Assembly: GCA_024711125.1 (NCBI GenBank)
Contig: JANJTM010000021.1
Coordinates: 1-40,820 of the forward strand
Origin: Rhodothermales bacterium
GTDB lineage: Bacteria; Bacteroidota; Rhodothermia; Rhodothermales; UBA10348
Direction: 5' to 3'
Length of the DNA: 40,820 nt
In this document: piece by piece, positions 1-40,820 of the stretch
Layout of the letters: each line of letters starts with the position of its first letter
How positions within the stretch are numbered: position 1 is the first letter of the stretch
The notes under the pieces: model-generated
The model's database searches: none
What the model was told of the DNA's origin: nothing
Seen by the model: the letters and a program-made list of their open reading frames with translations, nothing else
Position numbers and translations under genes: made by a program

Positions 1-42
1 CAGCAGGAGCACGTCGACGGTTTCCCTTGCAGAACCTGTCAT
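1..42 (-). CDS. Start of a leftward gene cut by the window edge (14 codons)
   Basis: An ATG on the minus strand at 42-40 opens a frame with no stop through to base 1, coding for MTGSARETVDVLLL. The short acidic-then-hydrophobic beginning is compatible with a real N-terminus. It would be divergent from the small peptide at 114-200. Fourteen codons are too few to name a family, and no ribosome binding site is visible upstream, so this is only a possible gene start. Confidence 0.25.
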   Translation of the reverse strand, partial: MTGSARETVDVLLL

Positions 43-113
43 CCCGCTGCTGGCGCTTAAGACAAGCCCTGCCCGGTCGATTACCGGGGCAGCTACCTCC
101 CCCGGAGATCCCC

Positions 114-200
114 ATGAAGAAGCTCTTCCTCGCCGCCGGGCTTGCGCTCTTCGGCCTCGGTTTCCTCGGATACCGTCACTGGCGCCAGGACGAAGCCTGA
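114..200 (+). CDS. Tiny single-pass membrane peptide (28 residues)
   Basis: The frame codes for a 28-residue peptide: two lysines, a hydrophobic stretch of about 17 residues rich in Leu, Phe, Gly and Ala, then a charged tail ending RHWRQDEA. This is the layout of a small inner-membrane peptide with a positive N-terminus. A GGAG ribosome binding site lies at 104-107, seven bases before the ATG. A small hairpin (CCGGT/ACCGG arms around CGATT, about 72-88) precedes it. It ends 21 bases before the convergent BNR gene. No family is recognised; an alternative is the remnant of a signal peptide from a lost gene. Confidence 0.45.
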   Translation: MKKLFLAAGLALFGLGFLGYRHWRQDEA

Positions 201-221
201 GCCTGCGACCGCGGAACCGGT

Positions 222-3200
222 CTACCTGATCGCCCGCTCGGCGCGGGCCACCGATCCGGTCTTCACGCGCTGCCAGCGCGCGAGGACCGCGTCCGTTATG
301 GCTTCGAGCCGTGCGATGCCGTCCAGCGCCTGCGCGGTCGGACGCTCGTCGGCGTTCTGCACCACGGTGAGCAGGTAGATCAGCTTCGTCTGTACGCCTG
401 AGAGCGTTTCGCGCTCGGCCGGGGTTTCGGTCGCGCTTCCGTACGCGATGTCGGCGGCCCCCGGGTCGCCCGCGCCCGCGATCGCGGCCGCTTCTTCCAT
501 CGCAAGCCGCACGGCTTCCCTCGACCTGCGAGACAACCGCCGGCCGTCGGTCGCGGCCGCGCCGAATCGGGCAGATGCAGCAAGAGCCTCCTCCCTGGCC
601 GCCTGGGCCCGGTCATACGCCGCCATGGTGCGCAGAGAGACTTCGGACTGCGCCCGCCAATCGTCGGGCGTGGTCGTGACCCGCGGATCCATGCGAACCG
701 CGATCTTCCGCTCGCTCGCCACGCCGTCCACCGTCAGCCGCACCGTATAGGTGCCCGGCAGAACCCACGGGCCGTTCGGCGACGATTCGGTGTTCCGCAG
801 CACCGCCGCGATCTGGTACGAGCGCCGGGCGCCGCGGGGTGGCTCGTGCCGCAGGTCCCAGTGGAACCGGTGCATTCCGGCTCGCGCCGACAACTGCTGT
901 TCGGGCCGTATCCAGTACGTGGGATGCGGAAGGCCCGTCGTGTCCGGTGCCATCGACGGATCGTGGTTCGTGTACCGACGCACCACGGCTCCACCGGGCC
1001 CCAGGATCTCCAGCGTGACGCTTTTCGCGTCGGCCCGCAGCAGGTAGTCGATGGCCGCGCCGTCCGGCGGGTTCTCCCCGGTCGGTTCTTCGGGCGGAAG
1101 CGGCGTGTCCGAGAACATGTTCCACCGTACGCGGGTGGCGAGCTGCGGCTCGAAGAGGTAAGCCCCGGTCGCCGAGGCCGCGTCGGCCGCCTGCCTCAGC
1201 GGCGTCACGTTGTCGAGGATCCAGATCGAGCGCCCGTGGGTGCCGACCACCAGATCGTCGTCTTTTACCACGAGGTCGCGCATGGACGACGGCGGCAGGT
1301 TCAGTCGAAGCGAGAACCACGTGCGGCCGTCATCCAGGGAAGCGTGCACGGTCTTCTCGGTCGCGGCATAGAGCAGGCCGGGGCGCTTCGGGTCCTCGCG
1401 CACCGCATTCACCGGCGCGTCATCCGGAAGGCCCTCGGCGCGGTGCGCCCATGTCGCCCCGAAGTCATGCGTGACATAGACATGCGCGCGCAGATCGTTC
1501 TTGCGGAACGCATTCACCGCAAGGTAGGCCGTGCCTTTTTCGAAATGCCCGGCGTCGATCTGCGCAACCTTGTCCCAGGACGACATCCCGGGCGGCGTCA
1601 CGTCCTTCCACGTTGCCCCGCCGTCCCAGGTCACGTGCACGAGCCCGTCGTCGGTGCCGGCCCAGATCACGTCCGCGTCGAGCGGCGACAGGCCGAGCGA
1701 GTAGATCACACCCCTCCGCGGCGCAGGCCCCTCCCACTGGGGAAAGGACTCACCGACCTCGGGCTGCTCCCGCGAAAGGTCGGGGCTCACGATATCCCAC
1801 GAATCGCCCCCGTTCCGTGTGCGGAACAGCACGTTCGTCCCGAAATACAGCGTCGCCGGGTCGGCCGGGTGGAAAGCCAGCGGCATCGTGCGCAGGATGC
1901 GGTACTTGCCGCTGCGCAGCGCCTCGGGCGCCACCGATTTCGTCTGCCCGGTCTCGAGATCGTGCCGCACGACGCGCCCGCCGTAGACGTATCGCGGGTT
2001 CAGCGGGTCGGGCGCTACGTACGCGTACTCGTCGGCGCCGACGCCGACCCAGTCGCGGAACGAGATCTGCCCGCCGTTCGACCGCGACGAAATCATGATC
2101 GCCCCGCTCTCCTGCTGCCCGCCATACACGCGATAGGGGAATCGGTCGTCGGTGGTGACGTGGTAGAGTTGCGCGGTCGGCTGGTTGTACCACGACGACC
2201 ACGTGCGCCCGCCGTTCACGGTGATCGTCGCGCCCTGGTCGGTCGCGAAGAGCATGATGTCCGGCTCGTCCGGATGGATCCAGATCCGGTGGTAGTCGTC
2301 TCCGCCGGGTGCGCCCTTGAGCGAGAACCACGTGCGACCGCCGTCGTCCGACCGGTACGAGGCGATCGAGCCCGTGTAGACGCGGTCGGGGTTCTTCGGG
2401 TCGACCTTGATCTCGGCGAAATCCGAGCCGCGGTCGAACACGCGCTGGTCCGTGGAGACGAGCGTCCACGTCTCGCCCGCGTCCTCCGACCGATAGATGC
2501 CCGAGCCTTCGCGGGCCTCGACCGTGGCAAAAACGCGATCGGGAAGGCTCGGCGCGATCGCGAAACCGACGCGCCCGAGCCCCATTTCGGCGGTCGGAAG
2601 GCCCCCCTCGAGCCGTTTCCAGGTCGTTCCGCCGTCCACGGACTTGTAGAGCCCGCTCGTGGCGCCGGACCAGGCCGCGTTCTCCCACGGTCCCTCCTGG
2701 TGGGCCCACAGGTCGGCGTACACGATATCGGGCCGCACGGGATCGTAGGTCACCTGCATCGCGCGAGTGTGCTCGTCGACGTAGAGGACGCGGCTCCAGG
2801 TTCTGCCCCCGTCGGTCGTCCGGTAGACGCCCTTCTCGCCGGTCGGACCGTAAGGCGAACCCATGGCCGCCACGAGGACCCGATCGGGGTCGTCCGGATG
2901 CACCGCGATGCCCGCGATCTGCCGCGCGTCGTCCAGTCCGATGTGCGTCCACGTGCGCCCGGCGTCGGTGGATCGGAACATGCCGTCTCCCGTCGAGAGA
3001 TCCGGGCGGTGCAGACCCTCTCCCGTACCCACGTAGATGACGTCCGGGTCGGAGGGCGCGACGGCAATGTCACCGACCGATCCCGTGGATTCCCGGTCGA
3101 AAATCGGCTCCCACGTGCGCCCGTAGTCGTCCGTCTTCCAGACCCCGCCGTTGTTGACGCCGATGTAGAACGTGCCGGGACGCTGCGGCACCCCGGCCGC

Positions 3201-3365
3201 GCCCACCGTTCGACCGGCACGGAACGGTCCGACCAGGCGCCAGCTCAGGGCCGCGCAGACTTCGCAGTCCTGGGCTCGGGCGGGGAGCGCCGGCGGCGCG
3301 GCGGTGATCAGGAGGAGGAGGAGCGGAAGGAGGCGTTTCACGACATCGCACGGAAGACTCGACAT
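222..3365 (-). CDS. Secreted Asp-box (BNR/VPS10-like) beta-propeller protein
   Basis: A protein of 1047 residues. A hydrophobic signal peptide (LLPLLLLLITAAP, then an ALPARA-Q cleavage region) directs export. At least ten Asp-box motifs of the form S/T-x-D-x-G-x-T-W follow (for example DDYGRTW, TDAGRTW, TDGGRTW, VDGGTTW, EDAGETW, DDGGRTW, NGGRTW, NGGDSW, WDGGATW, HDFGATW and LDDGRTW), spread over roughly residues 80-720, so the body is one or two sortilin/sialidase-like propellers. The C-terminal third has an Ig-like segment and a helical tail. Proteins of this build are usually annotated as glycosyl hydrolase or BNR-repeat proteins, but no catalytic residues can be assigned here. The ATG at 3365 has no Shine-Dalgarno sequence. 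A GTG eight codons downstream (3341) would give a more typical signal peptide beginning VKRLLP. It probably acts in the periplasm or outside the cell. Confidence 0.85.
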   Translation of the reverse strand: MSSLPCDVVKRLLPLLLLLITAAPPALPARAQDCEVCAALSWRLVGPFRAGRTVGAAGVPQRPGTFYIGVNNGGVWKTDDYGRTWEPIFDRESTGSVGDIAVAPSDPDVIYVGTGEGLHRPDLSTGDGMFRSTDAGRTWTHIGLDDARQIAGIAVHPDDPDRVLVAAMGSPYGPTGEKGVYRTTDGGRTWSRVLYVDEHTRAMQVTYDPVRPDIVYADLWAHQEGPWENAAWSGATSGLYKSVDGGTTWKRLEGGLPTAEMGLGRVGFAIAPSLPDRVFATVEAREGSGIYRSEDAGETWTLVSTDQRVFDRGSDFAEIKVDPKNPDRVYTGSIASYRSDDGGRTWFSLKGAPGGDDYHRIWIHPDEPDIMLFATDQGATITVNGGRTWSSWYNQPTAQLYHVTTDDRFPYRVYGGQQESGAIMISSRSNGGQISFRDWVGVGADEYAYVAPDPLNPRYVYGGRVVRHDLETGQTKSVAPEALRSGKYRILRTMPLAFHPADPATLYFGTNVLFRTRNGGDSWDIVSPDLSREQPEVGESFPQWEGPAPRRGVIYSLGLSPLDADVIWAGTDDGLVHVTWDGGATWKDVTPPGMSSWDKVAQIDAGHFEKGTAYLAVNAFRKNDLRAHVYVTHDFGATWAHRAEGLPDDAPVNAVREDPKRPGLLYAATEKTVHASLDDGRTWFSLRLNLPPSSMRDLVVKDDDLVVGTHGRSIWILDNVTPLRQAADAASATGAYLFEPQLATRVRWNMFSDTPLPPEEPTGENPPDGAAIDYLLRADAKSVTLEILGPGGAVVRRYTNHDPSMAPDTTGLPHPTYWIRPEQQLSARAGMHRFHWDLRHEPPRGARRSYQIAAVLRNTESSPNGPWVLPGTYTVRLTVDGVASERKIAVRMDPRVTTTPDDWRAQSEVSLRTMAAYDRAQAAREEALAASARFGAAATDGRRLSRRSREAVRLAMEEAAAIAGAGDPGAADIAYGSATETPAERETLSGVQTKLIYLLTVVQNADERPTAQALDGIARLEAITDAVLARWQRVKTGSVARAERAIR

Positions 3366-3442
3366 GCACGAACGCGGCGTCGTGCCGCATCAGGGCTCAG
3401 GGTACGAATCCCGCGCAATCTCCGCACCAGGGAGCCACGGAC

Positions 3443-3871
3443 TCATCCGTCACCACGACGCTCCGCCGTGGCCTCCAACATCTCCTCGGGGGTGCGGGCA
3501 AAGCCGCGAAACGCCTCCACCAGCTTCCGGTCGTTGCTGACCAGCGGGGCTCCTGTGGAGATCGCGAGGGCGGCGTATTCGGCATCGTAGGCCGAGCATC
3601 GTGCCTCCGTGGCCAAACGAAGCATCCATCCGTCGGGTTGGAACGGGGAATCGATGACGATTTCCAGTGCACGCGCATAGGCCTGTTCCGCAGCTTGAAG
3701 ATCGAGTTCATGAACCCGCACGTACTTCGCCAGGGCGTTCAGCACCTCACTGCGCCAGAGCGGGGGCGCTATCCATAGCGGTATCCGTTCGCGCAGGGTT
3801 TCGGCCAGGTCGGTTCGAACCCCCTGTCTCACCAGTAAGGGGACAACGATCGAGGCATCGGCGACGATCAT
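3443..3871 (-). CDS. PIN-domain ribonuclease toxin (VapC/FitB type)
   Basis: A 142-residue PIN-domain protein, the usual toxin length. The four conserved acids that bind Mg/Mn in this nuclease fold are visible: D5 in MIVADAS, E42 in SEVLNAL, D96 in SAYDAEYAALA and D114 in SNDRKL. Family members are RNases that cleave tRNA or rRNA when not bound by antitoxin. Its ATG overlaps the stop of the upstream antitoxin gene by four bases (ATGA), the normal coupling in these operons. All key residues are present, so it is probably active. Confidence 0.9.
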   Translation of the reverse strand: MIVADASIVVPLLVRQGVRTDLAETLRERIPLWIAPPLWRSEVLNALAKYVRVHELDLQAAEQAYARALEIVIDSPFQPDGWMLRLATEARCSAYDAEYAALAISTGAPLVSNDRKLVEAFRGFARTPEEMLEATAERRGDG

Positions 3872-4116
3872 TCGCGTCCCTCATCGATCCAACGCCTGAG
3901 CTCATCCACGGGGACCTCCGGCATGGGAGGAAGCGATTCGCGGAACGCCCGCAGTTCCGCGAGAAGGGTCGCCGTATCCCGCTTCGGTCGCTGGGAGACC
4001 TCGAGCATCAGGATCTGGAGCAGCTCGGCGTTCAGCGATCGTCCGGCCCGCTCGGCTCGCTCCTTCAGCAGTTGATGCAGCGGCTCCGGCACGTTGCGGA
4101 TCGTGATGGTGGCCAT
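3868..4116 (-). CDS. Ribbon-helix-helix antitoxin (FitA/VapB type)
   Basis: An 82-residue antitoxin starting MATITIRNVPEPL, a typical short beta strand followed by two helices (LHQLLKERAERAG, SLNAELLQILMLEV) of an Arc/MetJ-like DNA-binding domain. The C-terminal part (about residues 50-82) is acidic and proline-containing and would wrap the PIN toxin. The internal ATG at 4116 is chosen over the longer frame from 4185 because homologues begin exactly at the MATITIRN strand. It is the first gene of the pair and is expected to repress its own operon by binding the AT-rich upstream region. Confidence 0.88.
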   Translation of the reverse strand: MATITIRNVPEPLHQLLKERAERAGRSLNAELLQILMLEVSQRPKRDTATLLAELRAFRESLPPMPEVPVDELRRWIDEGRE

Positions 4117-4127
4117 CGGCGCGGCAG

Positions 4128-4166
4128 GGTGACTTGATAATAGCATCATAATGCATGCACACTCGG
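4128..4166 (-). promoter_or_regulatory. AT-rich palindromic region upstream of the antitoxin (candidate operator/promoter)
   Basis: A short AT-rich island in very GC-rich DNA. It contains the perfect 8-base palindrome TGCATGCA and, overlapping its left side, the near-palindrome GCATCATAATGC. It lies 12 bases or more upstream of the antitoxin ATG. Ribbon-helix-helix antitoxins bind such inverted repeats. On the minus strand TATGAT and TATTAT are possible -10 elements. The role is inferred from position and symmetry only. Confidence 0.4.
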
Positions 4167-4312
4167 ATGGGTTGTTCCGCACCAACGACCCGAACTCAGC
4201 CGCGACATAACCTCACACCGCAAAGAAATCGTCGCGCCCGGCCTTGCTTCGCGCCATCGGGATATTTCCGCCGGGTCGTGTAGCTTCTTCCAGCCACCCA
4301 TTCTCCGGAACC

Positions 4313-7153
4313 ATGCGCAGACGCGACTTCATCAAGGGCTCCCTCGCCGCCGGAGCCGGCGCCCTCACGCTGGGCACGGCGGTTCGGGCGGCCGCCGCAT
4401 CCCGCGCCCCCGGCGTTCTCGAGGCGGTGGACCTGCACTGCGAGTACCTGGTCGATCCCCTCGGCATCGAGGCCCGGCGCCCGCGCCTCGGCTGGAAGCT
4501 GCGCCCGACCGACGGCTCGCGGGACCAGGCGCAGTCGGCATGGCGGGTCACGGTTGCCACGTCGGCCGAACGCCTCGAGTCAGGCGTCGCCGACCTCTGG
4601 GACAGCGGTCGCGTCGACGGCAGCCGCCAGTTGCACGTCGAGTACGGTGGCGTCCCCCTCGCGAGCGGCCAGGCGTGCTTCTGGCGGGTGGAGGCCTGGG
4701 ATCGGGACGGTACTCGCGGCCTGCCGAGTCGTACGGCGCGATGGGAAATGGGCCTGCTCGACGAGTCCGACTGGACCGGGCCGTGGATCTCGGACGGCGT
4801 CGAACTTCCGACCGCGGACGAAGACCACTACCGCGACGATCCCGCCCCGCTCTTCCGCCGCCCGTTCGTGATCGACCGCCCGGTCCGGCGCGCGCGATTG
4901 TACGCGGTGGGGCTCGGATACGGCGAGTTCCGCATGAACGGACGGCGCGTCGGCGACGAAGTGCTGGCCCCCACGTGGACGACGTTTTCGCACCGGGTGT
5001 TCTACTCCACCCACGACGTGACGCCCCTCCTTCAGACCGGCGAGAACGTGCTCGGCGCGTTGCTCGGCAACGGGTGGTACAACCCGCTGCCCCTGCGCAT
5101 GTGGGGGCGCATCAACCTGCGGGAGCACCTGCCGGTCGGAAGGCCGCGCTGCATCGCCCGCCTCGCCGTGGAGTTCGCGGACGGAACGCGGCTCGACGTG
5201 CCGACCGGGACCGACTGGAAGACCGCCCCGGGCCCCATCCTGCGCAACAGCGTCTACCTCGGCGAGGTGCACGATGCGCGGCTCGAACCGGGCGGTTGGG
5301 ACCGTCCGGGGTTCGACGACCGTGCGTGGAAACCGGCCGTACGCGCAGACGACGATCCTCGATCGACGGGCCCGGGCCGCCTGTGCGCGATGCCGATGCC
5401 GCCCCTCCGCGAAACCGAGGTACTGCCTGCGGTCGCCATGCACGAACCGGCACCGGGCGTGTTCGTGTTCGATCTGGGGCGCAACATCGCCGGACGGCCA
5501 CACCTGCGCGTCGAGGGCCCGGCCGGTACGACGGTGCGGATGCGTACGGGCGAGTTGCTGCACGTCGACGGCTCGCTGAACCCCATGACGGCCGTCGCCG
5601 GCCAGATCAAGGGGCTGCGCCGGGACGGGACGCCGGTCGGAGGGCCGGGCGCGCCGGCCGTCGCGTGGCAGGAGGACGTCTACACGCTGCGGGGAGACGG
5701 TCCGGAGGCCTGGACCCCGCGCTTCACGTTCCACGGATTCCGCTACGTGGAAGTGACCGGGTTTCCCGGTAGACCGACCCTGGAGGCGGTCGAAGGTCGC
5801 CGCACCCACACCGACTTCGCCCGCATCGGATCGTTTGCCTGTTCGAGCGACCGGCTGAACCGCATCGACGACATCGTGGGTGCCGCGCTGGTCGGAAACT
5901 GGGTCGGCGTACAGTCAGATTGTCCCGGCCGCGAGAAATTCCAGTACGGGGGCGACATCGTGTCCTCGTGCGAAATGGCGCTCCTGCGTCACGACATGGC
6001 CGCGACCTACGCGAAGTCCGTGGCCGATTTCGGCGATGCGGTGCGCGGCGAGGGTTGGTTTCCGGAAACCGCGCCCTACGTCGGCATCGCGGCCGAAGCC
6101 TACGCGCCGGAAGCGGGACCCATCGGCTGGGGCCTCGCCCACCCGCTGCTGCTCGATCGGTTGTATCGCCATCACGGAAATCTCCGCCTCCTCGAAGAGC
6201 AGTACGAAGCCGCGCGTACCTGGGTCGACCTGCTCGAGCGCCATGCAGACGGCCTGATCGTCGACCGATGCATCGGGGACCACGAGAGCCTCGACGAGAA
6301 GCCGATCGCGCTCGTCGCCACGGCGCAGTTCTTCCAGGCCGCATCGCTCGTGTCCCGCTTCGCCGGGCTGCTGGATCGCCCGGAGGACGTCCGGCGCTAC
6401 GCCGACCTCGCCCAGCGCATCCGCGAGGCGTTCGTCGCCCGCTTTCTCGAACCCGGGTCCGGCCGGTTCGACTCGGGCACGCAGGCCGCGCAGGCCACCG
6501 CGCTTGATCTCGGCCTGGTTCCTGAAGCCGAGCGACCCGCCGCCGTGCGCCGCATGGTGGACGAAGTGGTCGTGCGGCACGCGGGCCACGTTTCGACCGG
6601 GATCTTCGGAACCCGCCACCTGCTGAACGCCCTGACCGACGCGGGTCACGCCGACGTCGCGCTCGCCATGGTGGACCGGCCCGACTATCCGGGCTGGGGA
6701 TACATGGTCGAGAACGGCGCCACGACCCTCTGGGAGACCTGGGCCGCCAGCGACAACACCTATTCCCAGAGTCATGCCATGTTCGGCTCGGTGAGCGAAT
6801 GGTTCGTGACCGGCCTGGCGGGCGTCTCGGTCCATCCCGACGCGTGCGGCTTCGATCGCGTTCGGATCGCGCCTGCCCTGGTGGACCTCGATTGGGTCGA
6901 GGCCCGCGTCGACACGGTCAGGGGTGTCGTACGCAGCCGCTGGACACGCGAAGCGGGCGCGATCCGCTTCGAAATCGGGATTCCGCCCGGCGCACGAGCG
7001 GACGTACGACTGCCTGCCGCGACGGTCGGATCGGTACGGGAGAACGGACGAGCGCTCGCCGTCGTATCCGGCGTATCCGAAATCCGGGAAGCGCCCGGAA
7101 ACGTCGTCTCGTTCGAACTCGCGCCCGGCACGTACACCTTCCACGTCGAATGA
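4313..7153 (+). CDS. Exported alpha-L-rhamnosidase, glycoside hydrolase family 78
   Basis: A 946-residue enzyme that removes terminal alpha-L-rhamnose from glycans or glycosides. It begins with a Tat signal (RRRDFIKGSL then AAGAGALTLG), so it is exported folded. Beta-sandwich domains occupy the first ~500 residues, followed by the (alpha/alpha)6 barrel and a C-terminal beta domain. The GH78 catalytic signature DCPGREKFQYGGD is at residues 536-548. D536, E541 and D548 keep exactly the spacing of D567, E572 and D579 in Bacillus RhaB, and the second catalytic glutamate matches E808 in TTLWETW. The ATG at 4313 is preferred to the upstream start at 4244 because it opens the Tat signal and follows TCCGGA. 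TATTTCCG and TAGCTTCT boxes upstream are possible promoter elements. The VOC gene follows 13 bases later, suggesting an operon. Confidence 0.93.
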   Translation: MRRRDFIKGSLAAGAGALTLGTAVRAAAASRAPGVLEAVDLHCEYLVDPLGIEARRPRLGWKLRPTDGSRDQAQSAWRVTVATSAERLESGVADLWDSGRVDGSRQLHVEYGGVPLASGQACFWRVEAWDRDGTRGLPSRTARWEMGLLDESDWTGPWISDGVELPTADEDHYRDDPAPLFRRPFVIDRPVRRARLYAVGLGYGEFRMNGRRVGDEVLAPTWTTFSHRVFYSTHDVTPLLQTGENVLGALLGNGWYNPLPLRMWGRINLREHLPVGRPRCIARLAVEFADGTRLDVPTGTDWKTAPGPILRNSVYLGEVHDARLEPGGWDRPGFDDRAWKPAVRADDDPRSTGPGRLCAMPMPPLRETEVLPAVAMHEPAPGVFVFDLGRNIAGRPHLRVEGPAGTTVRMRTGELLHVDGSLNPMTAVAGQIKGLRRDGTPVGGPGAPAVAWQEDVYTLRGDGPEAWTPRFTFHGFRYVEVTGFPGRPTLEAVEGRRTHTDFARIGSFACSSDRLNRIDDIVGAALVGNWVGVQSDCPGREKFQYGGDIVSSCEMALLRHDMAATYAKSVADFGDAVRGEGWFPETAPYVGIAAEAYAPEAGPIGWGLAHPLLLDRLYRHHGNLRLLEEQYEAARTWVDLLERHADGLIVDRCIGDHESLDEKPIALVATAQFFQAASLVSRFAGLLDRPEDVRRYADLAQRIREAFVARFLEPGSGRFDSGTQAAQATALDLGLVPEAERPAAVRRMVDEVVVRHAGHVSTGIFGTRHLLNALTDAGHADVALAMVDRPDYPGWGYMVENGATTLWETWAASDNTYSQSHAMFGSVSEWFVTGLAGVSVHPDACGFDRVRIAPALVDLDWVEARVDTVRGVVRSRWTREAGAIRFEIGIPPGARADVRLPAATVGSVRENGRALAVVSGVSEIREAPGNVVSFELAPGTYTFHVE

Positions 7154-7166
7154 ACCTCGTACCCTG

Positions 7167-7655
7167 ATGGCCTTCCGCCCGATCCATCCCGGCGTCGATG
7201 TCGGCCACGTGCACCTGAAGGTCGCCGACCTCGAACGCGCCATCGCCTTCTACCGCGACGTGCTCGGGTTCGAACTCATGCAGCGCTACGGTACCCAGGC
7301 GGCTTTCCTGTCGGCCGGCGGTTATCACCACCACATCGGTCTCAATACCTGGGAGAGCCGCGGGGGACAGGCCCCGCCGCCCGGCACCACGGGTCTCTAC
7401 CACGTGGCCTTCCGGTATCCCGACCGCGCCGCGTTGGCTGACGCCCTGAATCGGCTTGCAGAGGCGGGCTGGCCGCTCGATGGCGCCTCGGACCACGGGG
7501 TGAGCGAGGCGCTGTATTTGCGGGACCCCGACGGCAACGGGGTCGAACTCTACAGGGACCGGCCCGAGACCGAGTGGCCACGTACGGCTGACGGCAGCCT
7601 GGCCATGACGACGGGCCCGCTCGACCTGAAGCGGCTCCTCGACGAGGCCCGCTGA
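7167..7655 (+). CDS. VOC-family (glyoxalase/extradiol dioxygenase fold) protein, CatE-like
   Basis: A 162-residue protein with two beta-alpha-beta-beta-beta modules. Candidate metal ligands are H16 (GHVHLKV), H79 (GLYHVAF) and E127 (NGVELYRD), the metal triad of the catechol-2,3-dioxygenase-like VOC branch. The DPDGNGVELY motif is well kept. The real start is the ATG at 7167; a longer frame runs back into the rhamnosidase gene. It sits 13 bases after the GH78 stop and is probably cotranscribed. Whether it is a dioxygenase, isomerase or lyase cannot be told; processing of an aglycone released by the rhamnosidase is a speculation from context. Confidence 0.85.
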   Translation: MAFRPIHPGVDVGHVHLKVADLERAIAFYRDVLGFELMQRYGTQAAFLSAGGYHHHIGLNTWESRGGQAPPPGTTGLYHVAFRYPDRAALADALNRLAEAGWPLDGASDHGVSEALYLRDPDGNGVELYRDRPETEWPRTADGSLAMTTGPLDLKRLLDEAR

Positions 7656-7731
7656 TCGGGCTCGGGCCACCGTTCGGCGCGGGTCCCGCCGATTTCGTAC
7701 GTTGTCGGCCTACCCCCGACCGGCTCCCCTC

Positions 7732-8886
7732 GTGATCCAGGACCCGCTCGCCGTCACCGCGGTACTGCTCGCCGCGGTCGTCTTCTCGGTCGTGATGACC
7801 CGCCGGTTCGCCTGGGCCGCGCGGCTGTCCACGATCCTCTGGATCATTTTCACCGGGGCCTTCGCGTCGAACCTGGGGCTCATTCCCGGCGAATCACCGG
7901 TCTACGGCCGCATCGTGGACTTCGCCGTGCCGTTCGCGATGAGCGTGATCCTGTTCACGGTGAACCTCGCCGACGTGCGGCGGGCCGGTCGGCCGGTGCT
8001 CGCCGCGTTCTTTCTCGCGGCCCTCGGCACGACGTTCGGCGTCCTGCTCGCCGGCACGCTGCTCGACCCGTGGCTCGCCGACATCCTGGGCAGCGACAGT
8101 TGGAAGATCGCGGGTCCGTACACCGGCACCTACATCGGCGGCTCCCTCAATTTCTTCGCGCTCTGGCAGGGGCTCGACATCGGGCGCCCGGACCTGTTCG
8201 CCGCGGCGAACGCCGTGGACAACCTGGGGCTGTTCCCGCTTTTCGCGGCCTGGATGGCGCTTTCTTCGTGGTCGGCCGGCCGGTGGGCCATCGCGAAGGG
8301 GTGGCAGGCCGAAGGACTCGACGAAGCGGCCCCGGAGAAGAAAACGCCGGCGCTCGATCCGCTCCATGTCGCGGTGCTGGCCCTGCTCGCCATCGGCGTC
8401 ATGGCCCTGTCCGTGTGGATCAAGGGCGCATGGATCGACCCGTGGGCCCCCTCGGTTCCGACCATCCTCGTGGTCACCACGCTGGCGCTCGTCGTCGGGC
8501 AGATCCCGGCCGTGCGCCGCCTCGAGGGCTCGTGGGAGGTCGGAGACCTCGCGTTCTGGATCTTCTTCGCCGCCGTCGGCGCGATGATCGACTTCTACCA
8601 GGCGGTGATCCTCTCGCCCATCCTTTTCGTTTACATCCTCGTCGTGATGGCCGGCCACTTCGCCGTCGTCTTCGGCATCGGGCGCCTGCTGCGATGGGAC
8701 CCGGCCGTGCTGACGATCGCTTCGGTGGCCACGAAGGCCGGTCCCCCGCTCGTTCCGGCCGTTGCCCACGCCCGCGGCTGGAACCATCTCGTGCTTCCGG
8801 GCATCCTTATCGGCATGTTGGGATATGCGGTCGGAAACTACTTCGGGTTCGCGGCCGCCTTCGTGATGCGATGGATCGTCGGATGA
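7732..8886 (+). CDS. DUF819 family integral membrane permease
   Basis: A 384-residue, strongly hydrophobic protein with about ten predicted membrane helices, typical of the DUF819 (YjcL-like) family. Recognisable family traits are the GPYTGTYIGGSLNFFAL segment, the AANAVDNLGLFPLF segment and the late TKAGPPLVPAVAHARGW segment, with conserved Gly/Asn residues inside membrane helices. The substrate of DUF819 proteins is not established. The start is taken as GTG 7732 (MIQDPLAV); a TTG at 7702 would add ten proline-rich residues. There is no Shine-Dalgarno sequence, but TACGTTGT lies about 30 bases upstream. The stop overlaps the start of the next gene (ATGA), so translation of the two is probably coupled. 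Confidence 0.88.
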   Translation: MIQDPLAVTAVLLAAVVFSVVMTRRFAWAARLSTILWIIFTGAFASNLGLIPGESPVYGRIVDFAVPFAMSVILFTVNLADVRRAGRPVLAAFFLAALGTTFGVLLAGTLLDPWLADILGSDSWKIAGPYTGTYIGGSLNFFALWQGLDIGRPDLFAAANAVDNLGLFPLFAAWMALSSWSAGRWAIAKGWQAEGLDEAAPEKKTPALDPLHVAVLALLAIGVMALSVWIKGAWIDPWAPSVPTILVVTTLALVVGQIPAVRRLEGSWEVGDLAFWIFFAAVGAMIDFYQAVILSPILFVYILVVMAGHFAVVFGIGRLLRWDPAVLTIASVATKAGPPLVPAVAHARGWNHLVLPGILIGMLGYAVGNYFGFAAAFVMRWIVG

Positions 8887-10037
8887 TTACCACCCGTAGG
8901 GCCGCCGTTCGCTGTTCCGCCACCGGGTCGACCTGCCCCGGGCGCTCGCTCGTGGTGGGCTCGGCCGTGTTCGCGCTGCTGTTTCTCGCCGCGTCGGCGT
9001 CGGCCGTGGCGGCCTACGGCCAGGATGCACCCATCCTTGCCGAACGCGTGGAGGGGCTGCTCATCGGAACGCTCGTGGGAGACGCGCTGGCTTCGGGGGA
9101 CCCCGTCGAACGATCGGCCTGGACCCGTACAGAAACCCCGCTCACGGACGAGGGGCGGGCGGAACTCGCGCGGTCGATCCGGCTGAAGCCGGGCTCCCGA
9201 CCCGCCGCTCCGGACGGACCGTGGATATCGCAGGGCCCCGCCGGAACCCTGGGACCCGCCGCCCGCTGGCAGGTCCTGCTTTTCCGGAGTCTCGAAGCGG
9301 CTGCCGGTCCCGATCGACGCGCGCTGGCCGACGCCAGTCTCGCATGGTCGGCCGATTCCACGGGCCGTTTCGGAACGCTTCCGACCCGCTGGCTGCACCC
9401 GGTGGTCGCGGCCGCACGCGCCGCGTCAGCGGGCGAGACGCTCGACCCGGTGATGGGCGGGGACCCGCTCCCGCTGACGGCCGTCGCGGCGCTCGCCGCG
9501 CGCCGGCCCGACGTGGCGTACCGGATGGCCCGCGAGCTGGATTTCGCGGCCCGGCAGGGCAGCGCCGATTTCACGGCCGCACTGGTCGCCGGCATCGCGG
9601 CCGCCATGCAGGACGGCTCGACGCTGGACGCGGTGGAGCGCGCCATCCGCGAAACGGGAGGACCGGATGCATCGGATCGGCTCGATTTCGCTCGGAATGC
9701 GGTGAGCACGGCCGGGGACTCGCCGGCGCGCCTCTTCCGCCTGTTCGAGGCCGAACTCGACTCGTCGCCCGACGATTCATGGCTGGAGCTGGTCATGTCT
9801 CTCGCGTGCGCCCGGATTGCCGGGGAGGAGCCGCTGGCGGGACTTCGCCTCGCGCACGAGTTCGGGCCCCGCGGTTCGCGGGCGCTGCCCTGGGTCGGGG
9901 CCCTCCTCGGCGCCCTGCACGGCTCACGCATCTTCGTGCCGGTCGATCGCGCCGCGGTATCCCGTGCACTTCGTGAGGAGTACGGCGCAGGGCTCGGACC
10001 GTGGATGGTGGCGGTGGACCGCTACCGGGTACGCTGA
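8883..10037 (+). CDS. Exported ADP-ribosylglycohydrolase-like protein lacking metal-binding acids
   Basis: A 384-residue protein. Residues ~22-46 form a hydrophobic signal/anchor segment. The mature part begins with the family opening RVEGLLIGTLVGDAL (G66-D67) and ends with WVGALLGALHGSRIF (from W337), the first and last conserved helices of the ADP-ribosylglycohydrolase/DraG fold. The TDDT motif that binds the Mg pair is replaced by GPAA at residues 124-127, just before the conserved RW. The C-terminal Asp-x-Asp-Thr before GALLGALHG is absent. It is therefore probably not an Mg-dependent ADP-ribosylhydrolase; it may bind a ligand or have changed chemistry. Its ATG overlaps the DUF819 stop, so the two are made together. 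Its 3' end overlaps the GH18-like gene by 16 bases. Confidence 0.75.
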   Translation: MITTRRAAVRCSATGSTCPGRSLVVGSAVFALLFLAASASAVAAYGQDAPILAERVEGLLIGTLVGDALASGDPVERSAWTRTETPLTDEGRAELARSIRLKPGSRPAAPDGPWISQGPAGTLGPAARWQVLLFRSLEAAAGPDRRALADASLAWSADSTGRFGTLPTRWLHPVVAAARAASAGETLDPVMGGDPLPLTAVAALAARRPDVAYRMARELDFAARQGSADFTAALVAGIAAAMQDGSTLDAVERAIRETGGPDASDRLDFARNAVSTAGDSPARLFRLFEAELDSSPDDSWLELVMSLACARIAGEEPLAGLRLAHEFGPRGSRALPWVGALLGALHGSRIFVPVDRAAVSRALREEYGAGLGPWMVAVDRYRVR

Positions 10038-11101
10038 CCGCGTCCTTCGGAGCCCGGCGGCCGCAGCGCGTCCCACATCGCGGGATCCTCCGCGCCGAGC
10101 ACCCAGATCGAGACTCCCCGAAATCCCGGCCAGGTGCGCAGGAGGTCCAGTTTTGCGGCCATCGAGCGCGCATCTTCGAGGAACAGCCACTGCATCGTGC
10201 CCTCCGATTCCCAGCGGGCGAACGATACTCCCTGCTCGGCATCCCAGGTGAGCGGCGCTCCGGACTCGGTGAGCAGCTCCTGGGCCCGCTGCCACCCGAT
10301 TTCATGCCCGAAAACCCGCGCCGTGCGCGTATGCTCGACGTAACCCGGCGCCCACCAGCCGGAATAGAACGGAAGCCCCAAGGACACACGCTCGGGCCGA
10401 ACACCCGTTTCCAGCGCGTAGGTGACCATGCGGCGCATCCACGGTAGCCCGGCGATCGGCCCGGGGGCGGTCACCCCGCCGTGCTGGGCGTAGGTCATGT
10501 AGCTCAGGAAGTCTCCGATCGAATCCAGCGCCGCCAGGTCGTACGGATTTCGCCACCAATCCTGCATGTAGCGGGCGAACGGCGACACCCCGGGCGAGCC
10601 GTCGGTCGGAACGACCGCGGCCGACAACGTCATCCCGTTGGCGTGCAGCGCCTCGGCCGTCTCGCGGTAGTAGCCGGTGAACGCGTCGCGCAGCGAGACG
10701 TGGAGGTTCTCGTAGTCGAACTGCCAGCCCGCGAATCCGTGCTCGCGGCCCAAGCGCACCATGTCGTCGATCGAGCGGCGACGTGCCTCGGGGTGCTCGA
10801 GCATCACGCGCAGCGTATCCTGGTTGAACCCGGGATTTACGACAAGCGGAATCACGTCGATGTCCCACTCCTTCGCCGCGGCAAGCAGTTCGGGAGACAC
10901 CGCGCCGCGCAGCCGTCCGTCGGCGCCGGCGGCGAAGGCCTGCGGCGCGAGGATGTCGATGCGATCGGCCCATGGGCGCACGCGGTCGACGATCCCGGCG
11001 CCTCCTCCGCCCGTGTAGACGAGGATTTCCCGCGGCTGTGCCGAGGCTGCATTCGCGATACAGAGGACGACGATCCCGAGGATCCTGCAGACGATTCGCA
11101 T
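10022..11101 (-). CDS. Secreted GH18-like glycosidase (chitinase/chitobiase fold)
   Basis: A 359-residue protein with a signal peptide (IVVLCIANAASAQ). The family 18 barrel is recognised from the strand-4 motif GFAGWQFDYENL: D129 and E131 match the last Asp and the proton-donor Glu of DxxDxDxE, while the first two Asp positions are Ala and Gln. Other family traits are LSAAVVPT, FLSYMTYAQHG, VSLGLPFYSGWW and the late GVSIWVLGAED. Retention of the Glu suggests activity on an N-acetylglucosamine-containing substrate such as chitin, glycan or peptidoglycan, but the specificity is unknown. The ATG at 11101 is chosen for the signal peptide; the frame upstream to 11473 is not expected to be coding. 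A good TTTG-N20-TATTCTTG promoter lies just upstream. Confidence 0.82.
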   Translation of the reverse strand: MRIVCRILGIVVLCIANAASAQPREILVYTGGGGAGIVDRVRPWADRIDILAPQAFAAGADGRLRGAVSPELLAAAKEWDIDVIPLVVNPGFNQDTLRVMLEHPEARRRSIDDMVRLGREHGFAGWQFDYENLHVSLRDAFTGYYRETAEALHANGMTLSAAVVPTDGSPGVSPFARYMQDWWRNPYDLAALDSIGDFLSYMTYAQHGGVTAPGPIAGLPWMRRMVTYALETGVRPERVSLGLPFYSGWWAPGYVEHTRTARVFGHEIGWQRAQELLTESGAPLTWDAEQGVSFARWESEGTMQWLFLEDARSMAAKLDLLRTWPGFRGVSIWVLGAEDPAMWDALRPPGSEGRGQRTR

Positions 11102-11123
11102 GGTCGATGACGGGTTCCGACCG

Positions 11124-11155
11124 CAAGAATACCTTGCGCCGCGGGCAGGCCCAAA
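11124..11155 (-). promoter_or_regulatory. Bacteroidota-type promoter of the GH18-like gene
   Basis: On the minus strand TTTG (11155-11152) is followed after 20 bases by TATTCTTG (11131-11124), close to the TTTG / TAnnTTTG pair used by the Bacteroidota primary sigma factor. The box lies 22 bases before the ATG at 11101. Inferred from sequence similarity and position. Confidence 0.5.
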
Positions 11156-11180
11156 TGCGCCGAACACCGACAGGCCCATC

Positions 11181-11217
11181 AGGGCCGCCCCTACATGCTC
11201 AGGGCGGCGGTCCCCCT
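11181..11217. repeat. Pair of short GC-rich hairpin elements
   Basis: AGGGCCGCCCCT (11181-11192) and AGGGCGGCGGTCCCCCT (11201-11217) stand side by side between divergent genes. The second resembles AGGGCGGCTGCCCCCT at 13983 and AGGGCGGCAGCGCCCT at 34868. Each can fold into a small stem. They may be a dispersed palindromic element or transcript-end hairpins. Confidence 0.35.
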
Positions 11218-11303
11218 CGGCAGCGGGCTCGCCGGATTCGTAGTCTCCTGCTCCACGATCCGGCGCTCCCTGCCGATCACCGACCCCCAGTTCGCGTCCT
11301 GCC

Positions 11304-11954
11304 ATGTCCACCGCCCGCTTTCGCCTTCCGATAGCCGCCATCGCGCTCGGCTCGTTGCTCTTTTTCGGCGCCGTCGCACCGCAACGCGCAGATGACCGCG
11401 GCAAAGTGGTGTTCGAAACGTTGTGCGCGACGTGCCACTCCATGAATCCGCCGGCCCTGAAAGCGCCTCCCATGCTGATGGTGGCCGGGCACTACGTGGA
11501 GGCGCGATCGACGGAGGACGCCGCGATGGCCGCGATGAAGGAGTGGCTGCGCGGACCCGACTCCACGAAGTCGCTGCTTCCGGCCCACGCGATCCAGCGT
11601 TTCGGTCTCATGCCGCCGCTCGCCCTCCCGGCCGACGACATCGATGCCGTGGTGGCATACGTTTTCGCCGAACGCGCGAAGGCGGGTGCCCCCGAGCCGC
11701 ATCGGCACGGAGCGGACGCGGCACCGGACACGACGCGCATGCAGCCGGGCCAGGGATGCCAGGGCAACGGCTGCCGCATGCGCATGCAGCAGGGGCAAGG
11801 CATGCAGCACGGGCAGGGCATGCAGAACCGCCAGGGCATGCAGAACGGGCAGAATGCGGGGCAGGGGCACCAGTGCCCGATGCACCAGGGTGCCGCCGCT
11901 CCCGACTCGACGAAGGCCGGCGGAATGCGCCATCGGCACGGGCAGGGTCACTGA
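11304..11954 (+). CDS. c-type cytochrome with a Met/Gln/His-rich repeat tail
   Basis: A 216-residue exported protein: signal peptide (residues 1-~30, ending around VAPQRADD), then one cytochrome c domain with the haem motif CATCH at about residues 42-46 and a probable axial Met in RFGLMPPLALP, which precedes the typical C-terminal helix DIDAVVAYVF. From about residue 130 the protein turns into a low-complexity tail rich in Met, His, Gln, Gly and a few Cys (GQGCQGNGC, MQHGQ, HQCPMHQG, MRHRHGQGH), partly encoded by 18-base tandem repeats. Such tails often bind copper or other soft metals in the periplasm. Its stop overlaps the next ATG by one base (TGATG). CutC lies nearby. The electron-transfer partner is not visible. 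Confidence 0.87.
   Translation: MSTARFRLPIAAIALGSLLFFGAVAPQRADDRGKVVFETLCATCHSMNPPALKAPPMLMVAGHYVEARSTEDAAMAAMKEWLRGPDSTKSLLPAHAIQRFGLMPPLALPADDIDAVVAYVFAERAKAGAPEPHRHGADAAPDTTRMQPGQGCQGNGCRMRMQQGQGMQHGQGMQNRQGMQNGQNAGQGHQCPMHQGAAAPDSTKAGGMRHRHGQGH
11781..11852 (+). repeat. Four 18-bp tandem repeats in the cytochrome tail
   Basis: Units at 11781, 11799, 11817 and 11835, each 18 bases and of the pattern sGCATGCAGnnnsgsCAr. They encode RMQQGQ, GMQHGQ, GMQNRQ and GMQNGQ. The last three are nearly identical at the DNA level, suggesting recent slippage or unit gain. Length can be expected to vary between strains. Confidence 0.85.
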
Positions 11955-12421
11955 TGGGCCAGGTACCCGCCACGGTCGAAGCGTTCCTGGCCGGCCGGAC
12001 CCTCGCGGTCGCCGGCGTCTCCAGGAGCAGTGATCAGCCCGCGAATCTCATCTTCCGCAGGCTGATCGAGACCGGGCACACGGTGTACGCGATCAATCCG
12101 AACGCCGACACCGTCGAGGGGGTGGTGGCCTACCCATCCCCCACCGACCTACCCGAACCCGTGCACGGCCTCATGGTATGTACGGCACCCCGTGACGCCG
12201 AGGCGGTCGTGACGGCCGCGCTCGAAGCCGGGGTCCGCCACGTCTGGTTCCACCGATCCGTCGGGGAAGGCAGCGTGTCGGAAGGCGCCGTTGCTGCCTG
12301 CCGTTCGGCAGGCATTGAACCCATCGTCGGCGGATGCCCGATGATGTTCGCCGGCAAGGTCGACGTCGCCCACCGCTGCATGCGCTGGATCCTGCAGCGC
12401 ACCGGGAGCGTGCCCTCCTGA
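11954..12421 (+). CDS. CoA-binding protein (CoA_binding_2, Rossmann fold)
   Basis: A 155-residue protein consisting of a single CoA-binding Rossmann domain like that of succinyl-CoA synthetase alpha. Visible traits are LAVAGVSRSSDQPANLIFRRL near the N-terminus, TVYAINPNADTVEG, VHGLMVCTAP, VWFHRSVGEGS and a final PIVGGCPMMF. Stand-alone proteins of this family (YccU-like) bind CoA but their role is unknown; they lack the His-containing catalytic part. Its ATG overlaps the stop of the cytochrome gene, indicating translational coupling. It is convergent with cutC, ending 21 bases from it. Confidence 0.88.
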   Translation: MGQVPATVEAFLAGRTLAVAGVSRSSDQPANLIFRRLIETGHTVYAINPNADTVEGVVAYPSPTDLPEPVHGLMVCTAPRDAEAVVTAALEAGVRHVWFHRSVGEGSVSEGAVAACRSAGIEPIVGGCPMMFAGKVDVAHRCMRWILQRTGSVPS

Positions 12422-12442
12422 CGGTCGGGACCCGGTTCGATC

Positions 12443-13108
12443 TCAGCCGCGCAGAGCCCGTACGATCCCGGGTACACCCTCGGCCCGGGCGTGCACCTCG
12501 GAAGCCCCCGTCCTCGCGACGAGTTCCGCCACGTGATCGCCGCGCACCTTGCCGGCCAGCAGCACGGTGAGCCGGCCCGCGGCCTGCGAGACCAGGGTAG
12601 CGAGGCGATCCGCACCGTCGATTGCCCGCTCCGTGTGCCCCGAGGTCAATATTCGGGACGCGCCCAACTCGACCAGGGTCTCCAGGGCCTCCCGGGCATC
12701 CGGGGTGACGTCGAAGGCCTTGTGGAAGGTCACGGGCAGCGGCCCGGCCGCCGTGATGAGCCGCGCGGTCGCCTCCCGCTGGACGCTGCCGTCCGGGTGA
12801 ACCGCTCCGATCACGATGCCGTCGGCCCCCGCTTCGCGGACGGCCGTGACATCACGCTCCATGGCCGCTACCTCGTCGGGGGTCGACACGTAGTCGTCGC
12901 CCCGAACGCACACCATCACGAACACGGGGATCGTCACGGACGCCTTGACCTCCCGGACGAGGTCGGCCGGCGGCGTGAGCCCCCCCACGTGCAGGTCGAC
13001 GCAGAGTTCGAGGCGATCGGCGCCCGCCCGCTCGGCCGCCACCGCCTCATCCACCGAGGTGACACACGCCTCGACGAGCACGCGTGAGGGGAATCCGCTT
13101 TCTTTCAT
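12443..13108 (-). CDS. cutC: CutC family protein (copper homeostasis)
   Basis: A 221-residue TIM-barrel protein of the CutC family. Diagnostic segments are VEACVTSVDEA at the start, RLELCVDLHVGGLTPP, IVIGAVHPDGS, the signature TFHKAFD and ILTSGHTERAIDG. The usual MIRPR strand reads MVCVRGDDYVS, so a conserved Arg-Pro is changed. CutC was linked to copper tolerance in E. coli, though that role has been questioned and the biochemical activity is unsettled. It is transcribed alone from the gap at 13109-13392 and faces the cytochrome/CoA-binding pair. Confidence 0.9.
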   Translation of the reverse strand: MKESGFPSRVLVEACVTSVDEAVAAERAGADRLELCVDLHVGGLTPPADLVREVKASVTIPVFVMVCVRGDDYVSTPDEVAAMERDVTAVREAGADGIVIGAVHPDGSVQREATARLITAAGPLPVTFHKAFDVTPDAREALETLVELGASRILTSGHTERAIDGADRLATLVSQAAGRLTVLLAGKVRGDHVAELVARTGASEVHARAEGVPGIVRALRG

Positions 13109-13392
13109 GGTACCTGGCGCGGTCGGAAGGATGCCGCTTCGATCGCCGCCGCGCCTTCCGGTTCCGCGCAGATCCTGTCGTCCCGTGCCCCATTCCGCGG
13201 TCGATCCGGGGCGTGTTCACGCTATCGGTCGACCACCGCCCCGGCACTTCGTGCCTGCGGGGGTCGGGGTTACGAATCGTGGACTGGCCCGAGCCCCGCG
13301 GCCCCGCAGATCGGCTCCCTGAAACGCCGGAACCGTCTCCGACACGAACGGGTTGCAGCTTGTCATTACAAGTAGTCCGCCGACATCGCCCC
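13109..13392. other. Gene-free divergent intergenic region
   Basis: This 284-base stretch separates cutC (leftward) from the DUF442 lipoprotein gene (rightward). The open frames in it lack a plausible start or any recognisable protein, and are typical of chance frames in GC-rich DNA. It should hold promoters for both genes. The only clear structure is the inverted repeat at 13359-13372. Confidence 0.5.
13359..13372. promoter_or_regulatory. Inverted repeat CTTGT-CATT-ACAAG upstream of the DUF442 gene
   Basis: A perfect 5-base inverted repeat with a 4-base centre ends 20 bases before the ATG at 13393. It is more AT-rich than its surroundings and could be an operator or part of a promoter. A TTG lies just before it at 13353. 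Too short to be certain. Confidence 0.3.
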
Positions 13393-13974
13393 ATGCGCAC
13401 TCGTCCCGTCATTGCAGCGCTCCTGCTCACCGCCGCCCTGTTCGTTCAGGCGTGCGCCGCCGAAACCGAAGCCGCGAACCCGGTCGGCAGGACCGCGGTG
13501 GTCGCGGTGCCTTCCGACACGCTGAAGCCCGCGTCCATCGGGGCGATCCCCAACGTGCACCGGGTCGGAAACGTGATCTTCGCCGGTCAGCCGGCCCCCG
13601 CCGACTTCGCCGCCCTGCAGGCCGAGGGCGTCACGAAGGTCATCAACCTGCGTCCCGAGGCCGAGATGGGCGGTTTTGACGAGGCTGCGGCGGCCGAAGC
13701 GGCCGGCATGGGCTACGCGTCCGTTCCGTGGAACGGTCCGGCGCAGCTCACCGACGAAGTGTTCGGCCAGACCCGCGAATTGCTGCGGTCCGCCGAGGGC
13801 AATACGCTGCTGCACTGCGCATCGGCGAACCGGGTCGGAGCGGTCTGGATTCCCTTCCGCGTGCTGGACCAGGGCATCGACCTCGAGCAGGCGGTGGCCG
13901 AAGCGAAGGCCATGGGCATGCGCACGGCCGAGTACGAGACGAAGGCCCGGGACTACGTGGCGCGGAACCGTTAG
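13393..13974 (+). CDS. DUF442/beta-lactamase-hydrolase-like phosphatase lipoprotein
   Basis: A 193-residue protein with a lipoprotein signal (LLLTAALFVQAC; lipobox VQAC), so it is probably anchored to a periplasmic face. The body matches the BLH/DUF442 phosphatase-like domain: VGNVIFAGQPAPADFAAL, then GVTKVINLRPEAE, and the P-loop LLHCASANRVGAVW. The nucleophilic Cys and the loop Arg are present with four residues between them; the loop glycine common in the family is Ala. Related proteins act as phosphatases or sulfur-handling enzymes; the substrate is unknown. Preceded by the gap at 13109-13392 and followed by a hairpin at 13983. Confidence 0.8.
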   Translation: MRTRPVIAALLLTAALFVQACAAETEAANPVGRTAVVAVPSDTLKPASIGAIPNVHRVGNVIFAGQPAPADFAALQAEGVTKVINLRPEAEMGGFDEAAAAEAAGMGYASVPWNGPAQLTDEVFGQTRELLRSAEGNTLLHCASANRVGAVWIPFRVLDQGIDLEQAVAEAKAMGMRTAEYETKARDYVARNR

Positions 13975-13982
13975 CCACGTGC

Positions 13983-13998
13983 AGGGCGGCTGCCCCCT
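13983..13998. repeat. GC-rich hairpin after the DUF442 gene (possible terminator)
   Basis: AGGGCGGCTGCCCCCT begins eight bases after the stop codon at 13974 and can form a GGGC/GCCC stem with a four-base loop. No T-tract follows, so intrinsic termination is uncertain. It resembles elements at 11201 and 34868. Confidence 0.35.
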
Positions 13999-14053
13999 CG
14001 CATAAGTCGCGCCGCTGCGCCATCTTCCGGGTTCACCGAATCCCGGGTTCCGG

Positions 14054-14575
14054 ATGGCCGACGTGCGAATGCGGCCGCGGTTTCGACGCGCGGTCCCATG
14101 TGATCCCGACGCCGTGCTGGCGTCGATCGCCGAGCTCGTCGGCGACCCGCACTCGGCCATCGAGGGTCGCGTCTTCGATTCGTCGGCCGTCCTGAGGCCC
14201 GAATCGTCGAGCCTCCGGTTCTGGTCGCCGCAGCTCCAGCTTTCGGTGGAGCGACGCGAAGGCGAAGGCTCGCTCCTGCTCGGCCTCTTCGGACCCCATC
14301 CGACCATCTGGTCGCTGTTCGTGGCCCTGTACGTGGCAGCCGGGTTCCTCGGCACGATGGGCGCCCTCTTCGGATATGCCCAGTGGATCCTGGACCGGCC
14401 GGCGACGGCGCTGTGGACCGTTCCCGCGGCCGGTGCGCTGGCCGCGATCACGTACGTGGTCGCACGCACCGGGCGCCGGCTCGGCAGCGACCAGACCCGC
14501 CTCCTCTACGACGCCGTGAATGCGCGGATGGACGCCCTGTGCGCGCAGGCCACGGTCCCGTCTTCCGCACCATGA
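14054..14575 (+). CDS. Small membrane protein of unknown function
   Basis: A 173-residue protein. Residues 1-~85 are soluble and mixed-charge; two hydrophobic helices follow (WSLFVALYVAAGFLGTMGALF at about 87-107 and WTVPAAGALAAITYVVA at about 121-137), then a short charged C-terminal part. I do not recognise the family. CATCTTCCGG lies about 30 bases upstream of the ATG and resembles the local promoter box. The stop overlaps the next start by four bases (ATGA), so it is translationally coupled to the DUF5107 protein and may be its membrane partner. Confidence 0.75.
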   Translation: MADVRMRPRFRRAVPCDPDAVLASIAELVGDPHSAIEGRVFDSSAVLRPESSSLRFWSPQLQLSVERREGEGSLLLGLFGPHPTIWSLFVALYVAAGFLGTMGALFGYAQWILDRPATALWTVPAAGALAAITYVVARTGRRLGSDQTRLLYDAVNARMDALCAQATVPSSAP

Positions 14576-17500
14576 ACCGCACCGTCCTGGCGGTGCTGGC
14601 CCTTCTGGCGGCCGGCACCGCGAACATCGTCTCGGCCCAGGTCGTGGCCACCGAGGAATTCCGCACGATCCGCACGTACCCGTTCGGTCGGCCGGACCCC
14701 GTGCCGATGCTGGCGCGCGACGCCCGCATGTATCCCTACCACGCCTTTGACGGCTACTCGGTCGACGGGCGCCCCGCCGAGTGGCGCACGGTGCGGCTCG
14801 AGAACGAGCACATCGCCGTCTGGGTGCTTCCGGATGTGGGCGGAAAGGTCTGGGGCGCCGTCGAGAAGGCCGGCGGCGAGGAGTTCATCTACCGAAACGA
14901 GGTGATGAAATTCCGCAACATTGCCCTGCGTGGGCCCTGGACCTCGGGCGGCATCGAGTTCAACTTCGGCGTGATCGGGCACGCCCCCTGGACCGCGACC
15001 CCCGTCGATTACGTGGTCGAGAAGAACTCGGACGGCAGCGCGTCGGTCGTCGTCGGGGCGATGGACATCCCGTCCCGCACGTTCTGGAGGGTGCGCATCC
15101 GCCTGGGGAACGGCGAATCGGCCTTCACCACCGAGACGCTGTGGTACAACCCGACGCCCCTGGCCCAGCCGTACTACAACTGGATGACGGGCGCGACCTT
15201 CGCCCGCCAGGACCTCGAACTCCAGGTGCCGGGCACTCGGTATCTCGGCCACGGCGGCCACGCGTCCCCGTGGCCGGTCGACGACAAGGGCCGCAATCTC
15301 GCGAACTACCGGGAGAACACGTTCGAGAGCCACAAGTCGTACCACGTCGTCGGCGAATTCCAGGATTTCTTCGGAGGGTACTTCCACGACGGGCAGTGGG
15401 GATTCGGCCACTGGGCGCCCTATTCCGACCATCCCGGCCAGAAGATGTGGCTCTGGTCGCTCGCGGGCGACGGCGAGATCTGGGACCCGCTGCTGACCGA
15501 CACCGACGGGCAGTACGTGGAATTCCAGGCGGGGCGGCTCTTCGTGCAGTACAGCCAGGGCGATCCGACCAACCCGATCCGGGAGGCGTCCTTCGACCCG
15601 TACCGGACCGATCGCTGGGCCGAACGGTGGTTTCCGATCCGGACGATCGGCGGAATGGACGAGGCGAGCGCGTCGGGGGTCCTGCACGTGGAAACCGACG
15701 GAGACGTCGCGAAGGTCGGGCTCAACGCGTTCCGGGCGGGGGAGGCGACGGTCGTGGTGCGCTCCGGCGGCCGCGTCGTCGCGCGGCGGCCCGTGACGGT
15801 GCGCCCGCTGGCCGCCGTCGTCGAGCGCGTGGCCGGCATCGACCCGGCCGACCTCGAGATCGCCGTGCCCGAACTGGGCCTCTCCTGGTCGTCGCGACCC
15901 GATTCCACGCGGCTCGACCGGCCCTTCGCCACCGACGCCTACCCGGTGCACACACGCACCGAACCGGACCGTCTCGCGATGACCGCGGCCGAGCTCGTCG
16001 ACGCCCGCCGGCTGCCCGAGGCCCGTGCCACCGTGGAGCGGGCCCTGCGGCTCGATCCCTGGAACCCGACGGGACTGCGGGTGGCCACGGACCTCGCCCT
16101 GCGTTCGGGACGCGCGGCGGACGCGGTCGGGAGCGCGCGCCGGCTCCTGCAACTCGACGCCTACGATCCGGGCGCGAACTGGCTGGCCGGCCTCGCGTAC
16201 CGAGCCGCCGGGCACCGCACCGACGCCCGCGAGGCCTTCGGCTGGGCGGAACGCGCCACGGCGTACCGCCACGCGGCGCACGTCCAGCTGGCCGAGCTCG
16301 CCCTGGGTGACGCGGCCTACGACGAGGCCGCTCGGCACGCCGACCGCGCGCTGGCCTATGACGTGGACGGTATCGCGGCGTGGATGGTGAAGGCCGTCGC
16401 GCTGCGACGTGCGGGCCGCGCCGAAGAGGCGGCGGCGGCACGGGCCCGCCTGCTCGAACTCGATCCGCTCCACCACGGGGCGCGGATGGAGACCTGGCTG
16501 GCGACCGGCGCGACCCGGGACCGGGATGCGGCGCGCGCGGCGATCCGGAGCGAACTCGCCGAGCAGACCTGGCTGGAACTCGCCGCGGGGTACCTCGGGC
16601 AGGGGCTTGCCGACGACGCCGCGCGCGTGTTGTCGATCGCACCGGACCCTGCCGAGGTGCTCGTGTGGCGCGCCTGGCTGGCCAGGGACACCGACCCGGC
16701 CGCTTCGGCGCGCCTGCTGTCGGACGCCATCGCCCGAAGTCCGGGCTTCGTTTTCCCGTTCCGACCCGAATCGCTGGAGATTTTCGAATGGGCCGACGGG
16801 GCTTCGGACGCGTGGCCCGTCACCTGGTGGCGCGCGCTCCTGCTGTGGGGCCTCGATCGACCGGAGGAAGCCGCGACACTGTTTGCCGAACTGGGTGATG
16901 CGCCCGACTACGGACCGTTCCACGCATCGAGGGCCGCGCTGGGCGCCACACTGGCCGGCCGCGAAGCCGTCCGGTCTTTCCCGCCCGCGGCCGACGACCT
17001 GTACCGGGCCGTCTCGCTCACGCCCGACGTTCCCCAGCTCCGGCATCGCCTCGTCGACGAGCTGGGCCGTCTCGATCGCTGGGAGGACGCGCGCTCCGAG
17101 GCCGAGCGATCCGTGGAGGCCATGCCCGCGGAGTTCTCGCTGGTCCTGAAGTGGGCCCGCACCCTGCTCGAGACCGACCACCACGACCAGGCGGCCTCGC
17201 TGCTCGACACCGTACGCGTACTTCCATCGGAAGGGGGCGGCAACGGTCGCCAGCTCTACGAGTGGGCCCACCTGGCGCGGGCACTCGATCGCGTCGGGGC
17301 CGGGGACCGTGAAGACGCACTGCGGGAGATCGGGCGCAGCCTGGAATGGCCTCCGTCGCTCGGCCAGGGCAGGCCGTACGACCCGGACGAGCGGTTCCAG
17401 ATCGCCCTGCGCGGGTTGCTGCATGCCGACGCCGGCCGCGCCGACGATGCGGCCCGAGATGCCAGAGCCCTCGTCGAATGGCGCGCCGGGCACCCGGCCG

Positions 17501-17751
17501 CTCCGGCCGCCGTCGACGCCCTGGTCCATCGTACGCTTCGGGCAGCCGGGCTCGACGAGGAGGCCGGGGCCCTGCGCACGGAGCTGTCGCGTCGCCTCGC
17601 CGACCCTTCGGCCGCCTGGGCGCTGGCCCGAATCGACGGATCACGCCAGGCATCGGACGCCGTGCTCGCGGCGTATCCCCGGTTGCGTACCGACTACGGG
17701 TTCCGCCTCGTCGCCCGCGCGCTTGACCGGTCCGCGCCCTCCGGCCGCTGA
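14572..17751 (+). CDS. Secreted DUF5107 domain protein with C-terminal TPR repeats
   Basis: A 1059-residue protein with a signal peptide (VLALLAAGTANIVSAQ). Residues ~35-400 match the DUF5107 domain: ENEHIAVWVLPDVGGKVWGAV, FIYRNEVMKFRNIALRGPW, SGGIEFNFGVIGHAPW and WYNPTPLAQPYYNWMTGA, an aromatic-rich beta fold reminiscent of sugar-binding or mutarotase-like supersandwiches. The rest, from about residue 460, is a long series of tetratricopeptide-like helical pairs (for example RLPEARATVERALRLDPWNP). Proteins of this build are common near glycosidases in Bacteroidota; the activity is not known to me. It is coupled to the upstream membrane protein and lies 37 bases before the DUF6067-like gene. 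Confidence 0.85.
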   Translation: MNRTVLAVLALLAAGTANIVSAQVVATEEFRTIRTYPFGRPDPVPMLARDARMYPYHAFDGYSVDGRPAEWRTVRLENEHIAVWVLPDVGGKVWGAVEKAGGEEFIYRNEVMKFRNIALRGPWTSGGIEFNFGVIGHAPWTATPVDYVVEKNSDGSASVVVGAMDIPSRTFWRVRIRLGNGESAFTTETLWYNPTPLAQPYYNWMTGATFARQDLELQVPGTRYLGHGGHASPWPVDDKGRNLANYRENTFESHKSYHVVGEFQDFFGGYFHDGQWGFGHWAPYSDHPGQKMWLWSLAGDGEIWDPLLTDTDGQYVEFQAGRLFVQYSQGDPTNPIREASFDPYRTDRWAERWFPIRTIGGMDEASASGVLHVETDGDVAKVGLNAFRAGEATVVVRSGGRVVARRPVTVRPLAAVVERVAGIDPADLEIAVPELGLSWSSRPDSTRLDRPFATDAYPVHTRTEPDRLAMTAAELVDARRLPEARATVERALRLDPWNPTGLRVATDLALRSGRAADAVGSARRLLQLDAYDPGANWLAGLAYRAAGHRTDAREAFGWAERATAYRHAAHVQLAELALGDAAYDEAARHADRALAYDVDGIAAWMVKAVALRRAGRAEEAAAARARLLELDPLHHGARMETWLATGATRDRDAARAAIRSELAEQTWLELAAGYLGQGLADDAARVLSIAPDPAEVLVWRAWLARDTDPAASARLLSDAIARSPGFVFPFRPESLEIFEWADGASDAWPVTWWRALLLWGLDRPEEAATLFAELGDAPDYGPFHASRAALGATLAGREAVRSFPPAADDLYRAVSLTPDVPQLRHRLVDELGRLDRWEDARSEAERSVEAMPAEFSLVLKWARTLLETDHHDQAASLLDTVRVLPSEGGGNGRQLYEWAHLARALDRVGAGDREDALREIGRSLEWPPSLGQGRPYDPDERFQIALRGLLHADAGRADDAARDARALVEWRAGHPAAPAAVDALVHRTLRAAGLDEEAGALRTELSRRLADPSAAWALARIDGSRQASDAVLAAYPRLRTDYGFRLVARALDRSAPSGR

Positions 17752-17788
17752 TCTCCACCGTTGGTACCGAACCGTCCGGGCCGCTCCC

Positions 17789-20700
17789 ATGCGCTCCATA
17801 CAGCTCCTCCTGGCCGCCCTGCTCCTGCAGTCCTGCGACCCGTCGACGCCCCCGCTGCCGCCCGAAGGCCCCGGTCCGGTCATCGACGGCGTGCGCTTCG
17901 TGCCCGGGAACTGGGTCCACGACCTGCCGAGCGGCGAGGCCGGCGCCTCGCGAGGGTACCACCGCGTGGTGGTCGAGATCGATTCCGCGGCGGCGTCCGC
18001 GCCGGCGGTATTGGCCATCCTGCCATGGCGTCGACCCGACGCCGACCCGCAGACCAAGGATGTGCTGGTCTTCGATGCCGCGGGCGATGGCCCGGTCGTG
18101 GACCGGATCACGGTTCGGGTCACCGGCGACGAGGGTGCGGTCATCTTCCGACCGAATCCCGGATCGACCGTCTACCACCTCTACTACCTGCCGTACGAAA
18201 CAGGCGGAGGCTACTACCCGAACGTGACGTGGCGGCCACCCACGGTGACGGCCGATCCTGCCTGGGCGGCGTCGGTCGGCGAGCCCGCCGCTCTGCCGCA
18301 AGCGACGGCGGTGGCGGTCGAGTGGCAGGACGACTTCCATTCCTTCTTCCCGATGCAGGTCGCCGCCACCGTTCACGAAACACGCGGAATCGCGGACGAC
18401 GCAGGGGGGCCGTTCGTGCTCTTTCCCGAGGACCGGCTGCGCCCGATCCGCATGCGGGACCGGATTCCGTTCCATTGGGCCGCGACGGGGCCTTCGGACC
18501 GATTCGAGGGTGCCGCCCGGCCCGGCGAGGCCTACACGTTCCAGCTCGGCGCCTGGGCCGTGCGGGATACGGTGCGTGACGTCCGCGTGACGTTCGGCAC
18601 GTTCACGCTGGACGGCGAAGAACTCCCCGCCACGGCCCTCACCTGCTTCAACCTGGCCGGAATCGACGAAGCGGGGCGGCCGTTCACGAAGCGGGTGGAC
18701 GTGCCCGCAGGCGAAGTGCAGCCGCTCTGGATCGGCGTCGACCTTCCGGACCGTGCGGGCCTCGTCGAGGGCACGGTGACCGTGTCCGCCGGGACGGCCG
18801 CGAGCACGGTCGCGGTTTCGGTCCGCGTCGGTGGCCCTGCGGCCGTCAACCGCGGGTTCAACGAGCCGGAGAACCAGTCCCGCCTGGCGTGGCTGAACTC
18901 GACGGTCGGAAGCGACCCCGACTACGTCGTGCCTCCGTACGAGCCGGTTGCGGTCGAGGGCGCCACGCTGCGCGTGCTCGGACGCGTGATCCGGCTCGGC
19001 GCCGAGGGCCTTCCGGACGCGATCGCGAGCCGATTTACGCCCGCGATGACGTCGATCGGCGAGGTCGACCACCCCGTCCTTGCGGCACCGATCCGTTTTG
19101 ATGCCGTCGTTTCGGGAGCGCGCGAGCCCTGGACGAGCGAGGCGTTCACTCCCGCTTCGGTCGCGAAAGGACGCGCGGAGTGGGCGGTCGCGAGCCGCTC
19201 GGCTTCGTTCGACCTGGAAACGCTCGGCGCGATCGAGTATGACGGCATGATCGAGGTGCAGCTCCGGCTCGTCGCGCGAAGGAACGTCACGGTCGACGAC
19301 CTGCGCCTCACGATCCCGTACGCGCCCGAAGCCGCGACGTGGATGCTCGGCCTCGGGCGCAGAGGGGGACGCACCCCGGAGTCCGTCGACTGGACGTGGA
19401 ACGTCGAGAACCACCAGGAAGGCGCCTGGCTCGGCGGCGTGAACCGCGGGCTGCAGTACGTGCTGCGCGATCCGGGCTACGTGCGACCCCTCAACACCAA
19501 CTTCTACCGCAACCAGCCCCTGCGCCTGCCCGACGCGTGGGTGAACGGCGGGCGGGGCGGCATCCGCATCCGGCGCACCGCCGACGCGGTCGAAGCCCTC
19601 AATCACTCCGGCCCCCGGTCGCTCGCCGCGGGCGATACGCTGCACTTCACGGTGCGCTTCCTGGTGACGCCCTTCCGCGCACTCGACACGCGGTCGCACT
19701 TCGCGACACGCTTCGTACACCAGTACGTGCCGGTGGACACCGTGAAGGCGTGGGGCGGAACGGTGGTCAACATCCACCACGCGAACGCCATCAACCCGTA
19801 CATCAACTACCCGTTCTACGCGCTGGAAGAGCAGAAGGCCTACATCGACGAGGCCCACGCCAAGGGCGTCAAGGTCAAGCTGTACAACACGATCCGCGAG
19901 CTGACCTACCGGGCCCACGAGCTCTTCGCCCTGCGCAGCCTGGGCGACGAGATCCTCAACGGCGGGGAGGGCGGCGGGCATCCGTGGCTGCAGGAGCACC
20001 TGGGCTCAGACTACCATTCCGCCTGGCATGCCTACACGGTCGACGATGCGGCGATCCTGGACAAGGGCACGTCCCGCTGGACCAACTACTACGTCGAGGG
20101 CCTCAAGTGGCTCGCCGAATACCAGCGGATCGACGGCCTCTACCTCGACGACATCGCCTTCAGCCGCGAAACGGTCAAACGCATCGTCAACGTGCTCCAC
20201 GAGCACCGCGACGAAGTCGTGATCGACCTGCACTCGGCGAACCAGTACAACGTGCGGGACGGCTGGACGAATTCGGCCTTCCTGTACATGGAGCACTTCC
20301 CGTACGTGTCGCGCCTCTGGTTCGGCGAGTACTTCGACTACTCGAGCGACCCGGACTTCTGGCTCACCGAGGTCAGCGGTATCCCGTTCGGCCTGATGGG
20401 AGAAATGCTGCAGGACGGCGGTCATCCCTACCGGGGACTGCTTCACGGCATGACCTCCCGCAAGTACGGCGATACCGATCCGCGACCGGTCTGGGCGATG
20501 ATGACCGATTTCGGAATCGAGGACAGCCGGATGCTCGGGTACTGGCTCGACCCGCCGCCCGTCACGGTCGACAACCCGCTCGTCCGTGCGACGGCCTACG
20601 TGCGGCCGGACGGCACCGCGCTCGTCGTGCTGGCCTCATGGGCCGCTGTCGACCAGACGGTGCGGCTGTCGTTCGACACCCGGGTGGCCTCGGACCCCGG

Positions 20701-20821
20701 CCGTCTCGACCTGCGCGCGCCCGCCGTCGAGGGCCTTCAGCCCGAGGCTCGATACGGGCTGGGCGAGGCCGTCCGCATTCCGGCCAACCAGGGCCTGTTT
20801 CTCCTGCTCGAACCCCGGTAA
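17789..20821 (+). CDS. Lipoprotein with a glycoside-hydrolase-like barrel (DUF6067-like)
   Basis: A 1010-residue protein with a lipoprotein signal (LLLAALLLQSC; lipobox LQSC). The N-terminal ~600 residues are beta-rich modules. The C-terminal ~400 form a predicted TIM barrel with strand motifs GTVVNIHHANAINPYINYPF, GVKVKLYNTIREL, RIDGLYLDDIAFSR (D787, D788), EVVIDLHSANQYN and LWFGEYFDY, followed by a small beta domain. Paired acids at a strand end, as in YLDD, are typical of glycosidase active sites, and the layout agrees with DUF6067 / GH123-like predicted glycosidases. The substrate is unknown. It is probably cotranscribed with the DUF5107 gene. It is convergent with the next gene, only 8 bases apart, with no clear terminator. 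Confidence 0.8.
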   Translation: MRSIQLLLAALLLQSCDPSTPPLPPEGPGPVIDGVRFVPGNWVHDLPSGEAGASRGYHRVVVEIDSAAASAPAVLAILPWRRPDADPQTKDVLVFDAAGDGPVVDRITVRVTGDEGAVIFRPNPGSTVYHLYYLPYETGGGYYPNVTWRPPTVTADPAWAASVGEPAALPQATAVAVEWQDDFHSFFPMQVAATVHETRGIADDAGGPFVLFPEDRLRPIRMRDRIPFHWAATGPSDRFEGAARPGEAYTFQLGAWAVRDTVRDVRVTFGTFTLDGEELPATALTCFNLAGIDEAGRPFTKRVDVPAGEVQPLWIGVDLPDRAGLVEGTVTVSAGTAASTVAVSVRVGGPAAVNRGFNEPENQSRLAWLNSTVGSDPDYVVPPYEPVAVEGATLRVLGRVIRLGAEGLPDAIASRFTPAMTSIGEVDHPVLAAPIRFDAVVSGAREPWTSEAFTPASVAKGRAEWAVASRSASFDLETLGAIEYDGMIEVQLRLVARRNVTVDDLRLTIPYAPEAATWMLGLGRRGGRTPESVDWTWNVENHQEGAWLGGVNRGLQYVLRDPGYVRPLNTNFYRNQPLRLPDAWVNGGRGGIRIRRTADAVEALNHSGPRSLAAGDTLHFTVRFLVTPFRALDTRSHFATRFVHQYVPVDTVKAWGGTVVNIHHANAINPYINYPFYALEEQKAYIDEAHAKGVKVKLYNTIRELTYRAHELFALRSLGDEILNGGEGGGHPWLQEHLGSDYHSAWHAYTVDDAAILDKGTSRWTNYYVEGLKWLAEYQRIDGLYLDDIAFSRETVKRIVNVLHEHRDEVVIDLHSANQYNVRDGWTNSAFLYMEHFPYVSRLWFGEYFDYSSDPDFWLTEVSGIPFGLMGEMLQDGGHPYRGLLHGMTSRKYGDTDPRPVWAMMTDFGIEDSRMLGYWLDPPPVTVDNPLVRATAYVRPDGTALVVLASWAAVDQTVRLSFDTRVASDPGRLDLRAPAVEGLQPEARYGLGEAVRIPANQGLFLLLEPR

Positions 20822-20829
20822 GCCACGAT

Positions 20830-22266
20830 TCAGCGTACCAGGGCAACCGGGCGCGAACTCCGTACACCGTCGACGACGAACACCACGTGGTACACGCCCG
20901 ACGGCAGGCCGTCGGCGTCGAACCGCACTTCGTGCCGGCCCGCGGACAACGGTTCGTCAACGAGCGTAGCGACGCGGCGTCCCGTTCCGTCAATCACTTC
21001 CAGGACCACCCGGGCGCGCGACGCCAGGTCGAACGGGACGAGCACCGAGGGATTGAACGGGTTCGGATAGGCCGCATGGAGCACGAATCCGGCCGCAAGA
21101 ACCGGGTCCGACTCGGCGGCCGTCGTTCCCGTCGTCCACCAGAACTCCTGGAGGCGGTCGGGCAGCAGTTCGGTCGGGTTCATGAAATTGATCATGTAGT
21201 CGGTCGCGCTCCGGAGGAGACCCGACCCGTCGTAGTAGGCGTACTCCTCCTGGGAAAACAGCATCCAGGACCCGTCCCCGGCGTTGTGCATCTCGAGCCT
21301 GGTCGACTCCAGCAATCCCGAAGGTCCGTATCGGTACGAGTAGCGGTTGGCAAAAGCCCAGGCCGACCCGTCATGACCGTCCATGTAAAAATGCACGGTG
21401 CGGCCCTGTGTGTCCGTTTCGATCCGGGTCCGGTCTACCTCCCGCCACGCGGTACCGGTCCACTCGTAGTTGACCGTGGGCGGAAAGAGAAGGAACAGCC
21501 GCATGCTGGTCACCATCTGCTCGGCCTCCGCAGCGAGCCTTTCAGACCACGCAACCAGGTCGGCGAATCCCATGCCCGGGTAGATCGTGCGCAGGTGCGG
21601 CGTCCACTCCGTTCCGCTCCACTCGTAGAAGACCTGCGACAGCATGCCCCCGGCCTCCTCGTACACCTCCCGCTCCAGGTTGACCCATGCCGAGCCGTTC
21701 CAGTCCCGGATCAGGATTTCCGCGGCCCAGCCGCCCGAATACGTGAACTGCGTATGCAGATCCGGAACCCAGGCGATTCCGTCCCACGTTTCTTCCAGTT
21801 CTTCGGTGAGCAGGAAGGTCCCGCCGGGGCCCGACGAATACGTGTACCGGGTTCGGTTCGTTGACCAATAAGCCCCCGGTCCGGGATCCCAGGTTTCGTA
21901 CACGGCCTCGATCATGCCCGCCGGGCCGTAGGTGAAGGTCTCCCGGAGGTCCGGAACCCACGACGCGGTCGACTCGACCCAGACCCGGGTTTCGATGGAG
22001 GTTCGCTGTCCCCCGACGTAGGTATGCCGGGTTTCGGTACCCGGTGCCCACGCCGCGCCGTTCCACGCCGACTCGACAACGCGGTCCAGGAGGTCCGAGC
22101 CGGAGAGGCGGCCATGTGCGGACGGCAGGAGGTCCGGCAAGGCAGCCAGCCGCTCGGCGACGGGCGAATCGAGGATCCGGGGTTGAGCCCTCATGGGCGA
22201 GGCGCCTGCCCAGGCAAGCGCAGTCAGAAGGCCGAGGCCGGCGCGCAGGGCGAAACGGGTAGTCAT
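20830..22266 (-). CDS. T9SS-sorted secreted protein with W-x-G-x-x-W repeats
   Basis: A 478-residue protein with a signal peptide (LGLLTALAWAGASPMRAQ), a repeat body and a type A type-IX sorting domain starting AAYPNPFNPS near residue 398 and ending RPVALVR. Between residues ~65 and ~380 a unit of about 28-32 residues recurs eight or nine times: W-N/D/S-G-x-A-W, a R/H-x-x-Y-T-Y strand, a glycine turn, L/I-x-E, and a final Trp (for example WDGIAWVPDLHTQFTY and WNGSAWVNLEREVY). This suggests an elongated beta-hairpin or propeller surface protein. The ATG at 22266 is supported by GGAGG eight bases upstream (22275-22279) and by the signal peptide. No function is assigned. Confidence 0.85.
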   Translation of the reverse strand: MTTRFALRAGLGLLTALAWAGASPMRAQPRILDSPVAERLAALPDLLPSAHGRLSGSDLLDRVVESAWNGAAWAPGTETRHTYVGGQRTSIETRVWVESTASWVPDLRETFTYGPAGMIEAVYETWDPGPGAYWSTNRTRYTYSSGPGGTFLLTEELEETWDGIAWVPDLHTQFTYSGGWAAEILIRDWNGSAWVNLEREVYEEAGGMLSQVFYEWSGTEWTPHLRTIYPGMGFADLVAWSERLAAEAEQMVTSMRLFLLFPPTVNYEWTGTAWREVDRTRIETDTQGRTVHFYMDGHDGSAWAFANRYSYRYGPSGLLESTRLEMHNAGDGSWMLFSQEEYAYYDGSGLLRSATDYMINFMNPTELLPDRLQEFWWTTGTTAAESDPVLAAGFVLHAAYPNPFNPSVLVPFDLASRARVVLEVIDGTGRRVATLVDEPLSAGRHEVRFDADGLPSGVYHVVFVVDGVRSSRPVALVR

Positions 22267-22448
22267 GGGGTATTCCTCCGTGAATGGCACGATCCACTTC
22301 CGGCATGGCGACCGGTTACCCAATGTGGCCCTTCGGTGCCCGCCGCTCAAGGGGAGAACTTCCGCGCCCGATCGTGCATCAAAGCGTCCGTCCAGCGTCA
22401 TCCGGAGCGCCCGGGACGCGTGATCCCGAACCCTACGAGGCTGCTCGC

Positions 22449-22970
22449 ATGGAATTCCTGGGCCGACCCGATCCTTCGGAATACGCCGTGTATTACCACG
22501 GATACGTTGCGGCGGCTCCGGATGGCGACCTCGCCAGGTCCCTGCGCGAGCAGGCATCGCAGATCGTGCAGCGCCTCGAACGGGTTCCGGCCGAGCGGGA
22601 GGGGTACCGATATGCCGACGGCAAATGGTCCGTTCGTGAGGTCGTCGGCCACATGAGCGACACCGAGCGGGTCTTTTCCTATCGACTTCTGGCCTTTGCC
22701 CGGGGAGACTCGGCCGAACTGCCCGGAATGGACCAGGAGGTCTACATCGCCGGCTCCCGCTTCGACGAGCGTCCGCTCGCTTCCATCGCGGCCGAGTTCG
22801 CCGCCGTGCGCGCGGCGACGCTCGCGCTCGTCGAGAGCCTCCGGCCCGAAGACACGGACCGTGTCGGCGTCGCGTCGGGATATCCCGTCTCGGTGCGTGC
22901 GCTGGCCTGGATCATCGCGGGACACGCCCAGCACCATCTCGACGTCCTTCGCGACCGGTACGGGGTATGA
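22449..22970 (+). CDS. DinB-superfamily putative metalloenzyme
   Basis: A 173-residue four-helix-bundle protein of the DinB/YfiT superfamily, which usually holds a divalent metal through three histidines. Candidate ligands are the His in VREVVGHMSDTE and the pair in IIAGHAQHHLDVL. The PAEREGYRYADGKWSVREVV segment is typical of the subfamily. Members act as thiol-dependent transferases or have no known role; the substrate is not predictable. The start at 22449 is chosen over the longer frame from 22284, which has no conserved content. Its stop overlaps the tspO start (ATGA), so the two are coupled. Confidence 0.87.
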   Translation: MEFLGRPDPSEYAVYYHGYVAAAPDGDLARSLREQASQIVQRLERVPAEREGYRYADGKWSVREVVGHMSDTERVFSYRLLAFARGDSAELPGMDQEVYIAGSRFDERPLASIAAEFAAVRAATLALVESLRPEDTDRVGVASGYPVSVRALAWIIAGHAQHHLDVLRDRYGV

Positions 22971-23479
22971 GCGCCCGGACCGACACCCGGCCCGGATCCC
23001 GCGTACCCAACGCGCGAACGGCCCTGCTGCTGGTTACCAGCCTCCTGCTCCCGCTCGCCGTGGGCGCGCTCGGCGGTTTCGCCACCGCCACGTCGGTGAC
23101 CACCTGGTATGCGGAACTGCAGAAGCCCTTCTTCAACCCGCCTCCATGGGTTTTCGGCCCGGTCTGGACGACGCTCTATCTCCTGATGGGCGTTTCCCTG
23201 TTTCTCGTATGGCGCCTACCGCGTACGCCGAAACGGAACCGGGCGCTCGGTTGGTTCGCGGCACAACTCGTCCTCAACTGCGCCTGGTCGTTCCTCTTCT
23301 TCGGTGCCGAGCGACCCGACCTGGCGCTCGTCGATATCGTGCTGCTGGACGCGGCCGTTCTCGGCACGATACGGACGTTCCGGGGTCTTTCGCGGACAGG
23401 GGCTTTGCTGCTCGTCCCCTACCTGCTCTGGATCCTCTTCGCCACGCTGCTCAATGGCGCGATCTGGCAGTTGAACTGA
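22967..23479 (+). CDS. tspO: TspO/MBR family membrane protein
   Basis: A 170-residue protein with five membrane helices. The family signature is clear: WYAELQKPFFNPPPWVFGPVWTTLY with LLMG after it, then NCAWSFLFFG and the end helix LLLVPYLLWILFATLLNGAIW. TspO proteins bind porphyrins and related ligands and are linked to oxidative or light stress. The first ~15 residues are a polar extension. It is coupled to the DinB-like gene and ends 65 bases before the DUF6526 gene, which has its own promoter-like box. Confidence 0.93.
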   Translation: MSARTDTRPGSRVPNARTALLLVTSLLLPLAVGALGGFATATSVTTWYAELQKPFFNPPPWVFGPVWTTLYLLMGVSLFLVWRLPRTPKRNRALGWFAAQLVLNCAWSFLFFGAERPDLALVDIVLLDAAVLGTIRTFRGLSRTGALLLVPYLLWILFATLLNGAIWQLN

Positions 23480-23511
23480 CGTTCGTAACACCTGCACACG
23501 TCGGCGAGGCG

Positions 23512-23519
23512 TACTTTCG
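23512..23519 (+). promoter_or_regulatory. TAnnTTsG-type -7 box upstream of the DUF6526 gene
   Basis: TACTTTCG about 25 bases before the start codon matches the box seen upstream of other genes here. No good TTG box is found at the expected distance, so confidence is low. Confidence 0.35.
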
Positions 23520-23544
23520 GGCTCTCACCTACCCACGGATGATC

Positions 23545-23979
23545 ATGGCCGACAAGGTCCAGAATTTCGAGAATCACGGGCAGATCGTGCCCCTTTACCA
23601 CTACGTCACGTTCGGTCTCCTCGCGGTCACCTTCATCGGATCGATCGTCAACCTGGTCACCGCCGACCCCGCCGTGCACTACAGTGCGGCCCTGATCGTG
23701 GCGACCCATATCGTGCTGACGTTCGTCTTCTTCTGGTCACGCATTTTCGCGCTCCGGGCGCAGGACCGCGCGATCCGGGCCGAAGAGAACTTCCGCCACT
23801 TCCTGCTCACGGGAAAGCCGCTCGACAAGGGCCTCTCGATCCGGCAGATCATCGGGTTGCGCTTCGCCTCGGACGAGGAGTTCCCGACCTTGGCGCAGCG
23901 TGCGCTGGCAGAGAAGTTGTCCGAGAAGGACATCAAGCGTGCCGTGAGGCACTGGCGGCCGGACACGTACCGCGTCTGA
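23545..23979 (+). CDS. DUF6526 family membrane protein
   Basis: A 144-residue protein beginning MADKVQNFENHGQIVPLYHY, which matches the conserved N-terminus of DUF6526 (Asn-His followed by VPxYH). Two membrane helices follow (VTFGLLAVTFIGSIVNLV and SAALIVATHIVLTFVFFWSRIF), then a charged cytoplasmic tail with LRAQDRAIRAEE, a RFASDEEFPTLAQRA segment and a basic end. The function is unknown. An in-frame ATG at 23539 would add two residues. The gene ends just before a strong bidirectional terminator. Confidence 0.85.
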   Translation: MADKVQNFENHGQIVPLYHYVTFGLLAVTFIGSIVNLVTADPAVHYSAALIVATHIVLTFVFFWSRIFALRAQDRAIRAEENFRHFLLTGKPLDKGLSIRQIIGLRFASDEEFPTLAQRALAEKLSEKDIKRAVRHWRPDTYRV

Positions 23980-23999
23980 GACCGGCCGACGTGAAAACG

Positions 24000-24035
24000 G
24001 GAAGGCCCGGCTCGCGTGAACGAGCCGGGCCTTCC
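24000..24035. terminator. Bidirectional intrinsic terminator between convergent genes
   Basis: A perfect 15-base inverted repeat (24000-24014 and 24021-24035) encloses the loop CGTGAA. An A-run (AAAA, 23994-23997) precedes it and CTTT follows it, so it can terminate both the DUF6526 gene (stop 23979) and the FKBP gene (stop at 24058). Confidence 0.85.
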
Positions 24036-24057
24036 GCTTTCCGGGATCGGGTTCGGC

Positions 24058-24543
24058 TCAGGAAATACCGAGCAGTTCCACGGTGAAGACGAGGACCTCG
24101 TTCGGCCCGATCGGACCCACGCCGCTTTCTCCGTACCCGAGCTGCGAGGGGATATAGAGCTTGACCTTGGATCCGACCGACATGTACTGCAGGCCTTCGG
24201 TCCATCCCGCGATGACGCCGCGGAGCGGGAACGAGATCGGCTCGCCGCGCTGGTACGAGCTGTCGAAAACCCGCCCGTCGATGAACGTGCCCTCGTAGTG
24301 CACGGTGACGGTGTTGTCGGCGGTCGGCTTGGCGCCGTCGGCCGCGGTGATGACCTCGTACTGCAGCCCGCTGGCGGTCGTCGTGACCCCTTCGCGCCTG
24401 CCGTTCTGTTCGAGGAATTCGAGGCCACGCTGGAGCGCTTGCTGGGCTGGGGTCATTTCAGGTTCGGGTTCGGCCTGGCTGCAGCCGGCCATCGCGGCTA
24501 CGACGAGGAGGACGAGGGGCAAGGAAGGAAATCGGCTGCGCAT
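24058..24543 (-). CDS. FKBP-type peptidyl-prolyl isomerase lipoprotein
   Basis: A 161-residue protein. The lipoprotein signal (LVLLVVAAMAGC) anchors it outside the cytoplasm. A short linker (TPAQQALQRGLEFLEQNGRR) leads to a complete FKBP domain: VTVHYEGTFIDGRVFDSSYQ, then ISFPL, VIAGWTEGLQYMSVGSK, YIPSQLGYGE and VFTVELLGI. It catalyses cis-trans isomerisation at proline and helps fold exported proteins. The ATG at 24543 opens the signal; the longer frame to 24648 adds unrelated residues. TATACTCG lies about 40 bases upstream on the same strand as a weak promoter box. Confidence 0.94.
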   Translation of the reverse strand: MRSRFPSLPLVLLVVAAMAGCSQAEPEPEMTPAQQALQRGLEFLEQNGRREGVTTTASGLQYEVITAADGAKPTADNTVTVHYEGTFIDGRVFDSSYQRGEPISFPLRGVIAGWTEGLQYMSVGSKVKLYIPSQLGYGESGVGPIGPNEVLVFTVELLGIS

Positions 24544-24665
24544 CGGCGACAACGAGGAAGGTGACGGAAAACGGGCGGCCGAGTATACGATCGAGCGTGG
24601 CCGACTTGCACGGATTCGGTCCTGAGTCCGATCCTGCGACCCCGTCATCCCCGAGCGCCCAGCGC

Positions 24666-25877
24666 ATGCACATCCTCGACGTCGTCTCGGCCCGCCGACT
24701 CGCCCTTGCCTGCACGGGTCTGCTCAAACCGGATTGGACGGGCTTCCCCTCGCGCTCGCGAGGCGACGCCGACCGGGCTCGACGTACCGCACTGCACGCC
24801 ATCGAGCGCATGGGGTACCTGCAACTGGACTCCGTCTCGGTCGCCGGTGCGCGCTCCCACGCCATCGTTCTGCATTCCCGACTGGATGGTTTCGACGCCC
24901 CTTCGGCCGAGGAGCTGCTTCGACCCGGTGCCCCTATCTTCGAATACTGGGGGCACGAGGCCTCCTGGCTTCCGATGGACCTGTACCCGGTGTTCGAATT
25001 CCGGCGCCGGGAGTTCGCGCACCACCCGTGGTGGGGGGACGTGGTCGGAAAGCATCCCGAGGCCGCCGACCTGGTGCGCCGACGCCTTCGCGACGAAGGG
25101 GCCCTGCGCAGCTCCGATTTCGAGGGTGCGAACCGGGGCGGATGGTGGAACATCAAGGTCGCCTCGAAAATCCTGACCCACCTCTGGTCGTCCGGCGAGG
25201 TGGCGATCCGCGAGCGGCGCGGATTCCAACGCGTCTACGACCTTGCCGAGCGGGTCATTCCGCCCGACGCGATGGCCCGGCCGCTGCCGCAATCCGAAGC
25301 GCTGGACCGGCTGCTGCTGCTCGCTCTGTCGAGCCACGGATGGGCTACGGGCGGGACGCTCGCGCGCACGTGGCGGTTGCGCAACCGTGCGGCCGACCTC
25401 AAGGCATCGCTCGACCGGATGCGGGAAGCGGGCGCGATCGTTCCGTGCGCGCTCGTGGCCGACGGAACGCGGACCGCGGGTTGGATTCGACCGGGGGATC
25501 TTGATCTCGCCGATCGGCTCGGCGCGGTTCGCCCGCGCGGGGACCGTGGTGTCCTGCTCTCGCCGTTCGACCCCCTGCTCTGGGAACGGACCCGGGTATC
25601 GGCGCTCTTCGGCTTCAGCCAGGTCCTGGAGATCTTCAAACCCGCACCGCAGCGCGTATTCGGCTACTATTGCCTGCCGGTCCTGGCCGGAGATCGGCTC
25701 GTGGCGCGCGTGGACCTCAAGGCCGAACGGCGCTCGGGCCTCGTGCGGGTCCTTTCGTGTCATTTCGAGGAATCGGGCCGACGCCGTGGCATGTCCACGG
25801 GGGCCGAAGCCGTGCGCACGGCCCTGGCCCGGTACGGCGCCTCGATCGGCCTGGAGCCCGTGGGGGGGCCGGCGTGA
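24666..25877 (+). CDS. YcaQ/AlkX-type winged-helix DNA glycosylase
   Basis: A 403-residue protein of the HTH_42 superfamily, whose studied members remove damaged bases and open interstrand DNA cross-links. The catalytic Q-x-D motif of the YcaQ/AlkX branch is present as GYLQLDSVSV (Q53, D55), followed by the winged-helix segments. Other family traits are FEYWGHEASWLPMDLYP, VYDLAERVIPPDA and the C-terminal LLSPFDPLLWERTRVSALFGF and VFGYYCLPVLAGDRLVARVDLKAER. It starts at 24666; an upstream start at 24561 would overlap the FKBP gene's 5' end. It is divergent from the FKBP gene and convergent with the DUF6504 gene. Confidence 0.9.
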   Translation: MHILDVVSARRLALACTGLLKPDWTGFPSRSRGDADRARRTALHAIERMGYLQLDSVSVAGARSHAIVLHSRLDGFDAPSAEELLRPGAPIFEYWGHEASWLPMDLYPVFEFRRREFAHHPWWGDVVGKHPEAADLVRRRLRDEGALRSSDFEGANRGGWWNIKVASKILTHLWSSGEVAIRERRGFQRVYDLAERVIPPDAMARPLPQSEALDRLLLLALSSHGWATGGTLARTWRLRNRAADLKASLDRMREAGAIVPCALVADGTRTAGWIRPGDLDLADRLGAVRPRGDRGVLLSPFDPLLWERTRVSALFGFSQVLEIFKPAPQRVFGYYCLPVLAGDRLVARVDLKAERRSGLVRVLSCHFEESGRRRGMSTGAEAVRTALARYGASIGLEPVGGPA

Positions 25878-25892
25878 CGGCATTCCGGTGCC

Positions 25893-26126
25893 TCAGTCCA
25901 GCTCCTTCGACAACACCCACCGCCCCCCCGTCCGGTACAGTTCGACCGCGCCCCGGTCGGTGCGCACGCGGAAGAAGACCCGCTTCTCCTCGTCACCCCA
26001 CCAGTGTCCCTGCACGACCCAGGCGTCGAGCATCTCCCGCACGCGGTACACCCGTCCGTCCCGCCGGATTTCGACCGGCCACCCGCGCACGTCGCGCACC
26101 TCGATATCGTCGCTGCGGCGTTTCAT
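25893..26126 (-). CDS. Small DUF6504 family protein
   Basis: A 77-residue basic protein with EVRDVRGWPVEIRRDGRVYRV, W-x-x-x-GHWWGDEE and VFFRVRTDRGAVELYR, which match the DUF6504 pattern. In other bacteria such proteins often lie next to the DnaE2/ImuB mutasome genes, suggesting a DNA-repair link, but those genes are not in this window. Here it follows a DNA glycosylase gene on the opposite strand, with 15 bases between the two stops. Confidence 0.8.
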   Translation of the reverse strand: MKRRSDDIEVRDVRGWPVEIRRDGRVYRVREMLDAWVVQGHWWGDEEKRVFFRVRTDRGAVELYRTGGRWVLSKELD

Positions 26127-26159
26127 CGCAGGTCAACGCCATTTTTCCCGGTCGGAGGG

Positions 26160-26190
26160 TTGTCTTCGTTACATGTGCAGTATATGTTCG
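26160..26190 (+). promoter_or_regulatory. Bacteroidota-type promoter of the SDR gene
   Basis: TTGT (26160-26163), a 19-base spacer and TATGTTCG (26183-26190) match the TTTG / TAnnTTTG consensus well. It lies 59 bases before the ATG at 26250, in an AT-rich pocket. Best promoter candidate of the window. Confidence 0.55.
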
Positions 26191-26249
26191 GCCTTCGGCG
26201 GTCCGCAAGATGTGCGACATCGCCGGGCGCACGAAACCCGAAGACGCCC

Positions 26250-27092
26250 ATGACCCTCCCGCTCGAAAACCGGATCGCCCTCGTCACGGGCGCCAGCCGC
26301 GGCATCGGCCTCGGCATCGCGCACGAGCTCGGACTCGCCGGCGCCACGGTCTACGTGACCGGCCGCAGCCGCCGCGGTCGGCCGACCGTGGACGACATGC
26401 CCGGCACGATCGACGACTCCGCCGACCTCGTCACGGCCTCGGGCGGAACGGGCATCGCCGTCGAATGCGACCACACCGACCCGGCGGCGGTCGAAGCCCT
26501 CGCCGCCCGCATCGCTTCGGAGCAGGAGCGATTGGACCTGCTCGTCCATGCGGCCTGGGGCGGATACGAGCAGTACGACGCCGCCATGTTCGCGAAACCC
26601 GTCGAGGACCAGCCGCTCTGGCGCTGGCAGCGCATGATGGGCACGGGAGTCACGGCCCAGTACGACACGACCCGGGCCCTGGCGCCCCTCCTGCTCGCGG
26701 CTCCCCGCGGCCTCGTCGTGCACATCTCGGCGGGCGACGGGGGCAAGTTCCTGCATGACGTGCAGTACGACGTAGCCAAGGCCGCCGTCGACCGGCTGGG
26801 GTTCGCCTTCGCCCGGCGGTGGCGGGCGGAACGCGCGACCGCGGTGGTCATCCACCCCGGTTTCACCCGCACCGAGCGCGTACTCGCCGCCGCGCCGGCC
26901 GAAGCGATCGCGTTCACCCACTCCCCCCGGTACGTCGGAAGGGCCGTCGTGGCCCTCGCCGCCGACCCCGACGTCAAGCGGCACGGGGGACTCGTGTTCA
27001 AGGTGGCGGATCTCGGCCGCACGTACGATTTTGCGGACATTGACGGAACGCGCCCGGAACCGTTCGTCATTCCCGATTCGCTCGACGGCTGA
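26250..27092 (+). CDS. Short-chain dehydrogenase/reductase (DHRS1-like)
   Basis: A 280-residue NAD(P)-dependent oxidoreductase. The cofactor-binding TGASRGIG motif is near residue 13, followed by YVTGRSRRGR, whose arginines suggest NADP preference. The catalytic residues are S160 (HISAG), Y173 and K177 (YDVAK). HPGFTRTERVL follows the active site as in the DHRS1 group. The substrate is unknown. It has its own promoter (26160-26190) and is followed after 34 bases by the FMN-binding protein gene, probably in one transcript. Confidence 0.93.
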   Translation: MTLPLENRIALVTGASRGIGLGIAHELGLAGATVYVTGRSRRGRPTVDDMPGTIDDSADLVTASGGTGIAVECDHTDPAAVEALAARIASEQERLDLLVHAAWGGYEQYDAAMFAKPVEDQPLWRWQRMMGTGVTAQYDTTRALAPLLLAAPRGLVVHISAGDGGKFLHDVQYDVAKAAVDRLGFAFARRWRAERATAVVIHPGFTRTERVLAAAPAEAIAFTHSPRYVGRAVVALAADPDVKRHGGLVFKVADLGRTYDFADIDGTRPEPFVIPDSLDG

Positions 27093-27126
27093 CCCGGCGT
27101 CCCGACGGACACGATTCCCGACCCGC

Positions 27127-27774
27127 ATGCCCTCTTCCGCCCGCGGCCGCGTACGCCGCATCCCCGACCGCGCGCGCTACGACCGCGAGACCGTCTACGC
27201 CATCCTCGACGAGGCCCCGATCTGCCACGTCGCGTTCGTGGTCGACAGCCAGCCGTTCGTCATTCCCACCCTGCACGGCCGCCTGGGCGACGAACTCGTG
27301 CTGCACGGCGCGAAAGCGAGCCGCATGCTCAAGCACGCGGCCGCCGGCTTTCCGATAAGCGTCGCGGCCACGCTGGTCGACGGCATCGTGCTCGCCCGCA
27401 GCGTCTTCCACCACTCGATGAACTACCGGAGCGTGGTGCTTTTCGGCACGGGCCGGCTCGTGGACGACGTGGCCGGTAAGCTCGAGGCTCTGAAGGCGAT
27501 CAGCGACCACCTGGCGCCGGGTAGGTGGGAAGACGCGCGGCTTCCGAATGCGAAGGAACTGGCCGCCACGAGCGTCATCGCGATGAAAATCGAGGAGGCC
27601 ACGGCGAAGATCCGTGCGGGCGGGCCGAACGACGACGCGGAGGACTACGCCCTGCCGGTCTGGGCGGGCGTACTGCCGCTGCGCATGGTTGCCGGCCCGC
27701 TGGAGGCGGATCCGAAGCGGCACACGGACGAGCCCGTGCCCGTCTACCTCGCCGCGCTCGAGACCGGTTCCTGA
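27127..27774 (+). CDS. Pyridoxamine 5'-phosphate oxidase-like FMN-binding protein
   Basis: A 215-residue split-barrel flavin protein. Typical traits are the ILDEAPICHVAFV strand, PFVIPTLHGRLGDELVLHGAKASRML, LVDGIVLARSVFHHSMNYRSVVLFGTGRLV and the C-terminal YALPVWAGVLPLRM, matching the Pyridox_ox_2/NimA-like group. Such proteins bind FMN or related cofactors and reduce small substrates; antibiotic or nitro-compound reduction is possible but not shown. It lies downstream of the SDR gene. Confidence 0.9.
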   Translation: MPSSARGRVRRIPDRARYDRETVYAILDEAPICHVAFVVDSQPFVIPTLHGRLGDELVLHGAKASRMLKHAAAGFPISVAATLVDGIVLARSVFHHSMNYRSVVLFGTGRLVDDVAGKLEALKAISDHLAPGRWEDARLPNAKELAATSVIAMKIEEATAKIRAGGPNDDAEDYALPVWAGVLPLRMVAGPLEADPKRHTDEPVPVYLAALETGS

Positions 27775-27854
27775 TCGGAATCGGGGTTTCCGCCGGATGC
27801 GCGGCGGGTCGGGCAGCGATCGAATTCGCGCCCGACCCGCCGGCTTTCTGCAGG

Positions 27855-29819
27855 TCAGCGTAGCAGGGTCATGACGCGGGATTCGACGTAGGATCCAGCC
27901 TCGAGACGATAGAGATACGGACCGCTGGGGAGGGATCCCGCCTCGAACGAAACCTCGTGCGTACCCGCCGGGAGCGATCCGTCGATCAGCACCTCGACGG
28001 CCTGTCCGAGCATCGAGTAGATCGTCAACCGGACCTTCGACGACTCCGCGAGCGCGAAGCGGAACCGCGTGGTCGGGTTGAACGGGTTCGGATAGTTGGC
28101 GAAGAGTTCGAATTCCGTCGGAACGACATCCCCGATCCGCTCCACGGCGACACCCGATACCGTCGCGAAGGACTGCGTGGTCCAAGGACCGGGACCGACG
28201 TCGTTCACACCCCTGATCCGCCAGTAATAGGTCGTCCCGCCGCTGAGGGCCGTAGGTGAATAGGTGCGGACGACCAACCCTGAACCCGATTCCACGATGG
28301 AGGCAAATCCGGCGTCCGTGGCGATCTCGATCTCGTACGTGGTCGCGCCGACCACTTCACCCCAGGCCATCGTGAGGACCGTAGGGAGATCGACCGCCCC
28401 CTGGAGGGGCACCAGGCCCGACGGTGCGGCCGACGGCGCGGTCGGCGTCACGAGCGTCGTGAACGAGGCCGACGCCCACGGGCCCGGACCCACGTCGTTC
28501 GTTCCGCGCACCCGCCAGTGGTACGTCGTGCCTTCGGCCAGCCCCGCCGGCGCGAACGAGGCGGTCGCGAGCCCGGTCTGCGAGGCCACGATCGACGCGA
28601 ATCCCGCGTCCGTCGCCACCTGCACCTCGTACGTCGCGGCGCCCGACACGGCGTTCCACGTCAGCGTCGGCGTCGCCGAAACATCCACGCACCCGTTGCA
28701 CGGCACCAGGCCCGACGGTGCCGCCGACGGCGCGGTCGGCGTCACGAGCGTCGTGAACGAGGCCGATGCCCACGGGCCTGTGCCGCCGGCATTACTTCCC
28801 CGTGCCCGCCAGAAGTAGGTCGTGCCCTCGGCCAAACCGGCCGGAGCGTACGAACCGGACGCAAGCCCGGTCTGCGAGGCCACGATCGACGCGAATCCCG
28901 CGTCCGTCGCCACCTGCACCTCGTAGGTCGTGGCGCCCGACACGGCGTTCCACGTCAACGTCGGCGTCACCGAAACGTCCACGCAGCCGTCACAGGGGCT
29001 CAGACCTGCCGGCGCGTCGGCCGGAGCGGCCGGCGCCGCCGGCACGCGGTTGCTGTACCCGATGGCGTAATTCGTGATGGTTCCCACGAAAGGCACCGTG
29101 ATCGTCGTCTCCGTGATCGTGGCGGCCTGGGCCAGCCCGGCGATAACCCACGTGTAGATCGTGGTCGTCGTGGTGACGCCCTGGGTGGTGACCTTGACTT
29201 CCAGCGAATACCTCAGGCACTCGAACGTCCCGTTCGGAAGCGTGATTGTCCCCCACCCGTCGACGTTTCCGGTGTTCTCCTGCGTAATCACCACGTTTCC
29301 GACCCCTTCGATGAACCCGGTATATGTGCTGACGCCGTTCCATGCCGATCCAAAGGTCATCGGCAGGGGATTGGCGATGAGCGGAGGTGTGTACGTCTGG
29401 TTGAAATCGACTCCGCCCTGGAGAGCCTGCGTTCCGAGCGTATTGACGAGACCCGGCTGCAGATCGAAGAAGACATTCGTGAAATCGGCACCGGCCGGGT
29501 CGGTCACGATTGCATAGTCGGCCGTGGGGAATGCGCCGAAACCGGTCAGGCCATCTGCAGGGCTGACCCAGGTCTGGGTGCTGACGTCGCCCTGGGTCCA
29601 CGAAAAGGCCGACATGTCCCAGTTCCTGTTGGCACCGGAGAGATTGATCAGCGGGGTCGCCTGGCCGGCCGTTGCACCCGTCACCGAGTAACTGGTCACC
29701 GTTTCCGTGCGACCGTACATCGCGGTGAGATCGGCCTCAGTAATCACCATCTGGGCCGTGACAACGCGGGTGAAAGGCAGGATAACGAGGACAAGGAGCA
29801 GCGTTCGAGAGACTCGCAT
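27855..29819 (-). CDS. T9SS-sorted secreted protein with three fibronectin-III domains
   Basis: A 654-residue exported protein: signal peptide (TLLLVLVILPFTRVVTAQ), an N-terminal domain of ~250 residues rich in Thr, Gly and aromatics that I do not recognise, three fibronectin type III domains (about 278-375, 376-473 and 474-570; signature TYEVQVATDAGFASIV and WRVRG), and a type A sorting domain from NYPNPFNP (about 575) to the C-terminus. The first two FN3 domains are nearly identical and share a CxxC (PCDGC, PCNGC) that the third lacks (PLQGA). The ATG at 29819 is used; a GTG lies directly in front of it. It is probably secreted and surface-bound, with a binding or adhesion role inferred only from its architecture. 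Confidence 0.88.
   Translation of the reverse strand: MRVSRTLLLVLVILPFTRVVTAQMVITEADLTAMYGRTETVTSYSVTGATAGQATPLINLSGANRNWDMSAFSWTQGDVSTQTWVSPADGLTGFGAFPTADYAIVTDPAGADFTNVFFDLQPGLVNTLGTQALQGGVDFNQTYTPPLIANPLPMTFGSAWNGVSTYTGFIEGVGNVVITQENTGNVDGWGTITLPNGTFECLRYSLEVKVTTQGVTTTTTIYTWVIAGLAQAATITETTITVPFVGTITNYAIGYSNRVPAAPAAPADAPAGLSPCDGCVDVSVTPTLTWNAVSGATTYEVQVATDAGFASIVASQTGLASGSYAPAGLAEGTTYFWRARGSNAGGTGPWASASFTTLVTPTAPSAAPSGLVPCNGCVDVSATPTLTWNAVSGAATYEVQVATDAGFASIVASQTGLATASFAPAGLAEGTTYHWRVRGTNDVGPGPWASASFTTLVTPTAPSAAPSGLVPLQGAVDLPTVLTMAWGEVVGATTYEIEIATDAGFASIVESGSGLVVRTYSPTALSGGTTYYWRIRGVNDVGPGPWTTQSFATVSGVAVERIGDVVPTEFELFANYPNPFNPTTRFRFALAESSKVRLTIYSMLGQAVEVLIDGSLPAGTHEVSFEAGSLPSGPYLYRLEAGSYVESRVMTLLR
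28401..28988 (-). repeat. 294-bp tandem duplication encoding two FN3 domains
   Basis: Two adjacent 294-base units (28401-28694 and 28695-28988) are offset by exactly 98 codons. Long stretches match with only scattered differences (for example around 28571 and 28865). They encode FN3 units 2 and 1. A third, more diverged unit lies at about 28107-28400. Confidence 0.85.
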
Positions 29820-29855
29820 CACGTAATCTGGATATTTTCTGAGGGAAGCGGGCCG

Positions 29856-29887
29856 CGAACCTACGGCTTTCGAAGGTTGGCCGGCAA
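29856..29887 (-). promoter_or_regulatory. Promoter-like boxes of the FN3 protein gene
   Basis: On the minus strand TTG (29887-29885) is followed after 21 bases by TAGGTTCG (29863-29856), 36 bases before the ATG. It overlaps the region used by the divergent NhaC promoter. Confidence 0.4.
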
Positions 29888-29893
29888 GGCGGA

Positions 29894-29924
29894 TTCGCAG
29901 ATTTCGCGGGGCTGCCTATCTTCG
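29894..29924 (+). promoter_or_regulatory. Promoter-like boxes of the nhaC gene
   Basis: TTCG (29894-29897), a 19-base spacer and TATCTTCG (29917-29924), 16 bases before the ATG at 29941. The same TATCTTCG occurs 17 bases before the nuclease gene's start (39045-39052). Confidence 0.45.
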
Positions 29925-29940
29925 GCCAAACCCCGATCGC

Positions 29941-31419
29941 ATGACCCGCACGACGGCGGAAGCCCCCGCGACATTCGGCCAGGCGGTGCTTCCCATCGCC
30001 GTCCTTGCGGCGCTGATCCTCTACGGGCTCCTGCTGCGTCCGCTCGCCCTCGGGCAGCCGGCCATGCCGCTCGAGGTCATCTTTCCACTCGCGTCGGCCT
30101 TCGCGCTCGCGTGGCTGCGGTGGCTGGGACATGGCTGGTCCGACATCCAGGCGTCCATCGTCGCCCGCATGGGCCGCGGCGTGCCGGGCTTCTTCATCCT
30201 CTTCGCGATCGGGCTGTTGATCGGAAGCTGGATGGTCTCGGGCACGATCCCCATGCTCGTCTACTGGGGCATCCGGCTGATCGCACCCGAGTGGATCTAC
30301 CTACTGGCTTTCCTCGTGCCCATCGTGTTCTCCACGCTGACCGGCACGTCGTGGGGCTCGGCCGGAACGGTCGGCGTCGTCATCATGGGCATCGCCTTGT
30401 CGGTGGGCGCCGACCTCGCGATCACGGCCGGCGCCGTGATCGGCGGGGCCTACTTCGGCGACAAGCTCTCCCCGCTCAGCGACACGACCGTCATGGCGTC
30501 ACTGGGGGCGGAAGTGGACCTGATGGACCACGTGCGGTCCATGCTGTGGACCACCATTCCGTCGGCGCTCGCGGCCGCGCTCGTGTACACGGTGGTCGGC
30601 CTGATGCATCCGCCGGGGGGCTCCGGCACGACCGCCGAATCGGTGGCGTTCCTGGCCTCGCTCGAACGCATGTTCCGGTTCAACCCGGTGCTGCTGCTTC
30701 CGCCATTGATCGTGCTCGTCGGATCGATTCGCCGCTACCCGACCATCCCCGTTCTCGGGGTCGGAATCCTGACGGCCTCCGTCCTCGCCGTCACCGTACA
30801 GCCGTTCGGCGCGGGCGACGTCTTCATGTCGTTGCGTACCGGATTCACGCCCGACATGGCGGCCGCGTGGTCCGGGGAAGTGCCGGACGGTGTCGCCTCC
30901 CTCGTCTCGCGCGGAGGCCTCTACTCGATGCGGGAGGCCGTTTTCGTCGCATTCCTGGTCTTCTTCTTCATTGGCGCGATCGACCGGATCGACGCCATGC
31001 CTACGGTCGTGTCGCGGGTATTCCGGTTCGCCGAATCCCGCCCGTCGACCGTGCTCTCGGCGCTGGGCGCAGCCGCCGTCACCAACTCGCTCACCTCGAA
31101 CCAGTACGCGACGTCGTTCATCGTCGGAGACGCCTTCCGCGCGAAATTCGACCGGCTGGGCGTCCCGCGGCGCATCCTGTCGCGCTCGATCGAAGACACC
31201 GGTACGATGATCGAGCCGCTCGTGCCGTGGCACCCGACGGCCCTCTTCATGGTCGCGACCCTCGGCATCCCGGTCGCCGAGTACTGGCGCTGGGAGCTGC
31301 TCACGCTCTTCAACTTCGTCGTCGCCCCCACCCTCGCGATCACGGGTATCGGGTGTTTCTACGGGGAGAAGCGGGGTTCGTCGGAAGCCGATTCGCAGGC
31401 GGAACATCGCCCCGCGTAA
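29941..31419 (+). CDS. nhaC: NhaC family Na+/H+ antiporter
   Basis: A 492-residue protein with about twelve membrane helices. Family motifs are STLTGTSWGSAGTVGVV, AGAVIGGAYFGDKLSPLSDTT with polar residues inside the membrane, and SRSIEDTGTMIEPLVPWHP. It exchanges sodium (or malate/lactate and sodium in MleN-type members) for protons across the inner membrane. The short tail is polar. The start at 29941 directly follows its promoter box. Fits a saline habitat, which is an inference. Confidence 0.93.
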   Translation: MTRTTAEAPATFGQAVLPIAVLAALILYGLLLRPLALGQPAMPLEVIFPLASAFALAWLRWLGHGWSDIQASIVARMGRGVPGFFILFAIGLLIGSWMVSGTIPMLVYWGIRLIAPEWIYLLAFLVPIVFSTLTGTSWGSAGTVGVVIMGIALSVGADLAITAGAVIGGAYFGDKLSPLSDTTVMASLGAEVDLMDHVRSMLWTTIPSALAAALVYTVVGLMHPPGGSGTTAESVAFLASLERMFRFNPVLLLPPLIVLVGSIRRYPTIPVLGVGILTASVLAVTVQPFGAGDVFMSLRTGFTPDMAAAWSGEVPDGVASLVSRGGLYSMREAVFVAFLVFFFIGAIDRIDAMPTVVSRVFRFAESRPSTVLSALGAAAVTNSLTSNQYATSFIVGDAFRAKFDRLGVPRRILSRSIEDTGTMIEPLVPWHPTALFMVATLGIPVAEYWRWELLTLFNFVVAPTLAITGIGCFYGEKRGSSEADSQAEHRPA

Positions 31420-31445
31420 GCGTCCAACAGGTCTAGGACCGGCAA

Positions 31446-31649
31446 ATGACGCAATCCATGGACAAGACGGTCGCTTTCAAGGGGAAGATCTCCGAAGCTC
31501 CCTCGGACGCCGAATACTGGCGCTCCCGGCCGCCCGAAGAGCGGCTGGCCGCAGTTGAAGAACTCAGGCGCGATTTCCACGGACCCCACTATGATTCTGA
31601 GCAACGACTTCAGAGAGTGGTTCGGATTGTCGTCCGGAAGGATCAATAG
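31446..31649 (+). CDS. Small antitoxin-like protein without a visible partner
   Basis: A 67-residue protein: YWRSRPPEERLAAVEELRRDFHG followed by a basic end with RLQRVVRIV. This pattern (YW-x-S/R-x-PEER-x-x-VE-x-LRR) is seen in small proteins that usually lie in front of a nucleotidyltransferase-type gene and are annotated as putative antitoxins. No such partner follows: the next gene is on the other strand and overlaps it by seven bases at the 3' end. An internal ATG at 31458 is an alternative start. It could be an orphan remnant. Confidence 0.65.
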   Translation: MTQSMDKTVAFKGKISEAPSDAEYWRSRPPEERLAAVEELRRDFHGPHYDSEQRLQRVVRIVVRKDQ

Positions 31650-32926
31650 TCCCACAACCCCCGTTCGGCGGCGATCGCGTCGAAGCGCGAGCGGAAACGG
31701 TTCAGTCCGTCCTCCAGGTCTACTCCCTGCGCGACGATCCACACGACGGTCATGGACCTTGTCTCGCCCGGGGCCAGCTCTATGGGTCGGAGCGAGAGCA
31801 GACTGCGCCAGTCCGTCCGCTCGCTGATCCACCCGGTGCCCGCGACCGGATCGCCCGTAAAAGCGAACCGGGTCGCCTGTCCCGTGGTCGGGTCGATCAT
31901 GGGCTCGCCCGTGGCGGAGAGGCCCTGGAGCGCCCAGAGGGCGACCTGCCCGGCCTCGAGCCTCTCACCGGAGAAGTTCGGATACGGGGTGTTGAACTCC
32001 TGCCGTGTCCAGATCCGGTGGGCCAGCATCTCGGGCCCGAGGCCTTCCGGCGCCGACGTGTCCAGGATCGCGAAGCCTTCCACCAGACCGTAACACGCGT
32101 CGGCCTGTTCGCCGTCCTCGGCGTGTCGGGCAGTGTAGACGAAGGTCAGACGCCTTTCCGGATCGTAGCCTACCTGGTTATGCCAGTAGGTGAGGCCGGG
32201 GCAGACGGCGACTCCCGTCCGATTGCGGAACAGGTCGGGATCGGCTCCAAACCCGACGTGCAGGTCCCGGTACGCCTCCCTCCCCCGGTTCGTGACGTCG
32301 TACCGCAGGAAGAAGGACTCCGACAGGTCTTGACGGTCCCACATCCATGCCGAGAGAGCGATCCCCAGATCAGAGAGGGCCCGATCCGGATCGAATCTCG
32401 CGGAGGGTACGTAGGCGGCCCACGCCATCCGGTCTCCGTAGAGCCGGGGGGAACCGTCCGGGTCGGCCGGGGCCCCGAGTCGGCTCGGCCAGTTCACGAT
32501 TTGCCGGCGGGCGCTTTCGCGGTCGACCTTGAACACGCCGACGGGCCCGTATCCCGTCGAATCGAATTCGAATCCGTTTCCTCGGGTACCGACGGTGTTG
32601 GACCGTATGCCGTCCCGTTCGGCCGCCAGCCACAGACCGGCCATACTCAACAGCCAGGACCGAAGGGTGGGGTCCCCCGGGTCGAGGTTCCATGCCGTGC
32701 CGGCAATTCCGCCCAGCCTGTCCACTCGGAAGCCCAGCACTTCGTTTTCCAGGTACTGACTTGGCTCGGGCGTCAACGCCCCGGTCCGAAGCTCGTCCCG
32801 CGACGAACCGGTCGCCGACCCACCGCCCGGGATGGTTCCCTGGCTGTCGCAGCCGACCGCCGCCGCGACGGCAACCGCGAGCCCCAGGGTCCACGCAGCC
32901 GACCTCGGATATCGTTCCTGTGCCAT
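31643..32926 (-). CDS. Putative lipoprotein of unknown function
   Basis: A 427-residue exported protein. The N-terminal hydrophobic stretch ends AAAVGC, a plausible lipobox. The body is aromatic- and glycine-rich, beta-like, with recognisable segments GLWLAAERDGIRSN, RGNGFEFDSTGYGPVGVF, WMWDRQDLSESFFLRYDVTNRG and DLHVGFGADPDLF. The last segments recall the ligand/surface proteins with jelly-roll or Ig-like strands found in Ignavibacteria and Rhodothermota, but I do not recognise a named family. It ends ETRSMTVVWIVAQGVDLEDGL. It is transcribed from its own promoter-like boxes at 32945-32975. No sorting domain follows. Confidence 0.75.
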   Translation of the reverse strand: MAQERYPRSAAWTLGLAVAVAAAVGCDSQGTIPGGGSATGSSRDELRTGALTPEPSQYLENEVLGFRVDRLGGIAGTAWNLDPGDPTLRSWLLSMAGLWLAAERDGIRSNTVGTRGNGFEFDSTGYGPVGVFKVDRESARRQIVNWPSRLGAPADPDGSPRLYGDRMAWAAYVPSARFDPDRALSDLGIALSAWMWDRQDLSESFFLRYDVTNRGREAYRDLHVGFGADPDLFRNRTGVAVCPGLTYWHNQVGYDPERRLTFVYTARHAEDGEQADACYGLVEGFAILDTSAPEGLGPEMLAHRIWTRQEFNTPYPNFSGERLEAGQVALWALQGLSATGEPMIDPTTGQATRFAFTGDPVAGTGWISERTDWRSLLSLRPIELAPGETRSMTVVWIVAQGVDLEDGLNRFRSRFDAIAAERGLWDY

Positions 32927-32944
32927 GATTTCGAAAGGACACGG

Positions 32945-32975
32945 GCAACATAGCGCCCGACCCTCCCGCTTGAAA
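32945..32975 (-). promoter_or_regulatory. Promoter-like boxes of the lipoprotein gene
   Basis: On the minus strand TTTC (32975-32972), a 19-base spacer and TATGTTGC (32952-32945), 18 bases before the ATG at 32926. Confidence 0.4.
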
Positions 32976-33059
32976 CACGGGAGCCTCGATTTGCCCTCTC
33001 GAACCGAACCCGTTGCCGTTCTCTTCGGGCTGCAGCTTGTCGCCTGACGGTCCCCGGTG

Positions 33060-33323
33060 TCAAGCGGTCGCCTTCAGTCCCACGTCCTCCAATTCGAGTA
33101 GTGCTTCCGGTGCGATATCCGCACCGTTCGGCCACGCCACGGTGCCTCCGACCTCATCCAACTCGACCAGCGCGAAGTAGTCGGGATCCAGCAGAGGCTC
33201 GAATACCGGCCCCCAGAGGAGGGGCTTAGCCGAAACGGTTTTCTTCACGCCATTGGAGAAGACCAGCTCCATGGTGTACTCCTGGAGATAGCGAACCGAT
33301 TCTATGCAGAGGACCTGCTTCAT
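33060..33323 (-). CDS. DUF2442 family protein (antitoxin candidate)
   Basis: An 87-residue protein. The DUF2442 pattern is visible: VLCIESVRYLQEYTMELVFSNGVKKTVSAKPLLWGPVFEPLLDPDYFALVELDEVGGTVAWPNGADIAPEALLEL. Such proteins are often encoded next to DUF4160 genes. Function unproven; a toxin-antitoxin role is commonly suggested from gene pairing. The ATG at 33323 is chosen; the longer frame adds residues overlapping the neighbour. It lies 8 bases after the DUF4160 stop, so both are in one transcript. Confidence 0.88.
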   Translation of the reverse strand: MKQVLCIESVRYLQEYTMELVFSNGVKKTVSAKPLLWGPVFEPLLDPDYFALVELDEVGGTVAWPNGADIAPEALLELEDVGLKATA

Positions 33324-33331
33324 GGCGTGAG

Positions 33332-33592
33332 TCAATCGAGTGGCGCGACCGGGCGAATATCCTTTCCGGCGCGTGCAAGTTCCCAATCCGCCATGAGTTC
33401 GTCCCGGCGCAAACGAGCCCACGTCCGGACGAGTTTGGCCGCGCGTAAAGGCAATCTTCCGGCAAGCACCTCGCCGTCCGCGATGGAAAATTCCGCAGTC
33501 GATCCGGCGTAGAACGCGTGAAAGTGAGGCGGCGAGTGCTCGCGGAAGTACATGTAGACCGCGATGCCGTAGAATTCGGAGATCCGGGGCAT
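33332..33592 (-). CDS. DUF4160 family protein (toxin candidate)
   Basis: An 86-residue protein with the DUF4160 signature: PRISEFYGIAVYMYFREHSPPHFHAFY near the start (His-rich H-S-P-P-H-F-H), then AEFSIADGEVL and a C-terminal helical part RAAKLVRTWARLRRDELMADWELA. The function of DUF4160 is not established. The ATG at 33592 starts exactly at the conserved P-R-I-S segment; the long frame upstream to 35227 is a chance frame. It precedes the DUF2442 gene. Lower GC content than the neighbouring genes hints at transfer. Confidence 0.9.
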   Translation of the reverse strand: MPRISEFYGIAVYMYFREHSPPHFHAFYAGSTAEFSIADGEVLAGRLPLRAAKLVRTWARLRRDELMADWELARAGKDIRPVAPLD

Positions 33593-33667
33593 TTCAAGTG
33601 GGCTTCGTGAATCCGAACGACTCGAAGTCCGCGGTTTCATAACCTCCCGGTCCAGCCAGCATCGCAG

Positions 33668-34855
33668 ATGACCCAAGACCACCTCGACACCCAGCTCACC
33701 CACCTCGGCGAGAACCGGGCCGCGCACAAGGGTGCCGTCGTTCCGCCCATTTTCCAGAACTCGCTCTTCACCTTCGAGAGCTGGGACGCGATCGACTCGG
33801 CGTTCGATGACCGGATCAAAAACCCGATCTATTCGCGCGGAACGAATCCCACCGTGCGCCTGGTCGAGGACAAGCTCGCGGCGATGGCGGGCGGTGAGAT
33901 GGCGCGTCTTTTCGCGAGCGGAATGGCGGCGATCTCGTCCGCGATCCTGCACTGCATCGGACCGGGCGACCACGTCGTCACGATCCGCAACGTGTACGGA
34001 CCCACCCAGAACCTGCTCTCGCGCTACCTCGTCGAGAAGATGGGGATCTCGGTGACGTTCGTGAGCGGCGAGGACCCTGCCGAATGGGAGGCCGCGATCA
34101 CCGACCGCACGCGTCTCTTCTACCTCGAGAGCCCGTCCTCGGCGGTATTCTCGCTGCAGGACATCCCGGCGGTCGCGGCCATCGCGAAAGCCCACGGCAT
34201 CCGGACCATCCTCGACAACACCTGGGCCACCCCCGTCTTCCAGAAACCCCTCGCGATGGGGATCGACCTCGAGGTGCATTCCGCCTCGAAGTACTTGGGC
34301 GGGCACTCGGATTTCGTGGCCGGCGCGATCGTCGGGAGCGAGGCCGACCTGCGCTCGATCGCGCTGCGCGAGTACGAACTCCTGGGCGGAAAGATGGCGC
34401 CCTTCGAGGCGTGGCTGATGCTGCGCAGCTTCCGCACGATGACCATGCGCATGCGCCAGCACCGGGAAAACGCGCGGGTCGTGGCGGAATGGCTCGAGAC
34501 GCATCCCCGCGTGCGGCGCGTGCGCTGGCCCGGGCTCGCATCGTTCCCGCAGGCCGAACTGGCCCGGCGCCAGATGACCGGCTTTTCGGGACTCATGGGC
34601 TTCACCCTCGACACGGACGACCTCGCGGCCATCAAGCGCTTCTTCGACGCGCTGCGGCTCTTCCTGCGGGGCGTGTCGTGGGGTGGCCACGAGAGCCTGA
34701 TCTACGCCCCGGCGATCTCGTACCTCAAGGAACTGACGCCCGAGCGGTTCGCCGCGCTCGGCATCTCGGCCGGCGACATGCGCATCTCGGTCGGGCTCGA
34801 GGACCCGAGGGACCTTCTCGCCGACCTGGAGCAGGCGTTCGCGGCGATGGGGTGA
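33668..34855 (+). CDS. Cys/Met metabolism PLP-dependent enzyme
   Basis: A 395-residue fold-type I enzyme. The cofactor lysine is K208 in HSASKYLGGHSD; other family traits are YSRGTNPT (substrate and phosphate contacts), FASGMAAIS, NVYGPTQNL, LDNTWATP and the terminal MRISVGLEDPRDLLADLEQA. Members include cystathionine gamma-synthase, cystathionine beta/gamma-lyase and methionine gamma-lyase; sequence alone does not decide which. The absence of nearby methionine genes leaves this open. It is divergent from the DUF4160 gene and convergent with the fucosidase gene, with a hairpin between their ends. Confidence 0.93.
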   Translation: MTQDHLDTQLTHLGENRAAHKGAVVPPIFQNSLFTFESWDAIDSAFDDRIKNPIYSRGTNPTVRLVEDKLAAMAGGEMARLFASGMAAISSAILHCIGPGDHVVTIRNVYGPTQNLLSRYLVEKMGISVTFVSGEDPAEWEAAITDRTRLFYLESPSSAVFSLQDIPAVAAIAKAHGIRTILDNTWATPVFQKPLAMGIDLEVHSASKYLGGHSDFVAGAIVGSEADLRSIALREYELLGGKMAPFEAWLMLRSFRTMTMRMRQHRENARVVAEWLETHPRVRRVRWPGLASFPQAELARRQMTGFSGLMGFTLDTDDLAAIKRFFDALRLFLRGVSWGGHESLIYAPAISYLKELTPERFAALGISAGDMRISVGLEDPRDLLADLEQAFAAMG

Positions 34856-34867
34856 GGCCGTCGCGCG

Positions 34868-34883
34868 AGGGCGGCAGCGCCCT
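34868..34883. repeat. GC-rich hairpin between convergent genes (possible terminator)
   Basis: AGGGCG-GCAG-CGCCCT is a perfect 6-base stem with a 4-base loop, 12 bases after the PLP gene stop and overlapping the fucosidase stop codon. It lacks a T-tract. Related elements are at 11201 and 13983. Confidence 0.4.
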
Positions 34884-36216
34884 ACCGCTCCCGGTACACC
34901 TCCATCGGCGAATCCAGGAGGACCGCGACGACGGTGATTTCCGGGTCGAGCGCGGCCTCGGGCACGTCGATGTAGAGCAGCCCGGGTTTCGCGCTCCAGT
35001 AGGGTTTCATCTCGATCTCCCAGCCCATGCGCACGCCCGTTCCGACCACACGGACCCGCTGCACCTCGTTCTTCAGGCCTTTCACGACGATCGGGCCGTT
35101 CGGGCGGTACGGCAGCATCAGGTAGAGCGTGCGCCCGTCGGCCGACACCGTGGACGGCCCCCAGAAGTGCCCGTCGGGCAGCCCGGCGCGCGTGCCGTAG
35201 ATCGCCTCGGCGTGTTTCGACGTCCATCGGCCGAATTCGCGCAGGATCTCGACGTATTCGTCGGCGAACGTGCCGTCAGCGCGCGGCGAGATGTTGAGGA
35301 GCAGGTTGCCGCCGTTGCCGATCACGTCGGCGAAGATCTTCAGGAGCTGGTTCGGCGTCTTGAAGTTGGTGTCGGTCGGTTGCCAGCCCCACGAGTCGTT
35401 GACCGTCATGCAGAGCTCCCACGCGCCGTCCGGCCTGACGATCGGCACGCCCTGCTCGGGCGTCGCGTAGTCGCCGAGCGGCCCGATGCGCGAGTTGAGC
35501 ACGACCGACGGCTGCCACGCGAACAGCGAGTCGCGCAGCGCCGCAAAGCGCCAGGTCTCCGCGTCGTGCTCCCAGTCCCCGTCGAACCAGTACAGGTCCG
35601 GGCGGAAGCGTGTCGTCAGCTCCTGCATCTGCGTCTCGTGGTACGCGAGGAACCGCCCCCATCGGGCCGGATCGTCGGTGTAGCGCCGCCGCTGCGATGT
35701 CCAGACGTCGTAGTCGGGGTGCGACCAGTCGGAATGCGAGTAGTAGAGGCCGACCTTGAGCCCCTCGGCGCGGATCGCGTCCACCCACGGCGCCACGAGG
35801 TCGCGCCCGGCCGGGGTATCGCGAACCACCGTCATTCCGCCCGCCTGCGAATCCCAGAGCGCCATGCCGTCATGGTGCCGGGTCGTGAGCACCGAGTAGC
35901 GGGCGCCGCTCCCGGCGATCATCCGCGCCCACGCGGCCGGATCGTATTTCGCGGCGGTGAATCCGTGGCGCTGCGCGAGGTAGTCCTCGTGCGAGATGTA
36001 GCCGTTGAAGAACGCCCAGGACTCGTCGGTCCCGTTGACCGCGTAGATGCCCCAGTGGATGAAGATGCCGAGCTTGGCATCGGCGAACCACTTCAGCCGC
36101 TCGGCGCGGCTGGAGTGGGCGTACGAGGTCGAATCAACCGCCGGCGTGTAGATGGCGTCCTGCGCGCGTACGTCGACCGCGACTGCGAGAAGAAGGAGGA
36201 GCAGGCCTCGTTTCAT
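34882..36216 (-). CDS. Secreted alpha-L-fucosidase, glycoside hydrolase family 29
   Basis: A 444-residue exported enzyme (signal peptide LLLLLLAVAVDVRAQ) that hydrolyses alpha-L-fucosyl linkages. Family traits are WFADAKLGIFIHWGIYAV (His-Trp-Gly of the -1 subsite), YSVLTTRHHDGMALW, VGLYYSHSDW and the nucleophile region DLYWFDGDWEHD; D212 is the candidate nucleophile. A C-terminal beta domain follows (SADGRTLYLMLPY and so on). The start overlaps the stop of the upstream membrane-protein gene (ATGA), so the two are translationally coupled. Substrate may be algal or mucin-like fucose; not resolvable here. Confidence 0.93.
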   Translation of the reverse strand: MKRGLLLLLLAVAVDVRAQDAIYTPAVDSTSYAHSSRAERLKWFADAKLGIFIHWGIYAVNGTDESWAFFNGYISHEDYLAQRHGFTAAKYDPAAWARMIAGSGARYSVLTTRHHDGMALWDSQAGGMTVVRDTPAGRDLVAPWVDAIRAEGLKVGLYYSHSDWSHPDYDVWTSQRRRYTDDPARWGRFLAYHETQMQELTTRFRPDLYWFDGDWEHDAETWRFAALRDSLFAWQPSVVLNSRIGPLGDYATPEQGVPIVRPDGAWELCMTVNDSWGWQPTDTNFKTPNQLLKIFADVIGNGGNLLLNISPRADGTFADEYVEILREFGRWTSKHAEAIYGTRAGLPDGHFWGPSTVSADGRTLYLMLPYRPNGPIVVKGLKNEVQRVRVVGTGVRMGWEIEMKPYWSAKPGLLYIDVPEAALDPEITVVAVLLDSPMEVYRER

Positions 36217-37046
36217 CGTTCCCGCCGGCGCTCGCGCGCGATTTCAGGGGAATCCGGCTCCTCGGCGTCCGGCAGATCGATGCGGGCCGCACGCGTCGTA
36301 CCAGCGGACTCGGGCAAGGCACCGGAGACCGCCCCTTCCGAAAGTTCGTCGGACGAGCTTTCCACGAGGGTCTCCAGCCGGTCCAGCAACTCCCTGTGCT
36401 TGTCCTCCCGACGGCGGACCCGGGCAGAAAAGATCATGCGGATGGCGAAGAACACCGTGGCAAGCGCCGCGATGACGCTGGTGATCGCGATTTCGGGGCC
36501 GAGCGACAACGCTTCGCCCAGGACCACCCCCGTGAGAATGCCGACCGCATACAGGGGCAGGAAGAAATTCAGGAACGCCTCCCGCCCGAACTCCTCGGTG
36601 ATGCGGATCCGCGTCTTGCCCCGGACCGGGGTCGCCGATACGCGCACTTCGCGCAGCGTCCGGCTGCCGCCGTACGTCCATTCGCGGCCGGCGCCCACGG
36701 CCTGCGATCGTCCGGAGGTCCGATAGGTGCGGCTGAGTTCGTCGGCGATGCCGGCCCACACCTCGTCAGACAGCGGCCCGTCCACGGTGCGTTCCGCATC
36801 GAGATATACCGGCGCACCCAGGATGCGGAACCCCTTCTTCCGCGGCGCTTCGGGCGCCCGGAGCAGATCGGCCGCGGCGGCGCGCACGTACGTGGGGTCG
36901 ATGCCGGTCTCGACGGCGATCTGCTCCACGTCCTCGAGCGAGAGTCCCGACCCCTTCGATCCCTGGTCGAGGTTCTGCAACTCGGTGGCGCGCTTGAGGA
37001 GTTGCGCGATCTCCGTTTCCGAGTATTGCCGGCCGGATGGGGGCAT
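36213..37046 (-). CDS. Two-helix membrane protein with N-terminal short helical domain
   Basis: A 277-residue protein. The N-terminal ~65 residues are helical (YSETEIAQLLKRATELQ, then LSLEDVEQIAVETGIDPTYVRAAAADLL), a pattern common in Rhodothermota/Gemmatimonadota membrane proteins and perhaps a protein- or DNA-binding helical module. A central beta region (residues ~75-165) is followed by two hydrophobic helices (FFLPLYAVGILTGVVL and ITSVIAALATVFFAIRM) and a charged tail. No enzyme motif is seen. The ATG at 37046 has a GGAGG (37056-37052) and is chosen over the frame from 37130. TATATTCC lies 22 bases upstream. It is the first gene of a two-gene unit with the fucosidase. Confidence 0.75.
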   Translation of the reverse strand: MPPSGRQYSETEIAQLLKRATELQNLDQGSKGSGLSLEDVEQIAVETGIDPTYVRAAAADLLRAPEAPRKKGFRILGAPVYLDAERTVDGPLSDEVWAGIADELSRTYRTSGRSQAVGAGREWTYGGSRTLREVRVSATPVRGKTRIRITEEFGREAFLNFFLPLYAVGILTGVVLGEALSLGPEIAITSVIAALATVFFAIRMIFSARVRRREDKHRELLDRLETLVESSSDELSEGAVSGALPESAGTTRAARIDLPDAEEPDSPEIARERRRER

Positions 37047-37156
37047 GTCGACCTCCGATGGAACGGGCGGAATATAGGACCGGCACCGAATCGGGACCCG
37101 ATCGTGAAACGCGCGCCGGGTGCGGAGCACCTACCGTCAATCCCACGACCGAGCCC

Positions 37157-37513
37157 ATGCCCACGCTCCTCGAAGCCCCCTTCCTCGTCCCGTGCGTCGG
37201 CACGAAGCCCAAGATCATCGCCGAGCACGTCGGACGCGCCAGTTCAGGGCACGCCAACGTGAGCGTGGCCCGCATGTCATCCCCTGCAGGCTGGGAGGAA
37301 CCCGGCCAGCGTCCCGAGTTCGAGGAGATCACCCTCGTGCTCGAGGGTGCGCTGCACGTCGAGACCGAGGCGGGCACGATCGTCGTCAAGGGCGGCCAGG
37401 CGGTCGTCACGCACCCCGGCGAGTGGGTGCGCTACTCCACCCCCGAGGGTGCCGAGTACGTTGCGGTCTGCCTGCCGGCCTTCTCGCCGGACACGGTGCA
37501 CCGGGACGAGTAG
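37157..37513 (+). CDS. Small cupin-domain protein
   Basis: A 118-residue single-domain cupin. The motifs are partially kept: EEPGQRPEFEEITLVLEGALHVE in place of the first metal-binding cupin motif, with H in LEGALHVE; and GQAVVTHPGEWVRYSTPEGAEYVAV for the second. Metal binding is uncertain, since the usual His-x-His of motif 1 is not complete. It could be a sugar-nucleotide or oxygenase-related binding protein. Divergent from the membrane-protein gene and convergent with the nuclease gene, with 17 bases between the two. Confidence 0.87.
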   Translation: MPTLLEAPFLVPCVGTKPKIIAEHVGRASSGHANVSVARMSSPAGWEEPGQRPEFEEITLVLEGALHVETEAGTIVVKGGQAVVTHPGEWVRYSTPEGAEYVAVCLPAFSPDTVHRDE

Positions 37514-37530
37514 GCTCTCGGGGACCCTGC

Positions 37531-39027
37531 CTACAGGTCCAGGCCCACGACCAGCGGATCGTGGTCCGACGCGCGGTACGGGCTCGTATCGAGCCCCCGC
37601 TCGTAGCCGAAGAGCCGCAACTCGTCGCTGTTGCTGTTCCAGACCGCGGCCGTGCGCACCCGATCGGCCAGCGAACGACTGACGAGGGCGTGATCGAGGC
37701 GCCCGCGCTCGCCGCCGAAGACGTACGAATACGGACGTTCGGCTTCCGACACCCCGGCAAATGCGTCGGTCCACCCCGCCTCGGCCAGCGTGCGGATCGG
37801 GTCCTCCATCGCGTACGCGTTGAAGTCGCCCAGCAGGATCGAGTGCGGCGTGCCCGCGCCAGTGGGATCCCCCGCCAGCCAGGCAGCCAGCAGGCGGGCC
37901 GATTCGACCCGCATCGCGTTCCAGCAGCCCTGCCCGTCCCGCTGGTCCGCGTCCGCCCCGGTGGCGGCCTCCTCGTCCCGCCCGCAGCCCTTCGACTTGA
38001 GGTGGTTGGCCACCACGACGAACGCCGGGGCGTCCCCCCGTCGGAAGGCCTGCGCGACCGGCACGCGCGAATGGGTGCGGAAGGGTCCTTCCTGGAGCAT
38101 CGCCGACGGTCCTACCGGCTCCACGCGCGAAGCCCGGTAGATGATCGCCACCCGGATGCCGTCGCTTCCGGGCGCCCCGTAAGTCTCGACGAACCGCCAG
38201 TCCGTCGCGGGCCCGGTCGCATTCAGCGCGGCCACGAACTGCGCCAGCGACGATTCGGGGCCGTACCCGTCGTTCTCGATCTCCTGCAACGCGGCGACGT
38301 CGGGAGCCAGCGCCTGCACCGCCGCGACGATCTTGGCGCGCTGCGCCAGGTACTCGTCCGGAGTCTCCGCGCCGCGCCCGGTCGGAAAACCCGAGCCCTG
38401 TCCGTCCCCGTTGAACAGGTTCAGCACGTTGAAGGAGGCCACGCGCACCGAACCCTCGACCCGCGGCGCACGGGGCCGCTCGGCGTGGCGCACGCGCCGG
38501 CCGAGCGGTTCCGTGAGATTCAGCCGCGCCGTTCCGCGCACGACGTCCAGGACCCCCGTCGCGCCCTGCACGATGCTTCCCGTGCGCAGCGGGCGATCCG
38601 CGTTTACCGAGTCGGGCAGGTAGGCCGGCAGGCCGCGGATCTCGGTCGTCAGGCCGTCGTCGAGCACGATGCGCCGGCGTGCGTTCTCGCGGGCAACCGC
38701 CAGCGCCGTATCGCCCGGCCGTGCCACCTCGGTCGGGGTCCACGGCCGGTCGCCGAAGGACGCCTGGATCTCGCCGAACCGGTCGATCGCGTACGTGCCG
38801 TCCACCGTCAGCGGGGCTTCGATCGTCACGAGCCGACCCACGTACGGCGTCCAGTCGTCCGGCAGGGCCGTGATCGGAACGGGCGCGTCCGCCGCCCCGG
38901 AGGGATGCGCGGGCGCGGCCGCCGGCTCGCGGGATACGCCGACACCGGCCGAACGACAGGCCGAAAGCCCGAAGACGAGGAGGCCCGCCAGCGCCAGCGG
39001 GCGGACCGAACGACGGACGTGGAGCAT
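37531..39027 (-). CDS. Lipoprotein endonuclease/exonuclease/phosphatase (ExeM/NucH-like)
   Basis: A 498-residue exported nuclease with lipoprotein signal (LLVFGLSAC). Residues ~50-170 form a beta-rich region like the OB-fold domain of extracellular nucleases; the EEP domain follows: VRVASFNVLNLFN, VAALQEIEND, VVVANHLKSKGC, ILLGDFNAY, ERGRLDHALVS and YRASDHDPLVVGL carry the Asn, Glu, His, Asp-x-Asn and Ser-Asp-His metal and catalytic residues. A short Cys/Asp-rich insert (GCGRDEEAATG and GQGCW) lies inside it. It probably digests extracellular DNA for nutrient use. The ATG at 39027 opens the signal; TATCTTCG lies upstream. Confidence 0.92.
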   Translation of the reverse strand: MLHVRRSVRPLALAGLLVFGLSACRSAGVGVSREPAAAPAHPSGAADAPVPITALPDDWTPYVGRLVTIEAPLTVDGTYAIDRFGEIQASFGDRPWTPTEVARPGDTALAVARENARRRIVLDDGLTTEIRGLPAYLPDSVNADRPLRTGSIVQGATGVLDVVRGTARLNLTEPLGRRVRHAERPRAPRVEGSVRVASFNVLNLFNGDGQGSGFPTGRGAETPDEYLAQRAKIVAAVQALAPDVAALQEIENDGYGPESSLAQFVAALNATGPATDWRFVETYGAPGSDGIRVAIIYRASRVEPVGPSAMLQEGPFRTHSRVPVAQAFRRGDAPAFVVVANHLKSKGCGRDEEAATGADADQRDGQGCWNAMRVESARLLAAWLAGDPTGAGTPHSILLGDFNAYAMEDPIRTLAEAGWTDAFAGVSEAERPYSYVFGGERGRLDHALVSRSLADRVRTAAVWNSNSDELRLFGYERGLDTSPYRASDHDPLVVGLDL

Positions 39028-39044
39028 GGTGTAGGGGTTTGCCC

Positions 39045-39052
39045 CGAAGATA
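39045..39052 (-). promoter_or_regulatory. TATCTTCG -7 box of the nuclease gene
   Basis: On the minus strand TATCTTCG lies 17 bases before the ATG at 39027. The same octamer is 16 bases before the nhaC start. No TTG box is found at the expected distance. Confidence 0.4.
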
Positions 39053-39071
39053 GATGCGGATAACGCCCCGA

Positions 39072-39102
39072 TTGACGCGTTCCGCACGCGGTCCTACCCT
39101 TC
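39072..39102 (+). promoter_or_regulatory. Possible promoter of the acyl carrier protein/synthetase unit
   Basis: TTG (39072-39074), a 20-base spacer and TACCCTTC (39095-39102), about 100 bases before the ATG at 39203. The -7 box is a weak match. Confidence 0.28.
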
Positions 39103-39202
39103 CAGCGTGCGCGGGCGTCCGTCCCGGGCACGACCCGGCGCCGACGGCGACCGAGACCGCGACCGCCCGCCGACCCGGGTGCCCAGGAAACCCGGAGAAT
39201 CC

Positions 39203-39442
39203 ATGGAACGCCAGGAACTGGAACGGCGGGTCACCGGCGTGGTGGCCCGCGTGCTCGGGCTCGACCCGTCGGAGGTCCACCCCACCTCGAACTTCATCTT
39301 CGACCTCGGGGCCGATTCGATGGCCAGCCTCGAGCTGATGGCCGGCTTCGACGACGAGTTCGACATCGAGATGGACCAGGACCGCGCCCGCGAGGTCCAG
39401 ACGGTCGAAGGCGCCGTAGAGTTCATCTCATCGTACGTATGA
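39203..39442 (+). CDS. Stand-alone acyl carrier protein
   Basis: A 79-residue four-helix carrier protein. The phosphopantetheine site is S39 in FDLGADSMASLELM, the standard DSL/DSM motif. Helix 1 is ELERRVTGVVARVLGL and the acidic helix region FDDEFDIEM follows the site. It carries an acyl chain on the phosphopantetheine arm, in fatty-acid or secondary-metabolite synthesis. The ATG at 39203 has CCCGGAG eight bases upstream. It ends 19 bases before the acyl-CoA synthetase gene, suggesting a shared transcript. The usual fab neighbours are absent. Confidence 0.9.
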   Translation: MERQELERRVTGVVARVLGLDPSEVHPTSNFIFDLGADSMASLELMAGFDDEFDIEMDQDRAREVQTVEGAVEFISSYV

Positions 39443-39461
39443 TGCCCGGAGGCGAGCCGCC

Positions 39462-40820
39462 ATGACCGAAACCACCGGGGCGACCCTCGAAAGGCTCACC
39501 CCGATCCTCTCGCCCCGCTCCGTGGCCGTCGTCGGTGCGACGAGCGCTCCCGGCACCGTTCCGCACGACCTGTTCGCCAACCTGCTCCGGGACGGATTCC
39601 GGGGCACCGTGTACCCGGTCAGCCCGGGCAACCGCTCCATCGGGGGCGTCCGGGCCTACAAGTACGTGCTCGACATCCCGGACCCGGTCGATCTCGCCAT
39701 TATCGTCTTCCCTTCGAGCGTCGTGAAGCTTGCCCTCGAGCAGTGCGGGCAGAAGGGCATCAAGGGGGTGGTGATCATCAGCGCCGGGTTCCGTGAAGTG
39801 GGAGAGGCGGGCGTCGCCCGCGAGGCCGAACTGATCGCGATCGCCCGTCGCCACGGCATTTCCTTCGTCGGACCGAACTGCCTGGGGCTCATCAATACCG
39901 ACCCGGAGGTGCACCTCAACGCCTCGTTCGCCCGCCGAATGCCCGCCGCGGGCCCCATCGGGTTCCTCTCGCAGTCGGGAGCGCTGTGCACCGCCGTGCT
40001 CGACTACGCGCACGCCAAGCACATCGGCTTCTCGAAGTTCGTGTCCTTCGGCAACAAGGCCGACGTGAGCGAGATCGACCTCATGCTCGCGCTCGCGGAC
40101 GACCCCGCGACGAAGGTCATCCTCCTCTATCTCGAGGAAATGACGCGCGGAGCCGAGTTCGTCGAGGCCGCCTCCCGGGTGATCCGCGAATCCGGCAAGC
40201 CCGTGCTCGTGCTCAAATCCGGCCGCACGCGAGAGGGCGCGTCGGCCGCCGCCTCGCACACGGGATCGCTGGCCTCGAGCGACGACATCGTCGACGCCGC
40301 GCTCCGGCAGGCGGGCGTGATCCGCTGCCGCACGATCGAGGAGATGTTCAACGTGGCCATCGGCCTGGCCTACCAGCCCCTGCCGACCGGCCGCCGCGTG
40401 GCGATCATCACCAATGCCGGCGGTCCGGGCGTGCTGGCGACCGACGCCGCGGTACACGAGGGCCTCGAACTGGCCGCGTTCGCCCCGGAAACCACCGACC
40501 GCCTGCGCAAGGCCCTTCCGCCCACGGCGAACTGGAAGAACCCGGTCGACGTGATCGGAGACGCACGCGCCGACCGGTACCGGGCCGCCCTCTCCGGGGT
40601 GCTCGCCGACGACGGCGTGGACGGCGCCCTCGTGATCCTCACGCCCCAGTCGATGACGGACATCGACACCATCGCCGAGGAGGTCTGCCGCGTGGCGGGC
40701 GGGCAGGACAAGCCCGTCTATGCGTCCTTCATGGGCGAGACCGACGTCGCGTCCGGCATCACGATCCTGCAGCGCTCCGGCATTCCGCACTACATCCTGC
40801 CCGAGTCCATGGGCGTGGCC
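39462..40820 (+). CDS. NDP-forming acyl-CoA synthetase (ADP-forming acetyl-CoA synthetase type), partial
   Basis: An open frame of 453 codons to the window end, so the C-terminal part is missing. The visible part holds the CoA-binding Rossmann domain (SVAVVGATSAPGTV, YPVSPGN) and the ligase CoA domain: ISFVGPNCLGLIN, GPIGFLSQSGALCTAVLDY, VSFGNKADVSE, the phosphohistidine motif AASHTGSLASSD (H266) and RRVAIITNAGGPGV. Such enzymes interconvert acyl-CoA, ADP and phosphate with acid, CoA and ATP. The start is ATG 39462, with GGAGG at 39448-39452. It follows the acyl carrier protein by 19 bases. The missing part would hold the ATP-grasp domain. Confidence 0.92.
   Translation, partial: MTETTGATLERLTPILSPRSVAVVGATSAPGTVPHDLFANLLRDGFRGTVYPVSPGNRSIGGVRAYKYVLDIPDPVDLAIIVFPSSVVKLALEQCGQKGIKGVVIISAGFREVGEAGVAREAELIAIARRHGISFVGPNCLGLINTDPEVHLNASFARRMPAAGPIGFLSQSGALCTAVLDYAHAKHIGFSKFVSFGNKADVSEIDLMLALADDPATKVILLYLEEMTRGAEFVEAASRVIRESGKPVLVLKSGRTREGASAAASHTGSLASSDDIVDAALRQAGVIRCRTIEEMFNVAIGLAYQPLPTGRRVAIITNAGGPGVLATDAAVHEGLELAAFAPETTDRLRKALPPTANWKNPVDVIGDARADRYRAALSGVLADDGVDGALVILTPQSMTDIDTIAEEVCRVAGGQDKPVYASFMGETDVASGITILQRSGIPHYILPESMGVA

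Follow-up and report, generated by a model that had tools for sequence, protein, structure and literature searches.

A conserved gene pair for a DUF5107-TPR protein and a PF19543 barrel lipoprotein, a candidate glycan-processing unit in a Rhodothermales bacterium

In this computational analysis of DNA from a Rhodothermales bacterium, two adjoining genes, here called B and C, were found to form a conserved unit. On balance, we favour the view that the pair is a secreted glycan-processing unit, in which C would be a retaining alpha-type glycosidase and B its sugar-handling partner. The pair provides a well-defined unit of candidate enzyme and partner, open to testing, for PF17128 (DUF5107) and PF19543, two families for which no assigned activity was found in the literature. 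A literature search under DUF6067, which we take to be the former name of PF19543 (now 'GH123_N'), also found nothing.

The window analysed was the whole stretch of 40,820 nt, with a G+C content of 68.6%. Three open reading frames (A, B and C) were confirmed in it, all on the + strand (Table 1), and in a window of this composition their G+C contents by codon position (A, 0.707/0.552/0.851; B, 0.746/0.533/0.883; C, 0.698/0.485/0.882) mark them as coding sequence. The first-pass annotation had described a two-helix membrane protein overlapping a 1059-residue DUF5107 protein with a TPR array, followed by a 1010-residue lipoprotein with a YLDD motif in a barrel, and each description agreed with the present data, as follows: the ATG of B overlaps the TGA of A (ATGA), and A contains two hydrophobic segments (windows of 19 residues from residues 88 and 119, hydropathy 1.99 and 1.67); B matched PF17128, and its modelled helices aligned with TPR structures; C starts 37 bases past the stop of B, with a lipobox-like pattern and the motif on a predicted barrel strand. 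For signals bounding the operon, 0 sigma-70 promoter-like sites were found, and the single terminator-like site (2.4 expected) was inside gene B. In the rest of the window, 7 of 10 chosen open reading frames matched no family (E up to 0.001), and several are probably wrong frames.

Table 1. Positions of the genes, domains and candidate residues in the window
Feature	Position	Strand	Description and basis
Gene A	14054..14575	+	173-aa two-helix membrane protein, no Pfam/NCBIfam family; adjoins the unit, not a conserved member
Gene B	14572..17751	+	1059-aa secreted protein, DUF5107 (PF17128) + TPR
B residues 25-357	14644..15642	+	Galactose-mutarotase-fold (supersandwich) DUF5107 domain; model, structure alignment
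B residues 369-440	15676..15891	+	Small beta domain; model
B residues 456-1054	15937..17733	+	TPR superhelix; Pfam, model, structure alignment
Gene C	17789..20821	+	1010-aa probable lipoprotein, full-length PF19543 ('GH123_N')
C Cys16	17834..17836	+	Lipobox-like cysteine (LLQSC); sequence and crude pattern test
C residues 31-352	17879..18844	+	N-terminal beta domains; model; 240-353 homologous to GH123 N-terminal sandwich
C residues 380-627	18926..19669	+	Beta-supersandwich; aligned with GalM and N-domain part of FpGalNase
C residues 635-921	19691..20551	+	(beta/alpha)8 barrel, most conserved part; model, alignment
C D787-D788 (YLDD 785-788)	20147..20152	+	D787, proposed nucleophile, closes barrel strand 783-787 (the fourth by own count)
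C E835 (YMEHFP)	20291..20293	+	Other candidate for the acid/base; GH66 alignment places it on the Glu of YTEVW
C E847	20327..20329	+	Proposed acid/base; barrel strand 842-845, the sixth by own count, ends just before it
C residues 922-1010	20552..20818	+	C-terminal beta-sandwich; model

The three genes had been read as one operon unit, and this reading was rejected because gene A is not kept beside B and C in relatives. Relatives of A were present in 24 of 60 near genomes (the window genome included) and adjoined the B-C pair only in the window genome and in G003. In four near genomes (G011, G018, G022 and G027), A was on a different contig from the pair, with the contig end following A at least 1.5 kb away, and in G016 the pair was present with no match to A. 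Likewise, A was absent from 16/16 B-first named loci having at least 1 kb before B. The conserved unit is two genes, B and C.

Relatives of C were found in at least 570 stretches of one genome collection. Of the 60 near genomes, 7 held C, and B was directly upstream of it in all 7 (six pairs on one contig; in the seventh, the end of B is at the contig edge). The 80 named loci were the best by similarity to the window C, not a random draw: B was beside C in 36 of them, always on the same strand (36/36) and mostly in adjoining frames, and was absent from 27 whose flanks both reached 3.5 kb or more. The other 17, also without B, had a flank shorter than 3.5 kb on at least one side and were uninformative on B absence. 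The two sets overlap, L078, L080, L083 and L101 being the same contigs as G018, G011, G027 and G016. In the phylum sample, full-length C was found in 11 of 394 genomes (B beside it in 7, missing beside it in 4), and of the 15 genomes whose B match exceeded 380 bits, 8 had B without C. Since each gene occurs alone, neither strictly needs the other. Going by the titles of the sequence records, the pair is present in Gemmatimonadota, Acidobacteriota, Neomarinimicrobiota, Aminicenantes and many Bacteroidota; conservation of the order in the Rhodothermota had been named as a check, and the pair extends beyond that group.

For the tree and conservation analyses, 74 C proteins were used: 66 of the 76 proteins over 940 aa from the 80 loci, the window protein, L057 and six of ten phylum-sample proteins. 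The ten omitted (L087 and nine rows from Chitinophaga, Pedobacter and Mucilaginibacter) were left out by name, not by measured identity, and L109 and L111 were not in the tree. The B set comprised 29 of 30 proteins over 900 aa (L103 was dropped) and 14 others, 43 in all. On the C tree, the B-first order was confined to one clade (24/24) and the C-first order to the other (14/14), so that the switch amounts to one change. Distances among B and among C proteins correlated (r = 0.85 over 30 loci), and 0/2000 permutations gave a value as high. An ordinary neighbourhood with no functional link would suit the occurrence of each gene without the other, but is extremely improbable given the uniform strand, the two lineage-specific orders, the spread over several phyla and the mostly adjoining frames. 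That they are kept side by side in several phyla makes it very likely that B and C act jointly on a glycan.

The first-pass annotation had reported no SusC/SusD pair, the mark of a Bacteroidota PUL; for SusD, PF07980 had no match anywhere in the genome (E up to 0.001). Some clade II relatives do have SusC/SusD close to C. In the named loci, Pfam scans covered chosen representatives of neighbour clusters rather than every neighbour, and the neighbours in some relatives were SusC/SusD, ASST, GH123, GH35, sulfatase, GH95, alpha-L-rhamnosidase and PIG-L; in L100, L104 and L105, the gene immediately upstream of C codes for a PIG-L protein. A literature search for arylsulfotransferase linked with PUL and SusC found nothing. 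The clade II context and the two folds described below fit the earlier proposal of glycan processing.

Gene C matched PF19543 with 1143.5 bits (residues 54-1007, model positions 7-968 of 969, cut-off 22 bits). Its structure model was of high confidence overall (pLDDT 91.4, pTM 0.89), with weaker blocks around residues 811-830, 841-850 and 871-880 (pLDDT 69-77), and showed the GH36 domain order of supersandwich, barrel and C-terminal sandwich. The top Foldseek match was FpGalNase 8x1b, a blood-A galactosaminidase (E 2.6e-16; Z 17.1 over 505 residues, rmsd 8.1 Å). Residues 386-627 aligned with GalM (Z 16.4) and the barrel with GH13 barrels (Z about 16). In VIA-align, many families tied within 1 Z, and the PL26 lyase 5xqg was nominally first (over 377-836, Z 17.6). 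Direct kinship with GH36 by sequence was rejected: profile comparison with five GH36 proteins gave no alignment, PF02065 had no match in C at E up to 0.1, and at the strand end where GH36 has K-x-D, C has Y-L-D (YLDD).

Going by the family name, C would be a GH123 beta-N-acetylgalactosaminidase whose substrate-assisted catalysis relies on a DE pair, and residues 240-353 do match the GH123 N-terminal sandwich. This is very unlikely. The profile alignment of C with four GH123 proteins covers those residues only and stops before the barrel; PF13320 (DUF4091/GH123_cat) had no match in C at E up to 0.1 or, at E up to 0.001, anywhere in the genome; and the consecutive DE, given as the GH123 catalytic motif in an excerpt of PMC11087588, is absent, residues 787-788 being DD in 74/74 sequences. 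GH123 membership was rejected on these three grounds, and in Ilyomonas (L124) a true GH123 already adjoins C. The database name GH123_N is misleading: an annotation tool lists PF19543 as its GH123 domain (excerpt of PMC13355591), which could be read in favour of GH123, and surveys using PF19543 may therefore count beta-GalNAc enzymes that are absent.

The barrel is the most conserved part of C, with a mean identity to the window protein of 0.674 in the 74 sequences, against 0.32-0.43 in the other domains. Of its 287 positions, 77 were invariant across several phyla, as were 23 of 48 strand-end positions (p 4.8e-4). A barrel without paired acids at its strand ends had been named beforehand as evidence against the proposal; C came through this check, since its barrel has invariant acids there, and D787 and E847 were invariant in all 74 sequences. 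In profile comparison, the barrel resembled GH66 dextranase/CITase (probability 78%, E 1.7e-5, over 679-879), although PF13199 (GH66) had no match in C at E up to 0.1, nor any elsewhere in the genome (E up to 0.001). At this probability, the alignment sets IDGLYLDD of C on FDGFHIDQ, and places the Asp and the Glu that are the catalytic residues of GH66 on D787 and E835, respectively. With strands numbered by our own count in the model, D787 at the end of strand 4 is likely the nucleophile, and the acid/base is likely E847, which comes after strand 6, with E835 as the alternative. The two candidates conflict: E835 is indicated by the GH66 alignment and is on a helix in the model, and E847 is indicated by strand order and sits in a block of pLDDT 73.

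That C is instead a glycan-binding or structural protein with a non-catalytic barrel, or a lyase or isomerase, is distinctly unlikely. The nominal first place of PL26 and the lower confidence around E847 are compatible with it, as are the CD98/4F2hc ectodomain barrels, which are not known to be active, among the structural matches. Drift would be expected of a barrel that had lost its activity; this one exceeds every other domain in conservation by a wide margin, and several strand-end acids are kept across phyla.

Gene B matched PF17128 with 403.9 bits (residues 52-356, model positions 5-310 of 310, cut-off 24.4 bits), and its N terminus is signal-peptide-like. Its Pfam TPR matches scored under their curated cut-offs; the model has helices across 456-1054, which aligned with TPR structures. 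In the DUF5107 domain, K92, K113, R115, R120, E129, H137, E317 and Q319 were invariant in 43/43 sequences, and E129, H137, E317 and Q319 were also kept in the distant 5cd6. Residues 23-359 share the fold of the galactose mutarotase GalM (4bze, Z 24.4 over 271 residues; 1l7k, Z 21.6), the fold looked for in an aldose 1-epimerase. The invariant E317/Q319 and H137 may correspond to the catalytic His/His/Glu of such an enzyme. The profile of B matched none of 13 GalM-family proteins, and kinship with GalM at sequence level was rejected. The fold and the invariant residues would suit B as the main enzyme (an aldose 1-epimerase or other mutarotase-fold catalyst) that C feeds in a salvage step. We consider this unlikely in view of the empty profile comparison, and a role as scaffold or in binding would account just as well for the TPR arm and for inheritance alongside a secreted enzyme.

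As a secreted glycan-processing unit, the pair would work as follows. C would be a cell-surface or periplasmic lipoprotein enzyme, predicted to be a retaining alpha-type glycoside hydrolase, built as in GH36 and its kin with extra N-terminal sandwiches, one of them common to GH123. B, whose galactose-mutarotase fold is carried on a long TPR superhelix, most likely binds the sugar that C meets or releases, or converts its anomer; the TPR arm would be a scaffold, and the two proteins may be in physical contact. For the substrate, a galacto- or galactosamino-type is weakly preferred, and an algal polysaccharide is a guess. More tentatively, C may found its own glycoside hydrolase family, at present counted as GH123 by public resources, and the glycans on which it acts with its mutarotase-fold partner may be galactosamine-type or sulfated. 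If so, the PIG-L deacetylase in the upstream partner slot of some lineages would point to a deacetylate-then-cut route like that of the F. plautii A-antigen pair.

Among known systems, the best Foldseek matches of C were structures of FpGalNase, the GH36 galactosaminidase of Flavonifractor plautii (8x1b, 9awt and 9ayu). Residues 392-1010 of the C model lie on FpGalNase 44-696, with the supersandwich, (b/a)8 barrel and C-terminal sandwich of GH36 (clan GH-D). An excerpt of PMC11762096 gives the same order of N-domain, barrel and C-domain, and reports FpGalNase D463A and D532A as nearly inactive. Identity is 9-11%, with an rmsd of 8-10 Å over the whole; unlike FpGalNase, C has extra N-terminal beta domains, and in profile comparison its barrel matches GH66, not GH36. 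Retaining GH97 enzymes have an Asp in the beta4 loop and a Glu in the beta6 loop (excerpt of PMC12446779), and agree with C in the position of these residues only. The protein dssm_1 (Sumida et al. 2024) is described in an excerpt of PMC11087588 as having five domains, with domain 2 like the GH123 N-domain and a GH66-like barrel, and neither the DE motif nor DUF4091; it was dropped there as no beta-NGA candidate. Matched through this description, dssm_1 probably belongs with PF19543 proteins like C. B differs from GalM in its signal-peptide-like N terminus and TPR arm. For BDI_1685 of Parabacteroides distasonis (5cd6), the PDB title names no function, and nothing related was among the literature matches listed. 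It is shorter than B (575 residues in the structure), with 24% identity, and is built like B, with a mutarotase-like domain and TPR (Z 34.8 over 551 residues).

The three ORFs placed by the first-pass annotation were confirmed, with G+C by codon position resembling coding sequence. Gene B matched DUF5107 (PF17128; 403.9 bits) and gene C matched PF19543 nearly end to end (1143.5 bits). In single-sequence searches of solved proteins, B matched 5cd6 and none matched C convincingly (best E 0.17). No SusD match was present anywhere in the window's genome, and its eight sulfatase matches were all on contigs other than the window's.

Coordinates of genes A, B and C and of other features observed in the window and in related genomes (G) and loci (L)
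Sequence	Coordinates	Strand	Feature
Window	222-3365	-	1047-aa protein, Sortilin-Vps10/BNR repeats; like propellers adjoin C in L115 and L149
Window	10022-11473	-	Protein with GH18 domain (69.2 bits)
Window	13084-13974	+	BLH-phosphatase-like gene preceding gene A, as also seems to be the case in G003
Window	14054-14575	+	Gene A, 173-aa two-helix membrane protein
Window	14572-17751	+	Gene B, 1059 aa, DUF5107 and TPR
Window	17789-20821	+	Gene C, 1010 aa, PF19543
Window	20830-22557	-	575-aa protein, convergent with gene C; type IX secretion C-terminal sorting match under the curated cut-off
L057 (G003)	16036-16556		Gene A spread over two reading frames (broken gene or assembly error)
L111 (Neomarinimicrobiota)	9971-13200		Gene C divided over two overlapping frames
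G133, C2	790847-791584		Short protein, middle of PF19543 only, unlike GH123-type cross-matches
G419, C79	69269-69943		Short protein, middle of PF19543 only, unlike GH123-type cross-matches

Sixty near genomes, including the window's own, were searched: PF19543 was present in 7 and DUF5107 in 9, with B lacking C in G001 and G006. B lay just upstream of C on the same contig in 6 of the 7 genomes with C; in the seventh (G027), the end of B was found upstream of C at the edge of C's contig. Relatives of gene A occurred in 24/60 genomes and adjoined B-C only in the window and G003. In G011, G018, G022 and G027 the pair was present and the gene A relative was on a different contig, at least 1.5 kb from the contig end following it, so a contig break does not account for the separation. 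G016 had the pair and no gene A match. Profile searches found gene A in none of the 16 B-first loci (of 23) having at least 1 kb before B. The proposal that all three genes are kept together in relatives thus held for B-C (7/7 near genomes with C) and failed for A. The conserved unit is two genes, B and C.

Of 394 genomes sampled from the phylum (window's own counted), 22 had some PF19543 match, 11 of them full length; B was next to C in 7 of these 11 (the window plus six genomes belonging to a single genus). Eight of the 11 genomes with partial matches matched only model positions about 253-311, which a true GH123 protein also matches, so these hits represent the shared sandwich. The others matched at positions 190-310 (G290) or about 340-609 (G133 and G419). 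B scoring >380 bits occurred without C in 8/15 genomes. Four such loci were scanned: in L072 and L074 B was preceded by an FG-GAP/UnbV protein, L073 carried a SusC-type receptor ~3 kb off on the opposite strand, and L062 had neither among the proteins scanned.

The best 80 of at least 570 stretches matching C in named genomes, not a random sample, spanned, by their record titles, Bacteroidota, Gemmatimonadota, Acidobacteriota, Neomarinimicrobiota, Aminicenantes and a few others. B was found in 36 of these 80 loci (23 upstream, 13 downstream of C), always on the same strand as C (36/36); 27 lacked B although the flanking sequence reached 3.5 kb or more in each direction, and 17 were too short to tell. 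In a FastTree phylogeny of 74 C proteins, all B-upstream rows fell in one clade of 33 (24/24) and B-downstream rows in the other clade of 41 (14/14), requiring one switch of order. With a crude pattern, lipobox-like N termini were found in 24/33 and 0/41 proteins, respectively; the B-upstream clade therefore looks mostly lipoprotein-like. B and C distances were correlated (r = 0.85, 30 loci; 0/2000 permutations as high), also within the two orders (0.95, 18 loci; 0.89, 12 loci); vertical descent common to both genes adds to this correlation.

Neighbour families were assigned by scanning cluster representatives only, the remaining members being named by similarity. L134, L142 and L149 (Mucilaginibacter, Flavobacterium) carried, in this order, SusC, SusD, an ASST-like propeller, cytochrome c, C and B, with one gene separating C from B in L149 and a GH35 gene two genes after B in L142. 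A true GH123 gene was immediately upstream of C in L124 (Ilyomonas). In L127 and L150 (Tannerellaceae), ASST, chromate-transporter-family protein and sulfotransferase genes came directly before C, a predicted sulfate-themed operon. A sulfatase preceded B in L106 and L107. B's upstream place directly before C was taken by a PIG-L (deacetylase) protein in L100, L104 and L105, and by GH95, itself preceded by an alpha-L-rhamnosidase, in L096 and L098.

The B model (43 sequences, pLDDT 89.3) combined a GalM fold (Z 24.4, 3.0 Å, 271 residues against GalM) with a small beta domain and a superhelix of TPRs; 5cd6 aligned structurally over 551 residues. E129, H137, E317 and Q319 were invariant (43/43) and also found in 5cd6. 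The QYVEFQ motif of B is reminiscent of E-x-Q in the consensus for the GalM family (CLETQ), but the B and GalM-family profiles gave no alignment, so enzymatic activity of B is only putative.

C was modelled with AlphaFold2 (74 sequences, pLDDT 91.4, pTM 0.89), and domain limits and strand numbers were read from the model's secondary structure. N-terminal sandwiches are followed by a supersandwich (380-627), then by the barrel (635-921) and finally by a C-terminal sandwich. Foldseek ranked FpGalNase first (E 2.6e-16, TM 0.45 by target); VIA-align scored it at Z 17.1 (505 residues, 8.1 Å), indicating that the domains match and their mutual placement differs. Single domains reached Z about 16-17 at 3-4 Å (PL26 lyase, GalM, GH13 barrels, GH174); since rows within 1 Z were considered tied, no nearest structural family was singled out.

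The literature retrieved on DUF5107, DUF6067, PF19543 and PF17128 held nothing resembling functional work; PF19543 is handled as GH123 in PMC13355591. The C profile matched only GH123-type enzymes in the PDB, over the sandwich alone, and four GH123 proteins at 96% over residues 240-353; the barrel gave no alignment with these four. B-C is a real, widespread, predicted enzyme-partner pair, and the family name given to its catalytic half is misleading.

The barrel of C was far more conserved than its other parts. Its invariant positions clustered at strand ends (23/48, p 4.8e-4), and D787, D788, E835, E847, E861 and E872 were invariant in 74/74 sequences. Five GH36 proteins gave nothing in profile comparison, and seven GH66 proteins matched the barrel at 78% probability; there, D787 aligned with the Asp and E835 with the Glu of YTEVW that are the GH66 catalytic residues. 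The fold class of C is already known. The study of Sumida et al. (PMC11087588) describes dssm_1, set aside by its authors, as having a GH66-like barrel without the DE motif or DUF4091; by this description it probably belongs to C's family. FpGalNase requires D463 and D532 (PMC11762096). In retaining GH97 enzymes, as described in PMC12446779, an Asp lies in the beta4 loop and a Glu in the beta6 loop; D787 and E847 of the predicted C barrel would have this same arrangement, by the strand numbers of the model.
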